Assembly: GCF_014217805.1 (NCBI RefSeq)
Contig: NZ_CP055156.1
Span: 5,152,585 to 5,216,584 of the forward strand
DNA length: 64,000 nt
Origin: Adhaeribacter swui
GTDB lineage: Bacteria > Bacteroidota > Bacteroidia > Cytophagales > Hymenobacteraceae
Reading direction: 5' to 3'
The translations under genes were made by a program, and so were the position numbers. Each line of letters opens with the position of its first letter. The first letter of the stretch is position 1. The notes under the pieces are model-generated. The model saw only the letters and a list, made by a program, of their open reading frames with translations, was not told the origin of the DNA and did not search any database. Below, piece by piece: positions 1 to 64,000 of this stretch.

Positions 1-63
1 AATGGTATCGCTGTTCCCCCAAATCTGCCGAACTACCGAACCTTCCGCTACAAAATACTTCAT
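1..63 (-). CDS. N-terminal fragment of an unidentified protein, cut by the window edge
   Basis: Reading leftwards from an ATG at 63-61, the frame stays open to base 1 and gives 21 residues starting MKYFVAEGSVVRQIWGNSDT. The composition is protein-like and the fragment begins next to an AT-rich spacer, as a real gene start would. The fragment is too short to assign a function or to exclude a chance open frame. The neighbouring gene to the right is also on the minus strand, but a terminator separates the two, so this would be its own transcription unit. Confidence 0.45.
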   Translation of the reverse strand, partial: MKYFVAEGSVVRQIWGNSDTI

Positions 64-235
64 GCTACTAAAACGCTTTTGCCGGTATGATTGTGTTGTG
101 GAAAATAAAATTTTTAAAATTTAACATTTTAACCACAATCGGATTCTTGATTAATGGCAAAACGAAAGAAAAGCATTTATAAAAAGTTGGGCCAATTTAA
201 TTTACTTCGGAATTGCCATTTTTAATGATACAAAA

Positions 236-269
236 AAAAGCCGCTTTACTTTATGCAAAGCGGCTTTTT
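236..269 (-). terminator. Rho-independent terminator of the efflux operon
   Basis: A 13-bp perfect stem (arms 236-248 and 257-269) with a GC-rich core and an 8-nt loop. Its A-run becomes a T-run on the minus strand. It lies 36 bases beyond the stop of the outer-membrane factor gene, the last gene of the RND operon. Confidence 0.75.
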
Positions 270-304
270 AACCTGCTAAACAGGCAAATATAATCTACCC
301 GTAA

Positions 305-1744
305 TTAATTCCAGCCACCACCTAAGGCGCGATAGATATTAACCATGGCATTCATTTGCTGCATTTTGGTTTCTACTAAATCAAACCTTGATTCTAAAGC
401 ATCCCTCTGCGTCATTAAAACTTCCATGTAATCGGCCCGGGCCGAAGTAAACAACGTATTGGATATATCTATCGACTGGTTTAAAGCTTCTACTTCTTTC
501 GCTTTTAAATCATAACTTTTTTCCAGGTTATTGATTTTAGCCAGTTGATTAACTACCTCCATGTTCGCGTTTAAAATGGTACGCTCGTAATTGTATACGG
601 CCTGAATTTGTTGCGCATTGGCACTGCTGTATAATGATTTAATCGCATTTCTGTTCACCAATGGCGCCGCCAAATCGCCGGCTAAAGTATAGAGCAAAGA
701 TTCTGGCTTAAACAAATAAGTTGGGTTAAATGCCTGATACCCTATTCCGGCCGAAATACCTAACGATGGATAGAACTGCGCTTTTGCAATTTTAACGTCT
801 AGCTTGGCCGCCGCTAAGTTTAATTCGGCTTTTTTAATATCCGGACGATTAAATAGCAATTGCGCCGGAATACCTGCATGAACGGCATTTGGTACTAAAT
901 CTACAAAACTTTGCGTAGTCCTTGCCACCGGCTGCGGGTACCGACCCACTAAAAAGTTAATCCGGTTTTCGGTTTCAGTAATTTTTTGTTGGATGTCGTA
1001 CTGCAAACTTTGGGTATTGAGCACCTGCGCCTGAAACCGCCGCACCGCCAGCTCCGTTACCCGGGTGGCTTCTTTCTGCAGTTTTACAATTTCCAGGGCA
1101 TTGCTTTGCAATTTAATATTCTGCTGCACAATGGCTAACTGGTTGTCCAGGGCCAGCAATTCGTAATACGAATTAGCAATTTCGGCAATCAGATTGGTCA
1201 CCATAAAGTTCCGGCCTTCAACACTGGCTAAATACCGGCTTACCGCGGCTCTTTTAGCATTGTGCAGCTTATTCCAGATGTCTATTTCCCAGTTAGCATA
1301 GGCGCCCACTAAAAAATCTGGCAAGGGTTCGGGCATTTCTTTTTCCGGTTTAATTTCGGTGGTAGCTTCCATTGCCCCGATATTGGTAAAGCGCGCTACC
1401 TTATCCAGACCGGCTCCGCCTCTTATACCCACAAATGGCAAGTACTCCCCTTTTCTGGCGCGTATTTCGTTCCGGGAAATAGCAATCTCCTGCAGCGTAA
1501 TATTTAGTTCCTGGTTGTGCTGCAGTGCGGTATCAATGAGCGCCGTCAGGTTGGGATCGGTGAAAAATTCTTTCCAACGCAATTTTGCGGTATTCACCGT
1601 ATCCTGCGAGTTGCTGTAACTCGCAGGCATTGTTGTGTTGGCATTTTTTTGTACTAAATTCGGCAAACTACAAGCCGTATAGGACAGGGAAATAAAAGCT
1701 ATTCCCACCCATTTTAAAAATTTTTTATTACGCATGGTTTTCAC
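305..1744 (-). CDS. Efflux outer-membrane factor, TolC/OprM (NodT) lipoprotein family
   Basis: Outer-membrane channel of a tripartite RND efflux pump. The 479 residues start with a lipoprotein signal peptide ending LSYTAC (Cys25). Two repeats of the outer-membrane efflux domain follow, with the long helical stretches and the 'LFNRPDIKKAELNLAAAK' segment typical of the NodT/OprM group. Length is normal for the family. The start overlaps the 3' end of the pump gene by 17 bases; Met4 would shorten the overlap to 8. Third gene of an adaptor-pump-channel operon and followed directly by a terminator. The exported compound cannot be read from sequence. Confidence 0.93.
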   Translation of the reverse strand: MKTMRNKKFLKWVGIAFISLSYTACSLPNLVQKNANTTMPASYSNSQDTVNTAKLRWKEFFTDPNLTALIDTALQHNQELNITLQEIAISRNEIRARKGEYLPFVGIRGGAGLDKVARFTNIGAMEATTEIKPEKEMPEPLPDFLVGAYANWEIDIWNKLHNAKRAAVSRYLASVEGRNFMVTNLIAEIANSYYELLALDNQLAIVQQNIKLQSNALEIVKLQKEATRVTELAVRRFQAQVLNTQSLQYDIQQKITETENRINFLVGRYPQPVARTTQSFVDLVPNAVHAGIPAQLLFNRPDIKKAELNLAAAKLDVKIAKAQFYPSLGISAGIGYQAFNPTYLFKPESLLYTLAGDLAAPLVNRNAIKSLYSSANAQQIQAVYNYERTILNANMEVVNQLAKINNLEKSYDLKAKEVEALNQSIDISNTLFTSARADYMEVLMTQRDALESRFDLVETKMQQMNAMVNIYRALGGGWN

Positions 1745-4700
1745 TTTCTTCTAAGAGGGGAAATTTGTCAATGGAATGAACGTAGTCTTCGGTTAATGGT
1801 GACTCTTCTTCATCTCTGATTAGATGACGGCCATCGGCCAAATGACCAAAAATGTAATACAGACCAGGCACAATAATTACCCCGAATACCGTTCCGAAGA
1901 ACATACCACCCAAGGCAGATGCACCAATAGTCCGGTTACCAATAGCTCCTGCGCCCGTAGCAATAATTAATGGTATCAAACCAGCAATAAAGGCGAAAGA
2001 AGTCATCAGAATTGGCCGGAAACGTACCTTTGCCCCTTCAATGGCGGCATCGAAAATAGTGGCTCCCTCCTGTCGCTTCTGCACCGCAAATTCCACAATA
2101 AGCACGGCGTTTTTACCGAGCAACCCAATTAACATGATGAGCCCTACCTGGGCATAAATGTTATTTTCCAGGCCCATTAATTTGAGTAGCATAAAGGAAC
2201 CAAACACCCCTACCGGCAACGAAAACACTACCGCCAACGGAATTATAAAGCTCTCGTACTGGGCGGCCAAAACAAAGTACACGAAGGCCAACACAATCAG
2301 GAACACATACAGCGACTCATTTCCTCGAATGGACTCGTCATAGGATAAACCTTCCCAGGCAATATCGTAGCCTTTAGGTAAAGTAGTGGCAGCCACTTCC
2401 TGGATAGCGTGAATAGCATCGGCGGTGGTATATCCTTTAGCTGGTAAGCCTTGGATGGCAGCCGAGTTGTACAGGTTAAACCGGGTAATTTCGTTGGGTC
2501 CCTGCCCTTTTACCAACTTCATGAAGGAAGAGTACGGCACCATTTCGCCGGCATCATTTTTTACATAAAGCTTTAATAAATCCGAAGGCAATCTTCTGAA
2601 TTTAGGATCAGACTGGACGTAAACTTTAAAAAACTGGTTAAACTTAATGAAGCCTTGTTCATAGGTACTACCAATTAAAATGTTCAGGTTGTCCATGGCT
2701 TTTCCAATAGATACCCCTTTTTGCATGGCCAGATTATTGTCTATCTGCAATTCATACTGCGGGTAGTTAGCCGCGAAAAAGGTAAATAAACCGGCAAGTT
2801 CTGGCCGCTTCCGCAGATTATCCATAAATTCCTGGTTCACTTTATCGAACTCGTGGTAGTCGGTATCCGAATTTTTATCCAACAAACGCATAGAAAAACC
2901 ACCGGATGAACCAAAGCCCGGAATAGCTGGTGGTTCAAAAAACTCGATTACCGCACCCAAACCTTTGGATTCTTCTTCCAGTTCTTCCATGATTTCTTTC
3001 ACGTTGTGCTTGCGTTGCGACCATGGTTTTAAGTTAATTAAACAAGTTCCCGCGTTAGAACCGCGGCCCTCGGTCATAATTTCGTAACCGGCCAAAGAAG
3101 ATACCGATTCTACCCCATCTATCTCTTCGCATATTTTCTGAAGTCTTTGCGAAACCTGGTTGGTTTTTTCCAGGGTAGAGCCGGGCGGGGTTTGAATAAT
3201 AGCATAAATGGTACTCTGGTCTTCGTTAGGGATAAAGCCCGCCGGTAAAATTTGATTTTCGTAGAAAATACCGGCTCCAAAGGCCAGTAAGATTCCAAAA
3301 GTAAGCCACCTGCGGCTAACCATATGTCTTAATAAGCCCACGTATCTGCCGGTGAGTTTATCAAATCCCCGGTTAAAGCTATCAAGTGCCCGGGTAAGCA
3401 GATTCCTCTTCTTGGCGTGCCCATGATGATTTTTCAATAACATGGCGCATAATACCGGAGTAAGGGTAAGCGCAATTAAGGCCGAGATAACAATGGAGCT
3501 GGCCATGGTAATAGAAAACTGCCGGTAAAAAGTACCAACTGGTCCGGACATAAACGAGATAGGTAAAAATACGGAAACCATTACCGCCGTAATCGCGATA
3601 ATCGCACCGCTGATTTCGCCGAGTACTTTCTTCACGGCGCTGTACGGAGACAGGTGCGGCTCTTCTTCCATTTTTGCGTGAACTGCTTCCACCACCACAA
3701 TCGCATCATCCACCACAATACCAATGGCCAATACTAAAGCAAACAAGGTTACTAGGTTAATGGAGAGGCCAAAAAACTGAATAACAAAGAATGCCCCGAT
3801 TAAAGATACCGGCACCGCCAGAATCGGAATTAAGGTAGAGCGCCAATCGCCCAAGAAAATAAACACCACAATGGCTACCAGAATAAAGGCATCTCGTAAA
3901 GTATGCAGTACTTGCTCGATAGAAGCATCCAGGAATTTAGAAACGTCATAGCTGATTTTATAATCCATGCCCGGAGGGAAAGAACCTTTCATATCCTCGA
4001 GTTTGGCTTTTACTTCATCAATTACCTCGCTGGCATTACTACCGTAGTTCTGGCGTAGTACAATAGCCGCCGAAGGGTGACCATCCAGGTTAGAGTAGAT
4101 ATCAAAGAATTCGCTGCCCAGTTCTACCGTTGCTATATCTTTTAAATGGATGCTTTCGCCTTCGGCATTGGCCCGGACAATTACATTTTCATACTCTTTT
4201 GGTTCGTTGTATCGGCCCTTGTAAGTGAGCACATATTCCAACGACTGGGCTGCAATTCCGGAGCTTTGACCTAACCGGCCAGGGCGACCAATAATACTTT
4301 GCTCGCCTAAAGCCTTCATTACTTCCTCAACCGAAATATTATAAGCCCGCATCCGATCGGGGTTTAACCAAATCCGCATGGCATACCGGCGGCTACCTAA
4401 AATTTGCGCCCGGGCAACCCCTTTGGTACGTTGAATTTCCGGGATCATTTTAACGGTAGCGTAGTTGAACAAGAATTTCTCATCCATACTCTTGTTTTTC
4501 GAGTACAGGTTAACGTACATCAACATACTAGGCTGAATGGGTGTAATTACCACCCCTTCCCGCTGTACCAATTCCGGTAATAGCGGCATCACCTGGTCTA
4601 CCCTGGTTTTTACCCGGATTACCGCATCGTTGGGATCGGTACCTGGTTCGAAAATAATCCGGAGGGTAGCTTCCCCGGCACTGGTGGCATCGGTAGCAAT

Positions 4701-4931
4701 ATAGCGCATATCCTGTACCCCATTGATGGCCTGTTCCAGGGTAATTAAGGTAGATTTAACCAGTACATCGGCACTGGAACCGGGGTAAGCGATAAAAATA
4801 TTAACAGTAGTGGGGGCAATATCTGGAAACTGCGAAATTGGCAATTTTTTAATCGCCAAAGTTCCCACGAAAACGATCATGACCGATATTACAATGGCGA
4901 ATACGGGCCGGCGTATGAACTTGCTAAACAT
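1728..4931 (-). CDS. RND efflux pump permease, HAE1/AcrB family
   Basis: Proton-driven inner-membrane pump of the hydrophobe/amphiphile efflux family. It has 1067 residues, close to AcrB (1049). The N-terminus is the classic 'MFSKFIRRPVFAIVISV' helix. TM4 carries the paired aspartates of the proton relay in GIVVDDAIVVVE, and TM10 carries the matching lysine in LIGLLGKNAVLIVEFA. Two large periplasmic porter loops lie between TM1/2 and TM7/8. A charged tail of about 30 residues follows the last helix. Second gene of the operon, 25 bases after the adaptor. The family suggests drugs, detergents or bile-salt-like molecules rather than heavy metals, but no substrate is shown. Confidence 0.95.
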   Translation of the reverse strand: MFSKFIRRPVFAIVISVMIVFVGTLAIKKLPISQFPDIAPTTVNIFIAYPGSSADVLVKSTLITLEQAINGVQDMRYIATDATSAGEATLRIIFEPGTDPNDAVIRVKTRVDQVMPLLPELVQREGVVITPIQPSMLMYVNLYSKNKSMDEKFLFNYATVKMIPEIQRTKGVARAQILGSRRYAMRIWLNPDRMRAYNISVEEVMKALGEQSIIGRPGRLGQSSGIAAQSLEYVLTYKGRYNEPKEYENVIVRANAEGESIHLKDIATVELGSEFFDIYSNLDGHPSAAIVLRQNYGSNASEVIDEVKAKLEDMKGSFPPGMDYKISYDVSKFLDASIEQVLHTLRDAFILVAIVVFIFLGDWRSTLIPILAVPVSLIGAFFVIQFFGLSINLVTLFALVLAIGIVVDDAIVVVEAVHAKMEEEPHLSPYSAVKKVLGEISGAIIAITAVMVSVFLPISFMSGPVGTFYRQFSITMASSIVISALIALTLTPVLCAMLLKNHHGHAKKRNLLTRALDSFNRGFDKLTGRYVGLLRHMVSRRWLTFGILLAFGAGIFYENQILPAGFIPNEDQSTIYAIIQTPPGSTLEKTNQVSQRLQKICEEIDGVESVSSLAGYEIMTEGRGSNAGTCLINLKPWSQRKHNVKEIMEELEEESKGLGAVIEFFEPPAIPGFGSSGGFSMRLLDKNSDTDYHEFDKVNQEFMDNLRKRPELAGLFTFFAANYPQYELQIDNNLAMQKGVSIGKAMDNLNILIGSTYEQGFIKFNQFFKVYVQSDPKFRRLPSDLLKLYVKNDAGEMVPYSSFMKLVKGQGPNEITRFNLYNSAAIQGLPAKGYTTADAIHAIQEVAATTLPKGYDIAWEGLSYDESIRGNESLYVFLIVLAFVYFVLAAQYESFIIPLAVVFSLPVGVFGSFMLLKLMGLENNIYAQVGLIMLIGLLGKNAVLIVEFAVQKRQEGATIFDAAIEGAKVRFRPILMTSFAFIAGLIPLIIATGAGAIGNRTIGASALGGMFFGTVFGVIIVPGLYYIFGHLADGRHLIRDEEESPLTEDYVHSIDKFPLLEESENHA

Positions 4932-4956
4932 GTTTTTTGCTTTTTCGGATGCTTGA

Positions 4957-6057
4957 TTATTCAGCGTATAGCTCTAGTTGAGCAATCGCCGATTGGGGCT
5001 CCATGAATTTGTAATTAATTTTTTCGTTTTCCCGCACCAGGCGTAAGCCTTCCAGCAGAATCTTGTCATTTTCTTCTAATCCTTTTTGTACCACGTAGAT
5101 GTGCGGTAATTCGGCAGCTATTGAAATTTCCCGGGAACGTAATACATTGTTTTTATCCACAACGTACACGTACTTTTTATCCAGTACTTCAAAGGTGGCT
5201 TTCTGCGGAATTAATAAGGCATTACTCATCGGCACTTCCATTAAAATGTTGCCGGTTTCGCCGTAGCGCAATAAACCTTTAGGATTAGGAAAAGTGGCCC
5301 GGAAAGCAATGTTGCCGGTTTCATTGTCAAAGTTTGCTTCTATGGTTTCTACTACCCCCGGGTAATCAAACATTTTATTATTTGCCATTAACAGCTTTAC
5401 TTTGGTTTGACTATCATTTTTGGGCAAAGATTTATAATCCAGGTACTCGGCTTCCGGCACGTTGTAATAAACCCACATTTTGCTGTTATCAGAAAGCTCG
5501 GTTAACAACTCACCTTCTTCCACGAGGCTACCCGGCCGAACGTGAAAGCGGTCGATGATGCCACTAAAAGGAGCCCGGATTTCGGTGAACTGCAAATGCA
5601 CTTTGGTTAAAGCCAGTTCGGCTTTTGCCTTATCTAATTTGGCTTTAGCCATGGCCAGCTCATTCGGGGCTACTACTTTACTTTCGGCCAATTTTTTAGT
5701 ATTCTGGTATTCAATTTCCGCGAAGCTGGCCTCGGCCTGGGCTTTTTGTTGCTCTGCTTCGTACAGGTTAGGCATTATTTGAAATAATAATTGCCCTTCG
5801 TTAACAAATTGACCTTCGTCCACATAAATTTTTTGCAAGTAGCCTTTCTCCTGGGCTCTTAATTCTATGTGGCGGATGGAGCGAATCTGACTAACATATT
5901 CTTTGGTTAACAGGGTGTCTTTCTTGAAAGGGCTAGTAACTAAAAAACTCGCCTCTTTTTCACCCTCTGCTTTTGCTTTTTCTGAATGACAGCTAGTTTG
6001 GCAAAACAGGGCAACCAGGCCCATGACAAGGAGCATGGGCATGAAATTTTTTTTCAT
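4957..6057 (-). CDS. RND efflux periplasmic adaptor (membrane fusion protein, AcrA family)
   Basis: Bridges the RND pump and the outer-membrane channel. The 366 residues begin with an export signal containing a likely lipidation cysteine (TSC, Cys23), although the residue at -3 is not a classical lipobox residue. After it come the barrel-sandwich lipoyl half-motif (GQFVNEGQLLFQI), an alpha-hairpin rich in Ala/Glu/Lys, the second lipoyl half (APFSGIIDRFHVRPGSLVEEGE) and the beta-barrel domain. First gene of the operon; no regulator gene adjoins it. No clear TAnnTTTG box was found on the minus strand upstream. Confidence 0.93.
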   Translation of the reverse strand: MKKNFMPMLLVMGLVALFCQTSCHSEKAKAEGEKEASFLVTSPFKKDTLLTKEYVSQIRSIRHIELRAQEKGYLQKIYVDEGQFVNEGQLLFQIMPNLYEAEQQKAQAEASFAEIEYQNTKKLAESKVVAPNELAMAKAKLDKAKAELALTKVHLQFTEIRAPFSGIIDRFHVRPGSLVEEGELLTELSDNSKMWVYYNVPEAEYLDYKSLPKNDSQTKVKLLMANNKMFDYPGVVETIEANFDNETGNIAFRATFPNPKGLLRYGETGNILMEVPMSNALLIPQKATFEVLDKKYVYVVDKNNVLRSREISIAAELPHIYVVQKGLEENDKILLEGLRLVRENEKINYKFMEPQSAIAQLELYAE

Positions 6058-6239
6058 GATGAATGTTGATTTTTAAAAAGTAAGGATTACTTAAAATTGT
6101 TTAAGGGGTGCGCCTGATTTAGAAACAGGCTTACCTTTGTCTTTAGCTTAGCGCTATTAAGATTTTGGTTTAACTAAGTTGTATTAACTAAATAAAGAAA
6201 TAGGGAAAAGTAAGGCGGAGTGCCTTAATAGAATTTAGA

Positions 6240-6665
6240 TCATATCCGGATAACCCGGAACAGGAGAAACCACTTATAAGCGGCAAAATAAACGGAATGC
6301 TTACAAGTAGGTAAGCGCTTTTTAAAGAAGAGGGCAAAATAACCAAAGGCCAAGATGTAGAAGAGCGAGGTAAAGTAATTATTATGCGCTAAGAACTTTT
6401 TAAACGAAATCCATTCGTGTTTCTCTTCTTCTATTTCGGAGGCTACCATTTTACAGCTTTCGCTTTCTGTACCAAATAGCCTTGCTTTAACAATGAGGGA
6501 GTGAAAATCGGAGGTAGTGCCCAAACTGGTTTGCTCCGATTTAACTACAGATTTTTGGGAAGAATGGCAAATACACTCCTGATAGCTACGCGCATACAGA
6601 TTACCATACACACTTAACAGGAGTATACCGAGGCTTAAAATATATTTTAATAACGCCTTTGTCAT
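6240..6665 (-). CDS. Small membrane/secreted protein of unknown function
   Basis: The frame is open from 6722, but the ATG at 6665 gives a clean N-terminal hydrophobic segment (LLKYILSLGILLLSVYG) after two lysines and is the better start, giving 141 residues. A Cys/His/Ser-rich middle (ECICHSS) follows, and then a second hydrophobic segment near the C-terminus with the basic sequence KKRLP behind it. The first segment may be a signal peptide or an anchor. It lies 182 bases before the efflux adaptor on the same strand and could be cotranscribed with it. I do not recognise the family. Confidence 0.6.
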   Translation of the reverse strand: MTKALLKYILSLGILLLSVYGNLYARSYQECICHSSQKSVVKSEQTSLGTTSDFHSLIVKARLFGTESESCKMVASEIEEEKHEWISFKKFLAHNNYFTSLFYILAFGYFALFFKKRLPTCKHSVYFAAYKWFLLFRVIRI

Positions 6666-6907
6666 TCTAAAGACAAAATAAATTTTTGCTGGATTAAATG
6701 GTAAACGGATAACATAGTACAAAATCTATGTTATTCAAATTTTATTCCATTTAATTGCAAATATTAGATTTATATTAAGTAAAACAATAAATCTTTTAAA
6801 AATTTTTATTTACCGAAGATGCGATAATTAAACTCTAAATAAATTAGCTAACCCCTTAAGTAAAAATTGAGTTCACAGAAAGTAAAAATAAGAAGCTTAA
6901 AACCAAA

Positions 6908-6940
6908 AAAAGCCTGGTAAGTAAACTTTACCAGGCTTTT
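6908..6940 (-). terminator. Terminator downstream of tRNA-Lys
   Basis: A perfect 13-bp stem (6908-6920 with 6928-6940) and a 7-nt loop, flanked by A and T runs on both sides so it could work in either direction. It lies 9 bases past the 3' end of the minus-strand tRNA-Lys, so it most likely ends that transcript. Confidence 0.75.
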
Positions 6941-6949
6941 TATTTTTTG

Positions 6950-7022
6950 TGATCCCGCTGGGATTCGAACCCAGGACCCATACATTAAAAGTGTATTGCT
7001 CTACCAGCTGAGCTACGGAATC
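6950..7022 (-). tRNA. tRNA-Lys, anticodon UUU
   Basis: The reverse complement folds into a complete 73-nt cloverleaf. The acceptor stem GATTCCG pairs with CGGGATC (one G-T pair), the D-arm is GCTC...GAGC, the anticodon stem ATACA/TGTAT encloses CTTTTAA, and the T-arm has the canonical GGTTCGAATCC. The anticodon at positions 34-36 is TTT. The discriminator base is A and CCA is not encoded. It stands alone between a small membrane gene and a divergent TPR gene. Confidence 0.95.
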
Positions 7023-7092
7023 TTTTTATTATCTTTACAACCGGGAGATATTTCCCTGAATTGCGATGCAAAACTAAGGGAGAATTTTTAGA

Positions 7093-7827
7093 ATGCAAAA
7101 TACTTGGGCTAAATATTTACTGATATTTTTCGTTTTTTTTATTGGCTTAACTCAACCGGTTTATAGTCAGGAATATAATTTTCGGGTTGCAACGGCAGAT
7201 TCTTTATTTAATCAAAAGAAATATTTAGAAGCTTTCTCGGTTTATGAGAATATACTGGTAAAAGATCAACAATACTCTCCGACCATGCTTTTAAAAATGG
7301 CTTTTATTAAAGAAGGTTTGCGCGATTTTACCGGAGCTATGTATTATCTGCATTTGTATTACTCCAAAACTCCCAACCGCGCGGTATTACGTAAGATGGA
7401 AGAATTAGCCCAAACTCACCAGCTTACCGGCTACGAATACGGCGATTTGCAGTTTTTTAAAACGCAATTCCGGAAATTTTACCTCGATATTCTAGAAGGG
7501 CTTTTAATAGTGGCCGTGGTAGTTATTACTTTTACTTTTTTGCGCCGCAAAACAAAACCGGTGCGTAAATCTTTTAAAATTGGCTTTACGCTGTATCTGG
7601 GTTTTATTTTTTACTATATCAATTACCTCGATTTTGGCCAGGAAGGCATTATCCGGTATAACCGGATACCTATAATGTCCGCCCCTTCCGCCGGAGCGGA
7701 ATGGGTAGCAACCGCCGGAGCCGGACACAAACTAAAATTAATCAGCGAAAAAGATATCTGGTACGAAGTATTCTGGAAAAACCAGCGGGCGTATATCCGG
7801 AAGCAGAATATTTTACTTTTGCCTTAG
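7093..7827 (+). CDS. TPR-containing membrane protein with C-terminal SH3-like region
   Basis: 244 residues. A signal peptide (cleavage probably after VYSQ) is followed by a helical tetratricopeptide-like region at about 28-112 (ADSLFNQKKYLEAFSVYENIL is a typical TPR pair). Two membrane helices lie near 132-150 and 160-178. The final ~65 residues (WVATAGAGHKLKLISEKDIWYEVFWKNQRAYI) have the pattern of a bacterial SH3 domain. TPR plus SH3 resembles BatE-type proteins, but there are no bat genes around it, so the role stays open. It stands alone; the sequence TATCTTTA at 7030 is a near match to a -7 box. Confidence 0.75.
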   Translation: MQNTWAKYLLIFFVFFIGLTQPVYSQEYNFRVATADSLFNQKKYLEAFSVYENILVKDQQYSPTMLLKMAFIKEGLRDFTGAMYYLHLYYSKTPNRAVLRKMEELAQTHQLTGYEYGDLQFFKTQFRKFYLDILEGLLIVAVVVITFTFLRRKTKPVRKSFKIGFTLYLGFIFYYINYLDFGQEGIIRYNRIPIMSAPSAGAEWVATAGAGHKLKLISEKDIWYEVFWKNQRAYIRKQNILLLP

Positions 7828-7925
7828 TTCGGTTAGACTTAATTTTTAAAAAATTTTAAAATCTGCCCCTATAACTATAGTGCATGGTACGTATTTTAAG
7901 AAGGTAAGCAACCGCTGCCTCGGAG

Positions 7926-8744
7926 CTATTTATTTATGGTTTTAAACGGCGAGTCTTTTTCTTTGGCCATTACATTATAAACTAGTTTGTCGGTTAAGCC
8001 GGGAAGCCATTTATTTAAAAATACGGTTAATTTTCCTTGGGCCGTCATTACTACTTCGCGCTGCCGCTTTTGGGTTGCTTTTAATATCCGGTTGGCTACT
8101 TCTTCGGCCGTCATCATTTTTTCTTCGGCCCTGGGCGATTCGCCTTGCACGTTGCCATTCGCATTTAAAGCTGTATTGCGAATATTGGAAGCCGTGAAAC
8201 CCGGACAAGCCACCATCACGTGCACCCCCTGGTGCATTACCTCGGTACGTAAAGCCTCTAAAAATCCCTGCATGGCAAATTTAGAAGCCGAATAGCCGGT
8301 GCGGCCCGGTAAACCTCGGTAGCCCGCAATAGAAGATACCCCAATAATGGAGCCCTTGCTTTTTAAAATATAAGGCAAAGCGTACTTGGTTACGTAAACA
8401 GTTCCGTAAAAATTAATATCCATTACTTGCTTAATTACTGCCAAATCCAAGTCCTGAAATAAAGCCCGCATGGAAATACCGGCATTGTTAATTAGTACAT
8501 CTAACCCGCCAAACTGCGCTAGGGTGGCTTGAATTAATTGTTGCGCCTCCGCTTCTATACTTACATCGCTTTTTACCGGTAAGTTTACGATACCGTGCTG
8601 GGTTAATTCGTCGGCGGTTAATTTTAGTTTTTGGGCATCGCGGCCGGAAAAAACAATTTTTGCCCCAGCCTGGCCAAAAGCCATAGCACAAGCTTTACCA
8701 ATTCCGGAAGTTCCTCCCGTAATAATTACTACTTTATCTTTCAT
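7926..8744 (-). CDS. Short-chain dehydrogenase/reductase (classical SDR)
   Basis: NAD(P)-dependent oxidoreductase, 272 residues. A Rossmann fold starts at the N-terminus with TGGTSGIG (9-16). NNAG (86-89) is the structural motif, and the catalytic set is Ser138, Tyr151 and Lys155 (YSASK). The basic residue in SGRD (about 33-36) after beta-2 suggests NADPH. Cytoplasmic, no signal peptide. The C-terminal segment (LNKWLPGLTDKLVYNVMAKEKDSPF) resembles Bacteroidota SDRs often labelled as lipid or ketone reductases, but the substrate is not known. Expressed from its own minus-strand promoter, divergent from rlmD. Confidence 0.92.
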   Translation of the reverse strand: MKDKVVIITGGTSGIGKACAMAFGQAGAKIVFSGRDAQKLKLTADELTQHGIVNLPVKSDVSIEAEAQQLIQATLAQFGGLDVLINNAGISMRALFQDLDLAVIKQVMDINFYGTVYVTKYALPYILKSKGSIIGVSSIAGYRGLPGRTGYSASKFAMQGFLEALRTEVMHQGVHVMVACPGFTASNIRNTALNANGNVQGESPRAEEKMMTAEEVANRILKATQKRQREVVMTAQGKLTVFLNKWLPGLTDKLVYNVMAKEKDSPFKTINK

Positions 8745-8765
8745 CTGGCTGTATTTACACTAAAA

Positions 8766-8773
8766 CAAAGGTA
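8766..8773 (-). promoter_or_regulatory. -7 promoter box of the SDR gene
   Basis: On the minus strand this reads TACCTTTG, a perfect match to the Bacteroidota -7 consensus TAnnTTTG, 22 bases upstream of the ATG of the SDR gene. No good -33 TTTG was found at the usual distance. Confidence 0.5.
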
Positions 8774-8834
8774 AAATATCTAAAACAAACCCATCGGGTT
8801 TTTACCTCAACTCCCGATTAATTCATTCAAATTT

Positions 8835-8863
8835 TTTGCCTCCGGTAAAACTGCTTAATTTTG
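8835..8863 (+). promoter_or_regulatory. Promoter of rlmD (-33 TTTG and -7 TAATTTTG)
   Basis: TTTG at 8835-8838, a 17-base spacer and TAATTTTG at 8856-8863 match the Bacteroidota promoter consensus in both boxes. Only 7 bases separate the -7 box from the GTG start, so the transcript should have almost no leader. Confidence 0.6.
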
Positions 8864-8870
8864 CCGTACT

Positions 8871-10274
8871 GTGAAAAAAAATAAAAATTTACCTGTTATT
8901 ACCAATCTCCGGATTGAGGAAATGGTTGCTGAAGGCAATTGCCTGGCCCGGCACGAAAACCGGGTGGTATTTGTAAAAGGCGTAGCTCCCGGCGATGTGG
9001 TGGATGTGCGGATTACCAAGCAAAAGAAAAGTTTCTGGGAGGGCACTCCCATCCGGTTTGTTTCTTATTCTGATTTACGGGTGGAACCGTTCTGCGAACA
9101 CTTTGGAATTTGCGGCGGCTGCAAATGGCAACACATCAGCTACGATACGCAACTGCATTACAAGCAAAAACAAGTTAAAGATAACCTGCAGCGAATTGGT
9201 AAATTAGAACTACCAACCATAGACCCCATTAAGGGATCCGATAAAACAACTTATTACCGCAATAAGCTGGAGTATACTTTTACGGACAATGCCTGGCTGA
9301 CCACGGAACAAATTAAATCGGGTAACGAGTTCGACCGCGATGCATTAGGTTTTCACATACCAGGCAGGTTCGATAAAATACTGGATATCAAACATTGTTA
9401 TCTGCAAGCCGAACCATCCAATGGTATCCGGTTATCTGTGAAAAAATACGCTAAGGAGCACCAACTTGAGTTTAATAACTTATACCGGATAGAGGGCTTT
9501 TTGCGGAACCTGATTATCCGGACGGCAAATACGGGCGATTTGATGGTGATATTACAGGTGTACCACGATGACCAGGAAAAAATTACGGGTTTACTCGACT
9601 TTTTGCACCAGGCTTTTCCGCAGATAACTTCGTTGCAGTACGTGGTAAACAACAAAGGCAACGAAACCTTTCATGATTTAAACGTAATTTGTTATAAAGG
9701 CGAACCTTACATTCACGAAGAAATGGAAGGTTTGCGATTCCGGGTAGGTCCTAAATCGTTTTATCAGACCAACTCCGAACAAGCCTACGAATTATACCGC
9801 TTAACCCGAGAAATGGCCGCTTTAACGGGCTCCGAGCTGGTTTACGATTTATACACCGGCGCCGGCACCATTGCCAACTTTGTGGCCCGCCATTGCCGTC
9901 AGGTTATCGGCATTGAGTATGTACCCAGCGCCATTGAAGATGCTAAGTTAAATTCGGCCATTAATAATGTGAGCAACACGCAATTTTACGCCGGCGATTT
10001 AAAAGACGTACTTACAGCGGAGTTTGTGCAGCAACATGGTAAACCCGAGGTAATCATTACAGATCCGCCCCGGGCCGGCATGCACCCGGATGTAGTAGCC
10101 CGTTTGCTGGAAATTAACCCCCAACGTATTGTTTATGTAAGTTGTAACCCAGCCACCCAAGCCCGCGACCTGGAATTATTATCCGAAAAATACACGGTTA
10201 CCCGGGTACAGCCCGTAGATATGTTTCCGCAAACCCACCACGTAGAAAATATTGTGGCGCTGGAAGCTAAGTAA
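8871..10274 (+). CDS. rlmD: 23S rRNA (uracil-C5)-methyltransferase, RlmD/TrmA family
   Basis: SAM-dependent m5U methyltransferase, 467 residues. An N-terminal TRAM domain (about 8-68) binds RNA. Four cysteines arranged for a [4Fe-4S] cluster are Cys75, Cys81, Cys84 and Cys176. The Rossmann domain has DLYTGAGT (326-333), TDPPRAG (398-404) and the nucleophile Cys425 in VYVSCNP; the catalytic Glu is in HHVEN near the end. In Bacteroidota a single RlmCD-like enzyme may modify more than one site, so the exact target uridine is inferred. The start is GTG; the next ATG (8922) would cut into the TRAM domain, so GTG is preferred although it nearly touches the promoter. Confidence 0.9.
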   Translation: MKKNKNLPVITNLRIEEMVAEGNCLARHENRVVFVKGVAPGDVVDVRITKQKKSFWEGTPIRFVSYSDLRVEPFCEHFGICGGCKWQHISYDTQLHYKQKQVKDNLQRIGKLELPTIDPIKGSDKTTYYRNKLEYTFTDNAWLTTEQIKSGNEFDRDALGFHIPGRFDKILDIKHCYLQAEPSNGIRLSVKKYAKEHQLEFNNLYRIEGFLRNLIIRTANTGDLMVILQVYHDDQEKITGLLDFLHQAFPQITSLQYVVNNKGNETFHDLNVICYKGEPYIHEEMEGLRFRVGPKSFYQTNSEQAYELYRLTREMAALTGSELVYDLYTGAGTIANFVARHCRQVIGIEYVPSAIEDAKLNSAINNVSNTQFYAGDLKDVLTAEFVQQHGKPEVIITDPPRAGMHPDVVARLLEINPQRIVYVSCNPATQARDLELLSEKYTVTRVQPVDMFPQTHHVENIVALEAK

Positions 10275-10356
10275 AACCTTGCTGTTCCAGAAATAAGAAA
10301 TATTTAAAATTTAAAATTCCATAAGTTATTTAGGAGTAAGATATTTAAGAAGTAAT

Positions 10357-10725
10357 ATGCAGAACGATCCCGAATTGAATGGCAAGTACTTGGGTACCAT
10401 TACGCAAGATTTTGCCGTGGTTGCCGACACGCTCAAAGAAGCTTCTTATCAAATCCGGAAGCGCAATATTTCGCCGTACCCTATTTTTGTGTTTACTAAA
10501 GAAGCCACGCCTATTGGCTCTTTGCTGATTAACGCCGACGAGCTAGCCTTGCAGTGGCACATTTATGCTTCTTACCTGGACGACTTTGTTGGCCGCAAAA
10601 TTATTGCAATGGATAAAATAGAAGATTTTCAGCAAGCCTATAAGAACCCGGATGAGTTTTGCTGCCTTTTTGTGGTAGATGTGGAGTTTACCAATTTTGT
10701 TTTTATTCCCTTCCCGGAAGATTAA
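10357..10725 (+). CDS. Conserved-type hypothetical cytoplasmic protein, 122 residues
   Basis: A soluble, acidic 122-residue protein without a signal peptide or membrane helix. It has alternating hydrophobic strands (YPIFVFTKEATPIGSLLIN, CCLFVVDVEFTNFVFIPFPED) and one helix (YASYLDDFVGRKIIAMDKIEDFQQAY), compatible with a small alpha/beta fold. It follows rlmD by 82 bases on the same strand and could be read from the same promoter. Codon use matches its neighbours and the ATG start is clean. I do not recognise the family and assign no function. Confidence 0.65.
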   Translation: MQNDPELNGKYLGTITQDFAVVADTLKEASYQIRKRNISPYPIFVFTKEATPIGSLLINADELALQWHIYASYLDDFVGRKIIAMDKIEDFQQAYKNPDEFCCLFVVDVEFTNFVFIPFPED

Positions 10726-11224
10726 TGAAGATTAATAGAAGTTAATTGGTAATAGATTTAAGACTTGCACCGCCCACTAGAATCTGTTTTAAAATTCAGG
10801 GTACGCGGAGTATAATCTAAATTAACGAGAGTTCGAAATAAGCATATAAGAACTTAAAGAACGTACTTGTTACCTATTCCAGTCATTGTGCAAGAATCTA
10901 GCCAGTTGTTAACCGATTAGATTCTTGCACAATGACGGACTTGGAGTTGAATAAAGCGCTACGTTCCTCTTAGATCGAGTTCACATTGATTTAAGGGAGG
11001 CGAAAAGATAAATCATTCGGAATAGGTACTTATTTTCTACAGATCCCGACAAATCAGCATTGTGTTTTGTTTAATTAGCATTTTAAAAAAATCAGATTTT
11101 TTAAAATTTTATTTCTGTTGGTTCAGGTATTTTCTACCGGGGCTAGTAAATTGGCCGATTGTAAGGGGCTGTCGCCAGTAAGATAGCCTGATTTTTCAAC
11201 CTTTTTATTTGCCTTTTTCCTATA
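10726..11224. other. Intergenic region with a palindromic element
   Basis: 499 bases with no convincing open frame. It contains the perfect 19-bp inverted repeat at 10882-10936 (listed separately). The last ~150 bases before the porin start are AT-rich; TTTATTTG near 11204 is a partial -7 box. Confidence 0.6.
10882..10936. repeat. Perfect 19-bp inverted repeat (palindromic intergenic element)
   Basis: The arms 10882-10900 and 10918-10936 are exact reverse complements over 19 bases (left arm begins GTCATTGTGCAAG) with a 17-base loop. No T-run follows and the nearest gene end is about 160 bases away, so it does not look like an ordinary terminator. It could be a REP/MITE-like unit or a regulatory RNA hairpin. 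Confidence 0.7.
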
Positions 11225-12586
11225 ATGAAGAAAATTTTAAAAAGTATTTTTACTCTAGTTTCTGGCTGCGTTACGCCTGTTTTTGCTCAGGAAATTACCC
11301 CTTCCACTAGTGAGACCAGCAAACCGAAATCCGAAATGCGGTACAATTTATCCCCTGATGGATCGAAATACATTAAAGCTACTTTTTTAAATCAGGTTTG
11401 GGCACGCTGGAACGAAAGCAACCCCGGAACTACCGTAAACGGCGAACCCAAAAGCCATACCACGGATGTTGGGCTGCGGCGCACCCGCATGCAGTTATAC
11501 GGTCAGATTTCGGATCGTACCTTTTTTTACACCCAATTTGGTTTAAATAATTTTAATTTTCTGGCGCAAAATGCCGGTAACCGTAAACTATCCGCCTTCT
11601 TTCACGATGCCTTGGGCGAGTACAAAGTTTTAAAGAATAATGATAAATTAAAGATAGGCGCGGGTTTAACCATTACGAGTGGCTTAAGCCGGTTTTCGCA
11701 GCCCAGCATTGGTACTATCATGACCACCGATGTGCCGGTGTTTTTGCAAGCCACCGTGGACCAAACCGATGAATTTGCCCGGAAGTTAAGCGTGTATGCC
11801 CGCGGTCAGCTAGGGAAATTGGATTACCGGATTGCTATTTCGGACCCGTTTCCGATTCAGACGAACGGCCAAACTGCACCCGTTTTGAGCAATAATGCTA
11901 GTTTTACCACCTTCGGCCACACCAAACAGTACCAGGGATTTTTCATGTATAATTTCCTGGACAAAGAACCGCATACTACCCCCTACATGACGGGCACCTA
12001 TTTAGGCGACAAAAAAATAGTGAACCTGGAAAGCGGTATTATTTACCAGAAAAATGCTACCTGGTACACTACCGATGGAACCACCCCAATATACCAGGAT
12101 ATGCTGCTATGGTCGGTGGCGGCTTTTACCGATGTGCCCCTGCAAAATAATAAATACGCTTTATCGGCTTACCTAGGCTATTTTAACACCGATTATGGCC
12201 ATAATTACATCCGAAACAACGGCATTATGAACCCGGCTAACGGCAACAACAATCCGGGTAATTTTAATGGGCCAGGCAATACTTACCCCATGTTTGGCAC
12301 CGGCGAATCGGTATATGCGCAGGTAGGCTTGCGTTTAGCACCAGACCTATTAGGCGATCAAGGCACTTTAATGCCCTATGTTTCGTACCGGCAATCCGGC
12401 TACGAGCGTTTAGATGATCCTGTAAAAATACTGGACGGTGGTGTTAACTGGTTAATCAACAAACACCAATCCAAGGTGTCGCTTAATTACCAATTACGCA
12501 CGGTGTTCAATCAGCAAACCGACGGAGCTGTAATCCGGAAACACGATGCCAGCTCGGCTTGGCTACAGTATCAGGTGTCTTTTTAA
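11225..12586 (+). CDS. Outer-membrane beta-barrel porin
   Basis: 453 residues with an N-terminal signal peptide (cleavage after PVFAQ) and alternating beta-strand pattern to the end, finishing SSAWLQYQVSF with the C-terminal Phe typical of outer-membrane barrels. The early part (FLNQVWARWNESNPG, VGLRRTRMQLYGQISDRTFFYTQFG) resembles phosphate-selective porin-like (OprO/OprP) barrels of Bacteroidota. The substrate is inferred only weakly. Monocistronic: a large palindrome that acts as a terminator starts 16 bases after its stop. Confidence 0.8.
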   Translation: MKKILKSIFTLVSGCVTPVFAQEITPSTSETSKPKSEMRYNLSPDGSKYIKATFLNQVWARWNESNPGTTVNGEPKSHTTDVGLRRTRMQLYGQISDRTFFYTQFGLNNFNFLAQNAGNRKLSAFFHDALGEYKVLKNNDKLKIGAGLTITSGLSRFSQPSIGTIMTTDVPVFLQATVDQTDEFARKLSVYARGQLGKLDYRIAISDPFPIQTNGQTAPVLSNNASFTTFGHTKQYQGFFMYNFLDKEPHTTPYMTGTYLGDKKIVNLESGIIYQKNATWYTTDGTTPIYQDMLLWSVAAFTDVPLQNNKYALSAYLGYFNTDYGHNYIRNNGIMNPANGNNNPGNFNGPGNTYPMFGTGESVYAQVGLRLAPDLLGDQGTLMPYVSYRQSGYERLDDPVKILDGGVNWLINKHQSKVSLNYQLRTVFNQQTDGAVIRKHDASSAWLQYQVSF

Positions 12587-12601
12587 AAAATTTAAAAATG
12601 T

Positions 12602-12658
12602 AAACTATCTAAAACTAAAAGGGACCAGCGCTGGTCCCTTTTAGTTTTTAGATAGTTT
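12602..12658. terminator. Bidirectional terminator between convergent genes
   Basis: A very long hairpin: 12602-12629 pairs with 12630-12658 with a single bulged base and a minimal loop at AGCGCT. A and T runs on both sides let it serve the porin (plus) and the minus-strand gene whose stop codon begins at the next base. Confidence 0.85.
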
Positions 12659-13198
12659 TTAATCCTCTACTGTAACAACATTCAAAAATTTCTGCCCCAC
12701 CACTTTTGCCCAATGGTTATATACCAAACTGAATAAAACATCTTGCTGGGTTACCTCGAACACTTCAATTTTTTTAATTTTTTTTATATCCGCCAGAAAC
12801 AGTTTAGGATCAACTAAGTTTCGGTCGATCATAATGGGCAAATGGCGATTTTCCGGTGGCACATCATAATAATCCAGTACTTCTTCTAATTTTAGTAAAG
12901 GTATTTTCGTAATTAATTCCGCTACAATTACGCCGTTTAAACCTTTATTGCCGAAAAACTGAATCTCGGCTGGTTCCTGGTAAGTTTTTAAAATTTTTAA
13001 ATTTTCCGGATCCATGATCAACGAAGGCATATTGGTTTCGAAAGATCCAATCAATATTAAAGGATGATCTTTTTCAATCCGGAGGGAACCGCCTACCGGG
13101 TAGGTATCTACCCGGGAGTAATGGTGTACGTGGGGCTGCCCAAGTACCAGGCTTGGCAAAATAAAGAGCAAAAAGCCGGTGATTACTACCTGGAGCAT
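12659..13198 (-). CDS. Secreted protein resembling an isolated TonB-plug fragment
   Basis: 179 residues with a signal peptide (LLFILPSLVLGQ). The rest is a small alpha/beta domain. The stretch LPIMIDRNLVDPKLFLADIKKIKKIEVFEV recalls the 'VDG...I..IEVLKG' core of TonB-dependent receptor plug domains, and GLNGVIVAEL recalls the 'GVIVITTK' strand at the plug end. There is no barrel, so it is not a receptor. Such stand-alone plug-like proteins occur in Bacteroidota, but the role is unknown. The similarity is by eye only. Its 3' end abuts the shared terminator. Confidence 0.65.
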   Translation of the reverse strand: MLQVVITGFLLFILPSLVLGQPHVHHYSRVDTYPVGGSLRIEKDHPLILIGSFETNMPSLIMDPENLKILKTYQEPAEIQFFGNKGLNGVIVAELITKIPLLKLEEVLDYYDVPPENRHLPIMIDRNLVDPKLFLADIKKIKKIEVFEVTQQDVLFSLVYNHWAKVVGQKFLNVVTVED

Positions 13199-13334
13199 AA
13201 TTGACCCATTTAAACTCTAAAAACCTGATCCTATTAAATATGGAACGAAGAAGCGCTGGTCTTTAATGCGGCACCCGTTTACAATTTAAAAAATAATTAA
13301 AAATCCAGAAAACTATTTAACATAAAAAATAAAC

Positions 13335-14360
13335 TTAAAAATGGCGCCAGCCCTGCGCTTGCAGCGGATACGCGTTACCACTTGGCATAACAATGCGGAC
13401 GCCCTCTTGCTTTTCGGAAATTTTACCAATAATGGTAATATCCGGGTGGTTCCGGATTTTATCATAATCCGATAAAGCTACCGTAAACAAAAGTTCGTAA
13501 TCTTCGCCGCCGTTTAAAATACAGGTTACCGGATCAATTTTAAATTCTTCGGCGGTGTCCAGAACTTGTTCATCAGCGGGTAATTTATCCTGAAAAATAG
13601 TCGCCCCTACCCCCGATTGAGTACAAATATGCATCAACTCCGAAGCCAGGCCGTCCGAAATATCAATCATGGCAGTTGGTTTTACGCCTAGTTCTTTCAG
13701 TTCATAGACAACATCCATGCGGGCCTCGGGTTTTAGCTGGCGCTGCACCAGGTATTCTTTTTTATCTAATTCGGGTTGCATGTCGGGGTTGGCCATAAAG
13801 GCTTGCTTTTCGCGGTTTAATACTTGCAAACCTAAATAAGAAGCTCCTAAATCGCCGGTTACGCAAATTAAATCGTTTACCTGGGCGGTGCTGCGCAAAA
13901 CAGCTTCGCCCGCTGGTACTTCCCCGATGGCGGTAATGCTGATTATCAAACCAGCATTAGACGAAGTAGTATCGCCGCCCACCAAATCAACTTTATAACT
14001 GGCGCAAGCCGCCCGGATACCGGCGTATAATTCCTGAATGGCTTCTAAAGTGTACCGCGCTCCAACGGCCACACTAACCGTAATTTGCGTGGGTACGGCA
14101 TTCATGGCCGCGATATCCGATACATTTACGGCCACGGCTTTATAGCCCAAGTGTTTTAAAGGACAAAATGTTAAATCAAAGTGAATACCTTCTACCAGCA
14201 TATCCGTTGACACCACAATTTGCTTCTGACCGGGTTCAATCACGGCAGCATCATCGCCGATACCGGTTTTGGTTGAAGCATTCTGGATAATAACGGTTTG
14301 TTTAATAACGTCAATCAATCCAAATTCACCCAGATCGTTTAAAGATGTATAATCGTTCAT
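13335..14360 (-). CDS. thiL: Thiamine-monophosphate kinase ThiL
   Basis: Phosphorylates thiamine monophosphate to thiamine pyrophosphate, the last step of cofactor synthesis. 341 residues in the AIRS-kinase (PurM-like) fold. GIGDDAAV (33-40) carries the metal-binding aspartates. VSTDMLVEGIHFD, the substrate loop LVGGDTTSS, the DISDGLASEL motif and NGGEDYELLF are all present and in order. Length is normal. It stands alone without other thi genes, and I saw no TPP riboswitch in the 426-base upstream gap. Its minus-strand -7 box lies 43 bases upstream. Confidence 0.95.
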   Translation of the reverse strand: MNDYTSLNDLGEFGLIDVIKQTVIIQNASTKTGIGDDAAVIEPGQKQIVVSTDMLVEGIHFDLTFCPLKHLGYKAVAVNVSDIAAMNAVPTQITVSVAVGARYTLEAIQELYAGIRAACASYKVDLVGGDTTSSNAGLIISITAIGEVPAGEAVLRSTAQVNDLICVTGDLGASYLGLQVLNREKQAFMANPDMQPELDKKEYLVQRQLKPEARMDVVYELKELGVKPTAMIDISDGLASELMHICTQSGVGATIFQDKLPADEQVLDTAEEFKIDPVTCILNGGEDYELLFTVALSDYDKIRNHPDITIIGKISEKQEGVRIVMPSGNAYPLQAQGWRHF

Positions 14361-14786
14361 AGAAATAAATTTAAAAACTGCGGTTTTATAAAAACCTACG
14401 TCACAAAGGTAAAGATTGATTAATTATACTGCAGGTATCTGGTGGACTTAAGTTGCTATATATTAAGAAATATTAATTTATGTAATTTAAATATTAAGTT
14501 AAAATTTTGAACTTTACCGGAATACACGTAAATTATTGCTTTAAATTTTACTTCATTAGCTTTTAAAAATTATAAAATTTTAAAATTTCTGATTTGCCAT
14601 AACATACTTCACATTAAACCGAGTTTTAAAAATTTATATTATTAATCGCATTAAACCAAGCCAAAAGAGTAGCCTCTGTTGTTCTGGTTTAATGTTGATG
14701 CCTGAAACAGCCAAACGAAACAGATTTAGTTCTAAAATTATCCGCATTCAAGTTTTTATCTATATCCAATTCTTTCTACCCATTGT
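14361..14786. other. Intergenic region between divergent thiL and the GH88 gene
   Basis: AT-rich spacer with the thiL -7 box at 14404-14411. Nothing else is supported; no riboswitch, RNA gene or clear promoter for the plus-strand GH88 gene was recognised. Confidence 0.5.
14404..14411 (-). promoter_or_regulatory. -7 promoter box of thiL
   Basis: Reads TACCTTTG on the minus strand, a perfect TAnnTTTG match, 43 bases upstream of the ATG. It has the same sequence as the boxes before the SDR gene and kdsA. No matching -33 box was seen. Confidence 0.5.
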
Positions 14787-17132
14787 ATGAATTATAAATT
14801 TACGCTCCTCTTTCTTATTTTATTTTGTTCCTCCGCGGTTTTCGGGCAAGCAAAGCTGGATGTTAATAAGGCTTTTACGCATGCCGAAAAGCAAACCGAA
14901 GTTATGCTGCAGGAGATTGACAACATTATCAGCAGTACGCAACAAGTGCAGGAACTGCCTCGCACCATTACCGAATCGGGTAAATTAAGATTGGTAGCTC
15001 CGCGGGATTGGACCAGTGGTTTTTTTCCGGGCAATTTGTGGTTTTTGTACGAACATACCCAAGACCCATACTGGTTAAGCCAGGCCCAGGCTTTTACCAT
15101 TAAGCTAATTAATGAGCAATACGACACCGGAACCCACGATGTAGGTTTTAAAGTATATAACAGCTTTGGCCCAGCCTACCGTCTAACCCATAACAGCGCT
15201 TACCGGCAGGCCATTGTGCAAGCCGCTAAATCGCTGGCTACCCGGTTTAATCCGAACACGGGCTGCATTCGCTCTTGGGACCACAGCACTAACCGCTGGC
15301 ATAATCCGGTAATTATTGATAACATGATTAATTTAGAATTGCTTTTCGCGGCTACCCGTTTATCTGGCGATTCTACTTTTTATAAAATCGCGGTATCTCA
15401 CGCCAATACCACTTTAAAAAATCATTTCCGGGCCGATTACAGTTCGTGGCACGTAGTAGATTACGATTCAGTAACCGGCGCCGTATTAAAGAAAACCACG
15501 GCGCAGGGTTATAGCAATTCTTCGGCCTGGGCGCGGGGCCAGGCCTGGGGCTTATATGGCTATACGATGTGTTATCGCGAAACAAAAAATAAAAAATACC
15601 TGGATCATGCCGAAAAAATTGCCACTTACATTTTAAATCATCCGAATTTACCCGCAGATGGCATTCCTTATTGGGACTTTAACGCCCCCTTGATACCTCA
15701 AGAGCCGCGCGATGCTTCTGCGGCGGCCGTAATAGCTTCGGCTTTGTATGAGTTAAGCCAATACAGTAACCGCAAAGATTCGCTTTGGACAGCTGCTGAT
15801 AAGATTATGACCAACCTGGCTTCCAAATACATTTCACCGGTAGGTAAAAATTATGGGTTTATTTTACTACACAGCACCGGCAATAAACCCGGAAAAACCG
15901 AAATTGATGCGCCTTTAATTTACGCGGATTATTATTACTTGGAAGCTTTGATTCGCCGGAAGGATATTAATAAAGCGCCCCAGATTAAAGCTATCAGCAA
16001 CAAAAATATTACGGTAGGTAAAACACTACAATTTACAGTAGCCGCTTCTGATTCAAATACGAGCCAAATTTTAAATTTTTCCTTAGTTAAAGCGCCTTCC
16101 GGCGCCTTAATAAACAGTAAAACCGGAAGTTTTAGCTGGACTCCCAAAAAAACCGGAACTTATAGATTTTTAGTTAGAGTAACCGATAACGGCTCTCCCA
16201 TTCTGTATGCCGAGCGGACGGTTACAGTGAAGGTTAATCCGGCGAAACAATACGCGCTGCAAATAAATATATCGGGTAAAGGAACCGTTACTAAAACGCC
16301 GGATAAAACTACTTACGCCGAAGGAACCATCGTGCAATTAAAAGCCATACCGGATGCGGGTTATCAGTTTGTGGAGTGGACGGGCAATGTATCCGGCAGC
16401 AATGCCACCGCCACCATTACCATGAATGGCAATAAAACAGTAAATGCCCAATTTGCTCTTATTCCGCCGCAAATTGCTAAAATAAATGTAATAAACGCTG
16501 ATGCCGATAAAGTGATTTCCGCGTTACAAAACGGAGCAACTTTAGATTTAGCCAAACTTCCGGCTAAAAACCTAACTTTTGAAGCTATTGTAAATAAAGC
16601 AAGTACCCAAAGCGTGGTTTTTGAACTAAGTGGCCAAATTAACCACAAACGGGTAGAAACCACCAGCCCTCTGGTACTGTTCGGCGATAAAGATGGCGAT
16701 ATCCTTGGCCAGGCAATGGAAGTAGGCACGTATTCGTTAAAGGTAACGCCTTACTCTGCCGCGGCCGGAAAAGGTACTGCCGGAGAACCGGTAGTTTTAA
16801 ATTTTAAAGTAGTTAATACGGCCAGTGCCATGGTAACTAAACAAATAGCCTCAGCGCTTATTACTTCCGAATCAAATGCCGTAGTGGCTTACCCTAATCC
16901 AAGTAAAAATGGAAATGTAGCTCTTTTATTACCATCCACTTTTACCGGCCAGGCACAATACATATTACTTTCGTCAACAGGAGCCAAATTAGCCGAAGGA
17001 ACTTTTGATGCCACCGAAGCTGCTTCTCCCCTTTCACTCGATTTTTCGCGGCAAATGCCGGCGGCGGGCGTGTATTACTTACATGTTAAAAACGCCACCA
17101 TGAAGCAAACTTTAAAAATTGTAAGACAATAA
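14787..17132 (+). CDS. Secreted GH88 unsaturated uronyl hydrolase with Ig-like, InlB-type and T9SS domains
   Basis: 781 residues, in order: signal peptide (to about 20), GH88 catalytic domain (about 30-392), an Ig-like domain (400-484), a divergent InlB B-repeat domain (488-557, ending NGNKTVNAQF), a linker domain, and a C-terminal T9SS sorting domain (from about 694, AYPNP...GVYYLHVKN...TLKIVRQ). GH88 enzymes remove the unsaturated uronic acid left by polysaccharide lyases. Catalytic candidates are Asp118 (HDVGF) and Asp178 (IIDNM), matching the two aspartates known in the Bacillus enzyme. Probably surface-attached or released through type IX secretion. No lyase or other carbohydrate genes adjoin it. 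Confidence 0.88.
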   Translation: MNYKFTLLFLILFCSSAVFGQAKLDVNKAFTHAEKQTEVMLQEIDNIISSTQQVQELPRTITESGKLRLVAPRDWTSGFFPGNLWFLYEHTQDPYWLSQAQAFTIKLINEQYDTGTHDVGFKVYNSFGPAYRLTHNSAYRQAIVQAAKSLATRFNPNTGCIRSWDHSTNRWHNPVIIDNMINLELLFAATRLSGDSTFYKIAVSHANTTLKNHFRADYSSWHVVDYDSVTGAVLKKTTAQGYSNSSAWARGQAWGLYGYTMCYRETKNKKYLDHAEKIATYILNHPNLPADGIPYWDFNAPLIPQEPRDASAAAVIASALYELSQYSNRKDSLWTAADKIMTNLASKYISPVGKNYGFILLHSTGNKPGKTEIDAPLIYADYYYLEALIRRKDINKAPQIKAISNKNITVGKTLQFTVAASDSNTSQILNFSLVKAPSGALINSKTGSFSWTPKKTGTYRFLVRVTDNGSPILYAERTVTVKVNPAKQYALQINISGKGTVTKTPDKTTYAEGTIVQLKAIPDAGYQFVEWTGNVSGSNATATITMNGNKTVNAQFALIPPQIAKINVINADADKVISALQNGATLDLAKLPAKNLTFEAIVNKASTQSVVFELSGQINHKRVETTSPLVLFGDKDGDILGQAMEVGTYSLKVTPYSAAAGKGTAGEPVVLNFKVVNTASAMVTKQIASALITSESNAVVAYPNPSKNGNVALLLPSTFTGQAQYILLSSTGAKLAEGTFDATEAASPLSLDFSRQMPAAGVYYLHVKNATMKQTLKIVRQ

Positions 17133-17163
17133 AGCGGGTATTTACGTCGCTATTTAATTTTAT

Positions 17164-17215
17164 AAACAGGGATTTTGTATTGTTCCGATCCGGGGCAGAA
17201 ACAAAATCCCTGTTT
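17164..17215 (+). terminator. Terminator of the GH88 gene
   Basis: A 15-bp perfect stem (17164-17178 with 17201-17215) enclosing a 22-base loop, followed by GCTTTTT. It lies 31 bases after the GH88 stop. Confidence 0.75.
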
Positions 17216-17339
17216 GCTTTTTATATAAATTTATAAAAACCTGGATCTCCGGCGAAGCCTATGTAGCAATTACTATAAAAATTAACCTATTTTTTACAAC
17301 TAAATTGCTATAGTTAAGCAACATTATATCAGAAATAAA

Positions 17340-17347
17340 TACTTTTG
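17340..17347 (+). promoter_or_regulatory. -7 promoter box of the ECF sigma/FecR island
   Basis: TACTTTTG, a perfect TAnnTTTG box, 21 bases upstream of the ATG chosen for the sigma factor. Its final TTG is the apparent TTG start of a longer reading frame, which argues that the longer frame is not translated. Confidence 0.55.
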
Positions 17348-17368
17348 CAGGAGCAATTATTCTGGTGT

Positions 17369-17950
17369 ATGATCGCGGAAAACTCCGGCAGCCCAACGTT
17401 ATCCCTGTATGCCTCTCTGTCGCCGGAAGAGAAAGTAGAAGCGCTGTTCCGCCAATTTTATGCTCCCCTTTGTAAAAGTTTGTACCGCACTTTGCGCGAT
17501 GCCAGCTTTGCCGAAGATATTGTGCAGGAAGTTTTTTTAAAAGTTTGGGAAATACGCGGCACCTTACAAATGGACCAGGCCATACAAGCGTATTTATACC
17601 GCTCTTGTTACAACGCCGCCTTAAATTTTTTAAAAAAACAAAAATCCAGAACCGAGATAGACATGCTGGATGCAGTTTTACCCGACACTGACACTGCCGA
17701 GAAACAGATCAGTTTGCTCGAAACCGAAAACCAGATTTTACAGGCCATTGATGCCCTTCCGCCCAAAACCAAATTAGTTTTTTCGATGAGCCGGTTTGAA
17801 GAACTGAGCTATAAAGAAATTGCCGACCGACTGGATATTTCGATTAAATCCGTGGAAAAACACATGGGAATAGCCTTGCAACGGCTCCGCGAAAACCTGA
17901 AAGAGTACCTCGTGGGCTTGGTTTTACTTTTAATTTCAGATTTTTTTTAA
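17369..17950 (+). CDS. ECF sigma factor (sigma-70 family, FecI-like)
   Basis: Redirects RNA polymerase to target promoters and is probably held by the FecR protein encoded two genes downstream. 193 residues from the ATG at 17369; a TTG at 17345 would extend the frame but lies in the -7 box. Region 2 is at about 20-85 (DASFAEDIVQEVFLKVWE). Region 4 is a helix-turn-helix (LSYKEIADRLDISIKSVEKHM) of the type common in Bacteroidota FecI-like factors. The C-terminal end is unusually hydrophobic (LVGLVLLLISDFF). First gene of the signalling island 17369-24262. Confidence 0.92.
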   Translation: MIAENSGSPTLSLYASLSPEEKVEALFRQFYAPLCKSLYRTLRDASFAEDIVQEVFLKVWEIRGTLQMDQAIQAYLYRSCYNAALNFLKKQKSRTEIDMLDAVLPDTDTAEKQISLLETENQILQAIDALPPKTKLVFSMSRFEELSYKEIADRLDISIKSVEKHMGIALQRLRENLKEYLVGLVLLLISDFF

Positions 17951-18063
17951 TTTTTTTTCAAATCAAGGTAGGGTAAAGATCGATGAAGTTGTTTTATAGA
18001 AGAAGACAAAAGGCACCCCTTCATTTAAACAATCTAATCTAAACAATCCAAAACCTTTAAAAC

Positions 18064-18795
18064 ATGAAAACTTATTTAATTAAAAAACGAAACACCGCCT
18101 TCTTATTACTAGCTTCTCTTTTTATATTTTCTTCCTGCGACGACGAAGTGTTACGCGGCCACGGGGATGTGGTATCGCGCACCCGCCCGGTAGGTAATTT
18201 CAGCGCCGTAGATGCCGGGGGCGAATTTGAAATTTACTTAAAACAAGGCCCGGCCGAAGATATTTTACTCGAAGGTCAGGCTAACGTGCTAACCGAAGTG
18301 AGCACCCACGTAAGAAACAACAAACTGTATATTGAATTCGACCGGAAAAGAGTGCGGTTAAACCGCCCGGTAAAAATTTACCTTACCACGCCCGAGTTAA
18401 CCGGCATATCGGTTTCGGGTGCAAACTCCGTGCGCGGTTTAAACGAGTTTCAGGTCGATGATTTAGATATAAGGGCTTCGGGCAACAGCACCATTTACTT
18501 AAACGTGAAAAATGCGCACACCATCGAAAGCGATATTTCGGGCTCAGTGAATATGGAGTTAAACGGCGACGCCCAACACCAGGAAATCGATATTTCGGGT
18601 TCCGGCAACATTCAAACCTTTGGCCTTAGCACCAAAACCGCCGATATTGAAATAAGTGGCTCCGGTAAATGCGACGTAAGCGTTACCGATAAAATAGAGG
18701 CGAAATTAAGCGGTTCGGGCCGGGTTCGCTACAAAGGCAATCCGGCGGTAAGTACCAAAATTTCCGGCAGCGGCAGCGTGGTGCAGGTCGATTAA
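18064..18795 (+). CDS. GIN-domain lipoprotein (DUF2807)
   Basis: 243 residues. A lipoprotein signal ends FIFSSC (Cys25). A head-GIN domain follows, with repeated Ser/Gly-rich turns (VSGANSVRG, ISGSVNME, ISGSGNIQT, ISGSGKCDV, LSGSGRVR, ISGSGSVVQV), the regular rung pattern of a right-handed beta-helix. The family is widespread in Bacteroidota and may act as an outer-membrane or surface adhesin or auto-transported module; the function is not established. It sits between the sigma factor (113 bases upstream) and fecR (70 bases downstream), so it may be a target or a part of the signalling island. Confidence 0.85.
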   Translation: MKTYLIKKRNTAFLLLASLFIFSSCDDEVLRGHGDVVSRTRPVGNFSAVDAGGEFEIYLKQGPAEDILLEGQANVLTEVSTHVRNNKLYIEFDRKRVRLNRPVKIYLTTPELTGISVSGANSVRGLNEFQVDDLDIRASGNSTIYLNVKNAHTIESDISGSVNMELNGDAQHQEIDISGSGNIQTFGLSTKTADIEISGSGKCDVSVTDKIEAKLSGSGRVRYKGNPAVSTKISGSGSVVQVD

Positions 18796-18865
18796 ATTCT
18801 TTTCTATAAGATTAAAATAAAATTTACCTTTAAGGTAAACCTTATTTTAATGGGTAAATGCATAA

Positions 18866-19858
18866 ATGGATGACAACCAATCTACATTCTGGGAAAAAGT
18901 AGCCAAAAAAGTGAGTGGCAATGCTTCGGAAAAAGATAAAATCGGGATGCCCCCGCAATCACCCGAATTTAACGAAGCAAAACGCCAAGCGCAACAAATT
19001 TGGAATAACACCGCTTTACCTACTCCGGATTACGAACCAGATGTAGAGCGTGGTTGGCAACGCCTGCAGTTACGGGTACAAACCCGGCAGCTACCCCCGG
19101 TAACGGCTTCTAAAAAAGAAAATTTTATTTTCCGGTGGGCCGTTGCGGCAACTATTTCGGTAGTATTGGTGGCCTTGGCTTATTTCTTAATTAAACCTGC
19201 TTCGCCCGAGTGGACCGAGATTAGAACCGCCGCGCATCAAACCAAAACCATCCGGCTGGCCGATGGCAGCACGGTGGCTTTAAATCAAAATAGTACTTTT
19301 TCGTACCCAACCAATTTTCAGAAAGAAAACCGGACGGTACGCTTATCCGGCGAAGCTTTTTTTAACGTGGCCAAAGCCGAAGGAAAACGTTTTACCATTT
19401 TTGCGGAAGGCACTAAAACCGAAGTAATTGGTACGGCTTTTAACTTACGGGCTTACTCCCAGGAACCGGTTAAAGTACAAGTGGTAGAAGGCAAAGTGGC
19501 TTTTGCCCGCACCGCCACCGACGATGCGATATTTTTAGTACCGGGTCAGGAAGGGTTTATTGCAGAAAAAGGAGTAACTGCCCACAAGCAAGTTATTCAA
19601 AATACAAACTTCGAGAGCTGGAAAACCAAAAGCTTAACCTTTAACAATACCCAATTAGACCAACTGGTTACCGACCTGGAAAATTATTTTAATGTATCGA
19701 TTACCATTCAAAACGAATCGTTGCGTTACTGCCGGTTTACTACTTCTTTCCAGAATCCGGACCTGAAAGAAGTGCTGGATATTCTGGCGGTAACGGGCAA
19801 TTTAACCATTACGCAAAAAGGGACCTCCTATTATTTGGATGGTCCGGGATGTAAATAA
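18866..19858 (+). CDS. FecR-type anti-sigma factor
   Basis: Inner-membrane regulator that binds the ECF sigma factor in the cytoplasm and senses a signal in the periplasm. 330 residues: a cytoplasmic part (1-86), one membrane helix (about 88-110), a FecR domain (about 118-222, with LADGSTVALNQNS and RLSGEAFFNVAK), and a C-terminal DUF4974 domain (about 250-326). The N-terminal part lacks the usual FecR N-terminal 'DUF4880' look and carries a long polar stretch before the helix. It is followed after 27 bases by the STN-domain protein, an order that favours a signalling link. Confidence 0.92.
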   Translation: MDDNQSTFWEKVAKKVSGNASEKDKIGMPPQSPEFNEAKRQAQQIWNNTALPTPDYEPDVERGWQRLQLRVQTRQLPPVTASKKENFIFRWAVAATISVVLVALAYFLIKPASPEWTEIRTAAHQTKTIRLADGSTVALNQNSTFSYPTNFQKENRTVRLSGEAFFNVAKAEGKRFTIFAEGTKTEVIGTAFNLRAYSQEPVKVQVVEGKVAFARTATDDAIFLVPGQEGFIAEKGVTAHKQVIQNTNFESWKTKSLTFNNTQLDQLVTDLENYFNVSITIQNESLRYCRFTTSFQNPDLKEVLDILAVTGNLTITQKGTSYYLDGPGCK

Positions 19859-19885
19859 AATTTAAATTTTTAAAAAATTACCAGA

Positions 19886-21493
19886 ATGAAATCACCTCGA
19901 TTTTTCATAATAGCATTTCTATGCCTTCTTTTTTTTGGGCAAGCGGCCAAGGCGCAACATCTTAAAACTAAAATTACGCTGCAGGTAAACAACGCTACGT
20001 TGCCGCAGGTTTTACAAAAAATACAACAAAAATACGCTATCCCTTTTTCGTACCTCAACAACGATTTGCCGGCTAAAAACCGCATTTCTGCTGCAATCGA
20101 TGCCAAACCCTTAGCGGATGTACTGGATATGCTGCTGGCCAAAACGGATGTGGGTTACTTAGAGAAAAACGGTCAGGTAATCATTAAAAAAGGTTTGCCT
20201 AAAAATCTGCCCAAAACAGCTACTTTTAATAATTTGCCCCCTGGTGCTCCATCAGCTTCCCCCAAGCCCCAAAACAATACCAGAGTAGAGCCAAAACCAG
20301 CTACGCCCCAAAAAACCACCGAAAAAAAACCGGAACCAGAAGCTACCAACACCATAAATCAAACAGGTGCCCCAGCGCCAACTGCGGAATTACCCGGCAG
20401 CGATAGCACGAACATGGTTCCTTCAGATTCAAAGCCCCTTAAGTTAACGGTTAAGCTACCCCGCGCCTTCGACGAAGATTCTCTGGAAATCAGACCTTAT
20501 CATGTGGGCTTTATTTATCCTTTCAGTTCCAACGGCGCCCGAGCCAATGAATTTGTAAACCAATTTTCTTTCCACGCCATAGCCGGAACCGCGGCCGGAT
20601 CACAAGGAGTGGAATTTGCCGGGTTGGGTAACGTAGATAAAAAATACGTGCAGGGGGCGCAATTTGCGGGCTTTTTTAACGCCATTGGTAACCGTAATAA
20701 ACTTACCCCACTGAAAGATAGTGTAGCGGATCGGTATAGTTTGCAAGGAGGACAATTTGCCGGTTTCTTAAACATAGCTAATGGCAACAGCAAGGGCGCC
20801 CAGTTTGCCGGTTTTTTAAACGTAACTAAAAACATAGTGGGAGCACAAGGTGCCGGTTTTCTAAACGTGGCCAAAAATGTACACGGGGTACAAATGGCTG
20901 GCTTTATGAACAAAGCAAAATATGTAAAAGGCACGCAATTAGGCTTTATTAATATTGCCGACAGCGTAGATGGCGTACCGATTGGGGTATTTACTCTGGT
21001 AAAGCACAATGGCTACCGCCACGTGGAATTTTACGCTGCCGAAGACTTTAACGTTAACTTTACCTTTAAGCTAGGAGTACCAAAGTTCTATACGCTGATT
21101 GCTTTAGGAGCCGAGCTCGACGATCAAAAACGCTGGGGCTACGGGGCTGGCTTTGGCTCGGAGTGGACTATTTACAAGCGCTTCCATGTAAACACCGACT
21201 TAATATCTTACTATGTAATCGAAGACAGCTACGAAAATTTCCCAGATGGTTTATTCGAAGATTACGAATTAAACCTGCTGAACAAGTTTCGGTTACTGGG
21301 CACTGTGCAATTAGGTCGTAATTTAGCTTTGTTCGCCGGACCAACTTTAAACGTAATGGTGTCGCAGTACCAGCAACCCGGCGAATCGGAAGTAGGCTCT
21401 ACCCTTCCTGAAAACACCTTTTACAACAAAACCGGCATGGATGGCACCAATGTTAAAATTGGTATTGGTTTTAACGTGGGCATCCGTTTTTAA
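19886..21493 (+). CDS. STN-domain protein with tandem AGFLN surface repeats
   Basis: 535 residues. A signal peptide (to about 23) is followed by a secretin/TonB short N-terminal (STN) domain (about 27-102, TLPQVLQKIQQKYAIPFSY and KPLADVLDMLLAKT), a Pro/Lys-rich linker (103-190), and a run of seven or eight ~20-residue repeats at 238-372 built on G(A/V)QFAGFLN(V/I). The remainder (373-535) is beta-rich and looks like a small outer-membrane barrel, ending GIGFNVGIRF. I recall such repeats as the LA_2272-type surface repeat; that name is from memory. STN domains normally contact FecR-like regulators, so this protein, and not the receptor, may pass the signal. Confidence 0.85.
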   Translation: MKSPRFFIIAFLCLLFFGQAAKAQHLKTKITLQVNNATLPQVLQKIQQKYAIPFSYLNNDLPAKNRISAAIDAKPLADVLDMLLAKTDVGYLEKNGQVIIKKGLPKNLPKTATFNNLPPGAPSASPKPQNNTRVEPKPATPQKTTEKKPEPEATNTINQTGAPAPTAELPGSDSTNMVPSDSKPLKLTVKLPRAFDEDSLEIRPYHVGFIYPFSSNGARANEFVNQFSFHAIAGTAAGSQGVEFAGLGNVDKKYVQGAQFAGFFNAIGNRNKLTPLKDSVADRYSLQGGQFAGFLNIANGNSKGAQFAGFLNVTKNIVGAQGAGFLNVAKNVHGVQMAGFMNKAKYVKGTQLGFINIADSVDGVPIGVFTLVKHNGYRHVEFYAAEDFNVNFTFKLGVPKFYTLIALGAELDDQKRWGYGAGFGSEWTIYKRFHVNTDLISYYVIEDSYENFPDGLFEDYELNLLNKFRLLGTVQLGRNLALFAGPTLNVMVSQYQQPGESEVGSTLPENTFYNKTGMDGTNVKIGIGFNVGIRF

Positions 21494-21766
21494 ATTTTTT
21501 AAAATTCCAGAAGTTGCCCCGCTGCTATCCGCCGCAAACCGGATTAAAGGTAATTGTGGAAAGCTCCAAAATAGAACAGCGGAAAGTTTGTCCTGAAAAA
21601 TTACCAGTTTAGCCTTGGCTTCAAGTAGTTTCAAAATAGTTAAAATTTAAAAAAAAGTAACCATCTCTCCCGGGTAGGTTTCCTGCTACCTTTCTCTTTT
21701 TACCAGCCTAAATTTTAAAACTGATTTACGCAGTTACCAGCTCCTTATTGCCTAAAAAATCAATCT

Positions 21767-24262
21767 ATGAAAACGTATTTAAACCTGAATCAAATCTTAT
21801 CGGCGGCTAATTACCAGCAAGGTTGGGAAAAAGCCCAGGCCGAATATACCCGCCAATGGGAAAAAACAATAAAACCGGTAAAAACAACCAGCCCAGTTAA
21901 AAAACTAGCGGTAACTCTTCTACTCCTTTTTATAATGGCTTTTCAATTACCGGTATTAGGTCAGAGTTTAACCCAAACCATCCGGGGCCGGGTTATCGAC
22001 CGGGAATCGCAAGGGCCTTTGGTGGGGGCAGCGGTGCATATTTCTTCTTTAAATCCGGTAAAAGGAACAATCACCGACGCCGACGGAAATTTTAAATTAG
22101 AAAAAGTACCGTTGGGTCGGCATACCTTAAAAATAAATTACATCGGTTACGAAGAACAAGTAATACCGGAGTTGCTGCTTGGCTCGGGCAAAGAAATTAT
22201 TCTGACTGTTGGCTTAACCGAATCTGTCCGGCAAATGGACGAAGTAGTAATTACGGCCCAACCCGAAAAAGGAAAACCCCTGAACGACATGGCTACCCTG
22301 AGTGCCCGTTCTATTTCGGTGGAAGAAACCAAACGGTATGCCGCCAGCGTGAACGATCCAGCCCGGGCTGCTTTGTCATACGCCGGCGTAGCCTCTACTG
22401 ACGACGGAGGCAACCAAATTGTAGTTCGGGGTAACTCACCGAAAGGCATTTTGTGGCGCTTAGAAGGTATTGAGGTGCCCAACCCCAACCACTTTGGCGA
22501 AGAAGGCGCTTCGGGCGGAGGAATCAGTATTTTGAGCGTAAACATGATTGATAATTCCGATTTTTTTACCGGCGCTTTTCCGGCGGAGTACGGCAATGCC
22601 TTATCGGGGATTTTTGATATGAAACTGCGGCAAGGTAATAATGAAAAACGAGAACATGCTTTTCAGGCGGGCGTTCTGGGCGTGGACTTTGCTACGGAAG
22701 GCCCAATTAAGAAAAACTATAAAGGCTCATATTTAGCAAATTACCGGTATTCTACTTTAGCTTTACTGGATAAGATCAACATAAATGTGGCTGGCGATGC
22801 CATTCCCGAATTTCAGGATTTTTCTTTTAAAGTGCATTTGCCCACCAAAAAAGCCGGAATTTTTAATTTTTGGGGAATTGGAGGTTACAGCAGTCAGGTA
22901 CAAGAAGCTACCCGCGACGCTTCGGAATGGAAGGAAAAAGCCGACCAGGTAGACGAAATTTTTAAATCCGGCATGGGCGCTGCCGGTTTATCCCACGTCT
23001 ATTTTTTAAATTCCAAAGCTTATCTGGAATCCGTGTTGTCACTTTCGGGCAATTTTACCCGGTACCGCTACGATTCTATTGGTACCGATTACAAACCCAA
23101 CACGTTTTACCAGGAAAGTTTTAAAAATTATGCTGCCCGCGCCTCGGTATTATACAACCAGAAAATAAATAACCAACACACCTTACGAGTAGGATTTATT
23201 TACAGCAACTTAAACTTTAATTTATTTAGCCGGGGCCGTAACGAAGATTATAACGACCGCATCGATACCTTCGTGGATAATGCCGGCGGCACCGGATTAC
23301 TGCAAGCTTACGGGCAGTGGAAGTACCGGCTCTTAGAAAATGTAACCTTAAACACGGGCTTGCATTACATGCGATTAGACTTAAACGGGAATAGCGCCCT
23401 GGAGCCCCGTTTAGGAATACGCTGGAATTTTTCGCCGACCCAATCTTTGGGGGCGGCCTACGGCACGCACAGCCGCAACGAATCGATGGCAGTTTATTTT
23501 GCGCAACAAGCTTTAGGTAACGGACAGTATTCGCAAGCCAACAAAGACCTAAAACTAAGCCGGGCCCGCCATTATGTGTTATCGTATGATCAATTGCTGC
23601 GCGAAAATTTGCGGTTTAAAGTAGAAACCTATTATCAAAAACTATTTAATCTGGCTATCAGCCCGGATCCCACCAGTACTTTAGCCGCCTTAAACTCCTA
23701 CTCCGGCCTGATGGCCGATAGCCTAGTGAGTAAAGGAAGCGGTAGAAATTACGGATTAGAACTGAGTTTAGAAAAATTCTTTACGAACAACTATTATTTT
23801 TTAATTACCAGTTCTCTGTATAATTCTAAATATATCGCCGCCGACGGCATAGAAAGAAACACCCGGTTTAACGGGCAGCATATTTTAAATTCCTTGGGCG
23901 GTAAAGAATTTAAAGTGGGCAAAGACAAGGCAAACTTAATTGGCTTAAACTTCCGGGTATTGTGGGCTGGCGGCAACCGGTACACTCCTCTTAACCTGGA
24001 ACAATCGCGGTTGCAAAACAAAGCCGTGTATTACGAAGATAAAGCTTTTGAAGCCCAGGTACCTGATTATTTCCGAACCGATTTGCGGGTAAGCTACCGG
24101 AAAAACCGCCCTAAAGCTTCTTACATTTTGTCGCTGGATATCCAAAATGTCACTAACCGCTTGAACATGTACAACCAATACTACGACGAGGATACCCAAT
24201 CGCTTAAAATAAGTACGCAAACAGGCTTGATTCCAGTACTTAATTATCGCATTGAATTTTAA
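21767..24262 (+). CDS. TonB-dependent outer-membrane receptor with carboxypeptidase-regulatory-like domain
   Basis: 831 residues. A polar N-terminal stretch of ~45 residues precedes the hydrophobic signal segment (LAVTLLLLFIMAFQLPVLGQ), a longer n-region than usual; no better start was found. A carboxypeptidase-regulatory-like beta-sandwich (about 71-160) and a plug domain (about 165-290, DEVVITAQ...GNQIVVRGNSPKGILWRLEGI) precede the barrel, which ends LIPVLNYRIEF. It has no STN domain of its own, unlike FecA-type transducers. Last gene of the signalling island, 273 bases after the STN protein. The ligand is unknown. Confidence 0.92.
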   Translation: MKTYLNLNQILSAANYQQGWEKAQAEYTRQWEKTIKPVKTTSPVKKLAVTLLLLFIMAFQLPVLGQSLTQTIRGRVIDRESQGPLVGAAVHISSLNPVKGTITDADGNFKLEKVPLGRHTLKINYIGYEEQVIPELLLGSGKEIILTVGLTESVRQMDEVVITAQPEKGKPLNDMATLSARSISVEETKRYAASVNDPARAALSYAGVASTDDGGNQIVVRGNSPKGILWRLEGIEVPNPNHFGEEGASGGGISILSVNMIDNSDFFTGAFPAEYGNALSGIFDMKLRQGNNEKREHAFQAGVLGVDFATEGPIKKNYKGSYLANYRYSTLALLDKININVAGDAIPEFQDFSFKVHLPTKKAGIFNFWGIGGYSSQVQEATRDASEWKEKADQVDEIFKSGMGAAGLSHVYFLNSKAYLESVLSLSGNFTRYRYDSIGTDYKPNTFYQESFKNYAARASVLYNQKINNQHTLRVGFIYSNLNFNLFSRGRNEDYNDRIDTFVDNAGGTGLLQAYGQWKYRLLENVTLNTGLHYMRLDLNGNSALEPRLGIRWNFSPTQSLGAAYGTHSRNESMAVYFAQQALGNGQYSQANKDLKLSRARHYVLSYDQLLRENLRFKVETYYQKLFNLAISPDPTSTLAALNSYSGLMADSLVSKGSGRNYGLELSLEKFFTNNYYFLITSSLYNSKYIAADGIERNTRFNGQHILNSLGGKEFKVGKDKANLIGLNFRVLWAGGNRYTPLNLEQSRLQNKAVYYEDKAFEAQVPDYFRTDLRVSYRKNRPKASYILSLDIQNVTNRLNMYNQYYDEDTQSLKISTQTGLIPVLNYRIEF

Positions 24263-24887
24263 CAAATCGGATGAAATACCTTTTAGGTTCTTTAAATTTA
24301 GAAAATTTAAAAAATTAAAATTCTTGCCCTATAAAATAACTTGTGGCTAACAAAATTTTAAAACCGGCACTTAGCAAAAGAACTTCAGCTAAGTGCCGGT
24401 TTTGTCTTTAAAGCTAATACCTAAATAAGGTGAGTTTGAATTAAGAAAAGAACCTATTTAACAATGAACCACCCGTTTCTAAATAATTTATACTGCTGCA
24501 TTAGTTAAATCTAAAACAACTGACTTGATTTAAATCTTAGGTGAAAAGCTTCATAAAAATAAATTTTTAATTTTTTCGGCTTCTTATTTATGTAAAAACC
24601 AAGGGTTCTGCATCGTTACATTATTAATCCGCAGGTTTAACCAAAAAGCCGGGATTTTGCTGATCCTGATTCATCAACAGCGCGTTTGTTGCCCAAAATT
24701 ACCCTAATTAATATACTAGCTAAAAAATGAGAATAAACCTTGTTCTGACTTTTTAAAATTAGAAGCTGCCCCAGGTTAAGTTAATAGCTTAATTACAACG
24801 CATTACCTATTCCCAAGAGATTTTAAGGTTCGAATATTAGTGGTAACCGGAATAGAATTTAAAATTTTAATTTTTTAAATACTTTCT
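24263..24887. other. Intergenic region between two TonB-family genes
   Basis: 625 bases with a terminator at 24360-24403 and otherwise AT-rich sequence. No open frame, RNA gene or perfect promoter box was recognised. Confidence 0.5.
24360..24403 (+). terminator. Terminator of the signalling island
   Basis: A perfect 16-bp stem (24360-24375 with 24388-24403), a 12-base loop and a T-rich tail, 98 bases after the receptor stop. Confidence 0.8.
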
Positions 24888-27317
24888 ATGAAAATCCTCT
24901 TTACCCTTGCTCTGGTTTTTGGCAGTCTTAGCTTTTTACATGCCCAGGTGGCTCAGACCGGTAAAATCTCTGGCACGCTCCTGGATTCGGTTACGGCTAA
25001 ACCCATTGCTTATGCTACGGCCGCCCTGCAACAAGAGGCTAAACTTATCACCGGCACCACCACCGAAGCTTCCGGGCATTTTGCCCTTACCAATATTTCC
25101 TTGGGTAGATATCAACTAGTTCTCTCCTTTGTCGGATATAAGTCAAAAAAAATAGCGATAACCGTAAGTGTTGAAAAACCGGAAATACAGCTAAATAACT
25201 TATTGCTTACGCCGGACACGAAAATATTGAGCGGCGTAACCGTTACGGGGCAAAAAGCCTTGGTTGAAGATAAAGGCGACCGCCTGGTGTATAATGCCGA
25301 AAAAGATATTTCGAATGCCGGTGGCACCGCTGCGGATGTGCTGCGCAAAGTTCCCACCTTAACCGTAGACCTGGATGGCAACGTGCAAATGCGTGGTAAC
25401 AGCAATTTAAGAGTTTTGGTAAACGGGAAACCTTCAGCCATGATGGCGCGCAACCTGGCTGATGCTTTACGCCAAATGCCGGCTAACGTAATTAAATCTG
25501 TGGAAGTAATTACCAGCCCCGGTGCTAAATACGATGCCGAAGGATCGGCCGGCGTCATTAACATTATTACCAAAAAAGGTTTGCAAGGTTTTAACGGGTC
25601 TACCAATATTACTCTAGGAAATTACAACCGCTCAGTAGGCACAAATTTAAATTTAAAGAAAAAGAAAATAGGCTTAACTCTTTCGGCCAATGGTTACCAA
25701 TACCGCAACCAATGGGAAAACCAATCTACCCGCACTACCCTGCTAAACAACACTCCCGTTAATATTTTAAAGCAATCGGGCCAAGCCGATAATACGGGAA
25801 CGGGCGGTTACGGCGAAATGAGTTTTGATTACGACCCGGATTCATTAAGCCGGATTAATTTTTCGGCTAATGTGTGGGGCGGCAATTTCCCCAACAACAG
25901 CATCTTATTTAATCGCTTAACCAACCCGGCCGGTCAGGAACTACAAGCTTTTCGCAACGACCGCCGCTTCCGGAACCCGTATGGTAATGGCCAACTGGAC
26001 TTAGGCTACACCAAAAATTTTAAAAAACCCGAACAAGAGTTTGCTTTTTTAACTCAGTTCAGCCGCATGCCGGATAATTACTTTTACAATACCGATAGCT
26101 ACTCCATGACCGAGCAGCTTACCTACCGGCAGCACAGCTCCAATTATAGCCGCAACAAAGAATACACCGTGCAAATTGATTACACCCATCCTTTTACTTT
26201 AAAAAGTAAACGCGATACGGCAAATATTAAATGGGAAATCGGGGCAAAAGGCATCCGGCGGGATATTGGGAGCGAGTACCGCGTAGAGGAAGCTTTAGAT
26301 GAGGCTGGTGAGCTAATTTTAAACCCCAGTTTGTCTAATGATTTTAATTACCAGCAACAGGTTACCTCGGGTTATACTTCGTTGCGGCTGGATACTAAAC
26401 GAAAATGGAGTGCAAACCTGGGAGCCCGGCTGGAACACACCAACATCAAAGGCGACTTTGTTACTAATCAAACTAAGATTAAAAATCAGTACACTAATAT
26501 AATTCCGAGTTTTACTGTATCTAAGAGTGTAAAAACCCAAACTTTTAAATTTAGTTATACCCAACGGCTTCAACGTCCTTTAATCTGGTACTTAAACCCG
26601 TGGTTAAATGCCAGCGATACATTGAACGTAAACACGGGCAACCCCTACCTGCAACCCGAAATTAATCATGCTCCGGAAATAGGTTATAACTTAAACACTA
26701 AAAAAGGTTTATCGCTTAACACTGCCCTTTATTGGCGGTTCACGGACAATGCCATTGAATACCTGACTACGGTAAATGCCAATGGTGTATCGCTCAGCAA
26801 ACCCCAGAATATTGCCACGCGCCAATCTTATGGATTAAACATAAACCTGTCGGGCCAACCAAATAAAAACTGGAACTTAAATGGGGGTGGCGATTTTCGC
26901 TTTGTTGATTTGCGTAGTACCGCTTTAAACCAGCGGAATAATGGTTTCATCTGGAATTTAAATTTTAACAGCACCTACAAATTACCAAAAGAATATTCTA
27001 TTCAGGCAAACGGCAATTTTGGCTCCGGGTGGGTTAGCCTACAAGGCACTAACAGCGGCTATTACTGGTATGGCCTGGCCGGTAAGCGGGAATTTTGGGA
27101 TAAAAAAGCCAGCTTAACCTTAGGCCTGAATAATCCCTTTAAGCGGGCAATCCGGCAAACCGGTAAACAAGAGTCCAGTACCTTTATCAGTGATTATAGC
27201 TCCGTGTACGTAAACCGCTCCGTGCGGCTTACTTTTGAGTGGCGCTTCGGGCAAATGAACACTAGCGGTGGTAAACAAACCAAAAAAATAAACAACGACG
27301 ATAAAGGTGGCAGATAA
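24888..27317 (+). CDS. TonB-dependent receptor-like outer-membrane beta-barrel protein (OMP_b-brl_3 type)
   Basis: 809 residues. Signal peptide (to LHAQ, about 20), a carboxypeptidase-regulatory-like domain (about 27-110), a plug (about 115-230, with TAADVLRKVPTLTVDLDGNVQMRGNS and the PGAKYDAEGSAGVINIITKK end), and a barrel of the type grouped in the Bacteroidota 'outer membrane protein beta-barrel family'. It has no SusD partner nearby, so it is not a SusC. The C-terminal tail after the last strand is unusually polar (MNTSGGKQTKKINNDDKGGR). Monocistronic by spacing. Substrate unknown. Confidence 0.9.
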   Translation: MKILFTLALVFGSLSFLHAQVAQTGKISGTLLDSVTAKPIAYATAALQQEAKLITGTTTEASGHFALTNISLGRYQLVLSFVGYKSKKIAITVSVEKPEIQLNNLLLTPDTKILSGVTVTGQKALVEDKGDRLVYNAEKDISNAGGTAADVLRKVPTLTVDLDGNVQMRGNSNLRVLVNGKPSAMMARNLADALRQMPANVIKSVEVITSPGAKYDAEGSAGVINIITKKGLQGFNGSTNITLGNYNRSVGTNLNLKKKKIGLTLSANGYQYRNQWENQSTRTTLLNNTPVNILKQSGQADNTGTGGYGEMSFDYDPDSLSRINFSANVWGGNFPNNSILFNRLTNPAGQELQAFRNDRRFRNPYGNGQLDLGYTKNFKKPEQEFAFLTQFSRMPDNYFYNTDSYSMTEQLTYRQHSSNYSRNKEYTVQIDYTHPFTLKSKRDTANIKWEIGAKGIRRDIGSEYRVEEALDEAGELILNPSLSNDFNYQQQVTSGYTSLRLDTKRKWSANLGARLEHTNIKGDFVTNQTKIKNQYTNIIPSFTVSKSVKTQTFKFSYTQRLQRPLIWYLNPWLNASDTLNVNTGNPYLQPEINHAPEIGYNLNTKKGLSLNTALYWRFTDNAIEYLTTVNANGVSLSKPQNIATRQSYGLNINLSGQPNKNWNLNGGGDFRFVDLRSTALNQRNNGFIWNLNFNSTYKLPKEYSIQANGNFGSGWVSLQGTNSGYYWYGLAGKREFWDKKASLTLGLNNPFKRAIRQTGKQESSTFISDYSSVYVNRSVRLTFEWRFGQMNTSGGKQTKKINNDDKGGR

Positions 27318-27489
27318 AAACCATCAAATTAAAATAAAGTAAACTAATGAATATCAGCAATGTATTAAACAACATATAAAGTAAAGCTATAATAACCCAA
27401 ACAAAAAACTTGCGGTAAGCTGAATTACTTAATTTTTAAAATTTAGGAAATCACCGCGCCCTAGTAACTGTTAAGTCAGAAATTCTGCG

Positions 27490-27497
27490 TATCTTTG
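27490..27497 (+). promoter_or_regulatory. -7 promoter box of pyrG
   Basis: TATCTTTG, a perfect TAnnTTTG, 24 bases upstream of the pyrG ATG. Its TTG (27495) is the apparent start of a longer frame; as part of the promoter it is unlikely to be translated. Confidence 0.55.
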
Positions 27498-27521
27498 TAT
27501 CCCATAAGCCTTAAAATACTT

Positions 27522-29153
27522 ATGGATTCTAAATATATTTTTGTTACCGGTGGGGTTACTTCTTCCCTCGGTAAAGGCATCATTTCTGCCTCACTTGCCA
27601 AACTATTACAAGCCAGAGGATTCTCCGTCACCATTCAAAAGTTTGATCCTTACATTAACATCGACCCCGGTACTTTAAACCCGTACGAGCATGGTGAGTG
27701 TTTTGTAACCGATGATGGGGCCGAAACTGACCTGGATTTAGGCCACTACGAACGTTTTTTAAATATTCCTACTTCGCAGGCCAATAACGTAACAACTGGT
27801 AAAATTTACCACCACGTAATTACCCAGGAGCGCCAAGGCGCTTACTTAGGAAAAACCGTGCAGGTTGTACCTCACATTACTGATGAAATTAAGCGCCGTT
27901 TATTGTTACTGGGCCAAACCGGCGAGTATGATATTGTTATTACCGAGATTGGCGGTTGCGTAGGCGATATTGAGTCGTTGCCTTTTATTGAAGCCGTTCG
28001 GCAATTACGTTGGGAGTTGCCGCATAATAATTCCCTAGTAATTCATTTAACCTTGCTGCCTTACTTAAAAGCGGCCGGTGAATTAAAAACCAAGCCTACC
28101 CAGCACTCAGTTAAAGCGCTTTCGGAAGCCGGCGTGCAGCCCGATATTTTAGTTTGCCGTTCGGAGCACCCTATTCCGATGGAAATGCGCAAAAAAATTG
28201 CCTTGTTCTGTAACGTAAAAGTTAATTCCGTGATCGAGTCTTTAGATGCCGAAACGATTTACGACGTGCCGCTTTTAATGAAAAAAGAAAAGCTGGACGA
28301 ACGGGTTATCAAAAAATTGAAATTAACGGGCAAACACGAAGTAAACCTAGACTCCTGGAAGGAATTTTTAGGCCGGTTAAAAAACCCAACCGAAGAGGTA
28401 AATATTGCTTTGGTGGGTAAATACGTGGAGTTACCGGATGCTTACAAATCCATTATCGAGGCATTTATTCACGGGGGAGCGGCCAACGAATGTAAGGTGC
28501 GCATAAAAACCATTCAATCGGAATACGTAACCCGCGATAATATTGAGTCTTTGCTGGGCAAGACTGATGGCGTTTTAGTAGCTCCTGGCTTTGGTAGTAG
28601 GGGTTTTGAAGGTAAACTGGAGGCCATAAAATTTGTACGCGAAAGAAATATACCGTTTTTAGGTATTTGCCTGGGTATGCAATGCGCCGCCGTTGAATTT
28701 GCCCGCAACGTGTTAGGTTTAGCCGATGCCGCCTCTACCGAAATGAACCCCGATACCACAAATCCAATTATTGATTTAATGGAAGGCCAGAAAGATGTGA
28801 CCCAGAAAGGTGGTACTATGCGATTGGGTTCCTATATTTGTGAGTTAAAAAAAGGCAGCCGGGCGCAACACATCTACGGTAAAACCAAGATAAGTGAGCG
28901 GCACCGGCACCGTTACGAGTTTAACAACCAGTATTTGCAAGCATTCGAAGAAAAAGGCATGTTGGCCACGGGCATTAACCCCGACACTAATTTGGTTGAA
29001 GTAATTGAACTTCAAAATCATCCCTGGTTTGTCGCTGCGCAATATCACCCCGAACTCAAAAGTACGGTTTTAAATCCCCATCCGCTTTTTGTAAAATTTA
29101 TAAAAGCAGCCATTCAACACACCAAAACTAAAAACGATTATTTAAAAGGTTAG
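27522..29153 (+). CDS. pyrG: CTP synthase
   Basis: Converts UTP to CTP using glutamine and ATP; 543 residues from the ATG at 27522 (E. coli 545). The synthetase domain opens with [17 protein letters not shown], the nucleotide and UTP binding loop, and contains the conserved [10 protein letters not shown] and [22 protein letters not shown]. The class I glutamine amidotransferase domain has the oxyanion and nucleophile motif GICLGMQCA and the His-Glu pair in QYHPE. All key motifs are intact. yidC follows after 12 bases, so they are probably cotranscribed. Confidence 0.97.
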
Positions 29154-29165
29154 TATCAACACTTT

Positions 29166-30971
29166 ATGGAGAAAAATCAAGCAGTAGGCTTAGTTATCAT
29201 TTCGGTCCTGCTGATCGTATACATGACATTTTTTGCCCCTAAAGAACCACCAAAACCGGTTCAGGAAAAGCAAACTATTACCAGTATTACTAGTTCAAGC
29301 GTTAATCCACAAGTCACCATACCTGATTCTGTCCGAGCCAAAACTTTAGGCGAATTTGGGTCAGTAGCGCAAGGAACTGCGCAGGAATCAGTTCTGGAAA
29401 ATCAGAACTTACGCATTACTTTAAACAGCAAAGGGGGTAAAGTAGAAGAAGTTTTATTAAAGAACTACAAGACCTGGGATAAAAAGCCTTTAATCTTATT
29501 CGATAAAGTAAGTAGCTACGCCGATATCAGCTTTCAAACTAATACGGGCCAAGTAGTACGGTTATCTGATTTATACTTTAGAGCGCTACCCGTTGCCAAT
29601 CAGAATGGGGCGCAGGTTTTAACCTTCCGCGCTGAACCAGCACCGGGTCAGGCTATTGATCAAACGTATTCGTTGTCGCCGGATGGGTTTACCCTGGATT
29701 ACAAAATCAACTTTAAAGGTTTAAATCAAGTTATCGGTGATAAACTATTGACATTTAATTGGAACGACCGGTTAAAGAAAACTGAATTTGACTTAAAGCA
29801 AAATCGGGATCATTCGCGTTTAAACTTTATGACGGCCGAGGAAGATTTTGATTATATGGTAGGTAAAGCCAACGAATCAGAAACTAAAAAATTAGATGCG
29901 CCGGTAAAATGGGTTTCTAATAAGCAAAACTTTTTCTCTGCCGCCATTATTGCCAAAAACAGCTTTGCCAGCGGAGATTTAAAAGTTAGCTTTAACGAAG
30001 CCGACACCACCGAGGTGAAAACCTTTGCCACAACCTTAGCTATACCGGCCAAAGATGTGCTGGGCAACGGAGGTGAGTTTACGTTTTTCTTCGGGCCAAA
30101 CGATTACACCGTTTTAAAGAAATTACCTTATGACTTTGAACGGAACCTGGAGTTAGGTTGGGGTATTTTTGCCTACGTTAACAAATTTTTAATTATACCG
30201 GTTTTCCACTTCCTGGAGCGGTTTATTTCCAGCTACGGTATCATCATTGTTTTACTGGTATTGTTTATCAAAACTTTACTGTTACCGCTTACCTATAAAT
30301 CGTACCTCTCGATGGCTAAAATGCGGGTTTTAAAACCCGAGATTGATGCCATTAAAGAAAAGCACGAGGGCGATATGCAGAAAACCCAGTCCGAAACCAT
30401 GAAGCTTTACAGCGAAGTAGGTGTAAACCCCATGAGTGGCTGTATTCCGGTACTGCTTTCTATTCCGGTTTTATTTGCTTTGTTTAACTTCTTCCCGAAC
30501 TCTATTGAGTTGCGGCAAGAACCGTTTTTGTGGGCGCACGATTTATCTACCTACGATGTATTTGCCCGTTTGCCGTTTACCATTCCGTTTTATGGCAATC
30601 ACGTAAGTATGTTTACTTTACTCATGACAGCTTCTACCATTTTGTATACCTGGTCTAATAACCAGGTTAACACCAGTATTCAGGGGCCGATGAAGTTTTA
30701 CTCTTACTTAATGCCTTTAATATTTTTGTTTGTGGTGAACTCCTTACCAGCCGGTTTAAGTTTTTACTACTTCGTGTCCAACATTATTACTTTTGGGCAG
30801 CAAGAGTTAATTAAGCGCTTTGTGAACGAAGATAAGATCCGCGAAAAGTTAATCGCCAACAAAGAAAAAAATAAAAATAAACAACCCGGCGGGTTCCAGA
30901 AGCGCTTGCAGGAAGCCATGAAAGCTGCTGCCGAACGCGAAGCCCAACAAAAAAAAGGTAGTAAAAAATAA
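29166..30971 (+). CDS. yidC: Membrane protein insertase YidC
   Basis: Inserts and folds inner-membrane proteins, alone or with SecYEG. 601 residues: N-terminal membrane helix (7-25), a large periplasmic beta-sandwich domain (about 60-340), then the conserved five-helix YidC/Oxa1 core (about 350-570) including a cytoplasmic helical hairpin (AKMRVLKPEIDAIKEKHEGD) and NPMSGCIPVLLSIPVLFALF. A basic tail rich in Lys (KNKNKQPGGFQKRLQEAM) can contact the ribosome. The pyrG-yidC order seems characteristic of the phylum. Followed by a terminator. Confidence 0.96.
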   Translation: MEKNQAVGLVIISVLLIVYMTFFAPKEPPKPVQEKQTITSITSSSVNPQVTIPDSVRAKTLGEFGSVAQGTAQESVLENQNLRITLNSKGGKVEEVLLKNYKTWDKKPLILFDKVSSYADISFQTNTGQVVRLSDLYFRALPVANQNGAQVLTFRAEPAPGQAIDQTYSLSPDGFTLDYKINFKGLNQVIGDKLLTFNWNDRLKKTEFDLKQNRDHSRLNFMTAEEDFDYMVGKANESETKKLDAPVKWVSNKQNFFSAAIIAKNSFASGDLKVSFNEADTTEVKTFATTLAIPAKDVLGNGGEFTFFFGPNDYTVLKKLPYDFERNLELGWGIFAYVNKFLIIPVFHFLERFISSYGIIIVLLVLFIKTLLLPLTYKSYLSMAKMRVLKPEIDAIKEKHEGDMQKTQSETMKLYSEVGVNPMSGCIPVLLSIPVLFALFNFFPNSIELRQEPFLWAHDLSTYDVFARLPFTIPFYGNHVSMFTLLMTASTILYTWSNNQVNTSIQGPMKFYSYLMPLIFLFVVNSLPAGLSFYYFVSNIITFGQQELIKRFVNEDKIREKLIANKEKNKNKQPGGFQKRLQEAMKAAAEREAQQKKGSKK

Positions 30972-31265
30972 ATCGCGGATTTTTGCGGATTGTTCGGATT
31001 ACACTGATTCTATATTATTTGAGAAGCCCTACTTTTGAAAGTAGGGCTTCTTTGTTTTAAAGGCATTCCCGTTGTTAATGCCTATGTAATCATTGCTATA
31101 AAATCCTGATTTTTTAAATTTTAAAATTTAGCTGGGTCAAGACGATGTATCGATAAACAGCTTTGACTAATAATCTGAGCATATCTAAATTTGTACATTA
31201 TTATCTGTGCAGAATCTGTACATTAAAATCTGTGAAATCCGATTAATCCGCGGAAATCTACGATT
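30971..31265. repeat. Inverted pair of 39-bp imperfect repeats of the AATCCG type
   Basis: The 39 bases at 30971-31009 and the reverse complement of 31227-31265 agree at about 31 positions. Each is built of short units such as AATCCGC and AATCTGTG. The left copy starts at the yidC stop codon and the right copy covers the stop codon of the minus-strand ABC binding protein (TAG at 31260-31258), so they bracket the gap between two convergent genes. An intergenic repeat or a very long-range hairpin. Confidence 0.55.
31022..31050 (+). terminator. Terminator of pyrG-yidC
   Basis: A 13-bp stem (31023-31035 with 31038-31050) with a tiny loop, followed by TTTGTTTT. It lies 51 bases after the yidC stop. 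Confidence 0.75.
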
Positions 31266-32907
31266 TATTTACCGTTTCCAATTTCAAGTTGTTCATAGCA
31301 TCGGCTTGCAAACCGGTAATGTTATTTTGGGTTAAGCGGATTACCTCGTCGTAAAACAATATGATCACCGGTGATTCTTCCACTACTATTTTATCCATGG
31401 CCTGGTACAAAGCATAGCGCTTTTGCTCATCTTGTTCCAGTCGGGCTTGTTCGTATAAGCGGTCGAAAGTTGAATTTTTAAAATGTGTTTTATTAGGCCC
31501 TGCGGGTGAAAAGTTGGGGCTATAAAATAAGGCCAAAAAGTTTTCCGCATCCGGATAATCGCCGAACCAGGACTTCATGAAAAAAGCGGACCGACCGTTA
31601 TCTACCGCTTCTTGGTGAGCCGGAAACTGGCTGATATTAATATCTACTTGTACGCCTACTTCGGCCCAGTTTTTCTGCATAAACTCGGCTATTTCTTTAT
31701 GCTCCGCAACGGTGTTTAAACGCAACCTTAAAGGATCTTGTGCATCATAACCGGCATCTTGCAATAATTTACGCGCTTTCTCCGGCTGATAAGAATAGCC
31801 TTTTACCACCTTATTATTAAACGACGGCAAAGGCGGCGGCACGATTCCGGAATGACCCGGTATACCCAAGTTATTACGGTAATAAGCCACTAAGCCTTTT
31901 TTATTTAAAGCATAATTCAGTGCTTGCCGCACGCGTTTATCTTGGAGTGCTTTATTGTAATCTGTCAGGTTTTTAGGGTCTAACTGAAAACCGATGTATT
32001 CGGTATCTAAATAAGGCATTTTCTGCACCCGGAACTTACCAGCAAAATCGGATTGCACGGTACCATCCGGATTAAAAATTAAATCTTTGGAACTGCCTTT
32101 CACCCCCGACAAAAAGTCAATCTTACCTTGCAGAAAAGTTAAAAATTCTAATTTACGGTCGTTTATAAACGTAATCTGCACGGCATCCAGGTAAGGCAAA
32201 GAATTACCTTGTTGGTCTTTTTTCCAGTATCGTTTATTTTTGTGCAGAATAATGGCATTTTCTTCGTCCCATAGCTTAAACCGAAATGGCCCGGTACCAA
32301 TGGGATTACTTCTAAAATCTTTCCCGTATTTTTCTACTCCTTCCCGGGGTACCACATAAGCATAAGGCATACTTAAAATGCCTAAAAACGGAATAAAAGG
32401 ATCTTTTAAGTAAACCAATAAAGTGCTATCGTTTAATGCTTTAAAGCAAGTATCTGAAACTTGGACTTTAATATCTTCTAACACTTTACCTTTAAAAATC
32501 CAACTGCCGGTGCTGGCAGTTTTAGGTTCCAGAATGCGTTTAAAAGAATACACAAAATCGGCAGCGGTAACCTGGCGGCCCTTTCCTTGCAGAAATACAG
32601 GATGATCGTGAAAATAAACGTCGGTACGTAGATGAAACACATATTTTTTACCATCCGGGGAAATTTCCCAGGAGCGGGCTATGGCGGGCGCGGGTTTTAA
32701 TTGCTGGTCCAGTTCTACTAAGCCATTGTACAACTGCGTTACCGCCCATATATTTCCCTGGTTACGGGCATAAGCCGGGTCCAAAGAAGTTAAGGATTCC
32801 GGTTGATTATACCGAAATACTTTATCTGCTGTTGGCTGGTTGTGTTGTTTTCGGCAACCAAATAATAGTAGCGTAAGGCAATAGAAAAATAATAGGCGTC
32901 GGCTCAT
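31258..32907 (-). CDS. ABC transporter substrate-binding lipoprotein, peptide/nickel type (SBP family 5)
   Basis: 549 residues with a lipoprotein signal ending LLLFGC (Cys18). The SBP_bac_5 fold is seen in PESLTSLDPAYARNQG, AIARSWEISPDGKKYVFHLRTDVYFHD, VTAADFVYSFKRIL, GTGPFRF and the LNKKGLVAYYRNNLG helix, as in OppA/DppA. Length is typical. No permease or ATPase gene is near, so it is an orphan binding protein whose transporter is encoded elsewhere. The ligand is probably an oligopeptide, by family only. Divergent from the UPF0173 operon with an 82-base gap. Confidence 0.92.
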   Translation of the reverse strand: MSRRLLFFYCLTLLLFGCRKQHNQPTADKVFRYNQPESLTSLDPAYARNQGNIWAVTQLYNGLVELDQQLKPAPAIARSWEISPDGKKYVFHLRTDVYFHDHPVFLQGKGRQVTAADFVYSFKRILEPKTASTGSWIFKGKVLEDIKVQVSDTCFKALNDSTLLVYLKDPFIPFLGILSMPYAYVVPREGVEKYGKDFRSNPIGTGPFRFKLWDEENAIILHKNKRYWKKDQQGNSLPYLDAVQITFINDRKLEFLTFLQGKIDFLSGVKGSSKDLIFNPDGTVQSDFAGKFRVQKMPYLDTEYIGFQLDPKNLTDYNKALQDKRVRQALNYALNKKGLVAYYRNNLGIPGHSGIVPPPLPSFNNKVVKGYSYQPEKARKLLQDAGYDAQDPLRLRLNTVAEHKEIAEFMQKNWAEVGVQVDINISQFPAHQEAVDNGRSAFFMKSWFGDYPDAENFLALFYSPNFSPAGPNKTHFKNSTFDRLYEQARLEQDEQKRYALYQAMDKIVVEESPVIILFYDEVIRLTQNNITGLQADAMNNLKLETVNKS

Positions 32908-32936
32908 TCAGAATAAAATTTCTCCCTAAAATAGTT

Positions 32937-32944
32937 TATCTTTG
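32937..32944 (+). promoter_or_regulatory. -7 promoter box of the UPF0173-parAB-dapB-lepB operon
   Basis: TATCTTTG, identical to the box before pyrG, 45 bases upstream of the first ATG of the operon. No good -33 TTTG was seen. Confidence 0.55.
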
Positions 32945-32989
32945 CGGCAGTATTGGAGTAAATAAAATTAATCCTGTTTACTATTTTTT

Positions 32990-33673
32990 ATGAACGTAAC
33001 GTACCTCGGCCATTCTTGTTTTTTATTAGAAATTAACGGCACCAAAGTTATTACCGATCCGTTTATTACCTACAACGAATTAGCTAAAAAGATTGATAAA
33101 GAATCAATTACCTGCGATTACGTTCTTTTATCGCACGGCCACATGGACCATATGGCGGATGCGGAATATTTTTTAAAAAAAGACAATGCTACCTTAATCG
33201 CTATCTACGATATTGCGGAGTGGTTTAAACAAAAAGGGGTAGAAAAATTAATTCACCTGAATATTGGCGGCAAAACTCAACTGCCATTTGGTTCTGTAAA
33301 AATGGTTACGGCGGTACACTCCAGTGTTTTACCCGATGGTACGTACGGTGGTAACCCGGCCGGCTATGTAATCCAAACCACGGATAAGGTATTTTACTTT
33401 GCCGGCGATACGGCTTTAACTTACGATATGAAGTTAATTGCAGACCGGTTTAAGAAAGTAGATGCCGCCTTCTTGCCCATTGGCGATAGTTTAACCATGG
33501 ACGTAGAAGATGCCATTGTAGCTGCCGAGTGGGTAAATACCCAGAAAATTATTGGGATGCACTTTGATACATTCCCGAATATTCAGTTAGATAAAGACAA
33601 AGCCAAACAAACAGTGCAAGAAGCCAACAAGGAATTATTGTTATTGGCTATTGGCGAAACTATAACCTTATAA
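32990..33673 (+). CDS. UPF0173 metal-dependent hydrolase (metallo-beta-lactamase fold)
   Basis: 227 residues, soluble. The metal-binding signature HGHMDH is at 49-54. Further ligands are expected in AVHSSV, FAGDTAL and GMHFDTFP. MNVTYLGHSCFLLEINGTKVITDPFI at the N-terminus is characteristic of the family. The physiological substrate is not established for this family. First gene of a tight operon with parA (21 bases downstream). Confidence 0.9.
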   Translation: MNVTYLGHSCFLLEINGTKVITDPFITYNELAKKIDKESITCDYVLLSHGHMDHMADAEYFLKKDNATLIAIYDIAEWFKQKGVEKLIHLNIGGKTQLPFGSVKMVTAVHSSVLPDGTYGGNPAGYVIQTTDKVFYFAGDTALTYDMKLIADRFKKVDAAFLPIGDSLTMDVEDAIVAAEWVNTQKIIGMHFDTFPNIQLDKDKAKQTVQEANKELLLLAIGETITL

Positions 33674-33694
33674 GCTCAGGAACAACGCATTACC

Positions 33695-34474
33695 ATGGGA
33701 AAAATTATTGCAGTTGCCAATCAAAAAGGCGGGGTAGGTAAAACAACTTCAGCTATTAACCTGGCGGCAAGCCTGGCAGCTTTGGAGTATAAAACCTTAC
33801 TGGTTGATGCTGACCCGCAGGCGAATGCTACCTCGGGCATTGGTTACGACCCGAAAGACATATCTACCAGCATTTACGAATGCATGGTGGACGGTATTAA
33901 TGCCGCTGATATTATAATTTCTTCTTCCATCGACTTTCTGGATCTGATTCCATCGCATATAGATTTGGTAGGCGCGGAAGTAGAGATGATTAATTTACCG
34001 AACCGGGAAGAGAAAATGAAGGAAGCTTTAGCCCCGGTTAAAGACAAATACGACTTTATCATTATCGATTGTTCGCCTTCTCTGGGTTTAATTACGGTTA
34101 ATTCGCTTACAGCGGCTAATTCAGTAATCATTCCGGTACAATGCGAGTATTTTGCCCTGGAAGGACTTGGTAAATTGTTAAACACAATTAAAATTATTCA
34201 GTCGCGTTTAAACCAGGAGTTGGAGATTGAAGGCATTTTGCTTACGATGTATGATGTTCGCTTACGTTTGTCTAACCAGGTAGTTGAAGAAGTAAAACTA
34301 CATTTTCAGCAAATGGTATTTGATACCATCATACCGCGCAACGTAAAGTTGAGCGAATCGCCTAGCTTTGGATTGCCCGCCATCATGCACGATGCTGATA
34401 GCAAAGGGGCGATCAGTTATTTGAACCTAGCCCGTGAAATTGTAGAAAAAAACACCGTGGTTCAAGCACGATAA
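33695..34474 (+). CDS. parA: Chromosome-partitioning ATPase ParA (Soj)
   Basis: Deviant Walker-A ATPase that moves ParB-parS complexes over the nucleoid. 259 residues with KGGVGKTT (11-18, signature Lys11), [11 protein letters not shown] as Walker A', and IIDCSPSLG as Walker B. Length and lack of an N-terminal HTH fit chromosomal ParA/Soj. The parB gene follows 72 bases later. No parS-like TGTTTCACGTGAAACA site was seen anywhere in the window. Confidence 0.95.
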
Positions 34475-34546
34475 TTTCCGGCTTACTGTTTTAGGTATTT
34501 ATCCTGAACATTGCCCGGAAAGTAGTTTCAAATCAGAAGCATTTAA

Positions 34547-35467
34547 ATGTCTGACAATAAAAATCAATTTAAGAAAAAAGGAGGTTTAGGCCGGGGATTA
34601 AATGCCCTGATTGCCGGAAGTTACGAGAAAAAAGTAGATCCAGTAAGTGCTCCGGTTGCTGCTGTAAACGCCATTGCCGAAATTCCTGTTCATACTGTTC
34701 AAACTAACCCATTTCAGCCACGTACCCATTTTGATGCGGAAGCTTTAGAAGAATTAGCCGAATCCATAAAGATTCAAGGCATTATTCAACCCATAACGGT
34801 CCGCAAACTTTCGGATGATAATTACCAGTTAATTTCCGGAGAGCGGCGTTTACAGGCTTCTAAATTAGCTGGTTTAGAAAGTATTCCGGCTTATATCCGG
34901 CAAGCCAACGACCAGCAAATGCTGGAAATGGCTTTAATTGAAAATATTCAGCGCGAAAACCTGAATGCCATTGAAATAGCCCTCTCCTACCAACGTTTAC
35001 TGAGTGAGTGTAATTTAAAACAAGAAGAACTTGGCGACCGGGTAGGTAAAAAAAGAACCACTGTAACCAATTACTTGCGTTTATTAAAATTACCGCCCGA
35101 TATTCAGATTGGTTTACGCGATAATAAGATTGGCATGGGCCACGCCCGGGCTTTAATTAACATTGCCGATATCGACAAGCAGCTGGAAGTTTACAAGCGC
35201 ATTGTAGCCGAAGACTTGTCGGTGCGTAAAGTAGAAGAATTGGTTCGCCAAATCGGGAAAGAAAATGATACTAAACCGGAGCCAACTAAACCGGAAGTAT
35301 CTGAACATCCGCAAGCCGGCGAAATTAAACGAGTGGAATCCCGTTTGTCTACGCATTTCGGTACTAAAATTCAGGTAAAATCCAATGCCGCTGGTAAAGG
35401 CGAAATTAAAATTCCGTTTATATCCGTAGACGATTTAAACCGGATACTCGAAATTTTAAATTATTAA
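34547..35467 (+). CDS. parB: Chromosome-partitioning protein ParB
   Basis: Binds parS and spreads as a CTP-dependent clamp. 306 residues: an N-terminal basic ParA-contact segment (KKKGGLGRGLNALI), the ParB/Srx CTP-binding domain (about 45-135, including GERR at 98-101), a helix-turn-helix (KKRTTVTNYLRLLKLP), and a C-terminal dimerization domain. Normal length. Its stop shares a base with the start of the next gene (TAATG), pointing to coupled translation. Confidence 0.95.
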   Translation: MSDNKNQFKKKGGLGRGLNALIAGSYEKKVDPVSAPVAAVNAIAEIPVHTVQTNPFQPRTHFDAEALEELAESIKIQGIIQPITVRKLSDDNYQLISGERRLQASKLAGLESIPAYIRQANDQQMLEMALIENIQRENLNAIEIALSYQRLLSECNLKQEELGDRVGKKRTTVTNYLRLLKLPPDIQIGLRDNKIGMGHARALINIADIDKQLEVYKRIVAEDLSVRKVEELVRQIGKENDTKPEPTKPEVSEHPQAGEIKRVESRLSTHFGTKIQVKSNAAGKGEIKIPFISVDDLNRILEILNY

Positions 35468-36123
35468 TGATGGTAAGAGTTCGCGTACTGGTAATTTGTA
35501 TTGTGCTTTGTTTTTTTAAAATTACTGCTTCTTGGGGGCAAGTAATTACTACCAGTAACGACACCACCATTGTAACAACTACCGCCGTTCTCCCTGATTC
35601 GCTTACCGGCGGACTTTTCGGAACTTTAAAATCCTGGGATAAACCTTCGCGCGCTGCCTTGTACTCCACTATCATTCCGGGAGCCGGTCAGTTCTATAAC
35701 AAAAGCTATTGGAAAATACCTATCATTTATGCGGGCGGTATTACCATTGGTTATTTCTTTAACAAATGGCATAAAAACTATTTACTATTTAGATCTTCTT
35801 TAAATATTGCTAAGGATGGAGATCCAAAAACTGTTGATGTCTTTGCTAGTAGATTTGCAAATGAAAAAGGAGTTGTAGATGAAGCCAGGCACATACAGTA
35901 TTTATCCCGCGGAGTAGAAAATTACCGGCGGTACCGCGATTACAACATTATATTTGCGCTATTATTATTGGGCCTTAATGTGAGTGAAGCGTACGTAGAC
36001 GCACATTTAAAAGGCTTTGATATCAGCGACGAACTTTCCTATAGAATTGAACCCACTATCATACCGGGGCCTGGTTTTCAGTATGCCCCCGGAATTGCTT
36101 TAAGATTTAATATTAAAAACTGA
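35467..36123 (+). CDS. DUF5683-type membrane protein
   Basis: 218 residues with a signal peptide or first helix (VLVICIVLCFFKITASWG), then a polar region and the conserved core PSRAALYSTIIPGAGQFYNKSYWKIPIIYAGG, the hallmark of the DUF5683 family, with a second membrane segment (IIYAGGITIGYFFNKW) and a third near YNIIFALLLLGLNVSEAYVDAHL. Function unknown. Conserved here between parB and dapB, overlapping each by one base. Confidence 0.85.
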   Translation: MMVRVRVLVICIVLCFFKITASWGQVITTSNDTTIVTTTAVLPDSLTGGLFGTLKSWDKPSRAALYSTIIPGAGQFYNKSYWKIPIIYAGGITIGYFFNKWHKNYLLFRSSLNIAKDGDPKTVDVFASRFANEKGVVDEARHIQYLSRGVENYRRYRDYNIIFALLLLGLNVSEAYVDAHLKGFDISDELSYRIEPTIIPGPGFQYAPGIALRFNIKN

Positions 36124-36839
36124 TGCGAATACTTTTAATCGGCTACGGTAAAATGGGCCGCACCATTGAACAAATTGCGAAGCAGCGCGGCCACGAAATT
36201 GCCGGAGTAATAGATGTTACCAACCACGATACTCTAAGCTCTTACTCGGGAGCTAATGTAGATGCGGCCATCGAGTTTACGCATCCGGAGTCGGCTTTTA
36301 AAAATGTAGCTTATTGTTTACAAAATAATATTCCGGTGGTTTGCGGATCTACGGGCTGGTTAGAGCACTTTGCAGAAGCTAAAGCCATTTGTGAAGCAAA
36401 TAATGGCGCTTTTTTCTATGCTTCTAATTACAGCGTGGGCGTTAATTTATTTTTTCATTTTAACGAGTATATCGCAAGTAAAATGCAAGCTTACCCGCAG
36501 TTTAAAGTAGCCGTTAAGGAAATTCATCATACGCAAAAAGTAGATAAACCCAGCGGTACTGCTATTACAGTGGTAGATGGTATTGTAGCCAATTACCCCG
36601 CAAAAGAAGGCTGGTTATTAGCCCCCGAGCAAGCAGACGAAAAGATAAGTATTATCTCGGAACGAATTGGAAATGTAGTAGGTACCCACGTGGTGCGCTA
36701 CGAATCAGACAATGATACGATAGAGCTCATGCACGATGCCCAAAGCCGCACCGGTTTTGCGGAAGGCGCTGTAATGGCGGCGGAGTGGTTGCAAAATAAA
36801 AAAGGCGTATTTGGTATGAAAGATATGCTAAATTTGTAA
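36123..36839 (+). CDS. dapB: 4-hydroxy-tetrahydrodipicolinate reductase
   Basis: NAD(P)H-dependent step of the diaminopimelate/lysine pathway, supplying the cell-wall cross-link. 238 residues, at the short end for the family, as in other Bacteroidota. The Rossmann motif GYGKMGRTI is at the start, the CGSTG loop is present, and the catalytic/substrate motif EIHHTQKVDKPSGTA is intact. The start overlaps the previous stop (TGATG). lepB follows after 20 bases. Confidence 0.95.
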   Translation: MRILLIGYGKMGRTIEQIAKQRGHEIAGVIDVTNHDTLSSYSGANVDAAIEFTHPESAFKNVAYCLQNNIPVVCGSTGWLEHFAEAKAICEANNGAFFYASNYSVGVNLFFHFNEYIASKMQAYPQFKVAVKEIHHTQKVDKPSGTAITVVDGIVANYPAKEGWLLAPEQADEKISIISERIGNVVGTHVVRYESDNDTIELMHDAQSRTGFAEGAVMAAEWLQNKKGVFGMKDMLNL

Positions 36840-36859
36840 GTTACAGGTTAAAGTAGATT

Positions 36860-37957
36860 ATGAATATTAAGATGTTAACTAAAACTGAGAAAAAGCCGAA
36901 ACCTCCTAAAAGCTTTTTCCGAGAGTGGGGCGATGCCATACTATTTGCGGTAGTGGCAGCTACTTTAATCCGTTGGGCAACCTTTGAGGCTTACACCATT
37001 CCCACTCCTTCTATGGAGAAATCTTTGTTAGTAGGCGATTATCTGTTTGTGAGTAAACTGCATTATGGGCCGCGTACGCCGCGTACGCCTTTGCAGGTAC
37101 CGCTTACGCACCAAACTATCTGGGGCACCAATATCCCGTCTTACTCCGACGCTTTTCAGTTAAAATCCCACCGTTTACCTGGCTTTTCAAGTGTTAAAAA
37201 CGGCGATGTTGTCGTATTTAATTATCCTCCGGAAGATCAATATCCAGCCGATTTAAGAACGAATTACATTAAACGCTGTATTGGTATTGCTGGCGATAAA
37301 GTAGAAGTGCGCGACATGAAAGTATACGTGAACGATAAACTTCAGCACGATCCGGAAAAAGTACAGTACAGCTATTATTTAATTCCGAAAGGGCCAATTA
37401 ACGAACAGGTTGTTTTTGAAGCAAATGATATTACCGATGTTAGCTTGGTTCAGGGAGGATACATTATTCATACCTCCGAAGCAACGGCGCAAAAGTTGCG
37501 CGGCGAGGATTTTATTAAAGAAGTTCAGCTTTTAAAAGATCCTGCGGGAGTAGCCGATGCCACCGTTTACCCCAATATGCCGTCGCGTTTTAAATGGAAT
37601 AAAGATAATTATGGCCCCTTGCAAATACCAAAACAAGGCCAGACCATTCAATTAGATTCTATGACGGTACCATTATACGAAACCGTAATCCGGAAGTATG
37701 AAGGCAACAATAAGGTAGAAGTAAGAGGTGACCAGATTTTTGTCGATGGTGAAGAAATTAAATCTTACACCTTTAAACAAAACTATTACTTTATGATGGG
37801 CGATAACCGCCATAACTCCGCTGATTCCCGCTTTTGGGGTTTTGTGCCGGAAGATCATATCGTGGGTAAAGCGGTGCTCATCTGGATGTCAGCTAATCCG
37901 AATGGCGGCGTGGGAGGAAAAATTCGCTGGAACCGAATTTTTAACGTTATTAAATAA
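36860..37957 (+). CDS. lepB: Signal peptidase I
   Basis: Cleaves Sec/Tat signal peptides at the outer face of the inner membrane. 365 residues with one N-terminal membrane helix (about 25-43), the catalytic Ser51 in PTPSMEKSL, the general base Lys138 in YIKRCIG, and the box MGDNRHNSADSRFWGFV. A long insert between these boxes (about 150-290) explains the larger size compared with simple type I peptidases and is common in the phylum. Last gene of the operon, ahead of a strong terminator. Confidence 0.95.
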   Translation: MNIKMLTKTEKKPKPPKSFFREWGDAILFAVVAATLIRWATFEAYTIPTPSMEKSLLVGDYLFVSKLHYGPRTPRTPLQVPLTHQTIWGTNIPSYSDAFQLKSHRLPGFSSVKNGDVVVFNYPPEDQYPADLRTNYIKRCIGIAGDKVEVRDMKVYVNDKLQHDPEKVQYSYYLIPKGPINEQVVFEANDITDVSLVQGGYIIHTSEATAQKLRGEDFIKEVQLLKDPAGVADATVYPNMPSRFKWNKDNYGPLQIPKQGQTIQLDSMTVPLYETVIRKYEGNNKVEVRGDQIFVDGEEIKSYTFKQNYYFMMGDNRHNSADSRFWGFVPEDHIVGKAVLIWMSANPNGGVGGKIRWNRIFNVIK

Positions 37958-37981
37958 ATATTTTAAAAATAAACGTATCAC

Positions 37982-38018
37982 AAAAAGAAAGGGCTGAAGA
38001 TTTCAGCCCTTTCTTTTT
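37982..38018 (+). terminator. Terminator of the parAB-dapB-lepB operon
   Basis: A 17-bp perfect stem (37982-37998 with 38002-38018), a 3-base loop and a T-run in the right arm, 25 bases beyond the lepB stop. Confidence 0.85.
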
Positions 38019-38086
38019 AATAAAAATTTAAAAAACCCAACGTTCACTAGTTGGAATACAATGGTACCAATTCTATTCTCCGTCTC

Positions 38087-38137
38087 CCGCCAGCTTGTAG
38101 CTGGTGGGTAATAATAAGCGGAAGTTTTCAACTTCCG
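38087..38137. repeat. Two adjacent small hairpins in the lepB-ung gap
   Basis: Hairpin 1: 38087-38095 with 38099-38107 (CCGCCAGCT, one G-T pair), 3-base loop. Hairpin 2: 38119-38126 with 38130-38137 (CGGAAGTT), 3-base loop. They sit 11 bases apart in noncoding sequence. The look is that of a dispersed palindromic repeat; its copy number cannot be judged here. Confidence 0.5.
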
Positions 38138-38286
38138 GCTAGATGAAAACTGGCTAATATCTATAGCTCCATTTAAGGCGTTAAAATAGAAGCAAGGATG
38201 TCCATGAATTTTAAAATTGGTATTTCTTGGATAATTGCTACTTGTATACCTGATAATAGTAAAGACAAAACTGGTTAAAAGAACTT

Positions 38287-38952
38287 TTACCAATCTATTT
38301 CGGGTAGGTTATGCTCTTTTAAATACGCATTGGCTTTGCTAAAATGGCGACAGCCAAAAAAACCTTTATCAGCAGCAAAAGGAGATGGATGCGCTGCATT
38401 TAAGATTAGGTGTTTATTTTTTTGCTCGATAATAGCTCCTTTTTTCTGGGCGTAAGCGCCCCAAAGCATAAAAACCAAATGGTCTTTTTTTTCCGATACA
38501 ATTTCAATCACGGCATCGGTAAATTCTTCCCAACCTTTTTTCTGGTGCGAGCCGGGGGTGCCTGCTCGAACGGTTAAGGTAGCGTTTAATAACAAAACAC
38601 CTTGCTTAGACCAACGTTCCAGGTTGCCGTTTTTAGGAATGGGTTTACCTAAATCATCGTGGATTTCTTTAAAAATATTACGTAGAGAAGGCGGAATGGC
38701 AACTCCCTCGTTTACCGAAAAGGCTAATCCATGCGCCTGACCCGGTCCATGATACGGATCCTGGCCAATTATTACTACTTTTACTTGATCTAAAGGACAT
38801 TTATCAAAAGCATTAAAGATTTGACTTCCGGGCGGATATACCGTATGCGTAGCGTATTCTGACTTTACAAAAGCGATTAAATTTTTAAAATAATCTTTGT
38901 CAAATTCCGGTTGTAACTCGTTCTGCCAACTTTTCTCTATCTTTACGTTCAT
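38287..38952 (-). CDS. ung: Uracil-DNA glycosylase (family 1)
   Basis: Removes uracil from DNA. 221 residues, close to E. coli Ung (229). The catalytic water-activating Asp65 is in GQDPYHG (63-69), and the active-site His is in HPSPFAADKGFFGCRHFSKAN, which also carries the minor-groove intercalation loop. Its -7 box on the minus strand lies about 60 bases upstream. Confidence 0.96.
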   Translation of the reverse strand: MNVKIEKSWQNELQPEFDKDYFKNLIAFVKSEYATHTVYPPGSQIFNAFDKCPLDQVKVVIIGQDPYHGPGQAHGLAFSVNEGVAIPPSLRNIFKEIHDDLGKPIPKNGNLERWSKQGVLLLNATLTVRAGTPGSHQKKGWEEFTDAVIEIVSEKKDHLVFMLWGAYAQKKGAIIEQKNKHLILNAAHPSPFAADKGFFGCRHFSKANAYLKEHNLPEIDW

Positions 38953-39011
38953 AGATTAATATTTTTATATTTTATTTAAAGCAGTATTTTTACCCTATTT
39001 CCTTGTATTAC

Positions 39012-39019
39012 CAAAACTA
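39012..39019 (-). promoter_or_regulatory. -7 promoter box of ung
   Basis: TAGTTTTG on the minus strand, a perfect TAnnTTTG, 60 bases upstream of the ung start. No -33 box at the usual spacing. Confidence 0.45.
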
Positions 39020-39063
39020 TTGCCTAAAATTAGGTGTTATTGTTTAACAAAAAAGCTTGCATT

Positions 39064-39450
39064 ATGGATACCACCACCACTGAAGGCGTAAAAATAACGG
39101 TAACCACCAATTACTTACCCGATTATTCCAGTCCCACGCAACAGCATTTTGTTTTTGCTTACAAAATTATTATTGAGAATAACAGTGAGTTTACCGTAAA
39201 GTTATTAAGACGGCATTGGTATATTTACGATTCTAATGCGGTAATCCGGGAAGTGGAAGGTGAAGGTGTGGTGGGCCAGCAACCCGTGCTGGAACCCGGC
39301 GACTCACACGAATATGTATCGGGTTGCAATTTAAAAACCGGTATTGGTAAAATGCGGGGCAATTACACCATGGAACGTTTAGTAGATGGTAGTTTATTTA
39401 CCGTAAACATTCCGGAATTTGTACTTATTGTGCCTTACAAATTAAATTAA
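39064..39450 (+). CDS. apaG: ApaG family protein
   Basis: 128 residues from the ATG at 39064; a GTG 30 bases upstream would add ten residues, but 128 fits the family (about 125) exactly. Fibronectin type III-like fold with the conserved core FVFAYKIIIENNSEFTVKLLRRHWYI and the glycine-rich turn near GVVGQQPVLEPGDSHEYVSG. Linked to cobalt/magnesium tolerance in enterobacteria; the biochemical function is unclear. The methyltransferase gene follows 15 bases later. Confidence 0.92.
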   Translation: MDTTTTEGVKITVTTNYLPDYSSPTQQHFVFAYKIIIENNSEFTVKLLRRHWYIYDSNAVIREVEGEGVVGQQPVLEPGDSHEYVSGCNLKTGIGKMRGNYTMERLVDGSLFTVNIPEFVLIVPYKLN

Positions 39451-39465
39451 AATTTTACTTTCAGC

Positions 39466-40254
39466 TTGATTTTTGCGCTCCGGCAGGTTTTTCTTTACTT
39501 GCAACATTCTTTAAAATCCACGCGATTACACGGCATCCACTCGCCTTTTGTTTTTAGTTTACACAATCAAGTAATCCGCCATAAGGGTAATTTTTACAGT
39601 TTTTCCGAGATAGAAGATCTTCGGAAACAACTGAAGGTCTGCCGCGACATTATACAGGTTCAGGATTTTGGCGCAGGTTCGCGGGTCACTAATAAATTAA
39701 CCAAAACCATCCGGCATATTGTCTTAAATGCCGCTACTCCCCCGGACTTAGCCCAGTTATTGTTCCGATTAGTGAATTTTCAAAATGCAGCCGTTATTTT
39801 GGAGCTTGGCACTTCGCTGGGTCTTACTACCGCTTACCTGGCCTCCGCCAATACTAAGGCTACCGTTTATTCTCTAGAAGGCTGCCCCACAACAGCCCAG
39901 CAGGCATCTGAAAATTTAAAAAATTTAAAAATAAACAACGTAAATGTAATTACGGGTAATTTCGAAGATACCTTACCTGCTCTTTTGCCTAACCTGCCGT
40001 GTGTTGATTTTGTATTGTTCGATGGCAACCATCGGTTAGCGCCTACGCTCCGGTATTTTGATTGGTGCCGGGCTAAAGCCACCGAAGCCAGCGTCTTTGT
40101 TTTCGACGATATTAACTGGTCGCCGGAAATGCAGCAGGCCTGGCGCCAGATCTGCGCCCATCCTGCGGTAACTATCTCGGTTGATTTATTTCATTTAGGC
40201 TTGGTGTTTTTTCGGAAAAACCAGCCTAAACAACATTTTAACATCCGGTTTTAA
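39466..40254 (+). CDS. Class I SAM-dependent methyltransferase (O-methyltransferase-like)
   Basis: 262 residues starting with TTG at 39466, the only start that keeps the N-terminal helix and the motif GIHSPFVFSLHNQVI typical of these Bacteroidota proteins. The SAM site is at VILELGTSLGLTTAYLA. FVLFDGNHRLAPTLRYFDW and VFVFDDINWSPEMQQAW follow, like acidic motifs of O-methyltransferases. The substrate is unknown. Probably cotranscribed with apaG. Its stop TAA overlaps the kdsA stop on the other strand in the shared palindrome TTAA. Confidence 0.8.
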   Translation: MIFALRQVFLYLQHSLKSTRLHGIHSPFVFSLHNQVIRHKGNFYSFSEIEDLRKQLKVCRDIIQVQDFGAGSRVTNKLTKTIRHIVLNAATPPDLAQLLFRLVNFQNAAVILELGTSLGLTTAYLASANTKATVYSLEGCPTTAQQASENLKNLKINNVNVITGNFEDTLPALLPNLPCVDFVLFDGNHRLAPTLRYFDWCRAKATEASVFVFDDINWSPEMQQAWRQICAHPAVTISVDLFHLGLVFFRKNQPKQHFNIRF

Positions 40255-41063
40255 GCAGTAACTGCTTTTCTGATTTTTAATAATTTTTCGAGTAAACCTT
40301 CCAGTTGATCCAAGGGTAACATGTTGGCGCCGTCGGATTTAGCAATGCTGGGCTGCGGATGCGTTTCGATAAAAATGCCATCGGCCCCTACCGCAATGGC
40401 TGCTTTGGCAATGGTTTCAATTAAAGCTGGCTTACCGCCCGTTACCCCGGACGCTTGATTTGGTTGTTGCAAAGAATGCGTTACATCCATCACCACCGGA
40501 ACCTGGTGGGCTTTCATGTCCATAATATTCCGGAAATCCACTACCAGATCAGAATACCCAAAGGTGTTTCCCCGATCGGTTAATATTACCTTATCGTTAC
40601 CTGATTCTACAATTTTATCTACGGCAAACTTCATGGCTTCGCCCGAAAGAAACTGGCCTTTTTTTACATTTACTACTTTACCCGTGCGTGCAGCCGCTAC
40701 TAACAAATCCGTTTGGCGGCACAAAAAAGCCGGAATTTGCAATACATCCACGTACTCTGCCGCCATAGCGGCTTCAGCCGCTTCATGAATGTCGGTAACC
40801 GTTGGCACGCCAAACTGCTCATTTACTTTTTTTAGAATTTTTAAAGCTTTTTCATCGCCAATGCCGGTAAAAGAATCAATCCGCGAACGATTGGCTTTGC
40901 GGTAAGAACCTTTAAAAATCCAGGGAATTTGAAGTTTATCCGTGATGACTTTAATTTTTTCCGCTATTTCTAAAGCCATTTCTTCTCCTTCTATCGCACA
41001 AGGTCCGGCCATTAAAAAGAAATTGTTTGAATCGGTATGCTTTAATCCGGGAATAGCAATCAT
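40251..41063 (-). CDS. kdsA: 3-deoxy-8-phosphooctulonate synthase (KDO8P synthase)
   Basis: Joins PEP and arabinose 5-phosphate to KDO8P for LPS core synthesis. 270 residues from the ATG at 41063. A TTG at 41111 would add 16 residues, but it lies in a perfect -7 box and is rejected. Motifs: FFLMAGPCAIEGEEMALEIAEKI, FKGSYRKANRSRIDSFTG, KKGQFLSGEAMKFAVDK, VVMDVTHSLQQPN and GIFIETHPQPSIAKSDGANM, complete and in order. Asn at KKANRS marks the metal-independent or metal-dependent branch, which I do not decide here. Confidence 0.95.
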   Translation of the reverse strand: MIAIPGLKHTDSNNFFLMAGPCAIEGEEMALEIAEKIKVITDKLQIPWIFKGSYRKANRSRIDSFTGIGDEKALKILKKVNEQFGVPTVTDIHEAAEAAMAAEYVDVLQIPAFLCRQTDLLVAAARTGKVVNVKKGQFLSGEAMKFAVDKIVESGNDKVILTDRGNTFGYSDLVVDFRNIMDMKAHQVPVVMDVTHSLQQPNQASGVTGGKPALIETIAKAAIAVGADGIFIETHPQPSIAKSDGANMLPLDQLEGLLEKLLKIRKAVTA

Positions 41064-41108
41064 AATTGGTTTGATGTTAGTTAAGGCACTCTTATTTTCA
41101 CTTGCAGG

Positions 41109-41116
41109 CAAAGGTA
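41109..41116 (-). promoter_or_regulatory. -7 promoter box of kdsA
   Basis: TACCTTTG on the minus strand, a perfect TAnnTTTG match. It contains the apparent TTG start of the longer kdsA frame and so supports the ATG at 41063. Confidence 0.55.
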
Positions 41117-41512
41117 TTTAAATTAAGAGCAAGGTAAAGAATTACAAGTAACAATTTTATTATTAATGCCCCCAAGACTTTAACGGACGAGTATTTAAAT
41201 CAGGCCCGTACTTTTTCTAGGATGTTTCTTCATAAATAAATTTTTTAAAAATTCACCTCTACGTTACTGTTTTACCGCAATTAATTACTCTTTGTTGTTA
41301 AAGGCTTTAAAGCATTCTCAGGTAAAAAACACTTTTTATTATATAACAAAACAAAGATATTAACTGGAATTTTTTAAAAATTTTAAGATCCCTGAACCTC
41401 TAAGTGGCAAGGTTATTGAAATATCCTGCCTAAGAACCTAAAGTTTACTACTGCCCTAATACTTAAAAACTATGCTGTACCCAAATAAGCCGGTAAGTAT
41501 TTTTAAGGGATG

Positions 41513-41543
41513 TTTGCAATCGTATGAGATAAGAGTATTTTTG
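41513..41543 (+). promoter_or_regulatory. Promoter of the coiled-coil gene (-33 TTTG, -7 TATTTTTG)
   Basis: TTTG at 41513-41516, a 19-base spacer and TATTTTTG at 41536-41543: both boxes match the Bacteroidota consensus. The ATG at 41566 lies 22 bases downstream. The best-formed promoter in the window together with that of rlmD. Confidence 0.65.
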
Positions 41544-41565
41544 TAGAACGTGTATAATAAATCTA

Positions 41566-42540
41566 ATGGAAACAAAATCAAAGAATCAAATGGCAGGAAC
41601 TTTACCCGAAGGAACTAATTCCAATAATAACCGAAAGCTATTGGTCGTCGGACTCATTATTGTTTTATTAACGATTAATGGCATTCTGTTCTACATGCAG
41701 CACCAGAAAACGCAACAAGTAGAAGAAAAGGAAGAAATCATTCGGGTAAAAAACAGCGAGCTGGAAAATCAAATAAAAGTTTATGAAGCTTTAAAAGCCG
41801 ATTTTGAACGCCAAAGTAAAGAATTGCAAACTTTAGGTTTGGCTAACGATTCTTTGGAAAGCCGCATTGCTTCCATTAATGCCGATTTATTAAAATTACA
41901 ATCTTTCCGGAACAGTTCGTTTAGCTTAAAAGACCAGCGTATATTTAAAGCCCGCGCCGCTAATTTAGAAAATCAACTAAAACAAAAAGATGCCGAAATT
42001 GCTAAGTTAAAAGCCGATAACCAGGTATTAACCGGCGAGAATACGCAATTAAAAACAACCAGCACCCAATTATCAGATACGTTGCGCGTATTAAAATCTA
42101 CGAATACTTCCCTTACCGAGAAAGTAGCTTTAGCTTCCCGCTTATCCGCAGAAAACATCCAGATTAATATAATTAATAAACGCGGTAAAGAAAAAGAAGA
42201 CTCCGACGCCGAGTACCGGGCCAAGCGGGTAGAAAAAATTAAAGTTTCTTTTAACCTGGCCAAGAACGATGTAGCGCAAAAAGAATCTAAAGAAATTTTA
42301 ATGCGCTTGATTGAACCGGATGGTTCCGCCGTTTATAACCTTTCTACCGGATCGGGCACCTTTATGCTGGAGGGTCAGGAAACTTATTTTACCGCAAAAC
42401 GCGATATTGTTTTTGATAACACCCAGCAAAATGTATCGTTTATATACGCCAAAGGTGCTGCCTACAAACGTGGTGCCCACACCGTTGAACTATACGCCGA
42501 TGGCGTGCTGATCGGTAAAACTGGTTTTACTTTAAAATAA
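41566..42540 (+). CDS. Membrane-anchored coiled-coil protein of unknown function
   Basis: 324 residues: a short cytoplasmic Asn-rich tail (1-24), one membrane helix (about 25-44), a long coiled coil (about 50-205, full of Glu/Lys/Leu/Gln heptads such as LENQLKQKDAEIAKLKADNQ), and a C-terminal beta-rich domain (206-324, ending YADGVLIGKTGFTLK). Topology suggests that the coiled coil and terminal domain are periplasmic. The architecture looks like a scaffold or envelope-spacer protein. I do not recognise the family. Own promoter and own terminator. Confidence 0.75.
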   Translation: METKSKNQMAGTLPEGTNSNNNRKLLVVGLIIVLLTINGILFYMQHQKTQQVEEKEEIIRVKNSELENQIKVYEALKADFERQSKELQTLGLANDSLESRIASINADLLKLQSFRNSSFSLKDQRIFKARAANLENQLKQKDAEIAKLKADNQVLTGENTQLKTTSTQLSDTLRVLKSTNTSLTEKVALASRLSAENIQINIINKRGKEKEDSDAEYRAKRVEKIKVSFNLAKNDVAQKESKEILMRLIEPDGSAVYNLSTGSGTFMLEGQETYFTAKRDIVFDNTQQNVSFIYAKGAAYKRGAHTVELYADGVLIGKTGFTLK

Positions 42541-42556
42541 TTTTTTAAAATTTAAC

Positions 42557-42594
42557 AAAAAAGCCGGATGCAGCTTACTGCATCCGGCTTTTTT
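42557..42594. terminator. Bidirectional terminator between the coiled-coil gene and cphA
   Basis: A perfect 17-bp stem (42557-42573 with 42578-42594), a 4-base loop, and A and T runs on the two sides. It lies 16 bases after the coiled-coil gene's stop and 18 bases from the cphA stop on the other strand, so it can end both transcripts. Confidence 0.85.
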
Positions 42595-42612
42595 GTTTTC
42601 TATTCTAACTGA

Positions 42613-45237
42613 TTAATCTACCAGAATACGGCAGTCTTGCGTAATCCGGAAATTTTCTACCAGTTTAATGGCATCTGTAATATCTTCCGAAAAAATGCAA
42701 ATTAAAGAATCGCGGGAGGCGTTTTCCAGGGCATATGTTATGGCGCGCAACTCTTCCGGAATTACTTTAATTTCTTTCGCTCCGCTCTGGTTTATTCCCT
42801 GGGTTAGTAAACAAATTATTTTTTCCGGGTCGGCGCCCCGCAAATCTTTATCTTGCCGGATAATAATTTCATCGAATAACTCGCCGGCTAATTTACCCAG
42901 TTCTACGGTATCTTCATCCCGACGGTCCCCAACGCCCGCGATAATGCCTACTTTGTGGGAGGCGGGCGTACCGTTCAAGAAATCGCCAATGGCTTTTAAT
43001 CCGGCTGGATTGTGGGCGTAATCAATAAGAACTTCAAAATTTGAAAAACGGAATAAATTCATTCTTCCCGGAGTTTTAGCCGGCGACGGAATAAAGGTGC
43101 GCAAGGCATTTTTAATATCATAAACGGGTACATGCGACACGTAAGCGGCTAAAGTAGCGGCCAACACGTTTTCGATATTAAACCGTGCCCGCCCATTAAA
43201 AGTAAGCGGAATATCTACCACCCGGTCGACCCGGGTTTTATAGCTGTTTTTATAAATGGTAATGTACCCGTTTTCCAGAACGGCAGCTAAACCGCCTTTA
43301 CTGATATGTTTTATAATGCGCGGATTATTTTCGTCCATGCTAAAATAAGCTAACCGGCAGCTTACTTCTTTGCCCATGGCATAAACCAAATCATCGTCGG
43401 CGTTTAAAACGGCGTAACCCTCCGGAAAAACAGTTTTCGGGATTACCCCTTTTACCCGGGCCATATCTTCTAGGGTATTAATATCGCGTAAGCCTAAGTG
43501 GTCGGCGGCCACGTTGGTAACAATACCCACATCGCAGTGCTGAAACCCTAAACCAGACCGCAGCATTCCGCCCCGGGCGCATTCTAGCACGGCAAAATTT
43601 ACGGTAGGGTCTTTTAACACAAACTCCGTACTGCGAGCACCAGTAGTATCGCCTTTTTCGAGCATACGATCTTGAATGTAAATACCATCGGTAGTAGTAA
43701 ACCCAACCTGATAGCCCGCCGATTTAATTATATGCGCCGTTAAACGCGTGGTTGTAGTTTTACCATTGGTGCCGGTTACCGCAATAATCGGAATGCGCGA
43801 AGGGCAGTCGCGGGGAAATAACATGTCAATTACCGGTTCGGCTACGTTGCGGGGTAATCCATCGGTCGGTGATATATGCATCCGGAAGCCAGGAGCGGCA
43901 TTTACTTCCAGAACTGCTCCCCGGGCTTCGTTTAAAGGAATGGCAATATCGGTGGTCATTACATCAATGCCGCATACATCTAATCCAATAATTCCGGCAA
44001 TCCGCTCGGCCATTAATACGTTATACGGATCAACAATATCGGTAACATCGGTGGCCGTGCCACCGGTGCTTATATTGGCCGTACTTTTTAAAAATAAAAC
44101 CTCCCCGGGGGGTAAAACAGATTTCACCGTTAATTCTTTGTCGCGCAAAATAGCATTGGTTTGTTTATCTACTTTAATCCGGGTTAGCTCTTTTTCGTGC
44201 CCAATACCTCGTCTAGGATCCGAATTTACCTGATCTATTAACTCCTGGATAGTAGAAACCCCATCGCCTATTACCATGGCCGGAGTACGTTTAGCCGCGG
44301 CCACAAACTTTTTGTTGATTACCAGTAGCCGAAAATCAAAGCCTTGAATAAACTGCTCCACGATTACGGCTTCGGAGTACCTTTGGGCTTCATTTAAACC
44401 TTTCAGGGCTTCTTTCCAGTTTTTAATGTTAATAGTGGCTCCTTTTCCATGATTGCCATCGAGGGGTTTGGTTACAATCGGGTATCCTAATTCGGCAATA
44501 GCTTGTTTTAATTCGGCGGCATCGTACACGGTAGTGCCGCGGGGCACGGGCACGCCGGCTTCTTCCAACATAGCTTTGGTAGCATTTTTATCTCCGGCCA
44601 ACTCGGCGGCAAAAACGGCGGTGCGGCAGGTCATGGTAGCCTGTATGCGTTTCTGATTAACCCCGTAGCCTAGTTGAATTAGCGAATTGCGGTTTAAGCG
44701 AATAAAGGGAATGTTCCGGCTGACGGCTTCGGCCACAATGGAATAGGTACTGGGCCCGATATGCTCATCTTCCCGGATTTCGTGGAGCTTGTCTACATCT
44801 TTTTGTAAATTATACTTAGCTCCTTTAATTAAGGCTTCGGTGATACGCACGGCGGCCCGGGCGGCATATTCGCCGGCTCTTTCTTCCTGGTAAGAAAAAA
44901 TAATATAGTTACTGCCAGCATCCGGCGAGGGGAAAATGCGTCCGTAGCCACAATCCATGCCGCCTAGTTTTTGTAATTCTAGGGCAATATGTTCTATTAC
45001 ATGACCGAAAGTAGTGCCTTCCCGAACCGCTTTAAAAAATCCGCCTTCATTTCCTTCCGCAGCCCGGTGTTCGTACATTTCCGGAAACATGGCTTCGAGT
45101 CTTTCCGGAAAACCTTTTAATGAATTGGTTAAAACCTGATAAAATTCGCCTAAGGCAACTTTTAAGACAATAATTTTAGGATGTTTAACAGACCAGTAAT
45201 TAGGACCACGCATGATCCTTAAGTCGATGATTTCCAT
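42613..45237 (-). CDS. cphA: Cyanophycin synthetase
   Basis: Polymerises Asp and Arg into cyanophycin, a nitrogen and carbon reserve granule. 874 residues from the ATG at 45237; the TTG at 45258 would add seven. Domains: N-terminal domain (about 1-160), ATP-grasp ligase domain (about 215-480), and a Mur-ligase-like domain with the ATP loop TGTNGKTTTTR at about 490-500, then the Mur C-terminal part (NVLAATLAAYVSHVPVYDI, DYAHNPAGL, AGVGDRRDEDTVELG). The N-domain contains HVIEH (HxxEH), which fits the zinc site recently described as primer-making in some cyanophycin synthetases. Downstream of cphB, 58 bases apart. Confidence 0.93.
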   Translation of the reverse strand: MEIIDLRIMRGPNYWSVKHPKIIVLKVALGEFYQVLTNSLKGFPERLEAMFPEMYEHRAAEGNEGGFFKAVREGTTFGHVIEHIALELQKLGGMDCGYGRIFPSPDAGSNYIIFSYQEERAGEYAARAAVRITEALIKGAKYNLQKDVDKLHEIREDEHIGPSTYSIVAEAVSRNIPFIRLNRNSLIQLGYGVNQKRIQATMTCRTAVFAAELAGDKNATKAMLEEAGVPVPRGTTVYDAAELKQAIAELGYPIVTKPLDGNHGKGATINIKNWKEALKGLNEAQRYSEAVIVEQFIQGFDFRLLVINKKFVAAAKRTPAMVIGDGVSTIQELIDQVNSDPRRGIGHEKELTRIKVDKQTNAILRDKELTVKSVLPPGEVLFLKSTANISTGGTATDVTDIVDPYNVLMAERIAGIIGLDVCGIDVMTTDIAIPLNEARGAVLEVNAAPGFRMHISPTDGLPRNVAEPVIDMLFPRDCPSRIPIIAVTGTNGKTTTTRLTAHIIKSAGYQVGFTTTDGIYIQDRMLEKGDTTGARSTEFVLKDPTVNFAVLECARGGMLRSGLGFQHCDVGIVTNVAADHLGLRDINTLEDMARVKGVIPKTVFPEGYAVLNADDDLVYAMGKEVSCRLAYFSMDENNPRIIKHISKGGLAAVLENGYITIYKNSYKTRVDRVVDIPLTFNGRARFNIENVLAATLAAYVSHVPVYDIKNALRTFIPSPAKTPGRMNLFRFSNFEVLIDYAHNPAGLKAIGDFLNGTPASHKVGIIAGVGDRRDEDTVELGKLAGELFDEIIIRQDKDLRGADPEKIICLLTQGINQSGAKEIKVIPEELRAITYALENASRDSLICIFSEDITDAIKLVENFRITQDCRILVD

Positions 45238-45295
45238 GAAGGGGAATGTTACGTACAATTATTTAAAAAATACAGATTTATCAAACATGCATTTG

Positions 45296-46189
45296 TTACT
45301 TGTGAAAGCTATCCGACACATTTATCTGGTACTGGTCGCCTTGACCGAGCATATGCACTATTAAATTACGTATGGTTACGGGGGCACCGGTATCTACTAA
45401 GTGTACGTTAGTTTCTGTGGATTGGTGACCATCTACGATCACGATTAAACCACTGCCAATAACTTCTAAATTCCGGCCTTCCCGCACAATAATGCCGGTA
45501 TCTTCTTCCAGCCCAATGCCAATGCAACCGGGATTGGTGGCAATGGCCTGGGTCATGCGAACGATGCGGCCCCGGGCAATAAAATGCGTATCTATGGCAA
45601 TGTCTTTTAAAAATTCTAACCCAGTTGTTATCCGCACTTCGCCTTTTAAGAAACCGCCGCCGTTGGTTGGGCCTTCGTAAATCATGGGAGTTGACATGGC
45701 CATGGCGCCGGCGCTGGTACCTGCTATTACAATGTTATCGTAGGTATACCGGAATTTTAAAATATTTAAAAATTCGGTGCCGCCAAAAATGGCGGTTAAC
45801 CGGAGTTGGTCGCCGCCGGTAAACATAATTCCGTCTACCTGTTCCGCTAATTTTAAAAATTCTTCTTTACTAGCATCTTCCCGGCACCGAATATCGATCA
45901 CCTGCACGTTGGTAAGATCCAGTTTTTTAAAAGCCTTCAGGTAATCGTTGGCCGATTCTTCCGGAACCGAACTGGCGGTTGGTATAATCCCGATTAATGG
46001 ATTTTCTCTTTTAAGCTCCGTTTTAAAACAATTTAAAATACCTAGGGTAATAAAATTTTCATTGTTCCCAAGTTCTGAATTTTCCGCTGGTTCCTGACCT
46101 TTGTTCTCCTTTCCGCCAATGGCAATTAAAATTCCTTTGGGTGAAGGGCACTCCGAAGTTTGTTCAAATTTCTTTTTATTTTTTGTCAT
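45296..46189 (-). CDS. cphB: Cyanophycinase
   Basis: Serine peptidase of family S51 that cuts cyanophycin to beta-Asp-Arg dipeptides. 297 residues, about 25 longer at the N-terminus than typical (a polar leader KKKFEQTSECPSPKG, not a signal peptide). The nucleophile is in AGTSAGAMAMS, and the fold markers FTGGDQLRL and GIGLEEDTGIIV are present. First gene of the pair, with cphA after it. Making and degrading enzymes are thus cotranscribed, so control is probably post-transcriptional or by substrate level. Confidence 0.92.
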   Translation of the reverse strand: MTKNKKKFEQTSECPSPKGILIAIGGKENKGQEPAENSELGNNENFITLGILNCFKTELKRENPLIGIIPTASSVPEESANDYLKAFKKLDLTNVQVIDIRCREDASKEEFLKLAEQVDGIMFTGGDQLRLTAIFGGTEFLNILKFRYTYDNIVIAGTSAGAMAMSTPMIYEGPTNGGGFLKGEVRITTGLEFLKDIAIDTHFIARGRIVRMTQAIATNPGCIGIGLEEDTGIIVREGRNLEVIGSGLIVIVDGHQSTETNVHLVDTGAPVTIRNLIVHMLGQGDQYQINVSDSFHK

Positions 46190-46597
46190 AGCGTGTTTTA
46201 AAAGCCTGATAGTTGGCTCCTAATTCCATCCAATAGTATATCCGGTGAATAGTGAATAAAGTAGTGTTAGTTGTATTGAAAATACGCTTTTAGCTTCTAA
46301 AAAGATGAAAGGTTCCGGAATAATCCGGGTTGAATTTTGATTTTCCGTATTTGTTTAAAAAGCCCTACCGTATTAATCCGGATGGATGCAAATACCAGTA
46401 AAATTAGCAGGTGTTTAAACCGTAGCGCTACTTGCTTCTTTTTATTTATGCGCCTTTTTTCTGCCGCTAAAAACAAGTAAACAAGAGCCGGGCATTAGAT
46501 AAAATTTAAAAATTTACCGAACTTTGCTTACCCGAAACATTGTTTTCAGGGTATCTTTTTATACTAATAATCCGGGATAAATACCCGGCCGGCTTTC
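46190..46597. other. Intergenic region between divergent cphB and the FAD dehydrogenase gene
   Basis: 408 bases without a supported feature. No perfect TAnnTTTG box was seen on either strand, only AACTTTG near 46522. There is no open frame worth reporting. Confidence 0.5.
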
Positions 46598-48178
46598 ATG
46601 AAAAAAGAATTAGAATTGGTACTTCCCCCCGAAGTAGCCTACGACGAAGCATTACTGCACCAGGCAATTTTAAAAAAAGCGGGTGTTCTCCTGGAAGATG
46701 TTTCCTTTATTCATAAAATAAAACGATCGGTAGATGCCCGCGGCCGGAATGTGTTGTTGCGGGTACGGGCAGATGTTTATTTTCAAGATCCGCCGGCTGA
46801 TATTCTTTCTCCTACTTATACCTATCCGCAGGTAGCCAAAGCGCCTTCAGTTATTATTGTGGGGGCTGGCCCGGCTGGTTTGTTTGCGGCCTTGCGGTGC
46901 ATTGAATTAGGTTTAAAACCTATTATTATAGAACGTGGAAAAGACGTGCGAAGCCGCCGCCGCGATTTGGCTGCTATTAACAAAGAACATACGGTAAATC
47001 CAGATTCTAATTACTGCTTTGGGGAAGGCGGCGCCGGAACGTACTCTGATGGTAAACTTTATACCCGTTCTAAAAAACGGGGCGATGTAAACCGCGTGCT
47101 GCAAATTTTAGTACAACACGGCGCTACCCCCGATATTTTGTTCGATGCCCATCCGCATATTGGAACCAACAAATTACCCGTAATTATAGCCAACATGCGG
47201 GAAGCGGTTTCACAAGCCGGAGGCGAAATTTTATTTAACACCCGGGTTACAGATTTTATTCTGGAGCATCAAACTATTAAGGGAGTAATAACGCAGGATG
47301 GTAAAGCAATTGAAGGCGAAAGCGTTATTTTAGCTACCGGTCACTCGGCCCGGGATATCTATGAATTATTAGCCGCCAAAAACATTTACATCGAGGCTAA
47401 ACCCTTTGCCATGGGCGTTCGGGTAGAGCACCAGCAGTCTTTAATTGATTCTATTCAGTACCATTGCGATAACCGGGGGTCTTACTTGCCGGCTTCTTCG
47501 TACGCTTTGGTTCACCAGGTTACGTACCAGCAAAAGCAACGGGGCATTTTTTCTTTTTGCATGTGCCCGGGTGGTTTTATTGTGCCGTCGGCAACCGCTC
47601 CCGGCGAAGTAGTGGTAAACGGCATGTCGCCTAGTCGGCGTGATTCTAAGTATGCCAATTCCGGCATAGTGGTAGCCATTGAAACGGAGGACATGGATTT
47701 AGAAACCCACGGAGCCTTGGCGGGTTTGCGCCTGCAACAGGAACTGGAACAAAAAGCTTGTTTGGTAGCGGGTGGCACCCAAAAAGCCCCGGCTCAACTT
47801 TTAAAAGATTTTACGCAATTTAAAACATCAAATCAGCTTTTAGAAACTTCGTACCAGCCCGGTTTAACTTCCGTAGACCTGAACGAGGTTTTACCGGCGG
47901 GCATTGCTTACCGGTTGCGTGAAGGTTTTAAACATTTTGGCAGCAAATTGAAAGGGTATTTAAGCAACGAGGCTCAAATAATTGGAGTAGAAAGCCGTAC
48001 CTCGTCTCCCGTACGCATTCCGCGTGACCGCGAAACCTTGGAACACGTACAAATTACTAATCTGTATCCTTGCGGTGAGGGTGCCGGATACGCGGGCGGT
48101 ATTGTGTCGGCGGCCATGGATGGGGAACGTTGCGCCGAAAAAATAGCTTTAAAAGTTAAAAATCGGGTAATTTCTTAA
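46598..48178 (+). CDS. FAD-dependent dehydrogenase (COG2509-like)
   Basis: 526 residues, cytoplasmic. An N-terminal alpha/beta domain (1-80) precedes the dinucleotide fold with GAGPAGLFAALRCIELG (89-105). FCMCPGGFIVPSATAPGEVVVNGMSPSRRDSKYANSGIVV is the strong hallmark of this family of uncharacterised FAD oxidoreductases. The C-terminal NLYPCGEGAGYAGGIVSAAMDG closes the FAD site. The substrate is unknown. Monocistronic. Confidence 0.9.
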   Translation: MKKELELVLPPEVAYDEALLHQAILKKAGVLLEDVSFIHKIKRSVDARGRNVLLRVRADVYFQDPPADILSPTYTYPQVAKAPSVIIVGAGPAGLFAALRCIELGLKPIIIERGKDVRSRRRDLAAINKEHTVNPDSNYCFGEGGAGTYSDGKLYTRSKKRGDVNRVLQILVQHGATPDILFDAHPHIGTNKLPVIIANMREAVSQAGGEILFNTRVTDFILEHQTIKGVITQDGKAIEGESVILATGHSARDIYELLAAKNIYIEAKPFAMGVRVEHQQSLIDSIQYHCDNRGSYLPASSYALVHQVTYQQKQRGIFSFCMCPGGFIVPSATAPGEVVVNGMSPSRRDSKYANSGIVVAIETEDMDLETHGALAGLRLQQELEQKACLVAGGTQKAPAQLLKDFTQFKTSNQLLETSYQPGLTSVDLNEVLPAGIAYRLREGFKHFGSKLKGYLSNEAQIIGVESRTSSPVRIPRDRETLEHVQITNLYPCGEGAGYAGGIVSAAMDGERCAEKIALKVKNRVIS

Positions 48179-48232
48179 ACGAATTACTGTCTGGGTTGTT
48201 CCATCTTAAAAAAAGGCCTATAATCGCAAGCC

Positions 48233-48271
48233 AAATAAGAAAACAACTACCGAGTGGTTATTTTCTTATTT
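48233..48271 (+). terminator. Possible terminator of the FAD dehydrogenase gene
   Basis: An 11-bp AT-rich stem (48233-48243 with 48261-48271) with a 17-base loop that could add further pairs. No strong T-run follows, so support is moderate. Confidence 0.4.
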
Positions 48272-48344
48272 AGTGTATTTAATTTTTAGTTTATCATCTA
48301 TACCGGTAAACTTGCAAATTGCTGGTGTTTAATTATTGGTTATT

Positions 48345-48704
48345 ATGAAAAAAACAGTGGTATTAGGAGCCTCCGACAATCCTTCACGATTTGCTTACCG
48401 GGCGGTTCATAAACTAAAACAACATGGTTACGAAGTGGTACCCGTCGGAATGCGGAAAGGGGATGTGGCCGGCATTAAAATTGAAACAGAAAAAATTCCC
48501 GTTGCCAATGTAGATACGGTTACTTTGTACGTGGGGCCACAAAATCAACCTTCGTGGTACGATTATATTATCAGTTTAAAACCCAACCGTATTATTTTTA
48601 ACCCGGGAACTGAAAACCCGGAATTAGAACAAAAAGCGGCCGAGAACAATATAAAAACGTTACACCATTGCACGCTGGTAATGCTGGCCGTGGGTGAATA
48701 CTAA
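48345..48704 (+). CDS. CoA-binding domain protein
   Basis: 119 residues from the ATG at 48345; a TTG nine bases upstream is less likely. A single Rossmann-like CoA_binding domain: KTVVLGASDNPSRFAYRAVHKLKQHGYEVVPVG at the N-terminus, VDTVTLYVGPQNQPSWYDYIISLKPNRIIFNPGTENPELEQKAAENNIK in the middle, and HHCTLVMLAVGEY at the end. Stand-alone members of this family bind coenzyme A or an acyl-CoA; the cellular role is unclear. Confidence 0.9.
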   Translation: MKKTVVLGASDNPSRFAYRAVHKLKQHGYEVVPVGMRKGDVAGIKIETEKIPVANVDTVTLYVGPQNQPSWYDYIISLKPNRIIFNPGTENPELEQKAAENNIKTLHHCTLVMLAVGEY

Positions 48705-49059
48705 ATTTTTAATTTTTAAAATTTTAAAATCCTGACTACCCCAAGTAGTCAGGATTTTTTGTTTTTGGCCCGTACCGGTATACACATGTTTTTTTACTTA
48801 TAACTTGCCGGCGTTTAAACCAAAATTTAAAAAAAATTAAATTTACTACTTAAAACCTTAATCAAAAATTAATTATTTGATTCACAATTACTTAAATAAT
48901 TTAAACTTAATCAGCTATAATTGTAAAGGCGCTTTTCTTTTGATAATGCTTGTTAGATTTTATAATTTTTAAAAATACAGGCAACCTCCCCACCATGTCT
49001 TGCATCTAAATAAGCAAACACCCTAATTAAAGCTATCTGAAACAATTTTATTCATCCAC
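48705..49059. other. Intergenic region with a terminator
   Basis: 355 bases with a terminator near its left end (48726-48758); the remainder is AT-rich. No promoter box upstream of the sigma gene was recognised. Confidence 0.5.
48726..48758 (+). terminator. Terminator of the CoA-binding protein gene
   Basis: A perfect 14-bp stem (48726-48739 with 48745-48758), a 5-base loop and a T-run. It lies 22 bases beyond the stop. Confidence 0.8.
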
Positions 49060-49593
49060 GTGACCGAAGCGGAACTCTTAAAAGGTTTAGTAAAAGGAGA
49101 AGCAAAATCGCAGAAGGCTTTGTATGAGCGGTACGCGGGGCTGATGCTGGGTATTTGCCTGCGTTACTTAAAAAATCAAATGGACGCCGAAGAAATAATG
49201 TTAACCGGGTTTGTAAAAGTGTTTCAGCATATAGGTCAGTTTGAGAATAAAGGCAGTTTTGAAGGATGGATTAAAAGAATTATGGTGAACGAAGCGCTCG
49301 GTTTTTTACGAAAAAAAGAACCCATGCACTTAGCCATTGAGAAAGATGTATTGCAAATGGCAACCGAAGCAAACGCCGAACAAGATTTAGCCACCGAAGA
49401 TTTGTTGCGCTTACTGCACGAGTTGCCGGCGGGTTATCGGGCTGTTTTTAACCTGTACGCCATAGAAGGCTACTCGCACAAAGAGATAGGGGAAATGCTG
49501 GATATTTCGGAAGGAACCTCTAAGTCGCAGTTGAGTAAAGCGCGCAGCATGTTGCAACGGCGCTTGCAAAACCAGGAATCTATTACGCTTTAA
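49060..49593 (+). CDS. ECF sigma factor (second copy in the window)
   Basis: 177 residues, GTG start at 49060. Region 2 is at about 20-85 (LMLGICLRYLKNQMDAEEIMLTGFVKVFQ) and region 4 at about 118-172 (GYSHKEIGEMLDISEGTSKSQLSKARSML). It differs from the sigma factor at 17369 in its region 4 (EGTSKSQLSKAR, a SigE-like type) and is not FecR-linked. It is followed after 13 bases by a membrane protein with a cytoplasmic N-terminus, then by a barrel protein. Confidence 0.92.
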   Translation: MTEAELLKGLVKGEAKSQKALYERYAGLMLGICLRYLKNQMDAEEIMLTGFVKVFQHIGQFENKGSFEGWIKRIMVNEALGFLRKKEPMHLAIEKDVLQMATEANAEQDLATEDLLRLLHELPAGYRAVFNLYAIEGYSHKEIGEMLDISEGTSKSQLSKARSMLQRRLQNQESITL

Positions 49594-49606
49594 AGTAAAC
49601 GGTATT

Positions 49607-50431
49607 ATGAAGGAAGAAGAAGTAGATCAGTTTTTTAAAAATAAGTTTGCGAACTATACCCCCGCTCCTGCCCCGGATGCCTGGGCGCGGTTGCAAAGTA
49701 AAATGGAGTCGGAAACCAAGCAGCGCCCTTTGATGTGGGTGTATTACGCCGCCGCGGTAGTTACGCTGGTATTAGTTTCGGGAGCTTTGTTTTTTTATAA
49801 CAACTCCATTACCCAAAAAGATAACAACCTGGCTACCTTAAAACCCATTACGGTTCCATTGCAGGTAGAACCTCAGCAAGAACTAAAATTAGCAGAGTCC
49901 GAATCTGACTTACCTGCGGCTTTGCCCACGATGGAACCAGTGGTTACGGAAAAATCAGGAAAAGATGTTAAAAACACCAACACCAGCACCAAACCAGTAA
50001 AAAAAGATAAAAAATTGCGGCCTGGTATTTTGGTAGCCGCAGCCCGGCCAATACCTGAGAGTAATAAACCTATTACTGCTTCGGCTGGAATGCCAAACCC
50101 CGAAGCAACGGTTGCAACAACTTTACCGAACGCAAATAATTTAATTACCGAAGCTCCGGAAGAACAAAAAGTAATGGAAGTGATCATTAAAAAAGATCCG
50201 GAAGTAATTGCAGCCGCTACCAACGGACCCGAATACGCTACCATGGAAGAGGCTATCAAAGAAAACGTATCTAGAAAAGGCCGGTTAGTTAAAAATATTT
50301 TAAAACAAGCCCGCAATTTAAAAAACGGCGAAAAAGTAGAATTATCCACTTTAGGCTTAAATGCAAACTACCGCATTGATGTAGAAAGTAAACTCTTTAA
50401 ACAAAAATATACCAAAGTAATTAATCTTTAA
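49607..50431 (+). CDS. Single-pass membrane protein, probable anti-sigma factor of the second ECF unit
   Basis: 274 residues: a cytoplasmic N-terminal stretch with FFKNKFANYTPAPAPDAWARLQSKM (conserved-looking 'PP..W..L' pattern often seen next to Bacteroidota ECF sigma genes), a membrane helix (about 42-65), and a periplasmic Pro/Lys/Thr-rich part without clear domain. Its position after the sigma gene and its topology suggest that it binds the sigma factor. No FecR, zinc anti-sigma or RsgI signature was seen, so the role is inferred from context. Confidence 0.7.
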   Translation: MKEEEVDQFFKNKFANYTPAPAPDAWARLQSKMESETKQRPLMWVYYAAAVVTLVLVSGALFFYNNSITQKDNNLATLKPITVPLQVEPQQELKLAESESDLPAALPTMEPVVTEKSGKDVKNTNTSTKPVKKDKKLRPGILVAAARPIPESNKPITASAGMPNPEATVATTLPNANNLITEAPEEQKVMEVIIKKDPEVIAAATNGPEYATMEEAIKENVSRKGRLVKNILKQARNLKNGEKVELSTLGLNANYRIDVESKLFKQKYTKVINL

Positions 50432-50442
50432 TCCTCACATTT

Positions 50443-51585
50443 ATGAAACGCTTACTTCTAGTTACGGCCCTTATTTGGGTTGCTGCTACAGGTGTGTCTA
50501 TGGCTAACAGCCGGGCTACCTTCTCCGCCAAACCCCGCTTTCTGCAAGAAGATACCATTCAAATAAAAATGGCAGATGGGGCATCTTTAATTTTGCAAGT
50601 TAAAAACACCAGTCAGCTTAAAAATTTTCAAAATTATAGCCTCGACTCTTTAATGGTTTTGCTTAACAAGTATGTACAACAAGTAGAAAACATGAGCAAA
50701 TCCAGTTCTAACAGCTCCGCGGAAATCTCCATGACTTTTTATCCAGCCAAAGATTTAAATAATACCCAGGCTCCGGAGCAAGTTAAAATCCGGATGACGA
50801 GTTCGGGTAACGGCAACAAACAAAACTGGTCTGAGCGGACATCAGAAGTAGTAAAGGTTGAGGTTAATTACGAAGATGATCGCGACAATCAGCCCGAAGA
50901 AAAAAGCCTACGCGTATTGATTAACTCGCGCGACGACAGCACCCGGAAAGCAAAAATGGAACGAAAAATGAACAGAAGGCACCGTTTTTTTAGTACCATT
51001 GACCTGGGCCTGAATACTTTTGTGAACCTGCCCGAAACCAACAACAGCCTCCTGGATTTAAAACCGCTGGGTTCCCGTTACGTAAGTTTAAACCAATACA
51101 TCGCTACCCGCATAGGTGGGGTTCGGAGCCCGCTACACGTTCGCACTGGTCTGGAATTAGCTTTTAACAACTACATGCTGGACAAAAACCACCGGATTGC
51201 CGATGAAAATGATGTTACGGTATTTTACAATGAGCCTAACTTATCGTTGGAAAAAAGCAAACTAACCGCCTCCTCTATTAATTTACCGGTAATAATTGAG
51301 CTTAACTTTAAAGATAAAAATGGCAAAGAATCTTTTAAAATTGGCGGCGGCGGATTTATTGGCTACCGCTTAGGTTCTCATACCAAAATTAAGTATCAAA
51401 GCGAAGGCAATACCTACAAAGACAAAGAACGCGGCAACTACAACCTGGAAGATATGCAATACGGCCTCAACTTTATGATTGGCTATAAATGGATTAATTT
51501 GTTTGCTAAATACAATATGAACGATTTATTTAAAGAAAACCGCGGCCCCAAAATGAATGTAGTGAGCTTTGGCTTCCGGATTTAA
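50443..51585 (+). CDS. Outer-membrane beta-barrel protein (PorT-like)
   Basis: 380 residues with a signal peptide (ends about 22, SMAN). The periplasmic part (about 23-180) is rich in charged residues, including KAKMERKMNRRHRFFSTIDL just before the barrel; a small barrel then runs to the end (NVVSFGFRI). The tail (FIGYRLGSHTKIKYQS, MIGYKWINLFAKYNMNDLF) resembles PorT-family outer-membrane barrels. Third gene of the sigma unit, 11 bases after its neighbour. Function unknown; possibly the stress target or sensor. Confidence 0.75.
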   Translation: MKRLLLVTALIWVAATGVSMANSRATFSAKPRFLQEDTIQIKMADGASLILQVKNTSQLKNFQNYSLDSLMVLLNKYVQQVENMSKSSSNSSAEISMTFYPAKDLNNTQAPEQVKIRMTSSGNGNKQNWSERTSEVVKVEVNYEDDRDNQPEEKSLRVLINSRDDSTRKAKMERKMNRRHRFFSTIDLGLNTFVNLPETNNSLLDLKPLGSRYVSLNQYIATRIGGVRSPLHVRTGLELAFNNYMLDKNHRIADENDVTVFYNEPNLSLEKSKLTASSINLPVIIELNFKDKNGKESFKIGGGGFIGYRLGSHTKIKYQSEGNTYKDKERGNYNLEDMQYGLNFMIGYKWINLFAKYNMNDLFKENRGPKMNVVSFGFRI

Positions 51586-51607
51586 TAATAAAATTTTTAA
51601 AAATTTA

Positions 51608-51652
51608 AAAAATAGAAAAGGAGATCCGTTGAAGATCTCCTTTTCTATTTTT
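51608..51652 (+). terminator. Terminator of the second ECF sigma unit
   Basis: A perfect 19-bp stem (51608-51626 with 51634-51652), a 7-base loop, and U-rich 3' arm, 23 bases after the barrel gene. Confidence 0.85.
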
Positions 51653-51860
51653 AACGAGAATTTGAGTTAATAAAAGAATCAGATAAAAAGGATGCCATCC
51701 GTTTCCGTCATCCCGGAAGAATTTCAGAGAAATATAATCAACAGATCATTAATTAGCTTCTTCCAGAATGCCTCCAATAAGATAATAAAACTGCAAAATT
51801 TTATTGTAAACGTTTTTATGAGTACTCCTACTGGCTGGTTGATTAAGTAAATACTTATGT

Positions 51861-51906
51861 GAAACGCACATTTTTAAATATTTTAATTTTTAAAAATGTG
51901 CGTTTC
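51861..51906. repeat. Perfect 18-bp hairpin near the SpoU gene end
   Basis: 51861-51878 pairs exactly with 51889-51906 (outer sequence GAAACGCACA) around a 10-base loop. It lies 30 bases past the SpoU stop on the minus strand. The T-run is inside the stem, so it may be an unusual terminator or another palindromic intergenic element. Confidence 0.55.
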
Positions 51907-51935
51907 TAACAACTAACCCTTAAAGTTGTATTTGC

Positions 51936-52691
51936 CTAAACTTCATGTTGGTTGCGAAAAAAATTATCCAGGATTATACCGGTCGCGTTTGCTACGTTTA
52001 ACGATTCTGCCCCGCCAAATTTTGGAATCTTGATTAAGTGATGCATAAACTTTTCTACTTCCGGCCGGATACCATGGGCTTCGTTTCCCATAATCAGTAA
52101 TCCGGACGGTTGTAAGTTTAACCGATGGATATTTTCACCGTGCAACGACGCCCCGTAAATAGCAATATCCGCCGGTAAATCCGATAAAAAAGATACTAAA
52201 TCCACGTAAAATAATTTTACCCGGGTAAAAGAGCCCATTGTAGCCGCAATAACTTTTGGGTTATAAAAGTCGGCGCAACTATCCGAACAAACTAGGGAGC
52301 GCACCCCATACCAATCGGCCAACCGTATAATGGTACCTAAATTTCCAGGATCCCGGATATCGTCCAACACCAGCGTTAATTCTGATCTATCGGGTTTAAA
52401 AAAGCCAGGATCTTTCATCCGGGCAATGGCTAAAGCCGCGTTATTACTGGCAAAGGTGCCGGCTTTGGTCAAGTCTTCTTCCGTGATTAATTCGTAAGAA
52501 AAGTTTTTAAAGTTTATTTCGGTACTTTTACGAAAGAATTCTTCGGTAATAAATAATTTCTCAATTGTAAAATCCGATTGCAGCAATTCTTTCACGCTTT
52601 TGGCTCCTTCTACCAAAAAAGCCTGGTGCAGGTGCCGGTATTTTTTTACTTGTAAAGAATTGATATATTTTAGAACGGCTTTTGATAACAT
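51936..52691 (-). CDS. SpoU/TrmH-family RNA methyltransferase
   Basis: 2'-O-ribose methyltransferase, 251 residues. A small N-terminal substrate-binding domain (about 1-95, KYRHLHQAFLVEGAKSVKELL) precedes the SPOUT knot with LDDIRDPGNLGTIIRLADWYGV, LLIMGNEAHGIRPEVE and the C-terminal IPKFGGAESLNVANATGIIL motifs. The target nucleotide (rRNA or tRNA) cannot be decided; it is TrmH/RlmB-like by motif. Divergent from the BamA/TamA-like gene with only 13-43 bases between starts. Confidence 0.93.
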   Translation of the reverse strand: MLSKAVLKYINSLQVKKYRHLHQAFLVEGAKSVKELLQSDFTIEKLFITEEFFRKSTEINFKNFSYELITEEDLTKAGTFASNNAALAIARMKDPGFFKPDRSELTLVLDDIRDPGNLGTIIRLADWYGVRSLVCSDSCADFYNPKVIAATMGSFTRVKLFYVDLVSFLSDLPADIAIYGASLHGENIHRLNLQPSGLLIMGNEAHGIRPEVEKFMHHLIKIPKFGGAESLNVANATGIILDNFFRNQHEV

Positions 52692-52704
52692 AGCACCAGT
52701 AATT

Positions 52705-55158
52705 TTGAAGTTAGCAAGTTATATCAGTATAATTATGTTTACCTGGGGGTTAGTTGCCTCGTGCGTACCTACCCACCACCTGGAAAAACAACAAAACCTT
52801 TTGTACTCTATAAAGCTGCAAGGGGTAGAAGTAAATGATCCGGCCAAAATTAGCACCTTATACAAGCAAAAAGCAAATCGGAAGGTATTAGGCGCTACTC
52901 CTTACCTTTCGCTTTACTACTTTGGCCGAAAATTTTACAACCCGGCTAAAATACAAAGGTGGATTGATGAGTACCGGGTACAAACCAACGCCAAAATAGC
53001 GGCAGCAGGTACCGATTCTGTAAAAATATCGGATATATTAGCTAAACGCGAAGAACGCCTGGCAGTTATGACCCGGAAAAAAGAAGAAGGCAACTGGCTG
53101 ATGACCGTAGGAGAACCGCCAGCTATTTACGACACGCTTAAAACCCAATCTACCCTCCGGCAAATCAAAACGTATTTAAACACGAAAGGCTTTTTTCATG
53201 CCCAGGTGTCGCACACCGAAAAAATTAAAAATAAAAAAGTATACCTCACTTTAATCGTAAAAGAAGATCAGCCCACTAAAATTACCCAGTTAAACTACAA
53301 CATTGCCGACTCAGTAATTGCGCATTTAGTTGATTCTACCCGCAGTAAGGCACTATTAAGAACGGGCCAAAATTACGACGAGGAAATAATAGACCAGGAA
53401 CGTAACCGCTTGGAAATTTTGCTCCGGAACATGGGGTTTTACGAATTTCGCAAGCCTTTTATTACGGCCAAAGTAGATACTAATTTTGCGCCTTACTCGG
53501 CGCATTTCACTTACATCATCGCGAATGATGCGGATAACCAACCGCACAAACAATACCGCATCCGGCAAGTTAGTTTTATATCTGATGCGGGATTAAACCG
53601 CTTTGGCTTTAAGCGGGATACGATCCGGTATAATAATGTAAAATACCTGGCTTACCGACATAAAATTAACCCGAAAGTATTGGATAGTAAGCTAAACGTT
53701 TATCCAAAACAGCGGTATAGTTTAGATCTAACCCAACAAACCCAGCAGCAATTAAATAACCTGGACATGTTCCGGTTTAACTCAGTAAACTATGTAGTGG
53801 TTCCGGATTCTACGAAAGGGGCGCAGTTAGATGCTTTCGTAAATGTTTCGCCTACTAAAAAGTACCAGGAAACCAGCGAAGCCGGGGGCAGTTATACGGC
53901 TTTACTACCTGGGCCATTTGTAAACTTACGGTTAAAAGTACGCAATATTTTTGGCGGGGCCGAAATTCTAGATATCGGGGTGCGGGGCGGTTTGCAGGGG
54001 CAATACAGCAGCTTAGATTTTAACGAATCTATTTACATGAAAGACCTGGGCGGTAACGTGGGACTTACGTTTCCGCAATTTTTAGTACCATTCCGGGTAA
54101 ACAAACAATTCAACCGGTTTAATCCCCGCTCCCGCTTAAACATTGCTTATACCTACGTAGACCGACGGGAATACATCCGGACAAACCTGGAAACTACTTT
54201 TGATTATATTTGGCAACCATCGCCCACCTTGCAGTACGTTCTTACGCCTCTGGATGTTAGTTTAGTTAAAACGCCCCGCCTTTCTCCCGATTTCGATTCT
54301 TTGCTTAACCGCAATACTACCTATGGTCAAAGCTTTACCAATGCGGTAGTACCCAGCATTAACTTTATGCGGTTTTATAATAACTTCAGAAACGATAATT
54401 CGGGGCAGTTCTGGCGCTTATATACCGAAGCGGGCGGTTTAACTACTTTACTGGCCGAGCAATTTAATAATAATGAAATCATTGATCATGTCGGGGATTT
54501 GCGTTTATACAAATTCCTCAGGATAAACAGCGATTTTCGGAAATACTATAAATTAAGTAATAAAGCTTTTGTGGTGTACCGCTTTAACGTAGGTATTGCC
54601 CAGCCGGTGCGTTCCAAAGGCTTACCCTACGATAAGTATTTTTTCGGTGGCGGGGGGTCCAGTATCCGCGCCTGGCGGCCCCGTCGTTTAGGGCCGGGAG
54701 CTTACCAGGCCCAAAGGCCCCGACGCGACCCGGAATCAAACGAAATTATGAGGGATATAGCCGGTAATATTTTGTTTGAAAAAGATTATGATACGGAACA
54801 ACCCGGCGAACTATTAATAGAAACTAACCTGGAACACCGGTTTAATATTGTAGGCTATTTAAATGGGGCTTTTTTTATTGATGCAGGTAATACGTGGATG
54901 TTATCTAAAGACGTTAACCGGCCGGATTCTGAATTTGAGTGGAAAGACTTTTTAAGCGAATTTGCCGTAGGCGTAGGCACTGGTCTGCGATTCGACTTTA
55001 ATTTTTTAATCGCCCGTTTTGATTTTTCTACTAAGGTATTTGATCCTTCCTTCTCCAAAGGAAAACGGTACGTACTAAATCAATTTACCTTAAACGATAT
55101 TTTCAACCGAAATAATAATCATACAACATTTAACCTGGGTATTGGTTATCCTTTCTAA
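52705..55158 (+). CDS. BamA/TamA-family outer-membrane protein (Omp85), lipoprotein-like N-terminus
   Basis: Up to 817 residues with POTRA-like repeats (about 30-320), then a barrel of the surface-antigen/Omp85 family ending TTFNLGIGYPF. The motif FGGGGSSIRAWRPRRLGPGAY is the conserved Omp85 'RGF'-like segment. The TTG at 52705 gives MKLASYISIIMFTWGLVASC, a proper lipoprotein signal with lipobox LVASC. The ATG at 52735 would leave only nine residues before the Cys and no positive charge. However, TAATTTTG at 52700-52707 is a perfect -7 box overlapping that TTG, so the start is unresolved. Not the housekeeping BamA by length; likely a TamA-like or Bacteroidota-specific homologue. Confidence 0.85.
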   Translation: MKLASYISIIMFTWGLVASCVPTHHLEKQQNLLYSIKLQGVEVNDPAKISTLYKQKANRKVLGATPYLSLYYFGRKFYNPAKIQRWIDEYRVQTNAKIAAAGTDSVKISDILAKREERLAVMTRKKEEGNWLMTVGEPPAIYDTLKTQSTLRQIKTYLNTKGFFHAQVSHTEKIKNKKVYLTLIVKEDQPTKITQLNYNIADSVIAHLVDSTRSKALLRTGQNYDEEIIDQERNRLEILLRNMGFYEFRKPFITAKVDTNFAPYSAHFTYIIANDADNQPHKQYRIRQVSFISDAGLNRFGFKRDTIRYNNVKYLAYRHKINPKVLDSKLNVYPKQRYSLDLTQQTQQQLNNLDMFRFNSVNYVVVPDSTKGAQLDAFVNVSPTKKYQETSEAGGSYTALLPGPFVNLRLKVRNIFGGAEILDIGVRGGLQGQYSSLDFNESIYMKDLGGNVGLTFPQFLVPFRVNKQFNRFNPRSRLNIAYTYVDRREYIRTNLETTFDYIWQPSPTLQYVLTPLDVSLVKTPRLSPDFDSLLNRNTTYGQSFTNAVVPSINFMRFYNNFRNDNSGQFWRLYTEAGGLTTLLAEQFNNNEIIDHVGDLRLYKFLRINSDFRKYYKLSNKAFVVYRFNVGIAQPVRSKGLPYDKYFFGGGGSSIRAWRPRRLGPGAYQAQRPRRDPESNEIMRDIAGNILFEKDYDTEQPGELLIETNLEHRFNIVGYLNGAFFIDAGNTWMLSKDVNRPDSEFEWKDFLSEFAVGVGTGLRFDFNFLIARFDFSTKVFDPSFSKGKRYVLNQFTLNDIFNRNNNHTTFNLGIGYPF

Positions 55159-55496
55159 TTTTATATCAATTATTTCAGATAATCGTAGAAGCACCGGATA
55201 ATGATACCTAAAAATTAATTCATGATCATTACTAAATATTAAATATATTAAATAATAAAAAGGCGATAATAAACTTTAACAGTTTATAAAGGTTTTTGAT
55301 TGCACTATATTACGTACAATAATTTATAAGTTTAACCGCTGAAAAGTATTACAATTGAGTTAAGTACTTAAACGTAATAGTTAACCTGTTAAATCAGGCG
55401 GTTCATCGAAAATGTTACATTAGCTATTATGGCTTCTATAAATTTACCGCAGTGATTTTAACACATTTAATGTAAACAACACTATTTAAAAGTTAC
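55159..55496. other. Intergenic region before a small gene
   Basis: 338 bases, AT-rich with no open frame. Nothing further can be supported. Confidence 0.45.
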
Positions 55497-55706
55497 ATGA
55501 AGAGTTTACCAAACTATAAATATGCGTCTACCAATTACAAGTTTGTTACTAATCCGTTAATTAATAGAGCTAAGCCTGTGGTGGCCAAGCCTAAACCGGT
55601 TAAAGGTTCTGCTAAATCAAGATTGTTAAACCGTACTTTTTGGATTTTATTTTTATCCAATATTTTTTTCTTATACATACTGTTATATAAATTTTTTACT
55701 AACTAA
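55497..55706 (+). CDS. Small single-pass membrane protein, 69 residues
   Basis: 69 residues: a basic, Tyr/Asn-rich N-terminal half (KYASTNYKFVTNPLINRAKP) with a VAKPKPVKGSAKSRLLNR stretch, then one hydrophobic helix near the C-terminus (FWILFLSNIFFLYILLYKFF). Plausible as a real small membrane protein: ATG start, no overlap with other genes and a sensible amino-acid mix. I do not recognise it and cannot exclude a chance frame. Confidence 0.5.
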   Translation: MKSLPNYKYASTNYKFVTNPLINRAKPVVAKPKPVKGSAKSRLLNRTFWILFLSNIFFLYILLYKFFTN

Positions 55707-55840
55707 CAACAAACCTATAAGAATTTAACTTTCCCAGTCTTTTTTGTCTTAATGTATTTTAATCTGGTTAGTTAAAGCCCTGTTTTGGGTTAAAGAGCTT
55801 TTTATTACCTTTTCTTTCAAGCTTATTAAAGGTTGATGCT

Positions 55841-55942
55841 AAACTGTTCCGTTGTTCAGCGAGTTTTTAGAATATATCATCCCAGAATAATTGCATCTCC
55901 TTCCCTGTTATAAGGAAAGGCGCCGTAGGCGGAAAGGTATTT
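55841..55942 (+). repeat. Dispersed intergenic repeat, copy 1
   Basis: This 102-base stretch aligns by eye at roughly 80% with the reverse complement of 63107-63212. Shared blocks include AAACTGTT, TTTTTAGA, GCATCTCCTTCCCTG and a GCCG(T/A)AGGCGGAA core, with only short gaps. Similarity appears to go on for some bases on either side. It is noncoding and not next to a gene end, so it is a repeated element and not a terminator. Confidence 0.65.
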
Positions 55943-56301
55943 GTGTCAAGATTAAAAGAACAAATACTTAAGCAATAAAATAACTTCACTTAGCAATAAA
56001 GCGTTAATAGAGGCTATGCGAACCAGAATTTATAAGTTTATCTGACTTGATTCGGAAGGTACGGAAGTAAATTCGTGCCATAGTACTGAACCCTGTTTAT
56101 ATTAACCTAAATTGCTTCACATTCCTATTTAGAAAATCGTTGTTCTTTTATTTTATAAAACATTTTCGCGCTTAATCATTTTTATTTTTAAAATTCTTAG
56201 CAGTTTTAAAATAACCCTTTTTAATTTTGAACAGTTTTAACAGAAATAGCCTGTTTAAAAAGGTAGTTGCCAGACGAGATGTGGCTCTTTTTTAAAAATT
56301 T

Positions 56302-56309
56302 TAATTTTG
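56302..56309 (+). promoter_or_regulatory. -7 promoter box of hemF
   Basis: TAATTTTG, a perfect TAnnTTTG match, 61 bases upstream of the hemF ATG. No -33 TTTG at a normal distance was seen. Confidence 0.5.
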
Positions 56310-56370
56310 CAAGATAAAGAGACCTATTGCAAGCGCATTACCGGGGTTATAATAAGTAGCTGACGAAAGA

Positions 56371-57267
56371 ATGAAAAAAGAAGTAGAAGCGTGGTTTCGC
56401 AATTTTCAGGATAGGTTGTGTAAAGCTTTAGAGGCCAGCGACGGCCAGGCAACTTTTCAGGAAGACAACTGGCAACACGAAACCGGCGGTGGCGGTCGTT
56501 CCCGGGTTATTCAGAACGGAGCCATTTTCGAAAAAGGAGGCGTAAACTTTTCGGCTGTTTCCGGAGAAATGCCTGTGGCGGCAGCGGCCAGGTTATTAAT
56601 GCCCGACAACCGCTACTTTGCTACGGGCGTTTCGGTTGTGCTGCATCCGCAAAATCCCATGATTCCGATTACCCACATGAATGTGCGTTACCTGGAGGCG
56701 GGTAATGGCGAGGCTTGGTTTGGGGGTGGCATCGATCTCACTCCTATTTACGTAGATTTAGATCAGTCCCAATATTTTCATGAGCAACTCAAGAAAGTAT
56801 GCGACCTACATCATCCGGATTTTTATAATCGCTTTAAACAGTGGGCCGATGATTACTTTTATTTGCCGCACCGGCAGGAAACCCGGGGCATCGGCGGCAT
56901 TTTTTTCGACCGGTTAACGGCCAACGAAAGCATCAGCCTCGAACAATTATTTGCTTTTGTGCAGGATGTAGCCGATGTTTTCGCGCCTACTTATACTACC
57001 ATCATCGAACAAAACCGCCATAAAACTTATACTGAGGAGCAAAAAGAATGGCAGTTGCTCCGCCGCGGACGCTACGTAGAATTTAATCTGGTGCACGACC
57101 GGGGCACTAAGTTTGGTTTAGAAACTGGCGGTAGAGTAGAATCAATTTTAATGAGTTTACCTACTTATGCGTCCTGGCGGTACAATTATAAACCCGTCCC
57201 TAATAGTCCGGAAGAACAAACACAGCAATTTTTAAAAAAAGGCGTTAACTGGTTACAGGTTAAATAA
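56371..57267 (+). CDS. hemF: Oxygen-dependent coproporphyrinogen-III oxidase
   Basis: Aerobic decarboxylation of coproporphyrinogen III to protoporphyrinogen IX in haem synthesis. 298 residues, as in E. coli (299). Conserved blocks GGGGRSRVI, EKGGVNFSAVSGE, HPQNPMIPITHMNVRYLEA, WFGGGIDLTP, RGIGGIFFD and RRGRYVEFNLVHDRGTKFGL are all present. Use of oxygen implies an aerobic life style. Monocistronic by spacing. Confidence 0.97.
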   Translation: MKKEVEAWFRNFQDRLCKALEASDGQATFQEDNWQHETGGGGRSRVIQNGAIFEKGGVNFSAVSGEMPVAAAARLLMPDNRYFATGVSVVLHPQNPMIPITHMNVRYLEAGNGEAWFGGGIDLTPIYVDLDQSQYFHEQLKKVCDLHHPDFYNRFKQWADDYFYLPHRQETRGIGGIFFDRLTANESISLEQLFAFVQDVADVFAPTYTTIIEQNRHKTYTEEQKEWQLLRRGRYVEFNLVHDRGTKFGLETGGRVESILMSLPTYASWRYNYKPVPNSPEEQTQQFLKKGVNWLQVK

Positions 57268-58202
57268 ACTCAAGTTCTTATTTAACATAGTTTTTTAAAT
57301 TTAAGAAAAAATCATATAACTAAACCCCTGCTTTTATATAATTATCCGACATCGGGTTTTACTTTTGTAAACAGGTAAATAGCTAAATTTTTAAAATTTA
57401 ACTTATTTAAAATAAGATATTTAGCTTGCTATTTTAGCAACTTGTAATTACATTTACTTGTAGTAATATTTTATATAATTATTTCCTCCCGCGGCCAATA
57501 GTTGTGGCTTTCGTTAGTGCGTTACCGGTTTCTTTATTTTCTTTAGATTATATTTTTTAAATTAATTGGCTCTATTCACTTAAAATCAAATAATTGATTT
57601 TAAAACTGTTCCTGATTGTTTAGGTAAGCTTAATTATTTAAATTCTTAATCTTTTTTAATTTAAGGTTCGCGTATCTTTCTCTTGTTTCAGAACCTGTTT
57701 TGTGCTTACCTGGCATTGTTCATTCTTGCGTAACAATCCTAACTCTTTGGATTGCTATTGTTGCAATTAGCCTGTTTTCATAACATTATAGCCAAAGTTA
57801 ATAACGGCAATTAATCCCGCATTCTGTTATGCTTGCTATAGTAGCCAAGAAAATTAATTCCATTACTCCCCCACTGTAAATTCTTTACAGATAACTATCC
57901 TGATGCATTTTTTAAAATATTTATTAACTGCTCTCAACTTCTGCCCTATGCTACTACACTTTACTCAAAAACAAAATACCCGATAGTAGAGCTTTTAACA
58001 TCACCCTTCTAACCTACCACTGCTCATTCAGCCTTGGGTTTTGACTCTTGTTTTAACTTCTATCTTATACTGTTTTTTTCAGGCTGAACGAAATTCTGCT
58101 TTTCTGCTAACGCCATACTCTTCGAGTAAAACCCCCTTTTCTCAATAAGAGCTACAAGTCTTGATTGCTTGTTTGTGTGTTTTTAAACTTTAATCTTTTC
58201 TT
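57268..58202. other. Long AT-rich region upstream of the CLCA-like gene
   Basis: 935 bases without an open frame that I would defend, no perfect -7 box near the start and no obvious hairpin repeat. It is the longest gene-free stretch in the window. It may hold upstream control elements for the large secreted protein, or a small RNA, but nothing in it is clear enough to name. Confidence 0.5.
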
Positions 58203-61200
58203 ATGAAAATATTTCCTTACTTGTTTAAAAACCTGGAATGGAGAGTATTTTTTAAAAAATTTACTTTTTCTGTTTCTACTTTCTTTTTATATCGCTCGCT
58301 ACACTTCTTTTTTAAATTTTTAATATTTCTTATTGGCTCTTTTTTTATTACCCAACAGACATGGGCTGGCGACGGCCGCATTGTCGTGGCGCCATCCAAT
58401 AGTTTTGGTATTCGGGGAGTCATGAACTTCTCGGTAAATTATCGCTACTTACCCACGCCTGCCGATATTACCCGCTTGCGCCGTGCCATAGAAGGTGCCA
58501 GTGATATTATTTGCGATGCTACCGACGGGCAAATTGTTTTTGGCACCGTTACCATTACAGCCGGCGGCACCAACGACGATCGGGCCGACGTCTGGATTCT
58601 GCCGCAAAATGGACGCTCGGGTGTAAGTTTCTTTTTAAATGGGAGCGGCTTAGGTACCCTGGGTTCGCACATCGACCTGTACCAGGGCGGTATTGATGGC
58701 GGCGTTCTGGCTCACGAACTGGGCCATTTAGCTTTTGGCTTGGGCGACGAATATGACGAGCAATGCCGTTGGGGCGGACCGTGCGGCATCGGGCCAGCCT
58801 TTGATCCGGGAACCATTGATGCCCGCAATAACACTTTAATGCAACAAAGTGGAATTGATCAAACCGAGTTTACCGTAGCGGCCAACCACGACTTATTGCG
58901 GGGCGATGGTACTCCTTGTGTAAATAACAACTGCAGCGGCATGGCCGTTGATTGCAGCACTTGCCAGGGATATAATGGTACTACCAACCGTTTTGAAACG
59001 ACGCAGCATACCCAGATGCACGGCGGTAATTCGGAGTGGCAAATTATAGCCAATAATTATCCCGCTCTTGGCCTGGTTATACCGGCCTTACCGGTAGCCG
59101 CTCAACCCTCTAATTGCCGGGCATACCTGAACATTATAGAAACCGTAAATGCCAGCGACCTGGTTTGTTTGGTAATGGACCGCTCCGGTAGTATGCAGGA
59201 AAGAGATGCCGGCGATGGTACCCGCATGGAATTTGCGAAAGCGGCCGCCCGTGCTTTTGTGGATGTATCTTTGGGATTAGGTAATAATTACCAGTTAGGT
59301 TTAGTTTCCTTTAGCGATGCTGCCACCGTAGATCAACCGGTGCAATTACTTACTTCCGCCAGTGCCACTACTATAAAAAATTCAATTAATGCTTTAAATG
59401 CCAGTGGTAATACTGCCATAGGTGATGGCTTAATTTCCGGAGCTTTTGAGATGATTGGTAAAACCGGATCCAATCCTACTTTGTTCTTATTGTCTGATGG
59501 CCAAAATAACCGGGGCACCAATCCCCAGGATGTTATTCCGGTTTTAAGAAGTAGAAACATCCGCACGTTTACCATACCAGTAGGTAATGGCGCCGACCGG
59601 CCTTTGCTGTCCAACATTGCTTCTACCACCGGGGGCCGGATGCTGGATGCTCCCACCGGCGATGAACTCCCGCCAATTTACATGGAACTGGCCGCTATTC
59701 ACTCGGGCAATAGTTTGGTGCTGCCGCGCAATGAGTTCTCGCTGTATGGTCAGATAATTATTGGCGCCCCCAAACCCGCCGATAAGCCGCAGGGCGCTTT
59801 GGTGGAAAGTCAAAATTACCCGGTAAACGTTGAAGCCGATGCGCAGGGCCTTATTGTATTTTTATCAAACCGCAACCCTACAGTTAAAAATTGGTTTCCT
59901 ACGTTTACCATTACAGGCCCCGATGGCAGCGTAATTACGCCCCGCGATCAGCCTTTTATTGGTACCGATACCTATTATCAGATTATCCGGATACCAAAAC
60001 CGGCTCCGGGGCAATGGAATATTAAGCTAGAGTCGGCCACAGGACAGGCCACTTTCGGGCACGTTTTAGCTTTTGTCCAAAATCCTTCGCCGGATTTGCA
60101 CGTCGATGCTTTCCCAAAAGTAGTAACCCCCTCTGAAAAAGTAACTATCTCAGCTATGGCAGCTTACGGCGCCGAAATAGAAGATGGGGTGGAATACAGT
60201 GGTTTTGTGCTTCGACCCGATAGTTCTTACTCCCCGATTACGTTTACCAAAAACCCTTTTACGCGTAAAGTTTCGGCTACCTTCGACGATTATAACGGCC
60301 GTGGCATTTACCAGGCTACCATTCAAACGGTGGTTTCGGGCGGCGCTAAATTGTTCCAGGGCGAAAGAATTTTTCCGGGCACCCCCGATCCGGGTATTAC
60401 GGTTCCGTATTTTACCCGTACGGCTACGGCTTCCTTTTTCTTAAACAGCCCCAATTTTCCACCCGACCATTCCGAAGATTCAGATAAAGACGGTATACCG
60501 AATAATGTGGAAGATAGGTTTCCGGATGTAGATAATGATGGCATCCCTAACTCTTTAGACGAAGATTCCGATAACGATGACATTCCGGACAAAGTAGAAA
60601 GTGTCGGGGACTTAAACCAAAACGGCATACCGGATTTTGTCGACCCCAACAACGCTACGAACTGCCCAGATAACCAATCTGGTCTTAAAATTGGTAAAAT
60701 AACCCTGCAAAGACCTACCTGCGGCCAAGCAAACGGCAGTATACAAATTGCCGTAACGGGCGGGCGCGGCAAATACACCTACAAGTGGAGCCATCTTACC
60801 AACTTAAACGAACCCATTGCGGGCAAGCTTCCCGATGGCATTTACAGTATTATTGTAACAGATGAGGCCGGCTGTAGCGCTTCTTCTATTTTTAACTTGT
60901 TACAGGATTGCTCTAAAAATGTGGTGGTACAAAATAACTGCCCCGATAAAGTGGTGCAAGGCTGTAAATGGAATTTCCGGTTAAAAGTAGATGTACGGAA
61001 ATCGGCTGCGCCCCATAACCTATTGGGTAGCTTTACCGGTAAGCTCAGTTGGGATCCGGCCCAACTCGAAGCCGTTGGTACCGCCTCGCTCCTGAATAAA
61101 TACAAAGGTTACGTTCGGTTAGATAAAGCCGCCGGTACTTTAAGCTTTAACGGTGCTAATTCAACCGGTATGGCGGGTATTGTAGATATTCTTAGTACCG

Positions 61201-62291
61201 ATTTTATAACCAAAGCCAAAGCAGGCGAAAAAATTAGCTTAAAAGCCGAATTCTCGGTAATGGCTGCTGCCAAAACTTACGCCGATCTCACCTCTAAAAT
61301 GTTAATCTCTATTTGCGAGCCAACGGTTAGTAAAGGCGGCGGGGTACTGGGCGATGTAAACGAAGACACAAAAGTAAACTCTACCGATGGTTTAATTGTG
61401 CTGTCGTACGATGCCGGCAAGGCCGTGCCTAAAGCTGTTAAAACTCGCATTGATCAAGGATTTGGCGATGTAAACCTGGATAAGAAAACCAACTCTACCG
61501 ATGGCTTGATTATTCTGGATTACGAACTGCGGAACAACAGTAAATTCCCGGTAGGTACTCCTTTCTGCCCCGCCGACACGAAGGCCCGCTTAGCCCAAAC
61601 TCTAAACCAAGGCAAAGTACTGATTTCGGCCAATGGTTCGGTTAATAAAACCGACGAATCCATGATGGAAGTACCGGTTATTGTGGACATGAGTCCAACT
61701 GGCGAAGCTTTAGGTAGCTTTACAGCCGCCGTTACCTGGAATACGGCTGCTCTCGAACTGATCAGCATTAGTGGTGGCGAGTCTCAAGGCTTTGCCGATC
61801 CTATCGTGAATCAGGATGAGCTAAAAGCGGGCAAACTAATGGTAGTTAATGCGAATCCGGCGGGAGCTAAAGGTGCGGTTCATATTTTCACGCTTCAGTT
61901 TAAAAAGCGGAGTTTACTCAGTGAAAAAGACTTAATCTTAAATTTCACCAGCTTAGCTAGCGCTTACAACTTTACCGATTTAACTGCTAACGTACAAGCC
62001 CAGGTTAAAATAACCGATGAAGCCCTGGACAATGATTTTGAAGTGGCTCCGAATCCGTTTAACCAGGCTACCCTGGTGCAGTACCGCGTTAAAACAACTA
62101 CCCAGGTAGATATTAGCGTATTTAATGCGGCCGGCGAAAAAATTATTACTTTGGTAAAAGGCCGCGTAAAAGCGGGCCAACACACCTACCGTTGGGATAC
62201 CAGCGCCGGTAATGTAATGCCCGGTATGTATATCCTGAAAATGCAGGCTGGCAAGGATAACCTAACCAAAAAAGTGATTTACTACAAATAA
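58203..62291 (+). CDS. CLCA-like secreted protein: metalloprotease, vWA, TSP3, SprB, cohesin-dockerin-cohesin and T9SS domains
   Basis: 1362 residues. Long signal region (to about 55, helix 33-51). CLCA-type metalloprotease-like domain (56-300) with HELGH at 171-175 and the following GLGDEYDE, the HExxHxxxGxxDE pattern of animal CLCA proteins. vWA domain (320-500) with a full MIDAS: Asp326, Ser328, Ser330, Thr404, Asp432. Beta-sandwich region (501-740) as in CLCA. Thrombospondin-3-like calcium repeats (757-815). SprB-like repeat (828-903). Cohesin-like domain (about 922-1037). Dockerin-like pair of calcium loops (1049-1110, GDVNEDTKVNSTDG twice). A second cohesin-like domain (1137-1270). T9SS sorting domain (1279-1362, APNPFN...ILKMQAG). 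Likely an exported, calcium-dependent surface protein with possible self-assembly; activity unproven. Confidence 0.85.
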   Translation: MKIFPYLFKNLEWRVFFKKFTFSVSTFFLYRSLHFFFKFLIFLIGSFFITQQTWAGDGRIVVAPSNSFGIRGVMNFSVNYRYLPTPADITRLRRAIEGASDIICDATDGQIVFGTVTITAGGTNDDRADVWILPQNGRSGVSFFLNGSGLGTLGSHIDLYQGGIDGGVLAHELGHLAFGLGDEYDEQCRWGGPCGIGPAFDPGTIDARNNTLMQQSGIDQTEFTVAANHDLLRGDGTPCVNNNCSGMAVDCSTCQGYNGTTNRFETTQHTQMHGGNSEWQIIANNYPALGLVIPALPVAAQPSNCRAYLNIIETVNASDLVCLVMDRSGSMQERDAGDGTRMEFAKAAARAFVDVSLGLGNNYQLGLVSFSDAATVDQPVQLLTSASATTIKNSINALNASGNTAIGDGLISGAFEMIGKTGSNPTLFLLSDGQNNRGTNPQDVIPVLRSRNIRTFTIPVGNGADRPLLSNIASTTGGRMLDAPTGDELPPIYMELAAIHSGNSLVLPRNEFSLYGQIIIGAPKPADKPQGALVESQNYPVNVEADAQGLIVFLSNRNPTVKNWFPTFTITGPDGSVITPRDQPFIGTDTYYQIIRIPKPAPGQWNIKLESATGQATFGHVLAFVQNPSPDLHVDAFPKVVTPSEKVTISAMAAYGAEIEDGVEYSGFVLRPDSSYSPITFTKNPFTRKVSATFDDYNGRGIYQATIQTVVSGGAKLFQGERIFPGTPDPGITVPYFTRTATASFFLNSPNFPPDHSEDSDKDGIPNNVEDRFPDVDNDGIPNSLDEDSDNDDIPDKVESVGDLNQNGIPDFVDPNNATNCPDNQSGLKIGKITLQRPTCGQANGSIQIAVTGGRGKYTYKWSHLTNLNEPIAGKLPDGIYSIIVTDEAGCSASSIFNLLQDCSKNVVVQNNCPDKVVQGCKWNFRLKVDVRKSAAPHNLLGSFTGKLSWDPAQLEAVGTASLLNKYKGYVRLDKAAGTLSFNGANSTGMAGIVDILSTDFITKAKAGEKISLKAEFSVMAAAKTYADLTSKMLISICEPTVSKGGGVLGDVNEDTKVNSTDGLIVLSYDAGKAVPKAVKTRIDQGFGDVNLDKKTNSTDGLIILDYELRNNSKFPVGTPFCPADTKARLAQTLNQGKVLISANGSVNKTDESMMEVPVIVDMSPTGEALGSFTAAVTWNTAALELISISGGESQGFADPIVNQDELKAGKLMVVNANPAGAKGAVHIFTLQFKKRSLLSEKDLILNFTSLASAYNFTDLTANVQAQVKITDEALDNDFEVAPNPFNQATLVQYRVKTTTQVDISVFNAAGEKIITLVKGRVKAGQHTYRWDTSAGNVMPGMYILKMQAGKDNLTKKVIYYK

Positions 62292-62312
62292 TTTTTAAAA
62301 TTTTGTTCTTTT

Positions 62313-62346
62313 ACTATAAAGCCTGCTGCTTAGCAGGCTTTATAGT
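62313..62346 (+). terminator. Terminator of the CLCA-like gene
   Basis: A perfect 15-bp stem (62313-62327 with 62332-62346) with a 4-base loop, 22 bases past the stop. The T-run is weak. Confidence 0.65.
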
Positions 62347-62419
62347 TATACAAAAGTTATTCTACATGCGTTTTATAACTAAAGCTTTATTGCGCATGTG
62401 GTGTTAATTAAAAAATCTC

Positions 62420-62968
62420 ATGAAAAAAATACTGATACTAATAGCCTTACTCCCCGTGATAATGGCTAAAGCCGATCAACCACCTTGTTGGTGCGATTTC
62501 AGCGTGAAATCATCTAATCAGCAATTTGTAGCGCACGTGAAAGGCGTAAAAAACTCCGCTAAACTTAATCCACCTTATGGTCAATGGGAGATATTTGTTT
62601 ATAAAAAAAACGCGGCAAAAGATAGCACTTTACTCTGGAAGAGCCATTACCTGTACGATGGCTACACCGATGGCGTTTTATCGGATGATGGGCAATATTT
62701 TGCTTACGTTAATTTCTGGTACCAAAACCAGGCACCGGTTATTCAATTGTATCATAATGGCAAGCACACCGGCAGCATTGCGGGTACCGCGTTTAATATA
62801 CCAGCCGGTAAAATTACCAACACCGTTTCGCATAAATTATGGCTGACCCGCGAAGGGCAATCTTACAGCTTTGTTAAAGAAAATAAAGATTACCTTTTAC
62901 AAGTAACAACCATCGATGGAAAAGCGCATCTGATTGATTGCGCTAAAGCTGAATTAATAAAATCGTAA
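62420..62968 (+). CDS. Secreted protein of unknown function, 182 residues
   Basis: A signal peptide (KILILIALLPVIMAKA) is followed by a Cys-containing start (PPCWCDF) and a beta-rich domain with Trp/Tyr-rich strands (SSNQQFVAHVKGV, WKSHYLYDGYTDGVLSDDGQYFAYVNFWYQ). The pattern SDDGQYFAYVNFW recalls a single beta-propeller-type blade, but not enough blades exist for a propeller. Periplasmic or secreted. It follows the CLCA-like gene on the same strand, separated by a terminator. I do not recognise the family. Confidence 0.7.
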   Translation: MKKILILIALLPVIMAKADQPPCWCDFSVKSSNQQFVAHVKGVKNSAKLNPPYGQWEIFVYKKNAAKDSTLLWKSHYLYDGYTDGVLSDDGQYFAYVNFWYQNQAPVIQLYHNGKHTGSIAGTAFNIPAGKITNTVSHKLWLTREGQSYSFVKENKDYLLQVTTIDGKAHLIDCAKAELIKS

Positions 62969-63407
62969 GTTTTTAGTATAGCCCTTCCTCCCATCACGTG
63001 GATTTACTTCCGTGTCTTGGGATTTGTAAAGTAAAGTCTCATTCGCCTAGCTGCAGTTGTTTCGTAAAGTTGTTTCTTTACTCAGGTTCTGCTCTTTTCT
63101 TGATCCAAATACCCTTCCGCCTTCGGCACCTTCCCTAAAAACAGGGAAGGAGATGCGGTTAGTCTGGAATACACGATATATCTAAAAACCTGCTGAATAA
63201 CAGAACAGTTTATTGTCAGCTCTTGCATCTGGAACAGCTACTTGTAGCAAACCTGGATAGAAGAATTTTAAAAATTTAAATTTTACTTGGCCTTAATCCT
63301 TACTTGGCAATTACCAGTAGAAAGTAAAGTTGGGGGTATCGGGTGATTCATTTTTAATTATTTACTTTGCAGCCGGATATATACTACCTGAACTACAACT
63401 GGGCACC
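62969..63407. other. Intergenic region carrying repeat copy 2
   Basis: 439 bases with the repeat at 63107-63212. A near -7 box (TTACTTTG, 63362-63369) lies 38 bases before the GTG chosen for the PAP2 gene. A longer frame from TTG 63330 exists but is not preferred. Confidence 0.45.
63107..63212 (-). repeat. Dispersed intergenic repeat, copy 2 (inverted relative to copy 1)
   Basis: The reverse complement aligns with 55841-55942 at about 80% by eye. This copy has an 8-bp hairpin (63129-63136 with 63143-63150, CCTTCCCT/AGGGAAGG) around a 6-base loop. Together the two copies bracket hemF, the CLCA-like gene and the 182-residue secreted protein in inverted orientation. Confidence 0.65.
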
Positions 63408-63989
63408 GTGCTGGACAAACTAAAACAACTGGATCACGAATGGTTTTTGGCAATTAACGGGTATCATTCCTCTTTTTGGGATCCCATCATGATTGCTATT
63501 TCAGATCGCTGGTTTTGGATTCCTTTTTATGCTTTATTGGTAGCATTTTTAATTTTCCGGTTTCGGCGGCAAAGTATTCTCATGTTCTTGGCGGTGGCTT
63601 TGTCCTTAATAGCTGCCGATGGCATTTCATCCAGGTTTATAAAACCTTATTTTGCCCGGCTACGCCCCTGCCACGATGCCTCTTTATCCGAAACCATTAA
63701 TATTGTGGCGGGCTGCGGTGGTAAGTTTGGCTTTTTGTCCTCGCACGCGGCCAATACGTTCGCCATTGCCATGCTCTTTGCGCTGATGTTACCCGAACGT
63801 TACCGGTATTTTAAAATTTTTGCGTTTGTCTGGGCCATTGTTATATCGTACAGCCGGGTTTATTTGGGCGTGCATTTTCCTGGTGATGTTCTGGGAGGAG
63901 CCGTTTTAGGTATACTTCTCGGATTCATTTTTGGCTTATGGTTCCGGAAATTATCTGTCCGTTACCCCTACTTTGCACCCCGCCCTTGA
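63408..63989 (+). CDS. PAP2-family membrane phosphatase
   Basis: Removes phosphate from lipid phosphates or undecaprenyl pyrophosphate. 193 residues from the GTG at 63408. The preferred start gives VLDKLKQLDHEWFLAINGYHSSFWD, typical of these proteins; an upstream TTG at 63330 would add a less family-like stretch. Several membrane helices. The three phosphatase motifs are KPYFARLRP, FLSSHAANT and YSRVYLGVHFPGD. It ends close to the window edge with a natural stop. Confidence 0.9.
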   Translation: MLDKLKQLDHEWFLAINGYHSSFWDPIMIAISDRWFWIPFYALLVAFLIFRFRRQSILMFLAVALSLIAADGISSRFIKPYFARLRPCHDASLSETINIVAGCGGKFGFLSSHAANTFAIAMLFALMLPERYRYFKIFAFVWAIVISYSRVYLGVHFPGDVLGGAVLGILLGFIFGLWFRKLSVRYPYFAPRP

Positions 63990-64000
63990 TCTATAGTTAA

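Follow-up and report, generated by a model that had tools for sequence, protein, structure and literature searches.

A CLCA-like protein of Adhaeribacter swui with cohesin-like and dockerin modules and a type IX secretion sorting tail

Introduction

According to the accessible sections of Lenart et al. 2013 (PMC3650047), CLCA-type proteins have already been described from bacteria, with a patchy spread, and the consensus of their metal site is HExxHxxxGxxDEY. For the animal proteins, the accessible sections of two further papers report that the C-terminal product of CLCA1 forms disulfide dimers and joins the N-terminal part in non-covalent oligomers, that CLCA1 can cut MUC2 (PMC6851300), and that self-cleavage of CLCA2 requires zinc and the HEXXH glutamate and occurs in trans, and that its precursors form a complex (PMC10669480). 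Bacterial cohesin–dockerin pairs, in turn, bind very strongly, withstanding over 120 pN (PMC6030884, accessible sections). In the open-licence literature we found no description of a protein in which a CLCA head, cohesin and dockerin, and a type IX secretion system (T9SS) tail occur together. Here we describe a gene of Adhaeribacter swui whose product unites in a single chain a head resembling animal CLCA, the two members of a strong binding pair and a type IX export tail.

Results

The open reading frame at 58203–62291 on the forward strand of the window (the 64-kb stretch of A. swui DNA analysed here) encodes a protein of 1362 residues, comprising a CLCA-like part, a cohesin–dockerin–cohesin block and a T9SS tail. 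The frame is as given in the initial annotation, and the module limits proposed there differ from ours by no more than about 15 residues; all features of the gene described below lie on the forward strand. Pfam families scoring above cut-off in the 1362-residue protein were VWA, VWA_2, Por_Secre_tail, SprB, FlgD_ig and Dockerin_1. Residues 1–55 (58203–58367) form a probable long signal peptide, as judged by eye.

The head begins with a zincin (CLCA_N-like) domain that has a Cys-containing C-terminal part (residues 55–320; 58365–59162). Its metal site, HELGHLAFGLGDEY (residues 171–184; 58713–58754), follows the CLCA motif HExxHxxxGxxDEY, with HELGH at residues 171–175 and DEY at 182–184; the window contains a single match to the motif pattern, whereas 0 of 100 shuffles contained one. 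The site is invariant across 11 aligned sequences, an agreement that is not independent evidence because 10 of the 11 were retrieved by that same motif. The zincin fold, on which the initial annotation had made its architecture depend, is supported by the predicted structure of residues 55–320. Next comes a vWA domain (residues 321–489; 59163–59669; PF00092, 57.1 bits; TIGR00868) with a complete MIDAS, comprising DRSGS at 326–330 (D326xS328xS330), T404 and D432. The animal CLCA model TIGR00868 was the best NCBIfam match, covering residues 271–504 and scoring far under its whole-protein cut-off. The region that follows (residues 500–745; 59700–60437) is termed beta-rich by analogy with CLCA; it contains a GBD_Hemicentin match below the Pfam cut-off. 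The order of regions is thus catalytic part, Cys-containing part, vWA with MIDAS, and beta region, the last judged among bacterial relatives rather than against an animal protein. The CLCA-like head that had been read from the sequence agrees with the CLCA pattern in metal site, MIDAS and order of regions.

The Pfam CLCA family itself was not reached: PF08434 scored 13.4 bits against a cut-off of 25.6, nearly tied with M43 at 13.2 bits. PF08434 was matched at E ≤ 1 by 8 of the 11 N-domain sequences, one relative (L101) exceeding the cut-off with 33.0 bits, and we therefore term the protein CLCA-like rather than a member. The CLCA label stands by sequence homology through these relatives and not by the Pfam cut-off for this protein.

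Downstream of the head, residues 755–818 (60465–60656) hold four TSP3-like calcium-type repeats, of the form D-x-D/N-x-D/N-G/D-I-P at residues 759–810. The TSP3-like repeats proposed earlier are borne out in these four motifs but not by a Pfam TSP3 match, which was absent from the run on this protein, so the label rests on the motif. A SprB repeat, likewise proposed earlier, lies at residues 838–864 (60714–60794; PF13573, 31.7 bits, cut-off 28). The protein ends in a T9SS type A sorting tail (residues 1281–1359; 62043–62279), as the initial annotation had it: TIGR04183 (45.8 bits, cut-off 23) and Por_Secre_tail (PF18962, 34.4 bits) are both above cut-off. T9SS tails accounted for 24 of 28 matches in the A. 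swui genome; such tails, together with a SprB repeat, are suggestive of Bacteroidota.

Between the SprB repeat and the tail lies the cohesin–dockerin–cohesin block. Cohesin-like module 1 (residues 908–1043; 60924–61331) adopts a cohesin fold in the predicted structure of residues 905–1277. Some 5 residues separate it from a type I dockerin (residues 1048–1110; 61344–61532), a linker so short that geometry may be limited. The dockerin scored 26.2 bits with PF00404 (cut-off 22.9), and its profile matched PDB dockerins with an E value of 2.3e-7. The calcium loops of type I dockerins carry their ligands at positions 1, 3, 5, 9 and 12; both loops of this dockerin, DVNEDTKVNSTD (61350–61388) and DVNLDKKTNSTD (61464–61502), keep all five. 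The two loops are more alike over 13 residues here than in six relatives, in which loop 2 is altered; at the DNA level, the loops of the A. swui dockerin share 74% identity across 62 nt. Cohesin-like module 2 (residues 1136–1266; 61608–62000) was recognised by its likeness to module 1 (32% identity over 98 positions, E 2.5e-9) and shows a strand pattern in the predicted structure of residues 905–1277; its homology to module 1 is judged from sequence and not from a separate fold search, and it is the less conserved of the two. The model of the three-module chain reached a pTM of 0.70. The Pfam cohesin family PF00963 gave zero matches in the 1362-residue protein, and 16.9 and 19.6 bits (cut-off 24.1) on two block relatives; the modules are called cohesin-like because this cut-off was not reached. 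The series suggested by the initial annotation is thus recovered through the Dockerin_1 score, the model for cohesin 1 and identity to cohesin 1 for cohesin 2.

Relatives were sought by a motif pattern scan of genome contigs, one genome per species, across 84,980 species, which yielded at least 117 loci; the N-domain matched at E ≤ 1e-10 in 10 of these (BLAST among candidates). The zincin, vWA and beta regions aligned in 10/10 relatives among the matches listed, and the TSP3-like region in 6/10 among the matches listed. Two of the ten (L036 and L101) are cut by a contig end; across the eight uncut relatives (L059/L162, L046/L160, L124, L068, L028/L161, L062, L129 and L114) the C-terminal parts differ, and a common core therefore appears to be tethered in different ways. 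Flavilitoribacter nigricans (L059/L162) has cohesin–dockerin–cohesin–T9SS tail; Bacteroidota MAG KLAP184 (L046/L160) has a possible outer-membrane barrel (PF13505, 19.0 bits, below the cut-off of 28.7), which at L160 (2951–5962, reverse strand) follows the CLCA-like core; and a Nostoc MAG (L124) and Marinicella (L068) have a hydrophobic C-terminal helix, as judged by eye. L062, L129 and L114 have ends without an assignment. The Marinicella protein also has well over 100 extra residues within its zincin region, ahead of the conserved S-x-W part. The Planctomycetota relative (L028/L161) combines HYR (39.8 bits) with a dockerin-like stretch seen by eye; this gene, at 2138–6223 on the reverse strand of L161, is possibly an independent pairing of a CLCA-like head and a dockerin.

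The domain set is less singular than the initial annotation supposed. A homologue with the same module order was found, among the matches listed, in F. nigricans (NCBI order Saprospirales): a protein of 1387 residues with the same modules, 43% identical over residues 24–1361. It differs from the A. swui protein in dockerin loop 2 (NATD versus NSTD) and in a SprB match under cut-off, and its genome is rich in further cohesins and dockerins. The C-terminal block is also common to M43-like proteases of the F. nigricans order (L165–L169), with 28–34% identity. In Pfam, two of these (L165 and L167) have an M43 catalytic domain without a CLCA head or vWA match; the remaining three carry HE[IV]GHWLNLRHIWGDD by eye. 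The M43-like gene L168, of genome G845, is split by an in-frame stop codon.

Turning to cohesins and dockerins elsewhere, PF00963 found no match in the A. swui genome; this profile also misses the protein's own two cohesins, and other divergent cohesins could therefore be overlooked. PF00404 gave 10 matches, with this gene above cut-off; among the other nine, two exceeded it only when neighbours were summed and seven fell below. Three of these nine were examined as partner dockerins and rejected, each having one loop by a simple pattern (contig C3, positions 2490503, 2166665 and 1950251); they lie in long frames that look SusC/TonB-receptor-like by eye, the first two being the summed-score matches. 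The remaining six are partial and below cut-off. Among 6 candidates of the A. swui genome scored with a profile of the block, only this gene matched at E values of up to 10, and by PF00404 and the block profile, with 3/9 other matches examined, no second two-loop dockerin was found. With neither a PF00963 match nor a second two-loop dockerin found, the scaffoldin and dockerin-bearing carbohydrate enzymes that make up a cellulosome were not recognised in A. swui.

Among comparison genomes, F. nigricans (G772), G771, G856 and G947 have many cohesins plus many dockerins, and in G1053 only the M43-like protein was above the dockerin cut-off and matched by the block profile. Contig 91 of G947 has many cohesins in frames of 2998 residues; at about 44000–51000 they stand in rows and look scaffoldin-like. 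By hand count (E ≤ 0.1, same contig, same frame length), dockerin and cohesin occur together in 20 frames from 6 of 9 genomes, 3 of the 20 being M43-like block proteins. Stretches were taken for 7 of the 20 frames, of which 6 were usable (L210 gave no usable frame); dockerin, cohesin and T9SS tail follow one another in that order within the last 430 residues in 6/6, with scores above cut-off for Dockerin_1 in 2/6, Cohesin in 2/6 and the tail in 3/6. These endings belong to L206, L207, L208, L209, L211 and L212, from F. nigricans, its order-mate G856 and MAG KLAP184. That this ending recurs among F. nigricans and related bacteria suggests that the modules are used more widely.

Within the order of A. 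swui, scoring of up to 3 candidates in each genome at E ≤ 1e-15 found the N-terminal part in 0/389 other sampled genomes; for the C-terminal block the figure was 0/240 (E ≤ 1e-8). In an overlapping sample of the phylum, 1/394 other genomes matched, in the vWA part only. These figures suggest that F. nigricans belongs to a different order. In A. swui, hemF and PAP2 flank the CLCA-like gene together with an ORF of 182 aa, whereas in the congener G557 the homologues of hemF and PAP2 (86 and 80% identity) adjoin, with some 120 nt between frames. Because this site is empty in the congener, the arrangement points to gain of the CLCA-like gene in the A. swui lineage, loss in others also being possible. 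The gene has a GC content of 47.2%, just above the range of 39.0–46.9% among 15 other ORFs of the window; its GC3 of 46.9% falls inside theirs. Repeats at the locus gave no sign of a mobile element, the N-domain had no match on plasmids, and 20 pattern stretches on viral contigs yielded 0 confirmed N-domains; a looser viral scan returned one M64-like frame. An inverted repeat 3' of the stop codon (62306–62353; 22-nt arms, 86% complementary, 4-nt loop) is a possible terminator. The 182-aa ORF, at 62420–62968, looks secreted, has no Pfam match and is absent from the hemF–PAP2 gap of the congener.

Discussion

We tentatively favour, at somewhat under an even chance, a surface CLCA-type protease exported by the T9SS whose copies are joined by dockerin–cohesin binding. 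Such a cell-surface zinc metalloprotease would cut protein with its zincin head and bind a substrate or partner through the vWA domain and its MIDAS; the beta region and calcium-type repeats would form a stalk, and calcium-dependent dockerin–cohesin contacts between copies would array the heads on the surface. We infer all four of export, proteolysis, MIDAS binding and self-binding, and the picture of an exported protease with copies held by such a pair is proposed by analogy with animal CLCA1 and CLCA2. Because the cohesin–dockerin pair is the only one found in the A. swui genome, and lies on a probably exported protein, copies may bind each other on the cell surface. The head-to-tail linking raised in the initial annotation thus stands as a possibility, made likelier by the lack of a further cohesin or two-loop dockerin among the genome matches, with folding back of the chain as its rival. 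To our knowledge, the scaffoldins of known cellulosomes usually bear a dockerin that does not bind their own cohesins, which argues against self-linking, as may the changes to dockerin loop 2 in relatives and the short linker between cohesin 1 and the dockerin.

The main rival, which we consider unlikely although a serious contender, is a clamp within each chain: dockerin and cohesin of the same molecule would pair, so that the stalk near the T9SS tail becomes compact and calcium-stiffened while chains stay unlinked. The dockerin adjoins a cohesin, the pTM of the three-module chain may be higher than expected for loosely strung modules, and the ending shared by 6/6 usable proteins from F. nigricans, order-mates and KLAP184 would make a local clamp a common solution; the short linker, however, means that binding in cis probably needs cohesin 2, the less conserved module. 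The predicted structure is compatible with linked chains and with the folded-back form alike. It is improbable, in our estimation, that the modules instead bind those of other proteins, building a network like that of cellulosomes whose partners are still unrecognised or belong to other cells: the abundance of cohesins and dockerins in F. nigricans, G771, G856 and G947 would suit such docking, whereas PF00404, PF00963 and the block profile found no partner in the A. swui genome, and G1053 has its M43-like protein as the sole such match. Decidedly improbable is that the whole gene was acquired from a relative of F. nigricans and that its cohesin–dockerin modules no longer bind anything, which would leave the protein a plain adhesin or protease of the surface. 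The isolation of the gene in its order and the empty site in the congener fit such an inheritance; against it, the ligand positions are complete in both loops, which are also more alike in residues than those of six relatives and similar in DNA, and upkeep of the dockerin is therefore favoured.

A broader proposal may also be framed, which we regard as quite unlikely in its entirety. A self-assembling CLCA-type protease would form surface chains by a calcium plug-and-socket in place of the disulfide and non-covalent contacts of CLCA1, and the proximity of the heads would permit cutting in trans, releasing the catalytic–vWA part; the dockerin–cohesin–T9SS-tail endings would be a general surface-assembly cassette in F. 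nigricans and related bacteria, which need not involve cellulose. With no further cohesin or two-loop dockerin found in the genome, the A. swui protein offers a clean system for asking whether, outside cellulosomes, cohesin–dockerin binding can drive homotypic assembly and whether a protease of CLCA type is controlled by such assembly.

Compared with known systems, the head stands apart from IgA peptidase M64, whose site HExxHxxxxLxDEY is alike (PMC3650047, accessible sections): PF09471 is not matched by the A. swui protein, and reaches E ≤ 1 in 5 of 11 family sequences, at best 0.003. With bacterial and animal CLCA proteins (PF08434, TIGR00868) it shares the site and the succession of regions, from the catalytic through the Cys-containing and vWA to the beta region. 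The CLCA carriers named in the accessible sections of PMC3650047 are Chloroflexi, Synergistetes, Proteobacteria and Thermococcus, without Bacteroidota, and cohesin, dockerin and T9SS tail are not named there, whereas the A. swui protein has all three. With cellulosome modules and non-cellulosomal cohesins (2vo8 of Clostridium perfringens, 2xdh of Archaeoglobus) the block shares the cohesin fold, as predicted for module 1, and the two-calcium-loop type I dockerin. Unlike a cellulosome, the A. swui chain has no scaffoldin or carbohydrate enzyme, and instead carries both partners of the pair in one protease-like, T9SS-tailed chain.
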